This document shows, one piece after another, positions 1 through 64,000 of a DNA stretch of 64,000 nt. Source of the DNA: Onthophagus taurus. Lineage: Eukaryota > Arthropoda > Insecta > Coleoptera > Scarabaeidae. The DNA lies in the NCBI RefSeq assembly GCF_036711975.1, contig NC_091966.1, forward strand, positions 26,109,501 through 26,173,500, written 5' to 3'. Each line of letters starts with the position of its first letter. The first letter of the stretch is position 1. The notes under the pieces are model-generated. The model did not search any database. It had not been told where the DNA came from and was given only the letters and a program-made list of their open reading frames with translations. A program made the position numbers and the translations under genes.

Positions 1-2
1 TT

Positions 3-110
3 ACGACAAAAAATCCGATTCCTGATGGTACCACAGCATACTGTTTAGTTTTACATGATAAGGCGTTTCAATATTCTCCACTAACAAAAATCGTCAAACA
101 AATGACTTGA
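3..110 (+). CDS. C-terminal end of an unrecognised element protein (5' part outside window)
   Basis: An open frame enters from the left edge and ends at the TGA at 108-110, giving 35 residues that finish with HDKAFQYSPLTKIVKQMT. The composition looks like real protein and not random translation, and the frame is in register from the first usable codon. By its position in a Polinton it could be the end of a structural (capsid) gene, but no motif proves this. The start lies outside the window. Confidence 0.35.
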   Translation, partial: TTKNPIPDGTTAYCLVLHDKAFQYSPLTKIVKQMT

Positions 111-281
111 GTATGGGGAAAGAAGGGTTGGTAGTGTGTAGTTGGATCGGATCCTGAGCCGCATCGCACCCGTAGCTCATCATCCGAAATGTGAGACTTC
201 TATATTCAGCGTAAACAAAAAAAAAAGTCGTAGAGTATAAGTTGTGCGACAGATTTCTACGGCTGCATAGTATGGATAATC

Positions 282-803
282 GTGTTGATGTACGGAAGCA
301 AGATGTATTCAAATAAAACTCAATACATAATTCTCGATATACAAGGTTTCATGGTCAACGAAGATCAGTTCGTACCTAAAGAATTAGCATCATGTGATAG
401 TAACAAATGCATAACCCACCACGTTTTTCAACCGAGTAGCAGTATAGCTTCATTACCATCTAAATATAGGAATACTGCAAACTGGTTAATGACACATCAT
501 CATTGCATCGACTGGAAAGTTGGTTTTATCCATCCAATGGAATTCGACGCCATAGTCAAATATCTGTGTCGGAATGTCAAGAAAGTGTATGTTAAAGGAC
601 CTGAAAAAATTAAATTTTTAAGACATATTATTTCCGCGCCGATATTTGCGTTGGAAGGTAGTATCTATAAACTTGAGATGGGTATACCGAGCTGTGCTTT
701 TCACTCGCGACGAAGAAGTATGTGCGCTCTTTCCAATGTACGCCACTTACAAGAAGTTGTCGAAGAGGGGGTGCAAAACAAGGATGCGAAAGACAGTCGG
801 TGA
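282..803 (+). CDS. Conserved hypothetical protein of Polinton-type elements
   Basis: The frame encodes 173 residues. It opens with a hydrophobic strand ending in an acidic/glycine motif (YIILDIQGF, about residues 13-21), followed by a basic and aromatic centre with WLMTHHH and a KGPEK motif, and a C-terminal CALSNV segment. I recall proteins with the same order of motifs (DIQGF, NxxWL, VKGxEK, CALxN) as common uncharacterised companions of Polinton genes in insects. That is recollection, not a search. The first in-frame ATG is at 282 and a second at 306 could be the real start. Function is unknown; the DxxGF strand would suit a nuclease-like fold, but this is speculation. Confidence 0.6.
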   Translation: MLMYGSKMYSNKTQYIILDIQGFMVNEDQFVPKELASCDSNKCITHHVFQPSSSIASLPSKYRNTANWLMTHHHCIDWKVGFIHPMEFDAIVKYLCRNVKKVYVKGPEKIKFLRHIISAPIFALEGSIYKLEMGIPSCAFHSRRRSMCALSNVRHLQEVVEEGVQNKDAKDSR

Positions 804-853
804 CTATAAAGCAGAGACAAGTCGTAATGGGGGATAGTTAAGAGCTGGTTGCG

Positions 854-1189
854 ATGGAACAAGTGTTCACTGTGTTTGGGTGTTGGCCACTTACATCTGC
901 CAAGAAAGTGTACAGCGTAATGAAAAAATATGAACAAGATGCCTCATTTGCGAACATTCCAGCTCGTGATTTAAAATATTTACCAACACAGTATTATTTC
1001 GATAAAGTACCATCTATGGAATTACGAAGAATTTGGACCCAACTACCGTTCGCCTACCAGCAATCGAAAATGTTACAAATGAAGTTACCGTGTCTTGAAC
1101 ATTATAATAATGATTGTGCGGAAACTCATTTCGATGGACCACCACCACCTAAAATGCATTGTATTAAATGTACGTTAGAAAAGAAATAA
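854..1189 (+). CDS. Small hypothetical protein, 111 aa
   Basis: The open frame starts 51 bases after the stop of the previous gene on the same strand. The product is rich in aromatic and basic residues and ends with a Cys/His-bearing tail (CAETHFDGPPPPKMHCIKC), which could bind a metal ion. No family is recognised with certainty. It is kept because its composition is protein-like, it sits in line with the other rightward genes of the element, and a plausible AATAAA-like sequence follows the stop at about 1187. Confidence 0.45.
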   Translation: MEQVFTVFGCWPLTSAKKVYSVMKKYEQDASFANIPARDLKYLPTQYYFDKVPSMELRRIWTQLPFAYQQSKMLQMKLPCLEHYNNDCAETHFDGPPPPKMHCIKCTLEKK

Positions 1190-1240
1190 ATGTTATTTTT
1201 TTATCCATATTGATGAGTTTTATTTAAAGAAACCTCTTCA

Positions 1241-1298
1241 CCTCCCCTCCCCCCTCCCCCCTCCCCCCTCCCCCCTCCCCTCCCCCTCCCCTGCCCCA
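1241..1298. repeat. Polypyrimidine (CCCCCT)n tract
   Basis: About 55 bases consist almost only of C with interspersed T, in a CCCCCCT-like rhythm. The minus strand therefore has many runs of four or more G and could form G-quadruplexes. It lies between two genes of the Polinton-type element, in an otherwise AT-rich setting. Confidence 0.9.
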
Positions 1299-1339
1299 CG
1301 ATAATTCCTTAAAAAGTGTGTTTACAATAATAACAGATT

Positions 1340-1693
1340 TTGTTAAAAACTGTGTTTTTCCGACCACGAAGAAATCGCCTTCTGCTAGAAAACCATTTGA
1401 AAAGTAAGTTACATCAATACAATTTTTATCGGTTTTCTTCATGTATGTTTGTGATGATTTCAGGTATTAATTGTTATACGCTGAGAAAAGTGGTTCTTCA
1501 GCGCATTGCAAACCTGTCAGACGTGATAGAAAACCATTTGAAAAGTAAGTTACATCAATACAATTTTTATCGGTTTTCTTCATGTATGTTTGTGATGATT
1601 TCAGACATTAATTGTTATACGCTGAGAAAAGTGGTTCTTCAGCGGATTGCAAACTTGTCAGACGTGAGCGAACGTATAATTTTAATAAAATAA
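1340..1693 (+). CDS. Hypothetical ORF made of a tandemly duplicated 47-codon unit
   Basis: The frame encodes 117 residues and consists mostly of two nearly identical 47-codon units, each carrying INCYTLRKVVLQRIANL. Each unit also contains a perfect 60-base intron-like segment (GTAAGT...TTTCAG, 1401-1460 and 1542-1601 approximately). Because 60 is divisible by three, the frame stays open with or without splicing. If spliced, the product shortens to about 77 residues. No homologue is recognised. It may be a small gene of the Polinton-type element or a piece of a larger spliced transcript. Confidence 0.35.
   Translation: MLKTVFFRPRRNRLLLENHLKSKLHQYNFYRFSSCMFVMISGINCYTLRKVVLQRIANLSDVIENHLKSKLHQYNFYRFSSCMFVMISDINCYTLRKVVLQRIANLSDVSERIILIK
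1387..1667. repeat. Tandem duplication, period 141 bp
   Basis: Bases 1387-1527 are repeated at 1528-1668 with only a few differences. The period of 141 is a multiple of three, so the duplication keeps the reading frame, and each copy contains a 60-base GTAAGT...CAG segment. Confidence 0.95.
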
Positions 1694-1739
1694 TCCAAAT
1701 TTTTTGTAACCCTTTTGATTCCTTGAAGTCTTTCCCATT

Positions 1740-3527
1740 ATGCTTCACTTAATTGGTAACAGCCACGCTCGTGCAAGCGATAATACCGATGGTATGACCG
1801 ACCCACTGGTTGCCGTGCTGCCACGCAATAACGACAGTACGAATGTTGTTGAGTCAAGCCTACCGTCGTTACCATTATATTGCAGCGGCAACTTTGACGG
1901 TTTGAGTCGTACCATGCAGGATTTCACTACAGACCCACCACTGTACGAGCAAATAATGAATGAGCTCCGGTCACAGCCAGGGAACGACAATGGTGCGATT
2001 GTTACCACCAGTCCAACCTTGTCGTCCTACGGCTTAACTCGCATCAGTATGGAGATACGAGAAGAAGGAACATATCAGGAAGTTGTTGTGCCACCTGAAC
2101 CTGCTACCAATCAGGCCGACGTGGTACAACCACTTCCAGATATTGTACATACGGATGTCACAAGTCAAGCACCTGCTGAAAACCAGGTGCTTGCGGCACC
2201 GTCTGTACCAGCGACGGAAGACGTATCCCAACCCTCCGATAGGATATGTGTTTCGCCTGTCTTCTCGAGTGGACCCATACGGTACACATCCCGCCGTATA
2301 AAAAAACGCGTCAACTTGTTGTCAAGGGGTTGCGTGAAACAAACTACCCGCCCAAACCCTTCTCCTGCTTCACAAGACTCCTGTAGATTGCTGCGAAACG
2401 CATTAGCCAAACCTCCCCGTAACACACGAAGAGTACCTACACTCGCTACAGTAACCAGACCTGCAACGGTGGTTACATCTCCACCAGAGGTGACCATCGA
2501 CATCCGTGACAGCCCGCCAACTATCACAACTATCCCACCACAAAATGTGGTGTTCCCACCACCTTTACCTATCCCTACTATCCCGCAGAGGCAAAATCTT
2601 CCAGCTGTAAATACCGCACATCCCGACCCATGGGTTGATGCGTTTCTGCATTCAACAACCAACTTGGCAAGCAGTCTTTTGTCCCAAGAGGATTTTTTCA
2701 TCTTGGGCTTGAAACCTCAATTGCAAACCAAAGTGACGACTTTGGAACATCATAAGCGCCACTTCGTGAACGCGTTGAATGCAGTAAACCAGAATCCCAC
2801 CGTCTGCTTTGCTGCTTCTTCAAACATCCTTAACATGTACAACACCAAAATTAACCTGTATAAGTCCCTTCTCAGGCTGCTGCCTGACAACGGTTAATAG
2901 CGTTTTTTTTTTGAAGCTCGTTCAGTTTTTTTGTCTCTTGCAGTGTTAACGTTGCAGGAGTTGGCTATGGAGAGCGTTAATTCGACGATTTCCCGTAAAG
3001 ACCGTACGTTGCGGTTAGTAGATGTTTTACCAAAGACTCTACTACTAAACGTAATGTACAGCTGGGACATATGCTTCTGGCGTCGAATATCCCGAAAGGG
3101 CGATCGAATCAATCTTGGGGAGGTTTGCTTCCCCACCGTGGAACGCTTTGGAAAGAAAATGTCGCAAGGCACCGTACATAAGTTGTTCCACGGTTCTCCG
3201 GTTGATTGGAGTTCAACTTTCGGAGTGGGTCTTCAGTATCAAGCAAGGTATGTTTTTTATGAATCACATTTGGGCAACCTTTGCTATCGTTGTCGACGCC
3301 GCCTACACCATATTAGTATAACGAACGTTTTACAACTGGATTGTCGTGTGAAATTGCGCTCGAAAATAAAGTATGCATCTTCTGAACGATTGCAGACTAT
3401 TATTTTAAATAAAAAATATTGGTGTGCGATGTGTTGTCGTGTGTCTTTGTTTCGAGTCTGTTTTAAACCACAACTTGAGGAGGATCAAAGTACTGAGGAA
3501 TTGTCGGAGGGATGTCTCAGCAACTAA
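1740..3527 (+). CDS. Pro/Thr-rich hypothetical protein, probably two exons
   Basis: The first exon (1740-2892) encodes about 384 residues with a long Pro/Thr/Val-rich, probably disordered region (residues 90-300). It ends in a helical-looking segment before the in-frame stop at 2895. A 51-base intron is likely at 2893-2943: it begins GTTAAT and ends with a strong polypyrimidine tract plus TTGCAG. Removing it joins the first frame in phase 1 to a second open frame ending at 3527, which adds about 194 residues with Cys pairs (CYRCRR, CAMCC). The 5' splice site is weak, so two separate genes remain possible. No domain is recognised. By position it belongs to the Polinton-type element and could be a structural or accessory protein. 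Confidence 0.45.
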
Positions 3528-3631
3528 TATGTTGTAGGTGGTTTTTTCAAATTTGTACACCATCCTTGTATGATACTGAAAATCGTTCGAATTGATGATA
3601 TGACAACAAGTTCGCTTCCTTTTCACCTTTT

Positions 3632-3775
3632 CCGCTCCCATGCTTTTGTTTATATGTATTATTAATTATTTATTTGAATATTTACCGTATCTACTTATTG
3701 TTACCGCTCCCATGCTTTTGTTAATATGTATTATTAATTACTTATTTGAATATTTACCGTATCTACTTATTGTTA
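3632..3775. repeat. Tandem duplication, period 72 bp
   Basis: A 72-base AT-rich unit beginning CCGCTCCCATGCTTTTGTT occurs twice head to tail with very few differences. It lies in the non-coding stretch between 3528 and 4170, where I see no convincing gene. Confidence 0.9.
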
Positions 3776-3892
3776 ATTTAATACTAAGTAGTGTAAATTG
3801 TACTGTGACTTACACTGCTTTATTTTGTTTAATCACATAACATCTGTATGTGAATAACCCACTGGTGGTTCTACTACATCAACCATACAGAT

Positions 3893-4118
3893 ACTTTTGA
3901 AATCATGATAATAAATAATTTTGTAAATTTATGTATACCACGTCTTATTGTAAAATAAATATTGTGTAATATTACGCACGCTTTAAATAACTTTCAAACT
4001 CAATGTTAACAGTTTATATAGTTAAAGTGTTGTAAACCATTATTTTGAAACAATGATAATAAATAATCTGCTGAAATTTTTTGTATGCTACATTTTATGA
4101 TAAAATAAACATTGTTTT
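3893..4118. repeat. Diverged direct repeat with polyadenylation-like words
   Basis: Two segments (about 3893-3968 and 4043-4118) share ATGATAATAAATAAT and a downstream TAAAATAAA(T/C)ATTGT. They look like old copies of one 75-base unit. Each carries AATAAA words, so they may serve as 3' ends for the upstream gene, which is inference. Confidence 0.5.
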
Positions 4119-4170
4119 CTACTACGACTTCATTTCTTGTTAATCTCCCGTTCAAGTATCACCCGTCAGC

Positions 4171-4872
4171 ATGGTTGAAGACGTTAAGTTTGTTAGCCAA
4201 CCTTTAACACTACCAATCTGTAATCTTCATAACGACTTCGCTGCAAATAAATTTAAACGACATAGCGAATTATTTGGTGGGGAATGTAAACGTGGTTTGA
4301 TAATTGGTTCTTCGGGTGCCGGAAAAACAAACGTAATGTTAACTTTATTGACAGCTCTCAACGGGTTGCGCTTTTTGAATGTATATTTGTGCTCTAATTC
4401 ACTCTACCAAATCAAATACGAATTTCTACGACAATTACTTAAACCTATCCGCTCTTGCGGCTATTATGAATACTCAGATGTCGGACGATTTCTACCACCG
4501 TCAAAGGTGAAAGAATATTCAATTATTATTTTTGATGATATTGCTCCTACAGAGCAACAGATTATCAAGGAATATTTTTCATACGGTCGTCATAGAAACG
4601 TTGATACTTTTTTACTCGCTCAAAGTTATAGCGCCATTTCCAAGCAGCTTTTACGTGACAATTGCAACCTTTTAGTTTTATTTAAACAAGATCTCACTAA
4701 CTTGAAACATATTTACAACGATCATTTGCTAGGGGACATTACGTGGGATGATTTTGTCAGAATTTGTCGAACTTGTTGGGATACACCGCACGGTATATTA
4801 GTTATTGATTTAGATTGCGATAAAAATAACGGACGCTATCGGAAAGGTTTCGATGAGTACATTATACTGTAA
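4171..4872 (+). CDS. FtsK/HerA-type packaging ATPase
   Basis: The product (233 residues) is the P-loop ATPase that in Polintons and related viruses is thought to pump DNA into the capsid. The Walker A motif GSSGAGKT is at about residues 46-53 and Walker B (SIIIFDD) at about 117-123, followed by a Ser/Gln-rich sensor-like region. Length and motif spacing match the A32/HerA-type packaging ATPases. The ATG at 4171 is the first in frame and follows a non-coding AT-rich stretch. The next gene starts 63 bases downstream on the same strand. No frame breaks are present. Confidence 0.88.
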   Translation: MVEDVKFVSQPLTLPICNLHNDFAANKFKRHSELFGGECKRGLIIGSSGAGKTNVMLTLLTALNGLRFLNVYLCSNSLYQIKYEFLRQLLKPIRSCGYYEYSDVGRFLPPSKVKEYSIIIFDDIAPTEQQIIKEYFSYGRHRNVDTFLLAQSYSAISKQLLRDNCNLLVLFKQDLTNLKHIYNDHLLGDITWDDFVRICRTCWDTPHGILVIDLDCDKNNGRYRKGFDEYIIL

Positions 4873-4935
4873 AACCATTGACTTTACGACTGCATGCTCA
4901 GTCTCTGTGCGATCATTACACTATCACGTTGAACT

Positions 4936-6096
4936 ATGAATCGTAATGTTGCACAACAGTTAATAGCTGCGCGAGAAGATGTTAAACATAAAATACGCAC
5001 TTTGAAAGGAGATATAAAACAGAAGCAGTCCATTGCCGAAGCTCAACTCGCTCCACTGAAAGAACCTCTGACAGATATTTCCAAAAAATTACAAACTGTC
5101 AATTTATTAGCGCTCGACAATAAATTCGGGATAAAACGTGATTTATTTACCCCGAAAAAGGAGCAGTCACCAGATATCTCAGCCTTACTGGCTGACTTGC
5201 AGAAACCTTCTAAAGGACTTAAACTGGAAACTCCTAGAGTGAAACCTAAACGTAGAGTTACGTCAACACCCATTAAACCGGGAGCTAGCATGGATGTTTC
5301 ACCGGAACTCGCACGGAGTCCGCAATTTCTCAGCGACGAAGAGGTGTTCGAGGGTCGAGATACTACACCTGAGGTTTCTGTTCGTGAGTCAGACACATCT
5401 TTAGATGTCTACGAGCGGGACGCTAGGGAGCAGTTGGCGCGCATGAAAGAGAATATGGAGGGAATGATGGAACAGACAGTTATTAGAGAAGCTTTAGGGC
5501 AGCTGGACCCCTTACCACGTACCTATGTTACGGGTTTAACAGTAGATGTAAATAACGAGTTCGATCAAACTTACGGTGTTCGTGCACTTACCGATGGATT
5601 GTATATCGCAAATCAACCAATAACGTTTGACGGGAAAAACATTTTGGTGGGTGAATTTACTTATACAGGAACACCGGGGTTATACGAGTTGTTATTCAAA
5701 AATAAACCGGGTAAATTTACTTTACCAGATGCGAGAAATTACAAAGATATCTTACAACGTTCGAATGTACATAAAAGAGATTATGACGCTTCAAAAAGTA
5801 TCATAACTGATGATGAAAATGAAAAGTTTGTGAACATAATCAAACCAATTTCCTTGGGTCAAAGACCAAATGTGTACTGGGCTCGATATTGGCCAAAACC
5901 TAAAACTGGATCAGGTCACTTAAATAAGTTGTTAGTACCTGCTGCAATTAAAGAGTACGAATACTGGGACGACGTGAACGAATTAGTTGATCGGTTGCGT
6001 TTACTACTTGCTTCCGAAGCAGCAGGTCATACTGCTCATCATAACGAAATTATATCCCTCATAGAGGAATTACGGGAAGCGCAAGTCATTCGTTAA
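4936..6096 (+). CDS. Element-associated hypothetical protein (DUF8207-like), 386 aa
   Basis: The N-terminal 60 residues are charged and predicted coiled coil. Residues 70-190 are low-complexity with many Ser, Pro and acidic residues. The C-terminal half (about 190-386) is a compact globular region with GLYELLFKNKP and NVYWARYWPKPKTG segments. I recall this C-terminal pattern as a domain widespread beside chromodomain integrases in insect Polinton-type elements (a DUF8207-like protein), but no search was possible. Function is unknown; a structural role is a guess from position between the ATPase and integrase genes. The ATG at 4936 follows an in-frame stop. Confidence 0.7.
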   Translation: MNRNVAQQLIAAREDVKHKIRTLKGDIKQKQSIAEAQLAPLKEPLTDISKKLQTVNLLALDNKFGIKRDLFTPKKEQSPDISALLADLQKPSKGLKLETPRVKPKRRVTSTPIKPGASMDVSPELARSPQFLSDEEVFEGRDTTPEVSVRESDTSLDVYERDAREQLARMKENMEGMMEQTVIREALGQLDPLPRTYVTGLTVDVNNEFDQTYGVRALTDGLYIANQPITFDGKNILVGEFTYTGTPGLYELLFKNKPGKFTLPDARNYKDILQRSNVHKRDYDASKSIITDDENEKFVNIIKPISLGQRPNVYWARYWPKPKTGSGHLNKLLVPAAIKEYEYWDDVNELVDRLRLLLASEAAGHTAHHNEIISLIEELREAQVIR

Positions 6097-6142
6097 GGGT
6101 ATATAAACTTTTTTCTGTTTCTGTGACGCTTCAGAAGCCAAT

Positions 6143-6550
6143 ATGCCTTTAAACCGTTTTGGTGAACATGGTTCTACATCTATCGATAAATTTGGTAAGC
6201 ATGTTCACCACCATGTTATACAGAACCACATAGCAAGATCCGAAGTTCTACAACCTTCATCAACATTTATTTTAACTTTACGTGGTGATGGAGATGTTGA
6301 TCCAAAAACAAAACTTTATAAAATCACAAACAAAAGTGGAATTACGGATTACATCAATTCTTTCTACGAAGGTATGATAAAAGATGTTGTAAAGTCCGCT
6401 CATGTTCAGTTACTTGTTAACGATATCGTTATTAAGTCGCTCCAGGGAGTCCAACTCAAACGCGGAGATACCATTAAGTGTAAAAATAATGCACCGATAG
6501 GAGGACTACCTTTTCTTGTAGAGTTGTTGATTGAAGGGGTTGTAGAGTAA
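6143..6550 (+). CDS. Small conserved protein of the Polinton-type element, 135 aa
   Basis: The frame encodes a small protein with a His-rich N-terminus (GKHVHHHVIQNH) and a beta-rich remainder. Its stop codon overlaps the start of the integrase gene by one base (TAATG at 6548-6552), an arrangement suited to termination-reinitiation or a shared transcript. It sits 46 bases after the previous gene. Such small beta-rich proteins in these elements may be minor virion components, but nothing here proves it. Confidence 0.6.
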   Translation: MPLNRFGEHGSTSIDKFGKHVHHHVIQNHIARSEVLQPSSTFILTLRGDGDVDPKTKLYKITNKSGITDYINSFYEGMIKDVVKSAHVQLLVNDIVIKSLQGVQLKRGDTIKCKNNAPIGGLPFLVELLIEGVVE

Positions 6551-7485
6551 TGGTTAGTGTTAAGCGAGATCTCGTTAACGAACTACATGCACCTGCGAGA
6601 CGACATTATCGGCGACGCCGCGTTCTGCTTCACGGACTATTGGATCTTTATCAAGCTGATTTGGTTGAAATGATCCCATATGCGTCGGTCAATAAAGGTT
6701 ACAAGTATATACTGACTGTTATCAACGCTTTTTCAAAATACGCATGGGCCTTACCACTCAAAACCAAAACTGGGAAAGAGGTTACTCAAGCTATGAAGGA
6801 CATTTTGCATAGTAAAAAGAATATTACTCCGAGCAACTTACAAACCGATAATGGGAAAGAGTTTTACAATAGCGATTTTCAAAAATTAATGGAACAACTT
6901 AACATTAATCATTACAGCACCTATTCCACTTTAAAAAGCTCGATTATCGAACGGTTTAATAGAACCCTAAAAAATAAAATGTGGAAAGAATTTAGTATGC
7001 AAGGAAATTATCGCTGGTTAGACTTACTACCCAAATTACTAAAATCTTACAACAACACAATACATCGCACCATTCACATGAAACCTTCAGCTGTTAATCG
7101 ACGAAATGAATCTGCTCTGTTAAATACTGTATACAATTCCATTAAAGTTGTCGACCCCAACCACCATAAATTTAATGTGGGGGAACACGTGCGAATTAGC
7201 AAGTACAGACACGCTTTTGCTAAAGGTTACCAACCAACTTGGTCCAATGAAATTTTCACCATAGCGACAGTTCAAAATACTAATCCCAGGACTTACCTTA
7301 TTAAAGATGGTAGAGGAGAACCCATTCTTGGAGCATTTTACGACGAAGAATTACAACGTGTGAAACACCCGGATGTATTTTTAATTGAAAAAGTTCTTCG
7401 TCGAAAAGGAAATAAAGTCCGAGTGAAATGGTTGGGAATGGATAGCTCTCATAATTCTTGGATTGCAAAAAAGGATGTATTATAA
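6550..7485 (+). CDS. Retroviral-type integrase with C-terminal chromodomain
   Basis: The product (311 residues) is a DDE integrase that would insert the element into host DNA. The catalytic acids are visible at D37 (YQADLVEM), D100 (LQTDNGKEF) and E134 (IIERFNRTLK), with 33 residues between the second D and the E. An SH3-like C-terminal region follows, then a chromodomain (about 275-311) with WLGMDSSHNSWI. Chromodomains can direct insertion to particular chromatin. The frame begins at the ATG inside TAATG overlapping the preceding stop. The usual Arg-rich region before the core is present (residues 17-25). The frame is intact, so the enzyme may be active. Confidence 0.92.
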   Translation: MVSVKRDLVNELHAPARRHYRRRRVLLHGLLDLYQADLVEMIPYASVNKGYKYILTVINAFSKYAWALPLKTKTGKEVTQAMKDILHSKKNITPSNLQTDNGKEFYNSDFQKLMEQLNINHYSTYSTLKSSIIERFNRTLKNKMWKEFSMQGNYRWLDLLPKLLKSYNNTIHRTIHMKPSAVNRRNESALLNTVYNSIKVVDPNHHKFNVGEHVRISKYRHAFAKGYQPTWSNEIFTIATVQNTNPRTYLIKDGRGEPILGAFYDEELQRVKHPDVFLIEKVLRRKGNKVRVKWLGMDSSHNSWIAKKDVL

Positions 7486-7637
7486 TTTTTACACTAAGAA
7501 AATAAAAAACTTTTTTTTTAATTTCGTTGATTTTATTTCAAGTAACCTTTTTAACAACCTACTTTCTACTTTATATACAAGTTTTGTGATACAAGCAAGT
7601 ATTTTTTTTTTTTACAAATTAACTGATCGCAATTTAA

Positions 7638-10600
7638 CTAGCCATACATGTTTACGTTTAACAACTCCAATAAGTTGTCCAAAAGATCTTCCCTGCGTAG
7701 ATCTTCAATAAGATAGTTTCCCCAAGCTAACGTATGACATCCATCCTCCATCACGTAACGTTTATCGTCATGTGCAGAGAGCGCCACTTTATTCTTTAGT
7801 TCTGTATACATCGTGTGATAGGAGGAGCGAAAGACATACATCTTTTTTCGCACAGAACCTCCATCTTCGATAATCCGTTTATATTCTGAAACACTTAAGT
7901 TTTTATCGATAACATACTTTTTCACACCCTTGGCACGCTTGACAACTCCTTCCAAAGTGTTAATACAATAAGCTTTAGCTCCTGTACCATAAAACGATGT
8001 TAATATCGTATTTGGGTACTCATCTTTCATTTTTCCAACTATCGGCGGCCCTGGAGGAATATTATGTCTGTTGTTTAACTTGTAATTAGAGGTATCGAAC
8101 ATCTCTATATTTTCTTTGATATCCTGGTATACATTCTCAGTAAATATTTCGAGAATTAACGAATCCGTATCTGTATATAACAATAATACGTTTTCACCAT
8201 ATTTCTCTTTTAAAAAATTATAAAAAAAGTTATAAATGACCGCTTTCGACAATTCCAGTACGCTAAACCCTACATACAGAGGTTTGTTATATTTGACCTC
8301 CACCTTCTGCATTTCAATGGCTGCCAAATTATGGCAGAAAATTTTCGATGACTTGAAAGTCGGCTTTGCGATAAGAGCTTCTGCACCGGGTCTCCTGTAA
8401 CGATTCTCCCAATGTGACACTAATCGTATATCGACTCTATTTTCAACATTTTCCATCGTTTTCCCATACACGATATTATTCATTTGTTTATAATGATTTT
8501 TCCCAAATTCATTCGTAGCATTCATTCGTTTCTCAGAGTTAAAATCGATATATGGTTTCATCCACGGCGATTGTTGAAATTGCAATGCACGGTGTATTTT
8601 GGTTAGCTTAAGACCTTTTTTCACACATTCACGTAGGTTTACATAGTGAATTATGTATTTCGATTTATTTTGTAAGTTCGCAATCAACTTAGGATGCTTC
8701 GATCCGGGAGCGATTATGTTTTCGGGACAAAACGGTAGATCATCATGCTGGTTGTGTAACCTTTCGGGATACTCCAAATCCACTTCAAAGACATAACCAA
8801 GGTGTTCATCATCTAAACACTCCACATCTATATCTGCTATTTCTTGGTTCGACAACCATCGAAAACCGCCTGTTGGTAATTTACAACTCATTGCATACCC
8901 ATACAAATTGGTAGCATCCAAGTATAGAATATATGATGATGGTTTTTCCGGGTTAAAATCGTCAAGGAACTTGTTGTTTGCTATTGCAGATCGTTTTACA
9001 CACATACAGAGACCGCCTCTAATTCCTTTCTTAAAAAAGTGTAACATGTCAATGTCTGATAACAATTCTAATTTTACACCTGTCATTTTTAACAGAGCAT
9101 CCCACCCAAACCCGGGCGCAGTATAATAATGGCAAGGATCCAGATTGTAATTCTCCAAAGATATTGTCCTGAAATTTTCAAAGACGTCAGTCAACATTAA
9201 CACATCTGACGTCAAATACAGGTCACTGTATTCTCCCAACGTTGTACACTTAAATTTATTCCATACAGTCTGTGCTCTAGAGTATTGTTCCTTTGAAATA
9301 TTACTTGAACTCAATATGTCGTAAAACTGTGTATGATCAGGCAATTTACTATACTCCAACTTTTCAAACGAATCTACGAACGAATATGGAAATACACCTT
9401 TCTGGCGCATCAATCTAAATTCTTCAGAGTCTTTGAATTTTTTTTTCACTTCCACACAATCCTTATCATCCAAATATGAAACCAACTTTTCCAAAGAACT
9501 CGCCATAAATCTAAACGAGTCGACGAATCTTATTTTCATAAACACTTTGCGTTTCTTTCCCTTGTTATCGGTTGTTTCTCCGACAACTATTTTTTTGGAA
9601 AAAGAAATATATTTTTCTTTGTTTTGTGCTATCACCTCTACTTCCTCCTTGTTTAGGGCAATACTTTTCACAAACATGTGGGCATCGTAATTCGACAGGT
9701 TGTGGAAAAACACAGGGATAAACATCGGTAATTTATAATTTATATTGCAGACGGAATGCGCAGGACCCCTATACAATCCTGTCAAGTGATCGTGATCACA
9801 CACTTTCTCTTCTTTGTTTATTGGTTTATCACAAATGTGACATACGGAACTCAGTTCATGTACAAATTGGTCCAGACAGCTTAGCGGTATCATATCCTTT
9901 GTTTGCCTCAAATGTTGTTTATAGATCTCTATTACATCCTTCTCCAATCTTATAATAAATTCCAGAGCAGCGTTTCGCCCTCGGTATATTCGGAATTTCG
10001 ATAAGTTATCATCGTAAGCACACTTAATGTAGTACGCAAACGCGTATGGTTCGTGTTCAAAACATCGGGCCGTATATGGTTTATTATCATCGTAAACTTT
10101 TCCTTCTTCGGGCGTTAAGGGTTTCAGAATCGCCTCGAAATCGGCGTACACCACAAACGGAACTTTCATTTTTTTTTCAAATCCTTCAAATTGTAAAACA
10201 TTTTCCTTTTCTAGATGTCCGAACTTATTCACTTTTATTTGTTCGCTTGGTACTGTTGCTTTCACTTTTTTACAGTCATCCATCTGATGTCGTACCAACT
10301 TGTCTTCAGTTGAAAAGTATTGCAAACAACCCTCACAAATATATCTTTGATGTTCATGAGTCGATGATTGTGTATTTATCAGTCGAGATAAGTTTTTTAT
10401 CCAACAATAGTGGTTATTCCCGAAATTGTCGCTGACTACTAATAAGTTTACATGACGCTCCCGTTTCTGTTTACATATACATACAGTTACAATATCATCT
10501 ACCATTTTCTCTCCATTATACCAAGAATTTATACCATAGACGTTAATTGAAATGTTATTTTCTTCCTCAAATTTTGGTATGTCTCTGATGGGTACTGGGA

Positions 10601-11476
10601 ATGTTACGCAGTCAAACTTTAATTCTGTTTCCCTATAATCTGGGTATGATGATATTCTTTGCGGTAAACCTGTGGGTTGGTACAGCGCGGACATCAGTGC
10701 CCAAGCAAAGCACTTATTATCGTTATTTTGCACATTTATTACCGCTCTCTTCCCTTTTATGGATGTCGGTAAGTCGATGTAGCTCGATGCTCTTGTAGGA
10801 TTAAACTTGTTACAGTTCACTTCAAGATATAATATTTCCAACAAGGTCCAACCTGCAGTATTAACGCCTTTAGTTTCGCATTTTACTACTTTTCTATTCT
10901 TATACTCTTACCTGAGTCCCGTTCTTGGAATTCCGACATTTTCACCATAATCTCGTCCATAAAGTCCTCGTATGTTTGGTACAAGTCTACGGCTACTGTT
11001 ATAATTTTATTTTTTGTGTTGAATGATTTGATTTCCACTTCTTCCTTCGTATTTATGAAATACAATCCAAAAATTTCCGTATTCACTTTTAAACTACCAT
11101 TTACATTCCTCACGGACTGTATCAAACTGATAACTTTTTCTCTAATTCGGTTACTGAATTCCTTCATGTCTACGTACTTCCGTTCATGATCGCTCACTCT
11201 AAAACTACATATTTTATCTCCAAATATCGAATCTATTTTTTCTACACCATCATCTATTATTACGAAGGCTTTCTGTTTATGTTTGTTGCTGCGCAGATGT
11301 GAGGAATAACATTGTCTGGTTACGTGTTCATCACATATTTCACACACTATAACATCTCCTTGTTGATCCTCTTCCACCTTTCGACGTTTCCCAATACATG
11401 CTGTGCGTTGATGTCTCACAAGATTATCTGGTCTAGTAAACTCTTTGTAACACACGTCGCAGGTCAACATGTTCAC
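7638..11476 (-). CDS. Protein-primed family B DNA polymerase, two exons
   Basis: Exon 1 (11476-10912) encodes 188 residues with two C2H2-type fingers (CDVCYKEF..., CEICDEHV...). A 59-base intron (10911-10853) begins GTAAGAG and ends CTGCAG. Exon 2 (10852-7638) supplies the rest, giving 1259 residues in one frame. Exonuclease motifs are seen (VYADFEA at about residue 426, FHNLSNYDAH at about 578, YLTSDVLML). An inserted Cys/His HNH-type region has CHICDKP and CDHDHLTG (about 526-560). Polymerase motifs are ILYLDATNLYG, NNIVYGK and LYTDTDS. This polymerase copies the element from protein-primed ends. The splice restores a Gly-Trp-Thr-Leu-Leu junction that I remember as typical of the family. 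All catalytic residues expected are present and no stop interrupts either exon. Confidence 0.92.
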
Positions 11477-11569
11477 AACACTCTTACTTCAATACTGTTG
11501 AACACGATTTTCTATCTGCTATTTAAAGCATACCTCCTCCGAAGTGGGGTTTTCAATGAACTCACGTCG

Positions 11570-11785
11570 TGTAACCTTCATTTCAGGTCACGTACAAGGT
11601 CAATGTCATGGTCACAATTAAGGTTGACTTCAAGGTCTCCGTTGAGGTCAAAGTAAAGGTCATTGTTCAGGTCAAGGTTACTGATCAAGGTCATGGTCAC
11701 TAAACGTGATCTTGACCTGAGGTGAGCTCAAAGTAAAGGTCATTGTTTAGGTCTAGGTTACTGGTCAACGACCCCCTTTGCAATA
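11570..11785. repeat. Block of AGGTCA-like hexamers
   Basis: Words of the form (A)AGGTCA, with variants, recur every 6-25 bases in both orientations. AAGGTCA is the half-site bound by nuclear receptors such as FTZ-F1 and ERR, but the pattern here looks like a degenerate hexamer satellite and binding is only a possibility. A weaker hairpin is centred near 11707. Confidence 0.7.
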
Positions 11786-11900
11786 GCCGATTCTGGAACC
11801 TCCTCCCAGAACCTCAGGGCAAGGTCAAGGTCAAGGTCACTCAACGTGACCTTGGCCTTGACCTTGACCTGAGGTTCTGAGAGGAGGTTCTAGAATCGGC
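11786..11900. repeat. Near-perfect hairpin, 55-bp arms, 5-base loop
   Basis: Bases 11786-11840 pair with 11846-11900 with about 4 mismatches in 55, leaving the loop TCAAC. The inner part of the arms is a (AAGGTC)n run. The outer part begins GCCGATTCT. It stands at the right side of the Polinton-type element and directly touches the truncated end of the next LINE relic. Confidence 0.95.
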
Positions 11901-12480
11901 TTTTATCTACTACTATTATAAGTTCGCCTCCTAGCTTGTAGAGCTCTTGTGGAATGTTATCAATACCGGGCATCTTTTTGTTTCTTTGTGCCTTGATTTG
12001 TTTAACCTTCTCTAATATTGGAGATTCTATCTATACCTCTTGTTTCTCTCAGGGCGTTATTCTTAGATCTTGACTCTCTATTTGTTCCTCTTGTGTGTCA
12101 AGCGAGCTTTGAAAGTGTATTTTCCATGTCGTTTTTATCATTTGTGTTTCGCTTATTACCTATCGTTTAGCGTAAATGTCTATAAGCTGTTATCAAATCA
12201 ATACTTTGGAAATCATTCTCTATTTTTTGTATGTCATTATTTTCGTGCTTTTTTTTACGGTTACAGCATATCTTGTCTGCTTTTTATCTCGCTTTTTCAA
12301 AGAATGCTCTTCTTTCTCTTGTTCTCCTTTCCATATATTTTCTGCATACTTCGTTTCTTTCCCCCATGGCTTTTTTGAACTCTTCGTCGAGCCATTCTGC
12401 TCTTTCCTTTTTTTTTGTGCCAATCGGTCGAGATGCCATTTCTGATATTTCGATTTTGAGCTTATCACAGTACATACTTC
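11901..12480 (-). mobile_element. Degenerate LINE fragment (reverse transcriptase N-terminal region)
   Basis: Reading leftward, translation gives KKERAEWLDEEFKKAMGERN, then further on MPGIDNIPQELYKLGGEL. These are the linker and the first palm-proximal motif (PGxDNIPxEL) of an RTE/CR1-like retrotransposon. Frames are interrupted several times. The fragment is cut at 11901 by the hairpin. The forward frames seen here are its antisense shadows. Confidence 0.7.
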
Positions 12481-12849
12481 TTGATTCCTAGATCTGATGT
12501 GTTCGAGAATCTACACGTTGACTCTCTTTCATAGCTCTCCCTAACTTCGATCTGCCTATCTATTCTTACCATCATGTTTTGAATATAGCGATCTAAATTG
12601 CAATTTTTGTTAACTGACTAAGTTATGAGTACACTTGCTGCTTCTACAGGTAGGTCACTTTCTACTTCATATTCCGCGATTGAGTCACTCTGGTTTTATT
12701 ACATTGCATAACTAGTGGATTGAGAATTTTTGCTATTTCAGACAACCTCTGTAGTTGTCAGGATGATTATCACTTCAATTGAGAGATTTTTTCGCTACGT
12801 GTTTATCAACTACAATTTATAACCAAGTGCTCTCCTGCATATTTAACAC
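12481..12849. other. No gene seen
   Basis: AT-rich sequence without a frame or repeat that I can support, between two LINE relics. Confidence 0.5.
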
Positions 12850-13350
12850 ATCTTGCATCCCGATTACAATATATCTTCGCATGACCAAACGTCTGATTGA
12901 CACTGTGACAATTTCCTTTTAGGGTACGATGGTTCAATGACAACAAAAGTATTAGAATCGGTTTTTACCTTATAAATATCTTTGTTATTTGGCATGTTCA
13001 TTAGTTCAACGTTTAATAACCGTAAATATTTTTTTGTAGATAGTTCTTTGTCTGATGATGGCAATGTTCGAAACCAAGTAACTTAGCAATGTAAGTTGTT
13101 TTTTGTTTTCGATAGATTTCCACGTGTCTAAAATATTTCATTTCCTTAGCGTTGGCTTATCGATTTTGCTGTTATGTAAGAATTCGGTGTTCATAACGAG
13201 AGAATTGCTTGTAGGTTTTGTAGGTGATATTTGTGAATGAGTTTGGGTAAACTGTGTATAAATAAAAGAAAGCCGTCGAAAATAAAGTAAAAAAAGGACT
13301 TCAAGTCTATCTTTTATTTCTTTGGGTGAGTCCACTATCCTGGACATTTG
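12850..13350 (-). mobile_element. Jockey-type LINE ORF1 (gag-like) relic
   Basis: Leftward translation of 13064-12864 reads SSDKELSTKKYLRLLNVEL and then VVIEPSYPKRKLSQCQS. This matches the pattern of the pre-zinc-knuckle region of jockey ORF1 proteins (NLP..K.IY.I....IEPP.K...L.QC..C). The expected zinc knuckle is lost. The upstream frame to about 13347 may be the remaining N-terminal part. No intact ORF is left. Confidence 0.5.
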
Positions 13351-13832
13351 ACGGTGTTTTGAGTTTCTTTATGAATTATAAATGATTTACATTTTAAATT
13401 GAAGCACAATAATAAAATAAGACTAAGATTTTTATTTTATTTTTGAATCTTTTTTGCTTGTGTATTTTTTAATTAACGTTTTGAATTAACGTCTTTGAAC
13501 GTGAATGTCCTCGGTAGGAAATAGAAAGGAATGGGGAAAGGCTGTCCCGACGGATGAGAGCGCCCCCAGACAATTACCACCCGGAGTTAGGAAATAGCAC
13601 TGGTACCGGCTTAGAATTTTAATTGCCGGCTATTTCTCAACGACGGATTCGCTCGGCTCCGCGAACTTCCAACTTTCCGGGGGCAGCAACGTTTATTTTT
13701 CAAACGGAGCATATTGGATTCGGAGAGTTCGCTTCGAGTCTCGTCCCGAAATGGGTTGTTCCCTGTCTATATCCCCACAAGAATTTACGAAAACGACAAA
13801 ATTATGTAGATACAAAAGTTTTTTGTTTATAA

Positions 13833-14732
13833 TTAAAATCGTTTTGTTCGCGATGTTTTAAAAAGAAAAGTTATGAAATGGTTGGAAAGATTTATTACCA
13901 GACGGTTGCGTAGGCCAAATATATTATTTATTTGAGTTATGTCTACCCTTGTTGGCGGCGCGTAGTCTGGCAGAAGTTTCGAGCTTTTTGCGCTTTCCTC
14001 CCCAGACTTCCGGCGGCCGCACTTCCGCCGGTATCTTGCAAGATAATTACCAACGGCAGTGACTCGCAAAAATAAGGGGAGTTACATTTACAGCTACGTG
14101 AATGATTAACAAGCCACTAATTACGGTCTGAAGAGCTTTAAAATCCACGATTCCTAAATTTTTTTTAATTAAAAAAGAAAAACGTTCGTACCTGTTGTAG
14201 TATTTGGCATTTTTCCAGATGGTGGAATATCCCACGTTGAAGTAACCTTCATTTTCGGTTCTCGTTTGAAAACGGTATGTTTCAAATAAGTTTCTTTAGA
14301 TATTCCGTTCCTTTCAGCTATTTGAATGCACATCTGAAAAATAAAACCAATCAAACCATACACGTCCTTTTCTGCGAATAATAGCAACAATAAAGGCCAG
14401 TTATCGGAAATGTTGGGAACGATGCGACGTTTGAAACGAGACGCCCAATTTGCCAGGTAGACTTACGTTGTTGAAGTTTTTCAGGTGGCCCCATTTGCAG
14501 TCATAACTCCTACGTGTAAGCTCCTCCTGTCGGATCTGCTCCTTGCTGTGGGCAAAGAACGGCGTCGTTCGCCGTTACTATTTGCGGAATGTCTCGCTAA
14601 CAAACCTCACATTACTCCGTCCTTTCTAACAAGGTCTACGTAGGGTTTTTTCCCGGATCTAACCACTACTGGTTGTGATTGGGGCGGCAGTTTTGTTGCC
14701 GTCTGCTGCGTTCCTGATGTTACAGCCGACAT
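13833..14732 (-). CDS. Small uncharacterised protein, four-exon gene (possibly a ciliary protein)
   Basis: Exon 1 is 14732-14611, exon 2 14545-14467, exon 3 14333-14192. Introns are 65 and 133 bases with GTGAGG...CACAG and GTAAGT...TTCAG ends and matching phases. Together they encode 114 residues with segments KKPYVDLVRKDG, RRSYDCKWGHLKNF and IPPSGKMPNTTT. The last exon is uncertain. An acceptor at 14063 (CTTATTTTTGCGAG) gives a C-terminus ending at 13833, while another at 14035 gives a short end near 13947. The pattern of a KWGxLKxF block followed by a PxTT-type tail recalls small ciliary microtubule inner proteins such as C20orf85/CIMIP1. This resemblance is weak and from memory. A GC-rich stretch lies 3' of it. 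Confidence 0.6.
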
Positions 14733-16810
14733 TTTTCAACAGTTTGGTCGATGAATCTGTAACAACGCGATTTATTTTCAAGGATAAATCAACATACTAA
14801 TACCGCGCTTTCAATTAAATTTGTAATTAGAGTAGATTGTAATATCTGTTTATTTATTTAAGTTTAGTACTATATTGAATGCTAAAATTAACTTTTGATG
14901 AAATTAATTATAAAATAAATTATATACAAATCAAATTTAATTTATTGCGTGCTAAAAAAAAGTACTGTTTACAAGTCTATAAAGACAATGTATTGTAATC
15001 GATTAAAAATGGAGGATTAATGTTTATATAAACAACGAAAACTCAAATTTAGCTAAAAAATCAACCACAACGTCTTATGATTGATTCGAATCATCTACAA
15101 CGTAAAATTCGTGTTGTAGCAAAAACGACCACAACACGTTGTGGTGAATGCGAAGAACTCAGAACTCAGAATGTGAAATTCGTGTCGTGGCTCTTTCAAT
15201 TATTGGCCACTAGTTGTAGCACTTAAGAAAAGCCCTAACACGTTCTGGACGATAACTGTAATAACGCTGGAGATCTTTGAACTTGTTAACGGCGTAATAT
15301 AAACTAATGTCGTATGCAGGTTATGTCTATTGTTGTTTTTTATTACGAAAAGTGTGTGATTTTACGATAAATTGAGTGAATCGTTGAAGACAACTATGAT
15401 CGCATTGTTTTTATCGCCACCATAAAGTAGTATCGTTATTTTAAGCAACATAATATTTTGAAAATTGGTTGAAAGTCAATCTATAGACCAAGGTAATCTA
15501 AAAATCCGTTACTGTTGTAGGGCGAATGAAATGTTTAAGGTTTTGGAAAAAGAACATATTAACACACAGTTTCGATTCTTAAAATGTTGTGACGGAAGGT
15601 TTCGTAGCACAAGTAGAGGAAAAATAAAATTATTAATTTAATCCACGAGAATGCATTCGGTGCATTTTTGTTACGGTCGGTGATAAAAGGTAAATAATAA
15701 AACTATATTCTCACCATAACACCTTCTCTTCTAGAGTAAGGTGATTGATGCGACGAGGTTTCTTAAATATTAAGTACTCGCGGTGTTTCTTCAGCTTTAT
15801 TAATTATAATTCTTTTTTACAACATAATTTAGATCGACGGGAATGTATAAAATAAGCTGACACTATAATAATTAATACAACAATAACGCATAAGTAAAAA
15901 ATAATGAATGGGTTAAATGTTCATATTTGAAACTAACAACGTCAAGGTTATTTCGAGCTTCATTTAACTTGTTTATGAGATTCAGCGGTGTTGTTTCATT
16001 TAAACGGAGATTGGTTAATTATGAATGCTGGACTTCATAATCAATTTAATCCAATATTTTTAATAATGTTTTGAACACTCTCGTCATGTGCTATATACTG
16101 ACAATAATTAAATTGTTTCATATAATATGAAGCAATTAACTTTACAATATTAATTACATTTTCCTAATTTTCCTTGATATAGGTTTCGGTCCGAAATTAT
16201 TATAAATGTAACATCATTACATAGTTTATAGATTTATTTTTATTTAGTATTATTGGTACATTATAAATTTCATGGTTTTTATAAAAATCAAAAGTTAATA
16301 AGTGGCTATAGGTAGATATTATGAAAGTTACAACGGCATTTTTAATGTAATATCGCAAAGTGCTTATATAAAACATTATTTAAAACTTTCTTTCAAAACT
16401 ATGTAATTATGCTCTAGCCCACGTGTGATATACAACATTTTATCTGCGACTGCTGAAAATTACTTAAAAATCAATTTCTTTAAAAAGGTCTATTTTGACA
16501 TTTATAAAAATATTTTGAAATGATTGTTGACAATTTTGAATTAATGTCAGTTTCAATAACATGTTTACTCATCTGGAATAAGTGTTTTGAAATGTAAAAA
16601 CATAACAATTAATGTTTATAATACATAGTATTGTTTCTCTTTAAATAGGTAGCACTTTTTCTTTTATATTGTTGATCGTTTCAATAAATTAAGTCTGTTC
16701 TGATAAGGCTAAAAATGCGTTACGTACTGAAACCAGTACGATAATGAACTTCAGTACGTAACTGAAATCACCTCAAATGAGTGTGGTAATGATGACTTAT
16801 CTAAGCAGTC
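14733..16810. other. AT-rich intergenic sequence
   Basis: No open frame, RNA gene or clear transposon is visible. Between 15060 and 15240 the word CCACAACG and its complement recur several times. The part just right of 14732 should hold the promoter of the leftward small gene. Confidence 0.6.
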
Positions 16811-17587
16811 GTAGATAATAGTATATTATTTAACAAGCGTATAATGGCGGCTGTTATCCACGAAGATGAAGTTGCAACACGAGCGAGCGAAGCGAGCGAA
16901 TGTTGTAATTTGAGTGGGTAACATCCATTATACGCAAGTTGAATACTATACTTTATCTACAACTATTTAATTTTGAAAAATAAAATCAAAAAAAGAAAAG
17001 AAAAAACTTGGTAGACATTTCAGACATAAACTCAATATAAGAAAGCTGTCATTTCTGTTAAATTTTTATTTTTTGATTAGTAGGTCGTGTCAGAACTGTG
17101 GAATAATGGCGTCATTATTCAACACTTTGTCAGTCATGAGTAATGCGTGTCATTACCCGTAAAAAAGCAAGTGTATAACGAATAGATAATTCAATAGTTG
17201 TAGATAATAGTATATTATTCAACAAGCGTATAATAGCGGCTGTTACCCATGAAGATGAAGTTGCAACACGAGCGAGTGTTGTAATCTGAGTGGGTAATAT
17301 CCATTATACGCAAGTTGAATACTATACTTTATCTATAACTATTTAATTTTGCAAAAAAAATCAAAAAAAGGAAAAAAAATAAACTTGATAGATATTTCAG
17401 ACATAACCTCAATATAAGAAAGCTGTCATTTCTATTAATTTTTTATATTTTGATTAGTAGGTCGTGTCAGAACTGTGAAATAATGGTGTCATTATTCAAC
17501 ACTTTGTCAGTCATGAGTAATGCGAGTCATTACCCGTCAAAAATCAAGTGTATAACGAATAGATAATTCAATAGTTGTAGATAAAAG
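16811..17587. repeat. Two tandem copies of a 389-bp unit with palindromic head
   Basis: Bases 16811-17199 are repeated at 17200-17587. The first 150 bases of each unit form an imperfect palindrome from GTAGATAATAGTATA to TATACTTTATCTAC, with a centre ACACGAGCGAGCG. In copy 1 the centre is extended by AAGCGAGCG, lost in copy 2. No protein is encoded. A non-autonomous foldback element is likely. Confidence 0.85.
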
Positions 17588-17640
17588 TATATTATTATAT
17601 GGAATAAGTTAGATGGAGTTTTTTGATCGCAAAAATTGAC

Positions 17641-18399
17641 AACTATGATAAAGTTATTGGGTGTAGCGATCGGTATAAGAAAAAAAAGAGAACTAAATTT
17701 TTCTTTGCTATATTTCGAAACAAATTGTTTCTTCTACAGGCAAAAAACTGTGAACAAATGTATCAAAATTAACATTCAAACTATCAATGGCTTACATAAA
17801 AACGAAGAAACTTACAGGTTAGATGATAAGCGGCACGATTGCGGAACATTTCAACGATCCACCAAAAAACATAGCATCAAAACCCAAAAAGGGTGACTCG
17901 AATTAATAAATTAAAATTAGGACACTTAAACTACAAACTAAAATAACTGACGTTACAAAAGTAAAAATCTTATGATGACTGAACATGGCGAAGAAACCAG
18001 TTCTTACAAATATATTTTTATTTTTAGAGACTGCGCGATAGACAAAATCACAACGATACAGTCGAAGAACATATTTTAAATTTTAATTTTTTAATTAAAA
18101 AATTAATGAATCACTAACGTTGGTGTTGTCACTCAATACTCCTTCCCTTCTCCCCTTTTTCCAATGAAATAAATACGAGTAAAAACTACTTAAATTATTT
18201 GTATCTGTTTTAAAATTCACCGTATTCACCGTTCTTCCTTTTTATGTAAGCCATTGATAGTTTGAATGTTAATTTTGATACATTTGTTCACAGTTTTTTG
18301 CCTGTAGAAGAAACAATTTGTTTCGAAATATAGCAAAGAAAAATTTAGTTCTTTTTTTTTCATACACCGATCGCTACACCCAATAACTTTATCATAGTT
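17641..18399. repeat. Inverted-repeat element, arms about 165 bp
   Basis: Bases 17641-17808 reappear inverted at 18233-18399, starting AACTATGATAAAGTTATTGG. The spacer of about 425 bases has no gene. The apparent frame at 17636-17896 is mostly the left arm. The element appears to split the third palindromic unit that resumes at 18400. Confidence 0.85.
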
Positions 18400-18540
18400 A
18401 TTATTATATGAGCATATAATGAGGGCTATTATTCACGAAGGTTAAGTTTATGTCACGAGCGTAGCGAGTGGCATAATTAACCTGAGTGAATAATAGCTCA
18501 TTATATGCGAGTAGAATACTATACTTTGTCCACGACTATT
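18400..18540. repeat. Third, diverged palindromic unit
   Basis: This copy is related to the palindromic heads at 16811 and 17200. It has the centre CACGAGCGTAGCGAGTG and arms from TATGAGCATATAATGAGG to CTCATTATATGCGAGTAG. It shows the same layout with different sequence, so the family has subtypes. Confidence 0.7.
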
Positions 18541-18976
18541 GAAATTGATTCCATAAATTTATTTTTTAAATAAATTTTTGAATAAAGGTTAAACGTCAAT
18601 GTGACACAAATTCAATGTTACTAACTGTAACCAACTTCACAACAATTTGTCAAAATTAAGTGTCAGTTTTATAAAACGTCGTTTTCTTTACGAAAATTAA
18701 TTAATTTATGCTTAAATCATACGAAAAAACGAATTTGTTTAGGTTTTTTTAATGTCAAACATCTAACAAACTCCTAAAAAATTGAATTAAATTGACGTTT
18801 TTTGAACTTTTAACGTTTCAAATAATTATTATTAGTCTGGTCAAGATGGCTACCCGTGAATAATGATTATTATTCACCGCTATTATTCACTCCGTGAAAA
18901 ATGACTACCATTTTGTTTTAGAAAACTCATTCATAAGGTATATATTATAAGGTAGTCGTGGACAAAAGTATTTATT
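18541..18976. other. AT-rich sequence without gene
   Basis: No supported frame. A short inverted pair of ATTATTATTCAC words near 18860-18890 is the only structure seen. Confidence 0.5.
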
Positions 18977-19704
18977 ATACAGTGTGCCCATTATGTATGG
19001 AATATAGTATGTATCTCGGTAGGTATCAACTTTATAAAAAACCATTTTATACAAAAGTTGTTTAATATTTTATTTGCTATAATAAGACAGCATTCAATTG
19101 TTTTTATTTCAGAAAACAAATGCGCAACGAATAACACTTGAAGTTTTTAAATGACAATGTACCCTTTCGTTGGGCTCATTTGATAGAGATTTTTTTCTCT
19201 TTTCGATGACGTAAAATTTTAGTACCCTTATATCAGAAAATGTTTGAAAAAAATATAAAAATAGTTTATTAAGAAAAATTTAACTAATAACAGTAATCTA
19301 GATATCCGAGATCGTCAAGTACCTCGAATTATTAGAGATGTACACTAATTTTTCGTTTATTTGTTTTATTTTGTATGTAAATTTAATTTACAGTAATAAT
19401 TCGAGGTACTTGATGATCTTGGATATCTAGATTAATGTTGTTGAATAATTTTTATTAATAAACAATTTCTATATTTTTTTCAAAAATGTTCTGATGTAAC
19501 AGTACAAAAATTTTACGTCATCGTAAAGAGAAATGTAATCTCTATCAAATGAGCCTAACGAAAGGGTACATTGTTAAAAACAATTGAATGCAGTCTTATT
19601 ATGGCAAATAAAATATTAAACAACTTTTATATAAAATATTTTTTTACAATGTTGATACCTACCAAGATATATGGTATATTCCATACATAATGGGCACCCT
19701 GTAT
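18977..19704. repeat. Foldback element, arms about 350 bp
   Basis: The left arm starts TATACAGTGTGCCCATTATG and the right arm ends CATAATGGGCACCCTGTATA. The arms match over almost their whole length with some indels and meet near 19345. Flanking TATA suggests a TA target site as in Tc1/mariner-mobilised MITEs. No coding capacity. Confidence 0.9.
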
Positions 19705-20512
19705 ATTAAAGTAGTTATTAAATATAAATTCATTTGAAAAACTTCATCAAACAACAATTTCTGACTTTATACTGAAATCTACCGATTTAATACAATACCT
19801 ACCGATTTTCCCCATTGATTCTACCTACATTTGGCCGGCAGAGGTTCGCAACGTTGAATACACCTATACATACAAAATACAAGTAAATAGAAGTCAGTTT
19901 GAATAGAAATCATTAATATTCCTGTGAGAATCTTCTGTCATTAGTGATGTATACTGTTGACAGCTATGGAGGTGCTGATGGCGGTGTTGTTGAATAATAC
20001 TGATATTAGTACTGATATGAATGATTAATAGAAACAGAATTGCTATGTCATTGCATAACGAGCTCGCCTTCAAGTAATACATCGTTTATGAATTTTTCCG
20101 GCCAAATTAGTTGTTTATGTTTCAGTTTTGTTTTGGCATTTAGTATTTATGCATTTAGAAATGTTGCCATAAACGACTAGAGAGTAACTTATAGCACTTC
20201 AAATTTGTCGTAATCAACAATTTCCGTGTCTTATGCGTTATGTTTTTATATTTATTTCATAACTGAGACAGCTCTCTCTACTTTTCAATAAAATTTAATA
20301 ATAACGCATAGAGATTTGTGTGTTCACATCATTATTTACATCGTCCGGGGAATTAATTGTACTTTTGTCCATTAAAATATCATTTTCTGAACACACTTTC
20401 TCAAAATATCGTTTTGTATTCACTATGTGTGCCTACAGGTACATTTTTCTTCAAGTACTAGACTGATTTATTATGATCATGTAGGTCAACAGCCAGCTGA
20501 ACAAGCTTTTAA
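19705..20512. other. Intergenic sequence without gene
   Basis: No supported coding frame, repeat or RNA gene. Short leftward frames here lack any recognisable motif. Confidence 0.5.
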
Positions 20513-20803
20513 CTAGCTTTTAAGTAAAATACTGATTATCAATCTAATTCTTCTTGCAATTACAAAAGGAAATAGTAACTTTATGGGCTTTTTAAAAATT
20601 CTAGACAAATTCAAGATCATGACCATCATCAAGCTATCAAAATAAGAGAAATATAATGCCATAGTAAGACAAGTACTGTTAATACGTGACTTATTACTTC
20701 TAGCAGTTGTAAAAGTATCCAGAAACCTCAGTAATGGAAACCAATAAACAGTTGGTTTATACATTGTATCTGGATCGGCTCCACTTTTCACAGTGTTCGT
20801 AAT
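20513..20803 (-). pseudogene. Possible MADF-domain exon fragment
   Basis: A strong acceptor (TTTTTTTTGCAG) precedes 20803, and leftward translation gives VKSGADPDTMYKPTVYWFPL followed by LRFLD. The order SGA(D)xD-x-Y-x-P-x-x-Y/W-x-x-LLxFL is the C-terminal part of MADF domains (Myb/SANT-like DNA-binding domains common in insects). No donor site follows. The frame runs into a hydrophobic tail and no other exon was found nearby, so it is probably a relic or an isolated exon of an unseen gene. Confidence 0.4.
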
Positions 20804-20959
20804 CTGCAAAAAAAATATACTTTTGCATGTAAATAATATTTGTTATAGGCAATTAATTAAAATAAGTTAAAATTACATTAAATTTCAAATTCAATGTCAA
20901 GATATACAAATTCAAATTTTGTTGACATTACTGTGTGTATGTCCTTCACCTAACACACT

Positions 20960-22200
20960 AGTGATACATAGTGGAAATGTCTTTACAAATGTCTCTATCG
21001 CCTCTCTTGTCACCCTTTGCAAATAATTTTTAACTAATTAACTCTATGGTGTGTCCCTTTTGTGGCAATGCTCTGCGACTGCCAACTGCTGAATCTCGAA
21101 CATCCATGCGTCTCTCGATGTTACGTCCAGTTTGACCAATGTAATACTTGACCCACAAATGCATGATAGCCGATGGATTCCCGTTCCCTTTATTGGCGTT
21201 AGTTTGTCTTTAGCTATCGCAATAGCGTTTCGAATTTAGCTGACCGTTCCGTATCGTACCACGATGTCGTTCTGCATCAGACAACATAAGAGAGACAGAT
21301 AAAGCCAGCTGGTGTACTCGTAGTACTTCACGTGCCTTCCCCCTGCTCGCCTTCTTCAGTGACTCGCCGAAGTAAGTACATTTTCTAGAAATCCTTCTAT
21401 TAAATTTTTTCTGCTCACTGGAACAAAGCTTGGATAACAGACCTCTTCTATTGTGGATGGTAATGAAGGGAAGGCTGTAGATATTTGTTAGTATGTGTCT
21501 TTTTCCGATACACTTCCAATTTCATGCCCCCATCTGTCTTCCTAATGTCCAGAACATATACAGCGTGTCCCGTATCTTCCGCATCAGAGCATTATACGGT
21601 TGTAGAATACATTATTCTGAAGCGATCTTTCTAATAAAATTTTTTCGAAATGTTTATAATAACCGCACGGGAACTGTTTAACGACGACCTATAACGGACG
21701 ACTTTGATTCATCGAAAAAGTTTATTTCTCTTTCCATGACGAATCTATTGGTGAGTACACGTGGGAAACGAGTTATCATCGGCGTAGCGAACCGGCCGAG
21801 GGTGGCACCGATTACCTGAGTCTGATTTGCGATCTGCTGATTGGACGAAAAACAGTTCCTTTAAACAGTTCCCGTGCGGTTATTATAAACATTTCGAAAA
21901 AATTTTATTAGAAAGATCGCTTCAGAATAATGTATCCTACAACCGTATAATGCTCTGATGCGGAAGATACGGGACACGCTGTATAGGATAGGTAACTGTT
22001 TTGAAGGTTCCGTTTCCATGGTAAATTTGATCAAGGGATATTGCCAGTTCAGGTGGTCTAGGAATTCTTTTTCATGCTGTCAGATTACAAAGGTGTCATC
22101 CACGTAATGAAGCAAAAGCTTTGCTCCCACGGACTCTTCCTTAACGCTTCAAATATGTCCATGTAGAAATTGGCGATTAAAAGATGTGTACAAATGTCTA
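20960..22200 (-). mobile_element. Penelope-like element relic, interrupted by a MITE
   Basis: Leftward translation of about 22115-22000 gives LHYVDDTFVI and then FLDHLNWQYP, the YVDD catalytic region of Penelope reverse transcriptases. At about 21200-21060 it gives KYYIGQTGRNIERRM and AVAEHCHKRDT, the GIY-YIG endonuclease and its following His motif. The frames are broken and the 21557-21985 MITE sits between the two domains. Confidence 0.75.
21557..21985. repeat. MITE with 125-bp near-identical terminal inverted repeats
   Basis: Bases 21557-21681 are repeated inverted at 21861-21985, beginning CAGCGTGTCCCGTATCTTCC after a TATA. The arms are almost identical, suggesting recent activity. It has inserted into the Penelope relic. 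Confidence 0.92.
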
Positions 22201-22395
22201 TGAATTGTCAGAATTTTAGAGTTTTAAGCGACTTTAAGCGTACTTACTTCAAAGGATGAATTAAATGTTTTTTTGATGTTAAAATTATTACAACTCAACA
22301 TAATGTTTTAAATATGCTCACTTTTATTGCATTTAATTTACAAGAACATTTCAAGTAATACAAGAAAATATCATTTATAATGTTTCTTTTAATAT

Positions 22396-23483
22396 TTATG
22401 TACATTTACATTTTCCAGTAATTTTTCTACCGTTACGCGGTTGTAAAGGTCTAAAATTATTACGTGTTCCAGGTTCAACGGCATATAATCCTCGAAATGC
22501 TGCCATATTTTCAGCGGATATTTCTAGTGGTTTTTCAAAAACAATAAAGGTAACACTTTCGTAGCAAGGCGGAGTTGTTAAAGATCCATGGTAAGCAACG
22601 TAATTATCTTGCAGAATCGGGAAAAACTTAGCAAAAGAGAACGGCTTTTTAACTTTTACCTTCGTAATATCTCTCTGTGTAAGTAACTTAATTGCATTTG
22701 CAATTGAATCCATTGTACTTGATTGAGAAGTTGACGTTTTTGGAACAACCTTATAAACAAAAAATTTTAAAAAAATTAAATTATACAAATATTTCTACAA
22801 TACCTTTGCGAAATAAGTAAAAACCATTAAACCATCTGGTTTTGTTTGGGCATCAGTAAAGCTACCATAATAAGCGTTATAAAATACTGCGTGGATTTCC
22901 ATTGAATAAAAACTGCCGTTCATTGAGTGTTCACTTCCGATTAAATTATTATCGCCCCAATGGAAATGAACTTGGGTTAAGACGTAATAAGTATCTTTTT
23001 GTAAACCTGTTACTCTAATTTTATATGAATTTGCAAATTCAACTTTGACTGCAAGTAAAGTTTTGATTACAAAAAAATTGTTGAAAGAATTTTTTTATTT
23101 ACCTGTATAACTTTCTCTTGTTACTGTTACGTTTTGAGGTACTTCGTAGGATGATTTGCTAAATTTAAATGGTGGAAAATTTATCTTAAAATCAGCGTCA
23201 CATGGTAATGGTAACGCTATGGGAGATTGATTTTCTGCACCACAAGTTTTGTACAATTCAGGCCAAGTTTCTGGATCTAAAATTTATATTTATTGCGTTA
23301 GGAAATATCCTTGTAATTATTTGTTGTGATAAGATTACCTCCATAACCGGATGTATCTTGGGAAATTGAAACAGAAATTACTGAAAAAGATAATCGCAAT
23401 AGTTAATATTAATTTGTAATAGTTGGTGTATTGAAAAACTTACTTAACATAAACACTACGAAATATCGAAAGTTAAGAACCAT
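22396..23483 (-). CDS. Secreted alpha-carbonic anhydrase, five exons
   Basis: Exons are 23483-23444, 23380-23339, 23276-23103, 23048-22804 and 22749-22396, all with GT...AG introns and matching phases, giving 284 residues. A signal peptide (MVLNFRYFVVFMLIISVS) precedes the enzyme domain. CGAENQSPI, the zinc site QVHFHWG (two His) and MEIHAVFYN (third His) and the substrate-site GSLTTPPC are present, so it should hydrate CO2. The Cys of CGAENQSPI and of TTPPC match the disulfide pair of extracellular family members. The residue aligned with the proton-shuttle His64 appears to be Tyr (in TRESYTVKVEF), as in mitochondrial CA V. An AATAAA word lies about 70 bases after the stop (22328-22323). Confidence 0.93.
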
Positions 23484-23533
23484 ATTGATGAAGAGTTCTA
23501 CAATTATTAAAATCAATAGTTGATAGCTTGCGG

Positions 23534-23541
23534 TTTATATA
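23534..23541 (-). promoter_or_regulatory. TATA box of the carbonic anhydrase gene
   Basis: TATATAAA on the minus strand lies 51 bases before the ATG at 23483. A TCAACT initiator-like word about 20-25 bases downstream fits a short 5' leader. Confidence 0.6.
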
Positions 23542-23544
23542 TGA

Positions 23545-24235
23545 CAAACAATTAATAACAAAATATAATTTTTAACTATTACAGTAATTAATCAACCTTC
23601 ACCTATATGGTAAAATACATCAAAGCCCTTGCCGCAAACTGGTTATATTTCACTTTATTTATAATAAATATTTCTGCTATTTAGAAAATATTTAAACTGA
23701 CGCAATTTATACATCGTTTAGAGCACATGGTTACTCACTTTGAATATTTTGTTATAAATAACTCGTCAGAAAACATATTAACAATTCAACGCGACCGATT
23801 ACTATTTCAACTTTTTAACATATTTTTTCAATTAAAATATTTCCACTGCGCTTCTAACACAAACGAACATATCTAGTTAGAAAGTTTTAAGTGGAGACAG
23901 GTTTACATTAAGTCTGTAGCTGATTTACAGGTTTATATTAAGTACAGGGTCTTTACATTTTAGTTCATATACAATTAATTTAAAAAAAATCTGGTTAAAA
24001 TCAATTATATTTTATAACGCCCACATACAGACGCCTATCCCAACCGAAATTTATTTTACATTCTAAACGTTTCAAAAATACATTTATTGTATTAAATAAC
24101 CATTAAGAAAAATTTTATTTTTACTCTCACTATATTCAAAAAAAAAATTAAAATTTTTATTTTTATTATTATTATAATTAAATTTTAAATAAATTCAGTA
24201 AATTCTCTTCAACCACTCTATTTATTAGTTATTGT
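23545..24235. other. AT-rich intergenic sequence
   Basis: No supported gene. Frequent homopolymer A/T runs. Probably holds upstream control sequence of the carbonic anhydrase gene. Confidence 0.5.
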
Positions 24236-24499
24236 AGAATATTTTCTTCTTTCTTACCTATTATCTCGGATTCAGTTGTTCTTTGAGGAGTTATTTTTCT
24301 AGATGCTGTACATCGAAAAGCAGAAGAAGAAAATAGGTTCTCGAACACAACCGCCTGTGGTAAGCTCGGGATGATCGACCAAAACGGCTTTAAAAGATTG
24401 TAGGTTGTATGAACAGATCTGTGCACCAACACAACATCAACTGTTAACATTGAGATTCCGATCCTGCCACTCACTTTTATTGAAATTTCGATCATTGGT

Positions 24500-24923
24500 C
24501 TCCTAACTCCTTCTTCTCACCTCTTCCTCTCGCTCATCTTTGCTGTGGTATCCACTGTATTGCTTTTCTGGCCATCTGTTCTCCCCCATACGTACATGAC
24601 CATGGTTTCTCTCAATATCTTTCATTATTATCCCTTCTAATCCTATTTGTTTTCGTATCACTTCATTTCTTACTCTTTCAGGGCATCCATTTCAGTTGCC
24701 TCTATGCGATTCTTATTTCGAGTTGTTAGTCTCCATGTCTCCGATACATACCTATAGTAAGTGCCTCTTGATCAATATGTTATAGATATCAAATTTCAAT
24801 TTTTTGGTTATCTTCGTAGTCCACGGAATTCTGTTTAAGTAGCCTATTATTTCTCTTTTTGCTTGAATAATCTAAAATCTTTTTCATTCTCATCTGTTCC
24901 TCTGGAGTCAAAGATGGTACCCA
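24500..24923 (-). mobile_element. LINE relic, 3' portion
   Basis: Leftward translation gives RNKNRIEATEMDAL and later HVRMGENRWPEKQYSGYHSK, matching the C-terminal end of RTE/CR1-like LINE polyproteins. It is the continuation of the reverse-transcriptase relic at 26492-27450, separated from it by the inserted transposon at 24926-26489. Confidence 0.65.
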
Positions 24924-24925
24924 TA

Positions 24926-26489
24926 CAAAGATGGGGCAGTGAAATCGCACTATTTAAAACTATTACATAAACTTTTTGTAATATATCATCTTATGATACG
25001 ATACATGTATAACGTTAGAAACATCAGTAAATAATAACGATTCAATATTTATGTTTATATTGCACATAAAAATGTTAACGTCTTCAGTTATCAAAGCAAA
25101 TCAGAATTTTGAACGTTTACCGTTGCGATATAAGCAAACGTCAAGCGGATTATAATCAATGTTGATCATATCCCAAAGTCATCATTTTACTTTAGTGGAT
25201 CAGTAATGACCCTACTGAAGACAAACTTTCAAACGAAGTATAAAAACTTTGATCTTAAAGTATTGAACGGTGGATTTAAGAACAACTAAGCGAAACCTAC
25301 CTTATACTAGATGCACTAAATGTAACTAGAATAGTTTTATTTTAAAAGCTTTCCTGTACAAAAATAAATATATGGATAAAGAAATAAAAAAAGCATTTTA
25401 ATAAGATAAAATTTTCGATAAACAAGGCCAATGAATATTTCCATTTTTACTGATGAGGCAGTTCGGAAAAAATTCTCTAAGATTTTTTAATCCTTTAGCT
25501 GTTGTTCAACCTTGTTGGAAATGAGTATTCTCATTCATAACTTGTGGAATGAAAAAGGTTTCAATCATTCGAACACATCGCGCTTATGTTACTTCCTTAC
25601 GGTAACTGCATGGCCATCATCATTCTCAAAGAAGTATAAGCTTATATACCATTTGAAGTCATCACATGCCAAACTGATACTTTTGCCGAATGGAGATGTT
25701 CGTGAAGTTGATGAGGGTGTTCAGCGGCCCAATATCGAAAGTTATGTTTATTAACATATCAACTGAGGTCGAAATGAGCTTCATCACTAATCCACAAATT
25801 ACCGATGAACTGTGGGTTGTCTTTAAACATCTGTAGCATGCTCTCACAAAAACTAAGGCGAACAGAATAATCTCGAGGTGTCAAAGCATGGACTATTTGA
25901 ATCTTGTACGGATGTAGGTGTAAATCATGACATAAAATTCTTCTTACTGATCTAGTCGAAAGTCCTAGAGCAACGCTATGAACCTTAGAGATCTTTGAGA
26001 ACTTCTTACAATCGCTACTCGTACAGTCTCTACATTCTGTGAAGTCCCAACTGGTCTTGCATTACTGTCTTTTTTCCTTATTGTTTGGTCCATTGTTTTT
26101 GAGTTAAGAGTCTAAATAAAAATGGCGTTTCTACTTGGAACAAGTGAATATTCAAAAAGTGAAAGTTTTTTCTGCTTCTATATAAAATTTTATCTTTTGT
26201 CTTAATATTTGTTGCAAAAAACAAGTACGATTTATAATACTTTTTTGTGCCTACACATAACTTTGGCCATTTTCTAAGTAAGCTGTAACAGCAAAACCAC
26301 GTTATTTACCAGACTTCATTGTCAAGATGATATGATAATATCTGCCACATATAACTGCCACAATATTCAAAAAGTGAACATTTTTTCTGCTTCTATATAA
26401 AATTTCATATTTTGTCTTAATATTTGTTGCAAAGAACAATTACGATTTATAATACTTTTTTAATAGTGCGGCTTGATTACCCCACCCTG
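24926..26489 (-). mobile_element. Tc1/mariner-superfamily transposon copy, inactive
   Basis: The ends are imperfect inverted repeats (GATGGGGCAGTGAAATCGCACTATT at left, written in part, and the complement of AATAGTGCGGCTTGATTACC at right), flanked by TA on both sides. Leftward translation of about 26090-25500 gives a start MDQTIRKKDSNARPVG, then LTPRDYSVRLSFCESML and NLWISDEAHFDL, the first catalytic Asp region of IS630/Tc1 transposases. Stops and frameshifts interrupt it and the later catalytic acids are not seen. A direct repeat of about 105 bases (26140-26255 and 26369-26470) adjoins its right end. Confidence 0.7.
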
Positions 26490-26491
26490 TA

Positions 26492-27450
26492 TTTCTATTT
26501 GTTACATGACTCGATAGAAATGTTCGTCTCCAAATTTAGATTTGTATTATTTGCTCCTATGCTCAAGTATTTTGTTTTCGTTAAATTCATTTCTAGACCC
26601 TAGTCTTCCTTAGTTTCTTCTGTTTTGCGTTGACCGGGAACGATTCCGATAATTTGTTACCAATTTTTGTTTCATATCTTAATTGGGAATATAAATTTTA
26701 TAAGGCTCTTATATTTGAGCAGTGTAGTACTTCCCATAATTTAGTTATTGGTATATTGTCATAAGTTTTAGTTAGGTCTATGAATAATATATGGGTTTTT
26801 TGGTTCGTGGCGCTTCTTTCTTCAATCATTTATTTCATATAAAATATGTTATCACTGCATGATCGGAACTTCTTCTCCGTTCAAGCATTGATTAAAAATT
26901 TGGTTATTATTTCAAATAATTTTTCTGGTTCATTTTTCAAAATATCTGTTGCTATTCCTTCTAGACAACATGATGTTCTATTTCTTTGGTTTCATGACTG
27001 CTTATCATAGCATTGCTCTGTCTATTTCCATGGCTTCTTCCTACACATTTATTATAGTATCACTTATATTTCCGTATTTTGACCATTTTTCCGTCAGTAT
27101 GTCCTGATAATGTTTTGCCTATGTGTTTACTAGTGTTATTGGTAACTGTATTAGCTATTTAAGTTGTATTGTAGATAATCAAAGCTTTTACTATTTACTG
27201 ACTGTTAGGTATCGGTAGTTGTGACAGTTTTTTCTATCGAATTTTTTATAGATCGGTATTATCCATTCTTTCTTCCAAACCTCCAGAATTTCTTGAAAGA
27301 CGTCTGTCAGTCTTTCCTGTATTGAGTTAGGTGCGTTCGTTATTTAACCCAATTTGAATCAATTCCGGACCGCTTGCCTTGTTGTTTTTCATTGATGTCA
27401 GTACTTTTCTTACCATGTCTACATTTATTTCTGCCGGGGACCCTTCTACA
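26492..27450 (-). mobile_element. LINE relic, reverse transcriptase portion
   Basis: Leftward translation gives MKNNKASGPE, WIIPIYKKFDRKNCHNYR and FIDLTKTYDNIPITKLW, the ordered motifs of a LINE reverse transcriptase palm. Frameshifts and stops are frequent. Confidence 0.7.
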
Positions 27451-27704
27451 CTATGTGATGCTGATGATTGTGTTAGGAACTGTTACCTTTATTCTGTCAA
27501 TTCCTTTTCATAATGTTGTTTCCATACCAATAGGTACAATTGTAACGCACAAGGCTCCACGCCATTGAAGCAAACGATCCTCCTAAGTATACTTATAAGT
27601 ATCTAGTTCTTTACACTTTTTGTCACATGTGTCATCCATGTTTCTTTATCATTCTTTTATATTTTGACAGTTCCATTCGATATTCGACCTTGTTCCTTGA
27701 TATA

Positions 27705-29757
27705 ATAATAATAATCTTTATTATCCCAACGGATTACAATCCAATAAAGAGATAATATTGTATAAATCAACAATAATCAATTCTAAAAGAAAAGATGAAA
27801 TAAGACAAACAATAAAAAAACAAAAAAGATAAACAAAAAAAGAAAGAAAATCAAGAACAAACTGTCACTCGACCGAATTTGTTGCACGCATTAGTTTGTT
27901 TATTGGAGAGTTTAGCGCCACATTGGTGTTAGCACGATTTGGCATATAGGCACTATAAACTCGCGCATTTATCCGCGGCACCCTCACATTCAATTGAGCT
28001 AGTATTTCCGATGGAACTAGCACACCCGACATCTCGCAAACAACAATCTTCTACGGTCCTCAAGGCTCCGGAGGACATATCGTTGTAGCAGATTTATATA
28101 GTTTAGTTCTCCTCTAGGTGGATAATACCCAGAATCGAGGTAGTGGATAAACCTAATGAACTTCCTCTGTACTTTCTCGATGGTGGCAATGTGCGTTAAA
28201 TAAGATGGGGTCCACACAATGCAGCAATATTCAAGTTTACTCCGTACCAGCGTAGAATAAAGATCTATTATTGTTTTTAAATTCGTAAACTCCAATGTAT
28301 TTCTAGTGATAAACCCCAACGTTCCGAGGGCACCAACCGATGTTCTGTCGATATGTTCATTGAAGGACAAAGTGCCATGAAACCACACTCCAAGACCTTT
28401 TACTCCAAGCACATAATCGAAAAGTATGGTATTACGTTTTTGACTGTATGTCATTACCTGACATTTAAGAGTATTTAAAGCTAATTTGTTCTCAGAACAC
28501 CATGAATAAAGTTTATCTAAATCTAACTGGAGTGATTCACAGTGCTGCTCACAACTAATAGATCTAAATAGTCGTGTGCGTATAAGAGTGAATTCGTGTT
28601 GAAAATCGCAGGTAAATCATTTATATAGATGTTGAACAGCAAAGGGCCAAGTATAGATCCCTGGGGTACGCCACTAGTAACATGAATCTTGTCGTGTCTT
28701 GACTTCAAACCACATAACTCGACGTATTGTCTGCGAATAGATACATACGATTCTAGGAGTCGTGTGAGAAAGTGATCACATCCAAATCTCCACATCTTTT
28801 CGGACAACAAATCATGATCCAAGCAATCAAAAGCCCGAGAAAAGTCGGTGTATATCACATCCACCTGCTCTCGACAGTCTAATACATTCGATACATACTG
28901 AGTGAAGGTGAGTAGGTTGGTGGCTGTGGATCTACCTTTGCAAAACCCATGTTGTTGGTCAGATATACGGGCCTTAATGTAAAATTCGATTTTGCGTGTT
29001 ACAATATGCTCAAAAAGCTTGGAAAAATTATTTATGATGGCTATAGGTCGATAATGTGTTACACAGCATCTATCACCTTTCTTAAAAACAGGGCAAACTG
29101 TGCTCAATTTCCAAATTTTCGGAAATTCAGAATTTTTGATTATTAAATTGAAAATATGCTGAAGGGGCTGTAATAATACAGGCGCACAGTCTTTGACTAT
29201 ATGTGCGGGGATACCATCTGGACCAGTCGTAGTTTTTGCCTTAAATTTTTTAAAAGCTTCCACCATCTCATCAGAACTTACTTCTGAGATGCCGAAAGAA
29301 ACGTCATCCCATCCATCAGCAACTTGGGCACCGTTAGGACTGACAACAGGAGCCGGAAGATACATACTCTCAAAATGATCGGCGAACAAATTAATCACAG
29401 TCTGCAGATCGGAAAAAATTTCACCATCGTGTTTGAGAATATTTGATGAGACAGCACTGTTTCTGGTCTCATTAACAAATCTCCAAAAACCCTTTGTGTC
29501 TTTCTTTATTTTTTGCTCCAAAGATCTTACGTATTCTCGACGGTCCTCACGCATATGTGTTTTACAGTCCCGGCGGAGACGGACATATCTTATTCGATAA
29601 AAGGAGTTATCGGTTCGTCTAGATAATTTGTGGTAATGTTTTTTTGTTTAAGCATTCGTTTTAAGGTGGAGGAGTACCACAAAGGATATTTAGTTTTTAT
29701 GTGTTTTCCGTTGGTTTTTGGAACATACGCATCCAAGACACTATATGATGTTGTATA
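27705..29757 (-). mobile_element. Jockey/CR1-type LINE, 5'-truncated and frameshifted
   Basis: The reverse transcriptase frame 29554-28523 contains TTTGPDGIPAHIV, VFKKGDRCCVTHYRP, DFSRAFDCLDHDLL and GVPQGSILGPLLFNIYIND. The catalytic box reads YAHD in place of YADD, followed by a frameshift. The C-terminal part resumes at 28454-28017. Upstream, 29730-29590 still encodes the linker (KYPLWYSSTLKRM) in another frame. The 3' end is a (TTA)n tail near 27705-27720. It is clearly inactive. Confidence 0.88.
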
Positions 29758-29761
29758 GAAA

Positions 29762-31990
29762 ACATAATAATAATAATAATAATTCATTTATTGACCTGAT
29801 AACAAAAACCTAATTCAAATATATAATAACATATCAAAATAAAAATACTATTAATTAAATCAAGTCAACTCGGACGATTGTCAGAGAAGGTTTAGATAAA
29901 CAACTCTGATTTTCACAATCGCCCGAAAATACTATAAATAAGAAGAGAATAGAAGAAAACAAGAAAACAGATAAATCGAGAAAACACGCAAAACGTGACA
30001 AAACACAAAAGAACAAAAACAAAATTGTTTTTTCAAGCAACATCAAAACACAAATTGTAATTTAAATGCTTTTTTGAAGGCAGGCACTGATTGTTTAGAG
30101 CGCAAAGCTTCCGGCAGAGAATTCCAAAAATCAGCAATTCTGTAAGAAAAAGGCCTTTTAAACAGTTGGGTGCTATGAGGCAGGATAGACAGGCAGTTCT
30201 TTCTGCGGACTTTTATATTATGAACGTCCGTTCTGAATCTGATTTTATTGTGCAAGTAAGCCGGAGTTTTGAACATAGTAATTTTGAAAAATAATACTCC
30301 CTCATGAAAAATTCTCCTTGCTTTCATACTCAGTCACCGTATCTCGGGCAACTTGTAAGAGATCCTTTGATTTCGACGTATACCAAATATCAAACGGAGA
30401 CACGCCCCCTGGACTCGTGCCGCAGCATCTGTACGCAGATGAGGTCCATAAACATCGTTGCAGTGATTAAACCGAGAAAGTATCAACGTGTCAGTGAGCA
30501 AGGCTCTACTTTGCGTGCTTAAAATGTGACGGTTGGCGTATAAAGACTTTAGCGTGGCATACGAACATCTAATTAAGTGATTGATATGTGTATTAAAACG
30601 CATATCCGAATCCAGCCATACCCCCAAGAGTTTTACAGCATCAACTACGCGCAATTCATCGCCGCCCACACGAATGCTCAATGATGCTCTGGCAGGACCA
30701 AGGTCTTTACTTCTACCGAATATTATAGCTGATGATTTTGTACCATTAATCAATAGGCCGTGCCCTTCCGATATATTCACCACCCGTTCGATATCTTGAT
30801 TTAAACGACTATTTGCACTTTCAATCTCTGACAACGGAAAGCTCAAATATAGTTGTGTATCATCCGCATAAGTTTGTAATTTACAATAACGGACGTATAA
30901 CGTGAAGGCACAAATACTACCCTGCGGCACACCTGTAGGAGTGTAAAATTCACGAGCGCACACCCTCATACTTCTGCCCTCCAAATAATGTCGAAAGAAA
31001 TCAACGGATTCACGGCTAAAACCCATAAACCTAAGAACAGCAAGCAACATTTGATGACTGATAGTGTCAAATGCCTTAGAATAGTCAAGTGTTACCAGGG
31101 CTGTAACAAGGCCAGAATCAGAGGAGCGCACAATGTCATCCGTAAGGTTTAAAAGAGAAGTAGCGCACAAAAAACCCGGACGAAAACCCGATTGGGAATC
31201 AGGCAGAAGATTATATTGAGTTAGGTGTGTTCGCAGCTGACGATCCACAATTTTTTCAACAACCTTGGAAAGGCCGGGTAGAAGACAAATGAGCCTTAAA
31301 TCGCTATAATCGGAAGGATTTTGTTTTTTGGGTATTGCAACTGCAATAGACTGTTTCCAGATAGTAGGGTATACATTTTCTGTTAAACAGAAATTTACGA
31401 TATGTAAAATATATCTAGATATAAAAGGAAAACACATCTTAACAAATTTTAGTGCTATGCCATCGACTCCAACGGCATTGGAAGAGATACTAATCAACGT
31501 GGAGTATAGATCGTTCTCCGTTATAGCCCAGAAGGAGAATTCAGTTTGAAAAGTAGTAGCCTTGTTGTTATTGTAGTATTGATACACATTACAGTCGATA
31601 TCAGTTTGAAGAACAGCGCCGCCGAAATGATTCGCAATCTCATTTGCATTGGCCAACGACTCCGGGATAATACCCTTACCTTTAGTAATATTTACGTTTT
31701 CCCTAATGCGACGCCAATACTCGGAGGAAGTGTTAGGGGAGAGCTGCGAGTCAAAGTAGGCCCTTTTTTCCCTTCTGATAGCGGCTGTAACATAGTTTCT
31801 CAAGCTTTTATAATAATCCCTATGAGAATCCAGCCTCGTATGCTTGAATCTCTTATACGAGTTATCACGAAGTTTAATCATTTCTCTAATAGTGGTCGTC
31901 AACCAAGGAAGCCGAGGGCTGGATAGTCTCACCACTCTACTAGGAATGTGTACATTAAACTTCACAGGAGACTTCAACTGATGAATATTA
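29762..31990 (-). mobile_element. Second LINE of jockey/CR1 type with one in-frame TGA and a short deletion
   Basis: The frame 31977-30043 is open except for one TGA (30335-30333 approximately), where related copies are expected to have Trp. Motifs seen are LSKVVEKIVDRQL, LDYSKAFDTISHQML, TGVPQGSI and the catalytic YADD. About 20 residues usually found between VPQGSILGPLLF and YADD are missing, so it is probably inactive. The 3' end is a (TTA)n tail at 29765-29785 that directly touches the 5' truncation point of the neighbouring LINE. It is the same broad family as the fragment at 47270-48565. Confidence 0.85.
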
Positions 31991-32964
31991 TGATATATCT
32001 TGATTTAGCCATTTCTGATATTACTCCTAGATTTTTAAGTTAGTGTTTAATTTAGAATTGCTATAATCAATTATCGATTTCAATTGTCTTGTGTATTGAT
32101 GCTATGTGTATTTATGTATTTCTTTATGTTTACAGAAGTTATTTTGTATTCTCAGCCTGTTTGTTGTACCCACAAGTTTATTAATCGGTATATGTTATCA
32201 TTAGTTGTTTCTTCTCCAAACCTGTCTATAGTTTCGCTGTTTGTTCTTCTACCTGTTCTTGCATTTAAGTATCCTAGGATTAGGTATTAGTTCTCTGTCA
32301 TCACCTATTATGGTAGTTTGCTTGTAGTTGTGTTATAAACATTTCTTTTTCTACAGTCTTGACATCTATCTACATTTGGTGCGTGTACTCCAATGGTCCA
32401 TGATGAAGATGTTTATCGTAATTATCTTTTCGTACGTTTATCAGTATGGGTATGGACACTTCCTTACTGGCTCTTTCGTTAGTAGGAACTCCGCTGTATA
32501 TGTGAATGTATTCTTTTGCTGCTTTGCTTACAATGTTACTTTGGTGGTTTATTATCACCTTGTGCACCTTACCTATACCTATACAAGATAGTAAAAATAC
32601 GAGCTCATAAAAACATGATAGACTTTTAAATTTTATTTTGTATGGTTAGGCAACAAAATATACTTGCTGGAGCCTATTTCTTAATTAACCTTAATTCCTA
32701 AATTTCCATTATGGTCCTATAAACAATAATTACTTTGAAATCGGGGAATTCTTTAAGATATAAATAATTAACTAGCTTACAACACACTAAATATCTTATT
32801 ACCGCCAAAATGGATACAGATTTAGAATTACTACGCAAGCGTGATCCCACCATCTTTTCGTTTGTATTCGTGTTAACCTCACTTTTTGCATTGTGTGTAT
32901 TCTGTGATTATATTTGCAATTAGATCTGTTGGTTTGATTTAAAAACGGGAACAAACATTTTGCC
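31991..32964. other. Intergenic sequence with possible LINE endonuclease debris
   Basis: Leftward translation around 32400-32240 gives HGPLEYTHQM and TTIIGDDRELIPN fragments that might derive from a LINE endonuclease, but the match is poor. The last 200 bases should hold the promoter of the THAP gene. No other gene is supported. Confidence 0.35.
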
Positions 32965-35900
32965 ATGATGAATCCCCCCAAAGGAGGACATAGCTGCGTT
33001 GTTCGAAGTTGTAAATCCAGATCAGTTGACAAAAATATTCGTTTCTTTCGTCTACCCAAAGAACGTTCAAGGTACAGGCGCAATATGAATTCACGAAACG
33101 ATTTAAATAAGATTTAAAAAGAATGATATTAAAATCTAAAGAATTACAATGTAAATATTAGATTAAATCACTAAAGAATAAAGATACAGGAGTAATAGAT
33201 TAAACTTTTGCATTGATTATAAAATCAATATTTATCTACATATTTGTTTTTAAATTGTTTAAAATTATCAATTAACATTAATTATAAGTTAAAACAATGC
33301 TTGATTTTAAAACTAAAACATTTTTACTCTTTTTCAGAGCAATGGCTTGGTTACAAGCTTCAAATCGAATGGATTTAAAAGAAAAATCATCAATAGATCT
33401 GTATAAGAATTATAAGATTTGTGCTTTACATTTTAAAAAATGCATGTATACAAGTCCAGAAAAAAATCGACTATTACCAACCGCAACTCCAACAGAATTT
33501 GATAATGCTAAAACTTATTACTGTAAAAGATCACATTCCCCATCTCCAGAAGATTCTGCCAAACACCTTAAACTATCATCAGGTTGTTTTTGAATTTAAT
33601 GTTAACTTATAGTGTGAACAATATTTGTCTATTCTGTTTTTAGATGATACCACTCAAGTTGCTACAACTTCCGACCACACTTATCATAAAATATTAAACA
33701 CTCAAGTCCAAGAAAAGTTAGATAAACTAATATCAAATTTAGCAGGTTTTATATCAAATAAAATTTATAATTAATGAAATAGGAATGAAAAATATTTCAG
33801 AATCTGGACCCACCACACCAAAATCTGTTGTGACAAATTCTGGACCCACTATATCAAAATCAAGTATAACTTCAAAACCTAAGCCTTCTATATTAAAATC
33901 TGTACTAACTGCATCAAATAAACCAGTAGAAACTATAGATTTGACAGCAAATCAAGGTATTAAACACTAATTAACAATTAATTATTAAATAAATTAGATT
34001 AATTTTAGATTCTGAGCCAATCAAAAAATGCCAATCAGAAACATCTAAAGTAACTCAAGGTCTAAAATCATATTTACTTAGTAAGTATTAGTCATTTAAT
34101 GAATAGTGTAATACATACAAAATATTGCAGTTCCTAAGGAATTTGTGCATTTTTTACCAAAACGGGAAACGTTTGTTTTACCATCATGTTTACCAGGTAA
34201 GTACTAAAAATTTTAAATTCAAAACTAAAACTTGTTGAAAAAAGGAAATAGATGGCATCATATATATGATATTGTATATTATGTATTTTGGTGTTCAGAA
34301 TGCCATCCCTTTCTTTTTAATATTCCACAGGTGTATCTGAATGACTGCAACAAACTTCAAGGGGTGATTCTTTAGTGAATTTTAAGGGTACTGTGATATA
34401 TGAACCCTAAGGAGCTACACCCTTCTCAAAAAGGCGGAAAATTTTGATTTAATTTTTTTTTCTCAAAAACCATAAACGCTACGAAAACGAAATTTGGGGA
34501 ATTTGTTTTACTCATAATAGGGCACGTTTTGACCCTATTTGTACTTTCAACCTACCCATATATTAAAGTACCCCATGAAGTTTGTTGCAGTCATTCAGAT
34601 ACAGCTTGCCTGTATATACTGCATGTTTCTAAATTGATGTGAAAGATTTCAAGGGATGATTTCTCAGCAAAAATTAAGGGGATCTTTCATATAACTTTTT
34701 GTTCAAAACCCCTTCCCCACCAAATTACAGCCCTCTAAAGTTAGGGAGAAAACTTGTTTTTATTTAATAAATTCACTATGGAGGAATTTAGAAGAATGAA
34801 ATTTGGCAGATAACTATTACTAATAAAATGACACGATTTTTATAATCCTAAAATGTTATTACAAGAGCATGAAACAATCAACCCTTATAATACTTTGCAT
34901 CAGAACTTTTTAATGCGTCTACATATTTCTATTTAAAAATTTGATTTAAATAGTGGGATTCAATACGCAATATTTTGTCTCTTAACATTCTCTCCCGAAA
35001 TCGTTAGTTTACCATAAAAAAATAAAATAATACTCATTGTCAGACCTATTTGACAAAAATTCAGATTGATTATTTATTTAAAAATATCAAGGTGTCAGTG
35101 GATTTGGCCGCCCTTGCCTAAATAAAAGTGTAAAAAAAAGTGTCCTTTCCGAAATGCACTTTGATTTATTTCTATTTATTTATTGAATAAGTTGCAAATT
35201 TCAAACTAACAAATATGAATTTGTTAAAAATTTATTAAAATTCTTTTCGGATTTTCAAAGCGATATAAAGATTTGGATACATAACAATTAAATTGCTGTT
35301 TAAAATATATTTCAAAACTTCATAAGGTGTATCACCTGGGTTTAAAAGTTTTGAAATAATACTCAACTCTTCCGCCAGGTGAATACCGTCGATGTATTTT
35401 CTATTGTTATGTTTAAGAGTAATCTCCAAATTCATTCTTTGCTTTATGACGTCCTGTTTTTCCCAATTTCTTAGGTCGGCAAGATTGTGCAAAAATCCGA
35501 ATATATGTTGAAAACGCTCCTCTATTGAATGCATCGCTATTTTAAGTAAATTAAAATATACATCAACTTTAAATTTTTGTGACGGATCTTGTATTGGGTT
35601 GTCAAAAGTATCATTATTGAAATTGCGTTCTGATTTCTGTAAAGTTTGGTTGTACGTTTATTGAATTTGCAGAATTTGAAATTCAGACGCTATAACTAAC
35701 AATTTTTGATACTCTTCGTCACTTCTCAGTTTTTTTAGATTATTTGCAAGCTGTTCAATTATTTCAACTGTCGCACAAACCGTACACCTTGGGCTTTGTA
35801 GTAGAAGATTTACTCTGTTAACATCTAAAAGTACATTGCATACATTGCTATTTATACCAAATTATTGTAATGCATATGGCCTGATAATTTAACTTCTCTA

Positions 35901-38900
35901 TATGTGTGAATTGTCAATTACTTTAAACACCATATATCCTTCCAACCTATGTACACAATTAATAATAGAAAAGATTTTGTTGAAAAATTGAATACTATCA
36001 CTTTGCCAAAAGATAATAAAATCTTCTCTTTTGTCATTACGAATCTCTATACGAATATACCTGTAAAAGAGACCCTCGCCTTAATTCAGGATATCCTTGA
36101 TCAAAAAATAGAGGATAAACATGAAAAAACGAACATCATGAAATTGTTTAAAATATGCGTTGAAAATGATTTTTGCAGGTTTAATGGTGAAATATATAAG
36201 TATAAAAAAGGCCTTCCTATGGGGTCTCCTCTAAGTTGCTTGTTGGTGGATGTTTTTCTTGATAGATTGGAAAGAAATTTCATAATTAATAACAAAAATC
36301 CGTACAATGAGAACATTATTACTTGGTTGAGATACTTAGATGACGTTATTGTAATATATGATACGTCTGATCCAAAATATATAAATAATTTACATACATA
36401 CATAAATAAACTTCATCAAAACATAATTTTTACAATGGAGATCGAACAGAATAATACTATGAATTTCTTGGATTTAATTTTGACCAAGTTAAATGATTCA
36501 TTATTCAATATATCGAAAACCTACCCAAACCAATATCATAATACCCTATCACTCATATCACGACAAGAAACAAAAAATGTCAGCTTATCACGCCTATCTA
36601 CATCGTGCATATAATTCCAATATTGATGAAGAATATTTAAGGAACGAACTAGAAATTATAAAACAAATAGCCACTCAAAATAATTTTCCTAGTACATCAG
36701 TCGATAAACTTATAAAGATGTATAAAAACAAACAAAACATGCTTCATAATACAGCCCTTCAAGAAATAGGATCACAACAATAAACACCTATAGATCTATA
36801 TTTCTATATCATATCAAGGCAATATTTCACATCAACTGAAAAAGTTATTTAAACAATATGATGTACATCTTACATTTAAAACAAACACAACGCTACATAG
36901 AACACTAGTGAATTGTAAAGATAGAACAGCAAAATTAGACAACAGTGGTATTTATAAACTTGAATGTGGTTCATGCTCTGCCACATATGTGGGAGAAACT
37001 GATAGAGCTGTGAAAGAAAGAATATATGAACATAAAAAGAAACCTAACTTGAATTTTTGTCGACATCTACAAGAACTAAACCATCAGTTTGATGAAAATG
37101 AAAATGTGGAAATTCTACATAAACTAAAGAAGGGATATCTCATGGAAATAACAGAGTTGTACGAGATAAATAAGTTTATACATAACAATCCAGAAAAAAT
37201 GTGTTTAAACGATCAAATTTTGCCAACATGTCAACCTTTGTACCTCTGTTTAAACAATCAATTTTTGCAACAAAAAAAACACCAAACATAAGTTAAAAGA
37301 ATTTTAAAAAATCAAGATTTAAATACACAAACCGGTCTCGCCTACAAGAACAAAAGTTGCCATAAAATACCAACCACGAATAAAATTACCCAAATTCCCT
37401 TCAGTATAAAAGAAAGTAAAAATACCCTTCTCTAATATTTTATTTTATTGTGTTACTTATAGTTTTATATTAAACTACGTCGATGTTTATAGTGTGTAGT
37501 GTTCGTTCATTCATGTTGATCTTTTAGTATAACTGACGTAAGTGAAACAAAATGAAAAAAAAAAGTTTCATTAATTGTATTTACTTCTCTATTTTAACGT
37601 GAATGGTTATATATTGTAAAATGTTATTTTTATCCGTAGGTGATTACCTTGATAACGGTTTAATAAACCGAAACCGGTAGGAATCAAAAACAAAATAAAA
37701 ACATCAAGAAGTATAAAATTAACAAGTTTTATTACATTCTATTATATAATCTTGATGAATAATGGAAAATTTACAACACATGTTCTCTATATATATTATC
37801 TCTTCTTCTATAATGCATGTTTCTACTTTAGTATTATTTCCATGAAAACCCAGCAAAGACGTGTCTTATACAATACCAAAAAGTGACGGGACAACAATCT
37901 AACGGGCCTGATCGCATTTATCCTACTTTCCCATCTCGTAGAACATACAGGTTTTAATGTTAAATTAGTCAGATATTTGACAAGAATAGACCATCTATAA
38001 GTGGATGCAGAAAAAAAATAATACAAGCTTTGTATTATCTATGTATTAATTAATTTTAATTCTGTAGCATCATTTAAAACAAGATTAATAGAGTGACAGG
38101 AGCAAGGAACAAATAACGCTCTCGAATTTATATTTGAAATATTTTTGGTAGTCCGTTATTCTTACCTTTCATATTGGCTCCACAATTTTTTTTTAATCGA
38201 CGGGAAATCGCTCAAGTAAGCCGTTACAAATAAAAAAAAGTGCGGAAACGTGTAAAACTTACCGAAAAATCACTTTTTATTTCACCAGTTTCGATGTGAC
38301 GTCACTTTTTGTGACGTCATCGACCGTTCTAACCATATATTTTCGCGGCACATTTCTAGGTCTAGTGTTAGTTCTAGTTTTAAATGTTATTTAGCGTCAG
38401 ATTGTGGTAAGTTGTTATTTTGTCCGTGTTATTTTTCTATCTCTTGCGAACTAAAAACAGTTATTACTTAAGTAAATGCAATGGCAAACTACACAAATAC
38501 CGAAATGCAAGTAAATGCATTTTGTATATGGTCGTGCGAATGGAAATGGGTTAGAAGTTCGAAGACTTTACGCTGAGTTATATCTAGAACGTCTTCGAGA
38601 AGATGGACATTTTTCAAGAAGAACTGCCGATTGCGCACGTTCACGAGAAGTACGAACTGTAGCACTAGAGGAAGAAGTTCTTGATTTAATTGAGGACTCT
38701 CCCGGAACTAGTACAAGAAAAATTGCTCAAGAATTAAACGTAACTATTCCAGCGTATTTAGGATTTTAAAAGAACAACTGTTGTATCCTTATCATTTACA
38801 ATGAGTTCAAGCGTTCTTACCGCGGGATTTTTTACCAATGGTTTCTTCAAATGGTTACTCAAACACCGCAATTCTTATCAAAAGAATCCATTAGAAATTT

Positions 38901-41900
38901 CCTCTCATATGGTCTGAAGAAAATCCACATAAAATTGTTGAATGCAAGTTTCAACACCAATTTTCATTAAATGTGTGGCTTGGTGTTATTGACAATGATT
39001 TAATTGGACCATATTTTCTTCCAACGAGATTAAATGGAGACGCATACTGTCATTTCCTCGAAGAGGAGATGAGAATTATGGAGAATTATTACGCTCGCCG
39101 CTACTTAGACGAAGTTTATACAAATCGTTGGATACACCGCGGTGGTCCTCAGAATTGGCCAGCCAGATCTCCAGAATTAAATCCATTAGATTTTTGTATT
39201 TTGGTTTTCTTAAAACGTTGGTTTGTTCAACTCCTCTTGAAAATATCAATGATTTACGGAATCGCATCATGTCAAACTATTAGGAATACACCAAGATTAT
39301 TTGTAACAATACGAAATTCCGTGAGGCGAAGGGTAGAATCGTGCGTTGCTGCCGAGGGGCGGCATTTTCAACATTTATTATGACTTATTATTGATATTTT
39401 GTTAACGTTGTTATTGTTTGTTTTCGTAGTTTTGTTAATTGTTATTAGTACTACAATTATTATTGTGATATTTCTTAATTTACATATTTTTTCAACTAAA
39501 TAGTAAATGCCATTCTTTCAATAAAACTTCATTCAGTTGTTCAAAATGTTTTCAGTCCATTGCATAAAACTCTAGAAATTTTAATAATTAGGCTGAATTT
39601 ATGCCATATGTGTATTATTTTTTTGTGTGTTTAAACTAACAATTTTGTGAGAAAATGTCAAAAGACAATTATGTTGGAAATTGAATTCGTCTTTTTAAAT
39701 CAAGTTTTTAAATAAAAGATTGTAGACACATTCAAAATTTCTACTGTAAACTATTATAAGGGATGAAGTTTTCAACCCCACATTATTGTTCAATTTGTTA
39801 TTGTGATATTTCTTAATTTACAATAAGTAAGTACTATCTTCAGCTAAATAGAAAATGCCATTCTTTCAATAAAATCTTATTTAGTTGTGCAGAATGTTTT
39901 CAGTCCATACGTATAAGACTCTATAGAAATTTGAGAAATTTTTTTGTGATCAAATTAATAATTTTAGGAAAAAATGTTAAGAGACAAAAAAGTTGCGTAT
40001 TGAATCCCACTATTTAAATCAAGTTTTTAAATAGAACAATGTAGACGCATTGAAAAGTTCTGATGCAAAATATTATAGGGGTTGATGTTTCACCCCCTTG
40101 TAATAACATTTTATGGTTACAAAATCGTCAAAAGGTATGATTTTATTACCAACAGTTATCTGCCAAATTTCATTCTTCTAAATTCTTCCATAGTGGATTT
40201 ATTAAATAAAAACAATTTTTTCCCATAACTTTAGAGGGCTGTAACTTGGAGCAAAAGGGGTTTTGAACAAAAAGCTATATGAAAGACACCCCTTAATTTT
40301 CGCTGACAAATCATCCCTTATAATCTTTCGCGTGAATTTAGAAACACCTGTATATAAAATATATAATTTTACTTAACAAAACTTGAGAATTGTCAACAAT
40401 TTCAGCTCCTCAACATTTCTTGCAATTTACATCTGAGCCACCGAAGAAAACTGTAAATTCAACGTCTATACCAGGTATTTTTTGTTTTACTTGAGAATTT
40501 TTAAAACATTGGATGTATAAACATTACAATTAAATTTACAACAACATACAAGGTGAGATAGAATCGTTTGAGATAGAAGAAAAAAATGTTTTATACAAAA
40601 CTTGTTCGACTCACCACTTTCATAACGTAAAATTATTTTCATTTATACAGGGTGTTGCATTTAGGCGTATTTAGGCAAGTACGTAATTTTTTTTAATGTA
40701 ACACCCCGTATGTTTCATCGTATTATGATTATAACTAAATTTGTTTATCCAACCATATATGTTCAGCGTTAATAGTTCCGGCGATATTCCAATGTTTCAA
40801 TTCAAAGATTGTTTAAATTTATGTTTCAAGTAACTCCGCCAGAACCACCAAAGACCATTCTAAATTCGACAGCATGTATTCCAGGTATGATTATATTTAT
40901 GTAAAGAAAGAACAGCACTATCAGTGTACTAAACTTTTCGAATTGATGCGTATCGTTTCGTACTCATTTACTGCATCATTTGATTCTTTCGTAACGAAAT
41001 ATCATGAGTGGTAACTTAATGCACATAATATGTTTCAGTTCCTAGTGGTCACATAAGTTGTCCACCAGAATCTCCTCAGAAGACTATAAATTCGACATCG
41101 TCTCTACCAGGTATTATTTTATATCTTACGAAACTAGGAAAATACCACTATATTGTTATTATTAAGATATTAAGTACACAATTGCGCAGTACTATTTTAA
41201 AAATTTTCATTACAAAAAAATCAGATTCTTGGCACTCGGTGAAAAGATTTTTTGATAAGAAAGTGTAATAGGGTCTCGTGAATTTTAACTTTTACTCAAA
41301 AATTATTTTCTCTGTGAACTACGAATTCCGAGGGATGAAGTATAGCACTTCAAAAATTACGGTACAGAAAATCGCCAGGCTCAGATAATGACGCACCGGA
41401 AATGCTAAAATTCACTGGGAACAAGAGTATTACTTTCTTACACCGAATTGTGGGAAACTGGTAAATGGCCAGAAGAATGGGCGAAATCTGTTTATATTAT
41501 TATATAAGTTGAATGCAGTAATTATAGTACTATTGCTCTGATAAATCACGCAAGCAAAATATTACTGCATATCATACAGAAAAGGCTCAAAACTTACCAT
41601 CTCCTCAATATACCCCTAGAATAAGCAAGCTTTGTGCCAGGACGAGGCACAAGAAATCAAATTTTACACCTAAGGTAGATGATTGAAAAAATTTATGAAT
41701 ATAATCTCGCTCCTCCAGAAAACAGGACTACAGAAGGCTTTCGACATGGTACACTGAAATAAATTTTGGCACATTTTAAAATAAAAATAAGAAATTAATA
41801 TTCAAGATACTGTAAAGCAGGAAAAGTCTTAAGGCAGGGTTGCATTTTCTTGCTAATACTATTAGGTAGTACATTGATAGATTAATAGATTGTAGATTGA

Positions 41901-44900
41901 AAGGGTGGAATATCTAATGGAGGGAAAAGGATCTCGAACCTTCTACGCAGTGACACTGTCACAACAGCTATAGATGAACAAGAAATATTAGAAGTCTTAC
42001 AACGAATCGAACAAGAAAGCCTGGAGTGCGAACTGCGATGGAATAGATCTAAATACCACTTGGTAATTATAGACTGGGCGGGTACCTCCACTATTGCAGC
42101 TGCATAACATACAGGTGCAGATAAGATTTTCTATCTGGGCACGAAAGTAACAAATAGAGGTGTCTCAGGAAAAGTAGTAAAGAGAAGAATCGGAATGGCA
42201 AAGGGGCTTTGGGGGGACTGGTTAAAATATGGAAAGACCACCGTATCCACAAAGTAACTAAAACAAGATTTTTGACATCTTTAGTGTTCCTTTAGTGATC
42301 CATATGGCTCAGAATCCTGGACCATAAATACTGTATGCCAAAGACGGATTGAAGCTTTTGAAATGATATATTATCGAAGAATGTTCTAAAAGAACTAAAA
42401 ATACATGATAATGAGATATTAAAACCAGCGTCGCATACTTCAATTCTTCGGTCATGGTCATTCAATATACATAGAAGGACGGCATGGAAAAACTTATGAT
42501 GTATCCCCTATATACGTACTATAGAAGACATTGTCCGAAATTGGACAACGACTGATGGGAGAGAGATGCACTTCAGTTTATATAGTATTGCCGAAATGAT
42601 ATTTAGTATCTAAAATGTATACAGAAAGGCATATATTTTAGATACTATAAATAGTATATAAAATAATGAATAAATAATCAAAATCAAAAATTAGGTGTAT
42701 AATGCAACTGTAAGGTCGCGTGAGGTTTTAAAAAACCGAGTTAGAAATTGTATTACCCAAATATCTCTGCAGGAATTACGTCGAGTTGTTAGATCGACAG
42801 TACGGAAGATACAATTATGTCAAAATCGAGGCGGCATTTTGAAAATTTAGAAAATTCGTTTTTTTGAACTTATTGAATTAAATTTAGTTGTTTTTTCGTG
42901 TTTTTCTTTTAAAACTGATTTAATACAACTGTTAATTTACACCATTATTAAAAAAGAACCACTGACTAAAGCATAGCAGTGATCACTGCTCGAGAAATAG
43001 CAAATCAAGAGGAACATAACGTAGTTTATACTATTAACCTAGTTACTATGCGTCAAATGTTGTAATATATTTTCCGAAGGTACAAAAACGTTAAAAAACA
43101 ATAAATAATTTTTTTTTTAAATTATAAGCGATCGTGAAAATTTTTTCATGTAAAAGTTATGTGAAAGTATGCTGTCTACCCAACTGATGAAAAAAAATTA
43201 TAGATTTAAAAAAAAAGCGAAATTAGCACTCACATGCGGTATGCACCGGTAGCACAAAGAGAATGATTTCATGTCGTAATAATCCGTTTTAAGGGCCTAA
43301 TTATGCATTCCAAATGGTTTTCTTATATCATTAATAATTTTAAAAAAATGGGGGTGAGCCATTTCTGAGGGACACCCGGTATTAACCAATTTATTTTAAA
43401 TTAATAATATCTTTCAGCTCCTACATCTTCCATGACAGGTCTACCCGAAAGAACTAAAAAGACACATGGTACGTATATTCATAATTTTACAAACAAAACA
43501 TTTAGTAAAAAATATCATTTCTGCCCAGAATATGAATTGTTAACTTTTTGAGAACACCTTACATTATTAGAACACATAAGGCACTTATATATTATATTTT
43601 TGGCGATCTTTCTACGCTTTTGGTTTCTAATCGAGCTTTCAATAATGGCTCTATTAACAGAAAGGCCATGTCATTAATAAATTTTCTTTTATTCATTCGG
43701 TCATTGGTATGTACAAAATTACCGTATTTTCTCGAATCTTATCCGCACTCGAATCTAATCCGCACCTCGATTTTAAAAATGCAATGTTGGTAAAAAAAAG
43801 TTGGTTTTCCAATGTAATCCACATCCGATTGTAATCCGCATTTGATTTTAGAGCATACAAAATTTGTAAAAAGGGTGCGGATTAGATTCGAGAAAATACG
43901 GTAAGTAACATGCTAGCAATTATTTCATTATGATGTAACATTCCATAGCAAAATCTTCGGGCGCTCTCGCTGTTGTATAAGTGCGGCACAGTTTATCAAA
44001 TGTGTCAGCAACCCCGTTGGTGTCACAGCAGTGCATAGCTGATATCAGAAGTACAATTTTGTTCTTTTTTGGGACATAAGAAAGAAGAGTTTTATTACTG
44101 TCAAACGCAAATGTGCATCAACCTCCTGTTTTTCTATTTAGAAATGTTTGAAGAGGTCTATAGAAGAAAAATAATTGTCAACAGTAATATTTCGTCCCGT
44201 CCGATGAAATTATTGGTTCTGAAAGCTTTCTTACATAATATGATGAAAATGACTCGTTACGCTCCGTCAACACTTTTCCTACATATGGAATTGCGTTGAT
44301 CATATACCAAGTTCTAGAGTCATTCATCATTACTATTTTAAAACCGTACTTAACAGGTTTAGATGCTAGGTAGATACGGATCGAACATGTACCTCTGTAT
44401 CCTATCAGCTGTTCATCTATAGTGCAATACGAGTGCATAAAATTTATGACAATTTGAAATAAATGTGTCTCGGATTTTCCTAATAGAAGCAAATTTTTGT
44501 CAATACGCATACATAATGATAAAAGCTTGAAGCGACTGAAGAGAGAGAAAGAGATTTATATACTATTACCGAAATGATATTTAGTATACCTGTTTGAATA
44601 TATTTCTGATATAATATAAATATATAGAATAATTAATAAATAAATATAAAAAGATCAAATTACCGTTTAATACTTCTTTACTTATTTCAGCATCCAACCT
44701 CTTTATGAGATACGCACCAGAACCACCTAAGCAACCCCCGAAGTCAACATCATCTCTACAAGGTACGTTTAGCTTAAGAAAGAAGCAGGACACGTTATAA
44801 TCTACAACACAACCTCCTTCTTCCTTAAGTGGAAAAGCAAATAGCAAACATACCGGGTGTTTAAAAATTGTGTTCCGATATTTTACCCACTTATAGTTCT

Positions 44901-47900
44901 CATTACGATAAACAAAAAAAAAGTCTTAGTAAACTTAGGTCCTAAAATCAATTGTGCAGAGATGCAGAAATGGCAGACATGCACTTTATGTACGGTGAAA
45001 CTTACCCCAACCGTACCTTATCTAGTGATAAATTTTTCTCAAAATTACATCAACGTTTGTCGGAAGTGGGTTCTTTTAAAACAACTCATAACGATGCTGG
45101 TCGACCTCGATGTTTTGAGAAGGGTTAAAGAAAATCCAGGTACGAGTGTAAAAAGCATCTCTGCTGCAGTAAACATTAATGCCTCTCTAGTTTAGAAAAT
45201 TTTACGTCAGCAACAATTGTATCCTTACCATGTTCAACGAGTACAAGAACTTGTCGTTTCTAACTACGTTTCGAGAAGTGCATTTTGTGAAGTTATGTTG
45301 CAGAAGTTTGCAGAAAATCCGATATTTCATGCTAGTGTTTTATTCACTGACGAAGCTGCTTTTACAAAAGGCGGAATTTTGAATTTTCATAACAATCACA
45401 TTTGGGCGGATGAAAATCCTCACGCTGTTGTGCAATCAAGAAGTCAGTATAATTGTAATTGTTGTTTTGTCTTCTTAACATCGTGTGATATTGGATATGA
45501 AGGTTAAATTATTATTATTATTTTTTAAATAATTTAACCTTCATATCCAAGTCAGTATAAGTTTACTGTAAATGTTTGGCTTGGTATACATATTTGGTGA
45601 CGATTGATAGGACCAACTATTCTTCCTAATCGCTTAACTTGTGAAACTTATTTGGACTTTATGCAAAACACTTTGCAGAAAGACTTTTAAAATCATTAGT
45701 GTATTCAGCACTTGTTAATAACTTGGAGGATCTCCAGCAAAGAATACAAAACACATGTGAGACTATTCGTTAATCTCCAGAAGTCTTCGAACTAGTGCGC
45801 AATTCTTTTGTACGAAGATGTCAAGCATGTCTTCAAATGGAGGGAAGTCATGTAGAGCATTTACTTTAAGCATTTTGTGTTCAGTTTTTATGGTCTGTTT
45901 GTATTTTCTCCAATTAAATAAACATTTGAAGACCAAGACGCTTAATTAATGACACTAATTAATGAAACTCCATTTTGTTTATCTTGATGAGAACTATAAG
46001 TGGGAAAAATATCCGAACACAATTTTTAAACACCCGGTATATTAACCAGTTTATTTTAAAATTAATAATATATTTCAGCTCCTACATCTTCCATGACAGG
46101 TTTACAAGAAGGAACTAAAAAAACACATGGTGCGTATATTAATAATTATAATAATCTTTATATATCTATTTTATATGATATTTTAACAAATCCTTAGCAA
46201 GATAGCAGCCCGGAGTTTTCTCCCATGCGTTTAGGAATTTTTTGTAGTCTTTTCATGGTTACCAGCGCCACCTCCTGAATATGTAGGTCTAGCGGTGGCA
46301 GATCGCAGCGCACCTGTAACAAAAAGACACGCGAGTCTCTGTATCCTATTTAGCGCGGTGATGGCGGTGGACTTAGAAGTTCTATTCCACCATACCACCG
46401 CACCGTAAGTTAGCATTGGTCGGATTACAGCCGTGTAAATTCATAGGGCTATCTTGGGGGACAACCCCCAAGTCCTCCCAACACCCCTGCGGCATTGGCC
46501 GTAAGCGAAGCATGGTTTTTTTTACTCTATTATCTAGGTGGGATTTCCACGATAACTTGTTGTCTAAAATTAAGCCCAAGTACTTAACCTCTGTAGACAG
46601 TTTATGTGGAGTGTTAGCGAGCATTGGCAGTTTGGGGTTGCCTATGTTGCGCATGCGTGTAAAATAACCATCTCTATCTTCTTGGGATTGACGGAGAAGG
46701 ATTGTTTAATACACCAGTTTTCAGTTATATTGAGTGCTTCCTGCATCCTCTCAAGGAGTACATTGACGTACTTCCCTCGAATGAGGATTGCCAGGTCGTC
46801 TGTGTAGCCAACGGTTTTAAAACCAGCTAGTTTTAGGCGTTTCATCAGGCTATCCAGGGTGAGATTCCACACAAGTGGAGAAAGAACCCCCCTTGCCCAA
46901 GGCCTCGTTTATTGCGGAGAAGGTGGTTCTGTCAAAAGCGCCTAGAACACATAAGGCACTTATATATATTTTAAGCGATCTTTCTACGCTTTTGACTTCT
47001 AACCGAGCTTTCAGTAATGCCTCTATTAGCAGAAAGGTCAGGTCATTAATAAATTTTCTCCTATTCATTTTGTAATTGGTATGTGTGAAATTAAGTAATA
47101 TGGTAGCATTTATTCCATTATGATCTAACATTTCATTATGATCTAACATTCCATTATGCTCTAACATTCCATAGCAAAATCTTATAGGCCATGTTCGGGT
47201 CGCTCTTACTGTTGTATAAGTGCGGCACTGTTTATCAAATGTCTTTTTATTAATTAATAATGCCTTTTATTAATTGAAATCATTACATTATCTATAACTT
47301 AATAATGAAAGTATAAGTATACAGGGCGTAGTTAAGGACCTAAGTCCTTCTCTTCCACTCAACCCTGTTTTATACACAAACATAAACCAAAAAAAAAAAA
47401 CAAAATTAATAAACAAATGACAAAAAAAAACAAATATTCTTAAAAATAAAACCAAGAGACAAAGGGTTATAAACTAAAAATAACTATAGAAAACTAATCT
47501 ATAATACGGAAAAACAAAACAAAAATATTCCCTTTTCTATATCGTGCCTACATCTTACGTTAAAATTTTAATTATAGTACTCACTCATCATAACAAAGTC
47601 TGGTCACTGAATAAAGCAAATCTCAAGTTGCGTGCAAATACCGCTGGTGGTGCCGATTTTAAAGTTCCCGGTAGGGGATTGTAAAGCTTCGGGAGGGTGA
47701 AAGTAAATGCTCTTTGAAATAGTGCTGTTGCATGCTGCGGAGGAGAAATTTCTAACATTTAGATTGTGAATATCCGTTCTGAACCTTATCTTATCACTTA
47801 AATAACGTGGTTCTCGCAACATTAAAAGTTTATGCTAAAAAGTAAGCAATCTAAACTTTCTTCTATTAGCCATGTTTAACCAGCCAGCAACCTATAACAA

Positions 47901-50291
47901 ATGAGAAACATGTTCTCGTCGTCTAAGTTTATAAATCATTCGTAAACAGGAATTTTGTACCCGCTGTATTCGACATGCCGTACCAGTATCAAGACAAGGA
48001 CCATATACAGTACTACCATAATCAAAATTACTAAGTATTAAACTGTCGCATAATCTTATCTTATTTGATGTCGTCAACAAATATCTCCTGGCATATATCA
48101 TTTTCAAAGCAGCAAACGATTTCCCAACTTTACTAGTAATATGTTCACGGAATCTTAAATCGCTATCAAGCATTAAACCCAAGTTGCGAGACGTATCACT
48201 GATCTTTCTTGGTTTCTTGTTAATACTTCATACGTGCTTTTTGTCTCCCAAAGAGCATCACCACAGACTTGTTTGGGTTTATACTCAGTCAATGTTCTGT
48301 GGATATGTCAATCAAACTACGTATATCACTCTCAAGCGTTAACCTAGCCGAGGTTATATTTTCAGGAGGAAACGATAAATAAATTTGCGAGTCATCTGCG
48401 TAGAAGTGCACCTCGGAGTTTGATAATGTTCTAAGAAAATCACAGGTATATATACAATATAAAAGAGGCCCCGGTATTGAACCTTGTGGAACTCCAGCTT
48501 GAAGTTGTTTTGGTGTGGACAATACATTGTGCAATTTGACAATCTGACACCTATCATTCGTAGCTCGATATCAACGCTTTAGTGTCAGTAATCCCTTTGG
48601 TGTCATTATAATCCATTCAATTAATGGATTTAAATCCTAGTTGCATCATTTATACTGTCATAGCGCTACATAGCTGATGGCAGAAGTACGACTCTGTTGT
48701 TTTTTGGGACATAAGAAAGGAGAGTTTTATTACTGTCAAACTCAAATGTGCACCAACCTCCTTGCTTTTCTTGAAAACGACAATGTTTTTTAAAAAATAA
48801 TAAGATTAAAAAAGTTTTAGAATTAAATTCTATATGAAATGAAGTAATAATGTATTAAATCCGTCAAAAGGTTAAAAAATTCTGTCAAAATTTAGGGGAC
48901 CATCACCCTTAATCAACCCTTTGAAATGCCACAATGGGTGTCAACTTGCTACCAATTAATACCCTCGGTACACTCATAACGTATACCAAATTTGGTTTTT
49001 CTAGCTTAATGTATTACGAAGATATTCAATGTTTTAAAATTTTAAGACCCAAATTTGAAAGCCTATAACTCTTCAGGGGTACAACTTAGTATGGAGATAA
49101 GTTGCGTTAAATCATCTGTCCCTGCTCTGTGTCGGTTCTTATGTGAATCAGCCTGTATTTCTGATATAATTTAAATATATAAAATAATTAATAAATAAAT
49201 ATAAAAGTATCAAATTGACGTTTAATACTTTTTACTTATTTCAGCATCCAATCTTTTCATGAGATACGCACCAGAAAAACCTAAGCAACCCTCGAAGTCA
49301 ACATTATCTCCACAAGGTACGTTTGTCTTAAGATAGAAGCAGGTCACGTTATAATCTACAACACAACCTCTTCTTCCTTAAGTGGAAAAATAAATGGCAA
49401 ATATATATTAACCAGTTTATTTTAAAATTAATAATATATTTCAGTTTCTACATTTTCCTTGATAGATTTACAGGAAAGAACTAAAAAAGCACATGGTACG
49501 TATTTTCACAATTTTATAAATGAAATCATTCAGTAATAAATAAACTGTTTATAGCACAAACCCAAACTTCAGTAGGTCTAACGTCATCTCTGCCCAAAAT
49601 TATAAGACAAACCAAGACAATAAAATCTTTATATCAAAAAAATGTGAGACTTCAAAAATTATTGAATAATAAGACTGCACCAAAACCAACATTAGAGATG
49701 TTTAGTAAATACTGTGATACGTTCTTAACGCCACCAATGGCCGAATTTGTTAAAACACAAGCTCAACTTTGTAAAGTTTCCGAACATGGTCGACGTTATA
49801 ATGATGAATACAAAGAATTTGCTGAAAAAATGTATTCATTAGGACCACGCTGTTATAAATATTTACAAAAACTTTTTTGTTTGCCATCAATAAAATCATT
49901 ACAACGTGACAAACTGAAAAATTTACAGGATCAGGAAAATGGAAACTTACCGCAACAACCCCCAGTAGAATCATTACATCATGTAACAAAAGAAATAAAG
50001 TGTTTACCGTCACTTAATAACGAAGAGTTACAACAAACTACATCCTGTATTAACAAACCTTTAGTTCAACACATAAAATATTTTCCGGCACTTAATAGTG
50101 AACAAATAGAACCGATTCAAATATCATTTGAACCTATAATTCAACAAATCGAGAATGTAATTAATATTAATGAAAAGGTACAACCGGTAGTTATTGAAAC
50201 GATAAATCATTTATCGGATAATGAACAATTAGAACAAGCAATAAAATCATTAGAACCAATGACATGTTTACCGGATCTTACCGAATTATAA
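32965..50291 (+). CDS. THAP-domain gene with phase-1 repeat-exon ladder and P-element/THAP9-like C-terminal exon
   Basis: Fifteen exons: 32965-33071, 33338-33582, 33644-33745, 33801-33956, 34009-34080, 34131-34196, 40406-40474, 40831-40884, 41039-41110, 43418-43468, 44691-44762, 46079-46129, 49245-49316, 49445-49495, 49555-50291. Every intron has GT...AG ends and phases agree, giving 658 residues. The THAP zinc finger uses C11, C16, C64 and H67, with RLP, W40 and LLPTATP also conserved, so it should bind DNA. Exons 3-14 encode a Pro/Ser/Thr/Lys-rich linker built from repeats. The last exon has LYQKNVRLQKLL (coiled coil) and GRRYNDEYKEFAEKMYSLG with FCLPSIKSLQ, the helical region preceding the catalytic core in P-element/THAP9 proteins. 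No RNase H core follows, so a domesticated regulator is likely. AATAAA lies at 50304-50309. Exon 8 has the weakest acceptor. Confidence 0.8.
34327..34614. repeat. MITE with about 33-bp terminal inverted repeats
   Basis: CAGGTGTATCTGAATGACTG at the left end is matched inverted by CAGTCATTCAGATACAGCTTG at the right (quoted in part). No coding capacity. It lies in intron 6 of the THAP gene. Confidence 0.75.
35225..35860 (-). mobile_element. hAT-type transposase C-terminal relic
   Basis: Leftward translation gives VDVYFNLLKIAMHSIEERFQ and ISKLLNPGDTPYEVLKYI with YPNLYIALKI. This is the pattern of hAT transposases with zf-MYM/TTF ends just before their dimerisation region. The final motif and the catalytic acids are not seen. 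It ends at a stop at 35235. Confidence 0.6.
35880..37420 (+). mobile_element. Penelope-like element: reverse transcriptase plus GIY-YIG endonuclease, frame-broken
   Basis: The frame 35949-36530 contains SFVITNLYTNIPVKETL, KGLPMGSPLSCLLVDVF and WLRYLDDVIVI, the Penelope reverse transcriptase palm. After a frameshift near 36490 the frame 36493-36783 continues with YSIYRKPTQTNIIIPYHSYH and HAYLHRAYN. A further frame 36908-37291 has SGIYKLECGSCSATYVGETD, the GIY-YIG endonuclease. The 5' part is missing. The element lies inside intron 6 of the THAP gene, in the same orientation. Confidence 0.88.
38280..39545 (+). mobile_element. Tc1/mariner-superfamily transposase relic
   Basis: The N-terminal part (38515-38769) has GLEVRRLYAELYLERL, DGHFSRRTADCARSREVRT and TSTRKIAQELNVT, a helix-turn-helix DNA-binding region. 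After frame breaks, 38950-39200 gives SLNVWLGVIDNDLIGPYFLP and WPARSPELNPLDF, the last catalytic region of the superfamily. Several stops prevent a functional product. Confidence 0.8.
40406..41110 (+). repeat. Three paralogous THAP-gene mini-exons (exons 7, 8, 9)
   Basis: Exons 40406-40474, 40831-40884 and 41039-41110 each encode a variant of PExPxKTxNSTSxxPG (for example SEPPKKTVNSTSIPG, PEPPKTILNSTACIPG, PESPQKTINSTSSLPG) and each ends CCAG before GT. They are clear duplicates. Exon 6 (34131-34196) and exons 11 and 13 end in the same way and are more distant copies. Confidence 0.85.
41360..42480 (+). mobile_element. Degenerate CR1/RTE-like LINE relic
   Basis: Rightward translation gives WPEEWAKSVYI, ALINHASKILLHIIQKRLKT, ASFVPGRGTRNQILHLR and, further on, DEQEILEVLQRIEQESLECE and FYLGTKVTNRGVSGKVVKR. 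These are reverse transcriptase and post-palm regions in order, with a deletion of the catalytic box region and many stops. It lies in intron 9 of the THAP gene. Confidence 0.75.
42481..43380. other. AT-rich intron sequence ending in a transposon-like terminus
   Basis: No coding frame. The last 30 bases (GCCATTTCTGAGGGACACCCGG) resemble a Tc1/MITE end adjacent to TA. The other end was not located. Confidence 0.4.
43550..44520 (-). mobile_element. piggyBac-type transposase relic, copy 1
   Basis: Leftward translation of 44510-44178 gives SYCTIDEQLIGYRGTCSIRI, LASKPVKYGFKIVMMNDSRT, the region holding two of the piggyBac catalytic Asp residues. Leftward of a stop, FLNRKTGG and FDSNKTLLSYVPKK follow and then the third-Asp region (NGVADTFDKLCRTY). 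The reading frame is broken. It is in THAP intron 10. Confidence 0.85.
44853..46037 (+). mobile_element. Tc1/mariner-superfamily copy with terminal repeats and TA target duplication
   Basis: The ends CCGGGTGTTTAAAAATTGTG and its complement (CACAATTTTTAAACACCCGG) are flanked by TA at 44851-44852 and 46038-46039. Inside, translation gives RRVKENPGTSVKSISAAVNI, LYPYHVQRVQELV, then ASVLFTDEAAFTKGG, the first catalytic Asp region. A short palindromic insertion (45497-45553) and frame shifts follow, so it is inactive. A paralogous site lacking the element exists at about 49395-49407. Confidence 0.85.
46200..46945 (-). mobile_element. R1/jockey-like LINE fragment, internally deleted
   Basis: Leftward translation gives GAFDRTTFSAINEALGKGG, then WNLTLDSLMKRL and VGYTDDLAILIRGKY (palm catalytic box with YTDD in place of YADD), EVKYLGLILDNKLSWKSHL and LTYGAVVWW. 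The segment between the first palm Asp and NLTLDSL is shortened. It interrupts a piggyBac relic in THAP intron 12. Confidence 0.8.
46946..48785 (-). mobile_element. piggyBac-type relic, copy 2, split by a LINE
   Basis: Leftward translation of 47140-46980 gives GINATILLNFTHTNYKMNRR and KFINDLTFLLIEALL, the C-terminal part of the piggyBac transposase. The relic is broken at about 47240 by a LINE and resumes at about 48570-48785 (debris matching the piggyBac copy 1 sequence near 44000-44110). A triplicated 17-base word (ATTATGATCTAACATTC and variants) lies at 47118-47168. Confidence 0.7.
47270..48565 (-). mobile_element. 5'-truncated LINE copy inserted in piggyBac copy 2
   Basis: Leftward translation gives QAGVPQGSIPGPLLYCIYTC and VHFYADDSQIYLSFPP with intact YADD, then GLMLDSDLRFREHI, DSLILSNFDYGSTVYGPCLD and SDKIRFRTDIHNLNVR. 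Sequence and layout match the LINE at 29762-31990, so they belong to one family. Stops are present between the pieces. Confidence 0.85.
48786..49200. other. Intron sequence without gene
   Basis: AT-rich sequence. Bases 49140-49210 match 44600-44660, showing that the segment before each type B exon was duplicated. Confidence 0.6.
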
Positions 50292-50449
50292 CAGTTAAAG
50301 AAAAATAAATATTTTTTCATCTATAAAATTTTTTATTTGATTATCCTATACCATTTATCTATTTTATGTGGATAAATTTTTCATTATCACGATATTTATT
50401 GTATTCTTCTAAAAATAATGGAAAATTATTACTACTCACTTTTTAAGTT

Positions 50450-51235
50450 TAAAATTTACCTTGTTGTTGGGGTCTGAATATTGGCGTAAAACGTTAAAAA
50501 GTACCTATTTTAAGGTTTTTTACATGACATACGGTATTGTTATCATTTATCTTTGAATTTTTAAAAGGACCTTCAAAAAGTTAAGACAATTTTCCTTTCC
50601 TTTTTGGGGCGTCAATTTTAATAAACACCTCTTGACCTACATTTAAGTTTACGTTTTTAGGTGTTTATTTCCCTGTTCTATTATGTTTTGTTTTTTGGTT
50701 TGAGTTTCTTGGCTGATTTTCTGGTATCTTTAGACGATTTCTGTGTTTTTCTACATAGTCGTTATAAAATCTTTGATCAAATAATTCTCTTGACCTAGTG
50801 TGACCAAATAGTAGTTCAATAGGAGTAAAATTGGTCGTTGAATGTATTGAACTGTTATATGCAACAATTGCTTTATTAATTTCGTGTAAATTACGCAAGT
50901 GTTGTAAAATTGTAGAATGCATTCGTTCTATTAAACTATTGGAATTTGTATTTCGACGTGTACCCATGTGCAATTTTATTTTATGTGTCTCTAGTAGCTT
51001 TTTAGCTATAGTATTTGTAAATTCAGCACCAAGATCACAAACTATTTCGTTTGGAACTCCATATATGCTAAAATACAAAAGTAATGCATTTATGCAGTAT
51101 TAACTGCAATTTTACTATTTATCGGTATGTTTCCGTTTTTAAACGGAAAATAATGTTCTAATGCAATGACATTTTGGTCCTTCATTATTGCAAGAACTAG
51201 TTTTACATTTAGCATTTCTAATGAAGAAGGAAACA
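50450..51235 (-). mobile_element. Gypsy-type LTR retrotransposon integrase fragment
   Basis: Leftward translation gives YGVPNEIVCDLGAEFTNTIA, containing the second catalytic Asp, and RRNTNSNSLIERMHSTILQH, containing the catalytic Glu, followed by YNSSIHSTTNFTPIELLFG. No reverse transcriptase, gag or LTRs were found here, so it is an isolated fragment just downstream of the THAP gene. Confidence 0.8.
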
Positions 51236-51269
51236 TTTACTTACAATATAAATAAGGAAAAAAGTATGA

Positions 51270-51550
51270 TTACGCTATGATTTAGGTGCAGAATAGAAGA
51301 GAGGGCGGATGAGATTAACTGGGCGGATGAGGAGAGGATGTATAGATTGTGTAGGGATGATTGGGAGACAATTGAGCATATGCTGAGGTGTGACAACTTG
51401 AGGCAGGGTGGTATGGAGTGGGAGCGCGTGCTGGGTGGAGCGGGAGAGAGTGGATGGTAGACGTGATGAAGGAGAGGAGAAGGGGAGGGATTCTGCCAAA
51501 ATTATATACATGATGGTACGGGAGGTAACAAATTATTATAGGAATATACC
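51270..51550 (+). mobile_element. LINE 3'-terminal fragment (zinc-knuckle region)
   Basis: Rightward translation gives RFRCRIEERADEINWADEER followed by MYRLCRDDWETIEHMLRCD, the Cys/His tail seen at the C-terminus of R1/jockey-like ORF2 proteins. Confidence 0.6.
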
Positions 51551-51809
51551 ATAAACTCTATACAGAACACCGCAGGATCAACAAATGGGCGAATACAATG
51601 TAGATGAATTAAAAACGATTTCAGCAATTTTTTTGTGTGTAGGTCTTGATTAAAAATCTATGCTTTCTGCTTGTTGAAGCAATAACATTCTTTACAAAAA
51701 CGTATTTTTTGCAATGTTAAATCAATTAGAGTTATTACGATGAATAATACGTAAAAAAAGTGAAGAGTAAATCATCAAATTTTCATATTTTAAAAGTGCA
51801 AGAGCACCT
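51551..51809. other. Short AT-rich spacer
   Basis: Nothing recognised. Confidence 0.5.
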
Positions 51810-52330
51810 TACATTATTAGAACACATAAGGCGCTGTGGCATCTGATAGCTGCTTCTGGTACCTTTCAAATATCCCTTATACATTTCTTAAGAGATCTTT
51901 CTACGGTTTTGATTTCTAGTTGAGTTTTCAATGGCTCTATTAGCTGAAAGACCAAGTCATTAATAACTGTTCTTTTATTCATTTTGTCATTGGTATGTGG
52001 GAAGTTAAGTAATATGGCAGCATTTATTCCACTATGATCTAACATTCCATAAAAGAGTATCATAGGCCATCTTCGGGTCGGTTTTGCTGTTGGATAAGTG
52101 TGGCACAGTTTACCAAATGAGTCAGTATCCCCTTTGGTGTCATTATAATCCATTATAATTACTGGCTTCCGAGTTTCATCATTTATACTGCCTCTACGGT
52201 GCATATTTGATAGCAGAAGTACCACTTTATTCTTTCTTGGGACATAAGATAGGAGGGTATTATTACTGTCAAGCGCAAATTTGCAACAACCTCTTGCTTT
52301 TCCATTTAGAAATGATTGTTTGTGAGTTTT
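51810..52330 (-). mobile_element. piggyBac-type transposase relic, copy 3
   Basis: Leftward translation of 52225-51866 gives VIIMDYNDTKGDTDSFGKLC, KPTRRWPMILFYGMLDHSG and NKRTVINDLVFQLIEPL, the third-Asp region and C-terminal part of piggyBac transposases. It is the best preserved of the three related relics in this region and lies outside the THAP gene. Confidence 0.85.
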
Positions 52331-52719
52331 TCCTCACAGTTGCCCCATGATGCCCTCGGAGAGTTAAAATTAAATTTGCTGCAAATTTTGCTCTAAAAGT
52401 TTTCATTTCTCATTAACAAGTTGTAAAACAACAAAATACATCAAATTTGATGAATTGAAAATATAAAAATTTTTATATTGTTTTACAAATAATGTCAGGA
52501 ATTAAAAACTCCGTTCAACAAAAAAATCCAAAATTTCCATCTTAACATATATGTATAGAAGTATTATTTCTTGTTCGAAAAAATTAAATTGGCAATAACA
52601 GTAATAATATATTCAAAATTCGTACCATTGACTACACTAAAAGTGATTGTAAATTATTTTTAATTAATCAGTGGAGGTTGGCATGAATAATTTTATTACA
52701 ACAATAATTTTTAAAAGGA

Positions 52720-53079
52720 TTACTTCTTCTTTTTCGCTTTTCCTTTACCATCTTTTCCTTTTCCACCTTTATCTTTTTTACTACCTTTGGGTTTATTAGG
52801 ATCGATAACGGCTTCTGGTGGAATAACATAATCAGCATCTTGTGAAAATTCAATCGAATACTCTCCACTACTTTTACTCGATTCACTTGTACCGGAAACT
52901 TCGATGCTTTCGTGACTCTTATTCATGACCAATACATCCAGCCATTAAGTAGGTTCTTCAAGTTCACACGTGATCGGTCTTGAACCACCGCATTTTGGAA
53001 ATTTGTTATCCAATGTTTTCCTTTCAAACGACTCCGTAATTTGTCTTTCCAAACTAAACGTCAAAAAATTAAACGCCAT
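52720..53079 (-). pseudogene. Small Lys/Gly-tailed ORF interrupted by one TAA
   Basis: The ATG at 53079 opens a frame of 120 codons to the stop at 52720. It is broken only by TAA at codon 45 (52947-52945). Before the stop it has LTFSLERQITESFERKTLD. After it come WLDVLVMNKSHESIEVSGTS, a Ser/Glu-rich part and a GSKKDKGGKGKDGKGKAKKK tail. Both parts look protein-like and in the same frame. The second part could also start at its own Met (52926). No family is recognised. It is either a recently inactivated gene, a gene with readthrough, or two ORFs. Confidence 0.45.
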
Positions 53080-53920
53080 CTATCCAAAAACTCCAAGTTT
53101 CGATTATCATTAAACCTTCTTAGTATAGTACATTTTTCGTTTCAAATGCAAATCTTAAAACGTTTTTCAAAAGATTATTCCAGATTGTTCGATATGTACG
53201 ACCTGTATTAGTTATTTATAGAGATCCACAGACCAAATCCTACAACAGCAATAAAAATATGAATATTCTTCAGACCCACAATCGAAGGTAATGTGAAGTG
53301 GACTTCTCTACAAGTTCGCTAACGGGAACTGAAAGCACTGACAGTGAACTTACATTAAGGATCTTCATCAGTCTTGATGAAAGTGACATTTGTCAAAAAG
53401 CTTCATAGAATATGAAGGTTTTCTATTCTATATAAAACAGTACACTATTGAAAAAAATTAAATTCATTTCAAATTAATGAAATAATTAAAAAATTCTAGG
53501 GTCTTTGTGATTCTGTTTTGCAGCATAATTCTTTCCTCGCAGTAGCCCATCAAAAATTATGTTGAGTATTTTTGCGTTGCTTTTGCGTCAATTGTGGTTT
53601 GATTATCGTTTATTACATTTGTTATTTTTATTTATTATTTGTTTTCTTGTTATTTTATTCAAATTTTAAATTTGTGCTGACGAGGAAAAATAGAAATTTT
53701 GTATATGGGGTTTGGGCTTGATCACGCCCCAACGCTGAAATAATTTACCTTTTCAATGCATTCATACCCTGTTCAACAATCCATTACATACCGTATGGTA
53801 TGCCAAAATTCTCCGTAATTTGAATTAATGTTGTTAGATTTTGAACTATTCTATAGATGCCTATAGTGCTTACAGATAGAACAGAAATATAAGCCAATTA
53901 GTGTTGCTGTTTATTACTAG
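53080..53920. other. Intergenic sequence without gene
   Basis: No supported frame. A short inverted pair (AACGGGAACTG... with AGTCTTGATGAAAGTG region) is not convincing. Confidence 0.45.
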
Positions 53921-53921
53921 C

Positions 53922-54205
53922 TGGAACCAAGGACAGTAGAATGTACCAAGACTGCTACATCCATTGTTGTTTTGTAGCCTACTACGGGTTGGTTGCCCGC
54001 ACTCTACGTCACACTATTTGCCACGCCCAGTTAGCTGTCATTGAGTTCTATGCGTTTGCTGTATGTTTTTAGAGGTTATATGATGGACATTAATACTTCT
54101 ATCTAGCTAACTGCGCGTGGCAAATAGTGTGACGTAGTGTGCGGTTACGTTGTCTCAGGAATGGATGTAGCAGTCCTGTTAGATTCTACTGTCTTTGCCT
54201 GGAAC
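53922..54205. repeat. Foldback element with about 115-bp arms
   Basis: The left arm starts TGGAACCAAGGACAGTAGAAT and includes CTACGTCACACTATTTGCCA (quoted in part). The right arm is the complement ending CTACTGTCTTTGCCTGGAAC. The spacer is about 65 bases. No coding capacity. Confidence 0.85.
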
Positions 54206-54449
54206 AAAGATTTAAATTTTACCTCATCTCAAAGACTTAGATACATTGACATGGCCAAAGGATTGAAAATTTGTAGTGGACACTGAGTTGGGAGTTACAA
54301 TAATATATTTGTTGGGACTAATAGTTTGCACATTAACAATCCACATTGAAAAACAGTGAATATTTCCCTCCGGACTTTTGTATAATGTTAGCAATGTTTG
54401 AACTTAACCATGATAACCAGTGACAGTTTGGTATGTAGTTACCCCTTTC

Positions 54450-54885
54450 TGTGTAATCAGACCGTATTTCTTTCAGGAGAACGTTGTTACGTTGATTTTT
54501 CGACCAGAACTTGAACGACATCGAATAAGTTTAGGAAGTGTTTCTTTTTAACAAGATGCTACAGCGCATACTGCCCGGGTATCTATTGAAATAGTGAGAA
54601 AAACGTTCCGGAACACGTCATTTTTCATTTTGGTGGCGTGATATGTCCCCTAAGATCGCCGAACTTGCTCATCTGTGATCTTTTCCTGTGGGGGTAATTA
54701 AAAGATCGTTTTTTTCTGCACCATCCCTGTATTTAAAGGCAGTTGAAACATATTAGAGAAGAAGTGCATTTGGTTGAACGAAACCTTTTAGCCAAAGTCA
54801 TGGACTTTCGCCACAGACTTGAAGTGTGTGGTGTATTCAAGAAGATGGTCGTCACATGGGTGACATAATTTTAATTGATCTTTAG
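54450..54885 (+). mobile_element. Tc1/mariner-superfamily transposase C-terminal relic
   Basis: Rightward translation gives QDATAHTARVSIEIVRKTF followed by remnants of the PPRSPDLxxxDFFLWG motif (DRRTCSSVIF in a shifted frame) and then the terminal helices. It is degraded by frameshifts. Confidence 0.65.
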
Positions 54886-54949
54886 TTTTGTAGTAGTTTT
54901 GTTAAATAAGTATACTTTCATTTCAAAATATCGTCTGATTCTCATTTGT

Positions 54950-55670
54950 CAAGAACTACAAGAAGCCATGTTTGCAAAGAATTCAACATTCAAGTACAGC
55001 ACAAAACATTGTATTGGCTTTTTGACATAAGGCCTCTGGTTGTCTTTTGAAATCTTCACTGCACCTGGTAGCTAATCACTAAAAAAAGGACGCGTTGGTC
55101 AAAAACCGAGAAATATTGAGATGACGCTAATAAAGTCAGTACCATTACATAATCTACGTACTATTCATTTGTTGGCTTCTGATATCAACGTACCAAATTC
55201 TACGGTTCATAATAGACGGAAATCATGACTATTACGACGGCGCTCAAATGCAGTCAAGCCTTTCCTCACAGACGCCAATAAAATTGAATGACTGAAATAC
55301 TGTCTGTCAATAGTTAAACCAGAAAGTTTAAATGCAAAAGCTCCCGAATTCATCGATATGTATGATCGAATTCATGTAGACGAGAAATGGTTTTACCTCA
55401 CAAAAACATCTGAGACGTATTACCTAGTTGAAGACGGAGAGGAACTACAGAGGACCTACAAAAGTAAGTTTTTTTAATACAATTCAGTCATTGCAGCAAG
55501 AATCGGCTTGCTAAATTATAGACGAATTAATTCTTGCTGTTGAAAAAGCCTTTTCCGAATTGAGTTCGGATACTTTGAATAAGGTTTTCCTTTCGCACCA
55601 ACAGTGTATGGTAGATACCATAAAAGTAAAGATCATTTACAGAGAAAAGTAATCCAATTTCTATAAATTT
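54950..55670 (+). mobile_element. Second mariner-type transposase relic
   Basis: Rightward translation gives HNRRKS then RRRSNAVKPFLTDANKIE and, with the first catalytic Asp, MYDRIHVDEKWFYLTKTSET. This IHVDEKWFYL pattern is that of a mariner group distinct from the preceding relic. A VEKAFSELSSDTLNKVFLSH segment marks the C-terminal end. It is interrupted by stops. Confidence 0.7.
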
Positions 55671-55727
55671 TGATTTTGAGCTTTATCAACATACAAAACA
55701 CATCGTCAATTCAGTTTAAATACTTAA

Positions 55728-56280
55728 ATGACCGTCAAAAGTTTCTTAGAAACGATATTTGTAGTTAGGTTAGTTGCTGTTAGAAAAGTTGCGACAAAAA
55801 TTATACCAAACTTTGAATTCGGCAAAAGCAGTGCTTTGAACAGCCGATTATTTACCGAGATCATGAATCAGCTTGAAAACAACTTGAAGGTTCAGGGCAA
55901 AAATGGCACTTTAATAAGTAACTATGACCATATTCCGGGATTCATACCAAAATTCCAACTTTAGAAACAAAAGGTGTCTACTAAAAATGTTATATCATTT
56001 TCTCAGCTATCTGAAGCAATTAAAACTTGAGGATAATTTTAAAGATGAAATAGAAACACAGTTGCAAGTACTTTGCGACTACTTATGCCTTTTTTCTACT
56101 TATTTATGTGACACCGGTTATTCAGCTTTGACATTAATAAAAAGTACAGCCAAATCGTATTTCCGTGGATAAAGACTTGATGATAGTTCTGACAAAAACT
56201 GATCCTAGAATTGACTAACTGGTAGAGAACAAGGTCATATGTTTCATTAGCACTCGTTTTGAATTTGATTAAACTTTAGA
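55728..56280 (+). mobile_element. hAT-type (ZBED5-like) transposase C-terminal relic
   Basis: Two frames carry FLSYLKQLKLEDNFKDEIE and YLCDTGYSALTLIKST, the FxxS..YLCExxFSxLxxIK signature of the hAT dimerisation region. The sequence ends with a degraded tail. Frame changes near 55950 show inactivation. Confidence 0.7.
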
Positions 56281-56289
56281 ATAAATAAA

Positions 56290-56853
56290 TACAGGTGACT
56301 AAAAAATTGTGTGTAGATACAACGGAGGACCACAGATTCCTTGGCTCAAAATAGGTCGACTTAACTTAAGTTATCTATATCCAAAGTTGCTTCTTAAAAT
56401 AGTGTCAACTACGATGAGATTCTGAGATTTAAAAATGCCTTGTTTCTGGCTTATCCACTTACGTAATCAAAAACGTATAAGAAACAAAACAGCTTCAGAA
56501 CTAAATGGGCTATTCAGAAATTATAATAATGTAATTATTGTCGCCTATCCAGTAAAAGAAATATAGGGTAATATCCGCTGAACACATGACTTTACCATCA
56601 TTTCTGTGTTTCTAAATATGTATCAGAAACCATAAAAAGATGTTAATTAAACCTAGGAACTCACTTTTGAAAAATGATTTAAATTGATTTACGCGTTTTC
56701 GAATTTTTAAAAATAAAAGAATTTATTTTGCTAACTTTGAAGTCCTCTAGCGGCGAAATTAAGCAACTTTGGATATAGTTAACTTAAATCGACCTATTTT
56801 GAGTCAAGGAATCTGTGGTCTTCCGTTGTACACGTTTTTCGGAGACACCTGTA
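56290..56853. repeat. MITE-like element, terminal inverted repeats about 100 bp
   Basis: The left end (CAGGTGACTAAAAAATTGTG...) is matched inverted at 56755-56853, both including CACAGATTCCTTG and CCAAAGTTGCTT. TA flanks both sides, as for Tc1/mariner-type MITEs. No protein is encoded in the spacer. Confidence 0.88.
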
Positions 56854-57191
56854 TATTTGCATTTTAATCAATAAATGGGTCCTATTCATATATTTTTGCC
56901 TCCTCTTTAATTTCATCTTTCGTGAAACATTATAGCTTATTTCCATAATCGATTCTAAATATTGTAATGTTTTTACATTGTTAATGTTTTTTAAAAATTT
57001 TTCTATGGAATAATTACATTTGGTAACAATGCCTATCAAACGTCATAAGTCATAACATAACCTCTATTACTTGCCTCAGATTCTAAGTTATCTGAATAAC
57101 CCATATTTCTTGACCACCAAACCACCCTTTAAGCTATTTACAGTGTAACGTTATGTATAGTTAGATTAGAAGATTTAGAGTTATATTTAAA

Positions 57192-58184
57192 ATGAATATT
57201 TTACCAAAGAAAAGGTATTTATAGACCTATTCCTTCCATAAAAAAACCTAATCCAATATTTATTTTAGATGGCATGTTCGGACAAAGGAAAATATAACAA
57301 GAGTTCGTCGAGATGAAGCCAAAGCAGCTGAAGAAGAAAGAAGTAGAGTTGAACGTTCCAAATTAGCAGTAAGTATTTTAATTGTAAATTTAATTCTATT
57401 ACCATAATTTAAATCACTTTTAACTTAGGAAAGAGAAGCACGGACAGAATTATTACGTCAAAAGGCTAGAAAACGTGTTTCTGATATAAATCAAGATTTT
57501 GTACCCTTAGATGAGAAAGTTATAGAAACAGAACAAAAAGAACATGTAAATTTCTTTAAAGAAGTAGAGGACGGAATTGATGAGTGCAAATCAGCTAATA
57601 AAGATCATGATAAAGAGAAAAAAGAAGAACAAGAAGTGTATGAAAAGAAAATTGGTTATTTAACTTACCTTGGACAAGATACACATGAATCTTTGGGAAC
57701 ACAAAGTTGGTATAATGTTGCTCCTGATAGAAGTAAAAATACTAAGGAGGAAGTTAATATGAAAAGTAAAAGCAGATTAGATCCAATAAATATTATTAAA
57801 AAATTCACTACCGATTTAAAACCTATCAAAAAGGAAGATAATTTGAAGAAAAAGGATGAGAAAATGATCAATTTAAAATATGATTCCTATGTATATACAA
57901 AGGAAAAGCATAAAAAACACAAAAAACATAAGAAAAGTAGAAAGAGAAAACGAAGTACTTCATCTGATGAATCAGAAAATGAAGAAGAAAGGATTAATAA
58001 ACAGAGGAAAATGGAGATTATGAGAGCTGAAAGATTGAAAAGAGAACAGGAAGAAAGGCGAAAAGCTGAAATGCTTTTAAACGGAAAGAATGAGCCTGAA
58101 GAAACTGTTAAAACCAAAGAAGTTGGAATGAAACAGAAATATAATTCACAATTTAATCCTGAATTAGCAAAACAAAACTATTAA
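57192..58184 (+). CDS. LENG1: LENG1 homologue, three exons
   Basis: Exons 57192-57214, 57269-57368 and 57429-58184 have GT...AG introns of 54 and 60 bases and join to 292 residues. The N-terminus [20 protein letters not shown] is the Cir_N-type start of leukocyte receptor cluster member 1 (LENG1). IGYLTYLGQ and WYNVAPDR match the conserved centre, and [15 protein letters not shown] matches the conserved end. A Lys-rich nuclear-localisation stretch lies near residues 195-215, and charged coiled-coil follows. LENG1 is a nuclear protein of poorly known function, probably linked to the spliceosome through its Cir_N domain. AATAAA at 58225-58230 follows the stop. The gene appears intact. Confidence 0.92.
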
Positions 58185-58554
58185 TGTTGATTTTGTAATT
58201 ATTATTATTAATGAAATTATTAGTAATAAAAAGTTTATTATAGGGAAATTTCATTTTTAAAATTGGTGATTTTACGTAACTATATTCACATGGAACTATT
58301 CCCCCACTACTTTTTATCCAACTGACACATGAAAAACTTGAAAATATTTAAGAAGTTTTCATCAAATATAAGAAGAAATGGAATATTTAGCACGAGTGGA
58401 AAATTTAAAAATTTTACAAGGAAGAATCCCGTAAGCAACCAAAGGCCCGTCCACGTACAACAACAGCACACAAGATATGACAATATACATAACCTAAATA
58501 AAAGATAACCCCGAACATTACACTCATCTAAATTAAACAAAATACACTCCACAA

Positions 58555-58780
58555 ATGACCACCACCATGGACTCAACCGATGATATAACCTATTTAAATT
58601 ATTTGAGGGAGAAACCCAGCATAACTAGCAGTTTTTTACTACAAAGCAATGATATTGCGTTGGGAGTACAAGATCCCACTTTGAATTGTGAAACTATCTT
58701 TGAAGAGTTTGATGCTGGTACTCATGCTTGGACTATTGATGGTTTACCAATTTTTTTGGATGGATCGGTAATTACAGAAG
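58555..58780 (+). CDS. First exon of an unrecognised gene (incomplete)
   Basis: An ATG in a good context (ACCACCATGG at the second Met) opens 75 codons ending at a GTAAGA donor at 58781. The product starts MTTTMDSTDDITYLNYLREK and includes CETIFEEFDAGTHAWTIDGL, which looks like conserved protein and not random translation. The following exons were not found before 61000. The gap between the LENG1 polyadenylation site and this start is about 325 bases, so the two genes are close neighbours in the same orientation. No family is recognised. Confidence 0.55.
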
Positions 58781-60900
58781 GTAAGATAATATATCGACTT
58801 GGAGCCTGCAATATCTCCTAACTGTTGTTAGACTAACTTTTTAGGAGAAGTTAATAATGGTTTGTTTGAATTTTGGTACTTTGTAGTTATTATTATACAC
58901 TTTATGACAGGAAAAAAATTAAACACCCAATGGTGTCATTGTTATGTTTTTATTTTGAGTTAGGAGGTATTGCATTTAAGTTAATGTAACATAGGATTTT
59001 TTGACTCAAAGCTAAGGAGTAGCAAAGTAAAAATAAACACTAACTTTATCTTTTTAATACGACAGTAATAAACCTAATATAATTTATAGTAAAAGCATAA
59101 CAGAAAACAAAATGCTTAGTGAGGTAAATTGTCCTAAAAATGGTGGACATCTCTTGGTAGGACTGACTTGAGTTCTTGAAGATGTTTCAATTTGCAGAAT
59201 TTTTATCACTGTCTGAGGCTCGATAAAATGATATCACTGTCTGAGGCTCGATTTTTTTAAGAAACTTAATGGCGAAAATCGCATATCTATATCTCTTACG
59301 GTTTCAGAGATACAGGTCTTTTTCAAAAATGTGCGTTTTCGAAAAGGCGTTATAACTTTTTTGTTATTGATAAATCTTCCTTTCTGTGGGAACCAAAGAA
59401 TTTGTATATATAGAAGCTGCATCGCCTATGTTCGCCTGTATACCGGTTTGAAGCCAACGCAAGAGCATATGTTTGGAAACAAAATTGACCTTGGTCCTAG
59501 CGACAGTGGCGTATACGATTTAGATGAAATTGGTGAGACTTTATCTAGTGGCGTATCCAAAGAGCACCCTAATCTCTTATATAAAATTACAATCAAAAAT
59601 TGATTGTTAAACTAACTACTAATTGAAAAATTATTATCGTAACACCTTTATAAATTGTAGAATGCATTTTTTTCTATATCTTTGTTTTAATAAGACTTTA
59701 AAGTGTTAAACACAATAAATATAATGTAATCTTTTAAATTAATCAGAGGACGTAGAAACTACTACTTGAAGAGTAGTACTATGTAGAACAACTTGGTAAA
59801 TGATACAATTATGTATGTAGTATTTTGATTGATAAGTTTTATATCTAACTAAAAGCACTAGTATAATCTACATACAATTTATTTACAAAGAAAATATAAA
59901 TAAATAAAAATTAAGAAAAACGAATCATTTATTGATTCGCAAATAGGTTTATTTATTTTAGTGGCATGCCTTATTCTAGGGGCAATAATATTCGGGAATG
60001 TTCGGCGATAATCAGCCGCTGGTCCGATCTGTGCACGTTCATTGTTTCAACTGCTTCTATATATACAATTTCTTTGGTGGAAACGTTTCCAAAGCAACTT
60101 TTTATGTAAAATTCGATGAAATAAGTTAACTTTCCTTCGAAGCAATATTTTAGTAGTTATTGACATAAAAATGTTTTTTTTTTAAATTAAACATCTTTTT
60201 GCAAATTCGACGAGAGCATAAAATATAGTACACTTGATATTTCGTTCAAGTCTTCTTTGAAATATACAACTTTAAAATTTGTGCAGATTTTGAAAAAGTA
60301 GACTTTGGAAATAAAGCAAAAACGAGATGATATTTATAAGTAGTATTAAGATAGTTAGTTACAATGAATTAAAACATAAATTCATAAACAAGAAGCAGAT
60401 TAACTTAATAAAACTTATTATAAAACAACAATAAATAATAATAAACAACAAAAGTAAAAACAAAATTAAATTAAAGTACACTTTTTTGCCGAGTTGATAA
60501 GCTTAATAGGCTTAAGTGCTGCAAAAGCGTTTACAACTGCGGCTTCTAATTGAAGAGCCTGGTACAAGAAGGGGATATACGCAAAATTTTAAGAAAATGG
60601 GATTTTTGTTAAAAAAATTCGTATTTATCGTTTAACATAAATACGCATTATGTTCTGCCAAGTGAATCAGAATTGTGAGAGAAAATTACTTATCCCGTGT
60701 TGTAGACGGGTGCAATAATGGGATAAGATCCCATACTATTATTTGCCCACCACACATATGTAAATAATGACTTTTTTGTACTGTGAGGACAATACTGAAA
60801 TTTTGTATGTTGGTGGTGTTTGATTGATGTTTTATAATGTGTCATTCGCAATGTTTTGTAGCTTAGAGTTGACAGATTTTTAATTGAACATACTATAGTT
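58781..60900. other. Probable intron/intergenic sequence
   Basis: No clear further exon. A rightward frame at about 59430-59603 ends GVYDLDEIGETLSSGVSKEH and then HPNLLYKITIKN. It looks protein-like but has no recognised family and no obvious splice acceptor, so it is noted and not called. Bases 59195-59250 contain a 27-base direct duplication (TATCACTGTCTGAGGCTCGA). Confidence 0.4.
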
Positions 60901-60916
60901 ATGCCATTACGCAGTG

Positions 60917-61228
60917 ATGAGCTCTTCCAGTGAAAGTAACTTTACTAAAATGGATAGCGATAGGACTGACGAGAAAGAAAGGGTGAAACAGAAGCGCGGT
61001 CGTAAAAGAAATATGGAAACGAAATATACAAAAAACTAAAAGGGCTAGGGGAGAATTACACCCGTTTAAGATAAACGGGGTCGACACTCCAACAGACCTT
61101 GTGTTATTACCAAAGCTCGGATATTTCGGTACCGTCTCAGTAGCGTCGACAGCGCAGAACCTATGGGGCGCGATCATAAATACACTCCCACCACGCGATC
61201 TACCTTTCCGATCGCTCACACATCTATG
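60917..61228 (+). pseudogene. Frameshifted retroelement-like relic
   Basis: A frame beginning MSSSSESNFTKMDSDRTDEK continues with a KRGRKRN basic stretch and stops. One frame over, protein-like sequence continues (RGELHPFKINGVDTPTDLVL, NLWGAIINTLPPRDLPF) until a TGA at 61226. The base composition (GC-richer than the flanks) and the layout suggest a transposon ORF1 or similar. No family is recognised. Confidence 0.3.
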
Positions 61229-61249
61229 AGCATGCCAGGCCTGCATTTA

Positions 61250-62600
61250 TCCGTGTTCCGTTCAGAGAATTCAGTACCAATTCATTTAATATCCTTTTTA
61301 TTTATTATTAAATCCATCATTTTTTGAATTAGAATTGTACTATTGTTTCAGTTTTTATAATTTCAAACGGAGTGTATTGAATATTTTATTTAATTATCAT
61401 CGAATATTTTCTTGATTTGTTTTAATTAGAAGTGCCTTGTTGTTTTAGGTTTTATAATTTAAAACTACTTCTGTTAAGAGTTAATATTTTGATTTTTATT
61501 AACTGAGTTACCCTATTGTTTTAGTTTTTATAATTTATTCCAATGGCACACTTAATAGCGATTTTTGGCGATACGTTCACATTAATTGACAACAATGTAG
61601 CATTTTGCAACCAAGAAATATCTTCTAAATATGGCCTGTTAGTTCTAGCAGTTACATTTGTGCCAGTTATCAGTTGTGACGTCGAGTTAGGTCGTCATTT
61701 TCTGAAGTAAATTTAGAAAAAGTCATTATTATTCAATTATTAAATTTCACCAAATAAGAACTGGGAGTCGAGAAAAATTATAATAAAGTACATAATTTCT
61801 TGCTTATTTAGCGTTAATACAGATCCTTGCTAACGCGCACCTATGGATTACCATGACAACGCTGCAGACCTGAGAACTCGGGACCTTGGCTATGCGTCGC
61901 TCGTCAATAACGCAACATTCGTGAACTGGTCGACTGGACTTAGGTACCGAAGAATCCGAGCTCTAGTTATTACAGATGATTTAAAAGAACAGGTGCATGC
62001 GCATACAACAGTTTCTCAAAACGATGTTCCCATTATAGCCGCAACAGAACGACAAAATATTACTTGTCTAGCGATTTAAACATATCAATAATGTGTGATA
62101 TATCTTCAAAAATACGAACCGGATATGCACTGACTAAAACAAGATAACCGTCCATACAAACCACAAATAGTTTTATAGCGATTTTAAGGAAAAGTCTTTG
62201 GAAGCAATAGAAAACGAAGAAGTTGAAGTATTATGCTTCAAGAAACTCACATTCTGATTCAGTGGCTTCTTCAGAGCTGTCGGTAGCTCTTCTGGGGAAG
62301 ATTTTTGATATCTTTTACGTGTTGTTAAAAATTGTTTTGTTTATTTTGTTTGATAAAAGTGTTTCCTCGCCGTCTGTTAAATAATAAAAAGTTTTGAATG
62401 TTATTTTCTCCAACCGCTCCCAAAAAAAATTAAATATGGATTCACATATCTCCTTCTTGTACCATAATTTGCTTTTTTACTATGATTTCACAATATTGGA
62501 AAAATTGACATTTGCTCAGATAAAATTGTCATTTTTATTTATACAAATCAAATCATCACTTTAAATACAAACATGAAATTAAAAAAAGTTTTTTACCTTT
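61250..62600. other. Intergenic sequence without supported gene
   Basis: A frame at 61843-62079 (starting MDYHDNAADLRTRDLGYASL) has no recognisable motif and no supporting neighbours. AT-rich remainder. Confidence 0.45.
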
Positions 62601-63450
62601 ACTGAACTATTTACATATTGTTATTTATCCCATTCTTGCACCTGGCTCTTCAATTGCTGTCGGGAATTTATTGGCTGTTTATAGATAACATCTTTCAATT
62701 TTCCCCAAAGGAAAAAATCCATAGGTGTTAGGTCCGGTGACCGAGTCGGCCAACGAATAGGACCTTGATTACCTAACCAACAATCACCAAAAGCTGCGGT
62801 CAAAAATTGGTGACAATAGCAGCATTGTGAGGCAGCGCACCATCACGTTGAAAAAATACATTTCTCAGGTGCGCTAGAGGTAAATCGTCAACAACAGGTT
62901 CCATTTGTTGCCTTAATATGTCCAAATATTTTCCGGAGGTGGGGAAATCATCATAAATAAATGGACCGATAATTCGACCTCTAAAAATCCCTGCTTATAC
63001 GCCAAAACCAAACCTTCCTCCGCTCCACAATTAAATGGTCGTTGTGCTGTGCCCATGTATACAAGTTGTAACGGTTGAAAATACCAATTTAAATTTGAAA
63101 ATATACAATTTAAAGAAAAATTACGTGCTTCGTCACATTTTCCCAAGAACCATTGGCAAAAATTCATGCGCCGTTCAAAATCTCCTGGTCTGAGGTAATG
63201 CACTTTGCTAGTTCTGTATGATTTACATCTGAATTTTTTCAAATTCCGCCTAGCTTTAGTTCTTGAAATTCCCGTGGTTACATTCAATTGCCGATTTGAT
63301 ATCTGTGGATTATTTTCCACTGCCCTTAGAACTACTACTTCTTCTAATTCCATTCCAAATATCATTAAAAGGTTGTCGCCTCTCTGGATATCGTTTATGA
63401 TATAAATTTCCTGCAGCCTCTGCATTCTCCCCAGATTGTATAAAACAAAC
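62600..63450 (-). mobile_element. Tc1/mariner-superfamily transposase relic
   Basis: Leftward translation of 63425-62913 gives VVLRAVENNPQISNRQLNVT with a helix-turn-helix region, LKKFRCKSYRTSKVHYLRPG and FERRMNFCQWFLGKC. The first catalytic region is degraded. Leftward of a gap, 62803-62621 gives GNQGPIRWPTRSPDLTPMDF, the last catalytic region, and FLWGKLKDVIYKQP. Frame breaks make it inactive. Confidence 0.8.
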
Positions 63451-63644
63451 TATCATGTCCCATTTTTCATAATTTTTATATGACATTATTATGAAAGTTG
63501 ATGACAGCTAAGAAATACTCTAACGATAAACACTTATAACTTGAATAAAAATTTGACAGATAGATACTCATAAACACTAGCCTACTAGTACGCAATTGAA
63601 AATCTTAAAAGTTTCCAAGTTGTATATTTCAAAGAAGACTTGAA

Positions 63645-64000
63645 AAATTGTGTTCGGATATTTTATCCACTCCCGGATAGGTTACAAATATGGTTCATGC
63701 ATGATGGCGCGCCTGCACATTTTGCAATCATTGTTCGTAATTTTCTTAATACTGAATTTTATGGTAGTAAAATTGGTAGGAAGAGGAGGTTCAATAGTTT
63801 AGCCACCTAGATCACCTGATTTAAATCCTCTAGACTTTTTTGCATGCGGTTACTTAAAATCATTAGTGTATTCAGTATGTTAATAACTTGCAGGATCTCC
63901 AACAAAGAATACTAAACGCATGTAAGACTATTCGCCAATCTCCAGGAGTCACGAGTCAAGCATGTCTTCAAATGGAGGAAGGTCACGTAGAGCATTTACT
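63645..64000 (+). mobile_element. Internally deleted Tc1/mariner copy, runs off the window
   Basis: It begins AAAATTGTGTTCGGATATTT, matching the terminal repeat of the copy at 44853-46037, and then jumps to the DDE end (MHDGAPAHFA, SPDLNPLDFFACGYLKSLVY). The final 160 bases match 45690-45870 closely, except for a deletion near 63950. It is a shortened relative of that element. Confidence 0.8.

Follow-up and report, generated by a model that had tools for sequence, protein, structure and literature searches.

The gene at positions 32965–50291 of the window (the whole 64,000-nucleotide stretch of Onthophagus taurus DNA that was analysed) is probably a P-derived host gene, or nearly one, that is catalytically dead and makes a DNA-binding protein; we put the probability of this reading, which includes a splice-adjustable tether with a putative function, at roughly two in three. 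The predicted protein combines a THAP domain and putative dimerisation parts with a linker four times as long as that of a transposase copy elsewhere in the same genome (C15:3922423–3926137), and for this reason we read it as a P-derived DNA-binding protein whose tether could be shortened by splicing.

The gene model and its annotated isoform

The exons of the gene are as follows, where A-type and B-type refer to two sets of paralogous linker exons described in the next section.

E1: 32965..33071, + strand; start and first half of the THAP domain; phase-2 end, shared with the C15 transposase copy
E2: 33338..33582, + strand; second half of the THAP domain and stem; phase-1 end
E3: 33644..33745, + strand; linker exon of 102 nt in phase 1-1; no paralog detected
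E4: 33801..33956, + strand; linker exon of 156 nt in phase 1-1; no paralog detected
E5: 34009..34080, + strand; linker exon of 72 nt in phase 1-1; no paralog detected
E6: 34131..34196, + strand; linker exon, 66 nt, weakly B-type
E7: 40406..40474, + strand; linker exon, B-type, 69 nt
E8: 40831..40884, + strand; linker exon, B-type, 54 nt
E9: 41039..41110, + strand; linker exon, B-type, 72 nt
E10: 43418..43468, + strand; linker exon, A-type, 51 nt
E11: 44691..44762, + strand; linker exon, B-type, 72 nt
E12: 46079..46129, + strand; linker exon, A-type, 51 nt; missing in isoform X2
E13: 49245..49316, + strand; linker exon, B-type, 72 nt; missing in isoform X2
E14: 49445..49495, + strand; linker exon, A-type, 51 nt
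E15: 49555..50291, + strand; tail with predicted long helix, P-type helix-turn-helix (HTH) and stop codon; a catalytic domain was not found

Scripted splicing of these 15 exons yields 658 codons and a stop in a single frame with GT–AG borders at all 14 introns, and each of the twelve exons E3–E14 (51–156 nt) starts and ends in phase 1, as an earlier note on this DNA had proposed for both the frame and the exons. The coding frame of E3–E14 contains no stops in 284 whole codons, compared with 24 per 296 and 15 per 284 in the two other sense frames, while the most open of the antisense frames contains 9 stops and leaves 7 of the 12 exons open. Intronic control segments bounded by AG and GT at the same lengths were open in phase 1 in 13–52% of cases; the resulting product for the twelve exons, ~5e-7, is exaggerated, as the exons had been chosen for openness and several are duplicates. 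By our own rough splice score, the donors of E2–E4 and the acceptors of E4, E5, E8 and E15 fall clearly below zero. Every exon from E2 to E14 ends in phase 1 with a G or A, so that a junction codon is never a stop and any subset of E3–E14 can be skipped. Computed on the gene model, the frame remains open in 4096 of 4096 skip combinations, which bears out the proposal of a modular linker, and an annotated isoform lacks exactly two exons.

This isoform, the NCBI entry “proteoglycan 4-like isoform X2 [Onthophagus taurus]” (P0001, 617 aa), was the sole match of the full-length protein search, which was capped at 7988 candidates. It equals the 658-aa model minus E12 and E13, letter for letter, with no other skip set of E3–E14 fitting, and its linker measures 255 residues compared with 296 in the full model. 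X2 is itself a gene model, the representative of a database cluster of six member sequences and the only one of them compared; the 658-aa form was not returned by either the full-length or the tail-region protein search. As a rule, NCBI reports several isoforms of a gene mostly on transcript evidence. The skip of E12–E13 is one annotated skip form, as a database record, and the name “proteoglycan 4-like” probably comes from the proline-rich repeats. The family of proteins with varied spacing envisaged in the earlier note is only suggested, by one annotated skip form, and the newest duplicated unit shows little constraint.

Because X2 is the model without E12 and E13, it joins E6 to E7 and E9 to E10, and the two junctions that had been flagged as critical are therefore both present in an annotated gene model. 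These junctions bear on a doubt raised in the earlier note itself, that two unrelated genes with ends near E6 and near E15 are bridged by chance mini-ORFs. Although the E6–E7 intron, 6.2 kb long and filled with repeats, would suit such an arrangement, X2 spans E1–E15 and the order of THAP, mini-exons and HTH is the same in the relatives described below, and we consider two separate genes extremely improbable. The exons absent from X2 also form exactly one duplicated unit, which would agree with a real THAP protein in which E12–E13, and perhaps other exons, are not cassettes: the number of units would vary between individuals, and X2 would reflect copies without one unit or a constitutive omission. 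We judge such variation to be quite unlikely, as the X2 contig is almost equal in length to this chromosome (44,244,632 and 44,240,000), where the E12–E13 unit is present.

Growth and constraint of the linker exons

Comparison of all linker exons with one another gave 14 of 66 pairs with z > 3 relative to 300 shuffles. The pairs fall into a set B comprising E7, E8, E9, E11, E13 and weakly E6, and a set A comprising E10, E12 and E14; none of the 66 pairs over z > 3 links A to B, and E3–E5 have no paralog among the twelve linker exons. The earlier count of at least nine mutually paralogous exons holds in that nine exons have paralogs, but these form two separate sets and not one. The most recent growth is seen in the following segments.

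Copy 1 of the duplicated segment: 43377..44816, + strand; E10, intron and E11
Copy 2 of the duplicated segment: 46038..49370, + strand; E12, longer intron and E13
Partial third copy of the duplicated segment: 49404..49521, + strand; E14

The block of E10, intron and E11 was copied to E12, intron and E13 with the intron DNA included, and E14 is an older partial copy of the same segment. The linker grew partly by tandem duplication, the latest being that of the E10–E11 pair. Pieces of mobile elements, identified by eye, later enlarged the introns of the duplicated units.

Several sequences that resemble mobile elements can be described in the surroundings. An insertion at 44825–46065 in the E11–E12 intron, bounded by an 85% complementary inverted repeat and mariner-like by eye, breaks up a stretch that runs uninterrupted between E13 and E14. 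At 35910–37291, inside the E6–E7 intron, lie frames that by eye look like a Penelope-like reverse transcriptase, and long inverted repeats of 77–92% complementarity occur at both sides of this intron (34624–34976 and 39671–40346); the intron may hold one large nested element. Further upstream, at 4144–11488, several large frames follow one another; by eye they are Maverick/Polinton-like (packaging ATPase, integrase, DNA polymerase B).

Among the older paralogs, E8, E9 and E11 share 26–29 of 42 bases, compared with 12–15 of 40–42 in flanking intron windows (raw, unshuffled counts), a contrast that suggests either exon-wise conservation or exon-sized duplication. The remaining B pairs, other than E11–E13, are alike at 15–25 of 42 ungapped exon bases. 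In the youngest unit, E11 and E13 agree at 64 of 72 bases (four amino-acid changes in 24) compared with 55 of 59 in each flank, and E10 and E12 at 46 of 51 compared with 51 of 57 and 39 of 54 in the flanks. Neither pair has an excess of third-position changes. As the contrast between exon and flank is unclear here, the sequence of the youngest unit is not visibly constrained. For four pairs of 16–23 codons each, NG86 estimates of dN/dS lay between ~0.3 and 2.2; with so few codons, pairwise dN/dS was dropped as a test of selection on the ladder.

P-type relatives in the same genome

The protein matches the Pfam THAP model (PF05485) at residues 11–90 with 54.4 bits (cut-off 23.9) and Tnp_P_element, the P-type HTH, with 24.9 bits (cut-off 23). 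Across the 658 aa there is no Pfam match to an RNase H catalytic domain with GTP-binding insertion, and the catalytic parts of two relatives gave a best E of 0.58 in a tblastn search of the 64-kb window. For the leucine-zipper dimerisation region of P-type transposases, the tail offers a helix predicted with good confidence at its residues 13–38, and what the earlier note called an oligomerising tail corresponds to this predicted helix. Comparison of P0001 with solved structures by phmmer gave no match and Foldseek returned nothing at E ≤ 0.001; a family profile, the rows of which include transposases, matches the P transposase structure 6p5a.

The tail exon has 75 matches in the 290.8 Mb searched, where the gene itself is found at 100% at one locus and the next best matches have 45–46% identity; the nearest relative of the tail shows 47% identity over 118 residues by tblastn. 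RNaseH_N was present in all three tail frames tested (L013, L015, L016) and GBD plus RNaseH_C in the two longer ones, which identifies the relatives as P-type transposases. The copy at C15:3922423–3926137 is an element of 3715 bp whose 24-bp terminal repeats are perfect and which is flanked by a direct repeat of 7 bp, or of 8 bp when one G is counted as shared. Its spliced frame stays open over the 807 residues that were covered, with a tail frame of 702 codons and a linker of 74 aa. The 24-bp repeat occurs 36 times in the genome at ≤ 2 mismatches, compared with 0 for the reversed control, and 0 times in the window at ≤ 3 mismatches, a search with a reach that stops short of more diverged repeats. 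Perfect pairs of this repeat also span exactly 994 bp at C1:32909158–32910151, C2:18124738–18125731 and C11:5610770–5611763; these three are probably short non-autonomous derivatives.

In the C15 copy, the THAP domain is split by a phase-2 intron and the tail starts at the same places as in the window gene, with phase-1 mini-exons between the two. Eight of the tail-matching loci other than the gene itself were fetched with flanks and four of them annotated (L031, L029, L032 and L027), giving 4, 4, 3 and 4 mini-exons, 15 of 15 with a length divisible by three; as the boundaries were picked by eye among AG/GT sites, the phase result in the relatives is partly a matter of choice. Related mini-exon peptides recur in order across the annotated copies. 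The loci L028 and L030 are nearly identical to L031, as is L026 to L027 (95.8–97.6% identity); L026 has a stop within its last mini-exon. A counter-example to the mini-exon linker is provided by L033, a related copy with THAP, linker and HTH within one exon. Two other features of this region were noted: the linker of the P-like L033 (P0014; C11:10665500–10675499) repeats a TQT-containing block (by eye), and L026 and L027 (C8, ~16.26 and 15.41 Mb) carry three tandem pieces of ~59 residues in the exon that ends THAP, which extends the same region by another route, within an exon.

The O. taurus P-type transposases (C15:3922423–3926137 and copies on C8 and C6) thus share with the window gene the phase-2 THAP split, the linker of phase-1 mini-exons, the start of the tail exon and the HTH. 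This common intron layout, together with the THAP and Tnp_P_element matches over cut-off, supports the earlier identification of a fragment of a P/THAP9-type transposase. It also shows that a linker of mini-exons is not confined to this gene, as the four annotated copies have 3–4 phase-1 mini-exons each. The transposases differ in keeping the RNase H and GTP-binding domains and, in the complete copy, the terminal repeats, neither of which was found for the window gene, and in having 3–4 mini-exons (74 aa in the C15 copy) compared with 12 (296 aa). Homology of single window mini-exons to the transposase mini-exons m0–m3 was dropped as not above chance: alignments compared with shuffled ones gave 3 of 180 at p ≤ 0.01, with 1.8 expected. 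The common origin of the linkers therefore rests on position and phase. A gapped comparison of introns between transposase lineages was dropped as uninformative because of the gaps, and a tail-domain tree places the gene weakly (45/59).

A third protein search, which used an alignment of transposases and the gene as query, gave 17 P-type proteins among 6625 candidates. Two of these, from Leptinotarsa and Diabrotica, have THAP and HTH with linkers of 60 and 59 aa (marks picked by eye). The full-length search (capped at 7988 candidates) and the tail-region search (96 candidates) returned only the gene itself and no ortholog. This result, the uninformative NCBI name, the repeat-rich surroundings and the divergence of E11 from E13, as large as that of their introns, would all be in line with a P-type copy in decay that chance transcription brought to the notice of gene prediction, with mini-exon duplications that are neutral debris. 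We nevertheless regard mere decay as unlikely. The 362 codons of E1, E2 and E15 and the 296 linker codons are without stop or frameshift, and the frame is open despite ~47% tail identity to the nearest relative, a divergence that may partly predate domestication. The gene also has single-locus status without mobility parts: there is one 100% locus, the known-family terminal repeat is absent at ≤ 3 mismatches, and genome searches with ladder sequences gave 3, 2 and 8 matches, none of them elsewhere.

A tether of variable length?

These comparisons lead us to favour a P-derived DNA-binding protein that would have originated from a P-type DNA transposon family with a THAP-to-tail linker of about four phase-1 mini-exons, the layout seen in the relatives. 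In the window copy, for which catalytic domain and family terminal repeats were searched and not found, the linker exons would have been multiplied by tandem duplication. By analogy with the P transposase, the THAP domain would bind DNA and the tail helices would pair, separated by a flexible tether rich in Pro, Ser, Thr and Lys with a length that could be set by splicing; subsets of E3–E14 are skippable on paper and the E12–E13 skip is annotated as a record. Its product would probably be a transcription factor or a repressor comparable to the 66-kDa P protein, which is catalytically dead. For this product we infer DNA binding, pairing and repression, as well as tethers of different lengths in use. 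A more speculative scenario, which we hold only tentatively and think rather doubtful, is that the host captured the transposon's mini-exon linker and multiplied it into a splice-tuned ruler, producing graded, catalytically dead, paired DNA-binders with a reach set by the phase-1 exons included, for site pairs at different spacings.

In the available portions of PMC7776569, the Drosophila P element makes a truncated, non-catalysing THAP-headed protein that binds element DNA and represses transposition, with splicing governing its production. This 66-kDa repressor resembles the window gene in truncation, loss of catalysis, N-terminal THAP and dependence on splicing, whereas it arises by retention of the third intron with loss of the C-terminal third and the annotated splicing of the window gene skips linker cassettes. 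The KP repressor is a product of small non-autonomous elements and not of splicing. In the P transposase structure, according to PMC7776569, neither THAP nor most of the dimerisation domain is resolved, presumably because they are flexible, and their mobility is offered as a rationale for pairing ends at distinct spacing. The Anopheles P elements (PMC1562414) likewise are transposases with THAP, leucine zipper and HTH; the accessible text gives them three putative exons, with one reference element having an extra intron in exon 2, and notes no mini-exon linker. From these partial sources, the beetle P-type element genes with their six to seven exons stand apart from the four reading frames of Drosophila (PMC7776569) and the mostly three-exon genes of Anopheles (PMC1562414).

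Human THAP9, as far as the partial sources go, is like the window gene in stemming from a P-type transposase. The P neogenes of Drosophila also derive from P-type transposases, and we know of no exon ladder of this kind in either. A THAP gene with an exon ladder was not found in the literature at the level of titles and abstract openings, most subscription papers being outside reach. To this extent the claim that no THAP gene built this way has been described stands, but the mini-exon linker as such is common to P-type copies of the same genome. Each of the ingredients (THAP genes, P-derived genes, splice-set tethers) is already known; at that level of the literature, their combination and beetle P elements with mini-exon linkers are apparently undescribed. 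The PEVK exons of titin are symmetric. According to the available parts of PMC11040099, PEVK is an extensible stretch built from many exons (112–225), and splicing sets its length through their inclusion, as proposed for the window linker; it is an unrelated muscle spring, in contrast to a predicted DNA-binding protein.

The window gene indicates how transposase domestication can add modularity, as the transposon's symmetric phase-1 mini-exons in a flexible linker let the host resize a protein by duplication or skipping with the frame kept. If the isoforms are real, they would offer a natural test of linker length against DNA-site selection by paired THAP proteins. Of 189 THAP candidates in the O. 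taurus genome, 150 were scored, giving a minimum of 133 matches.
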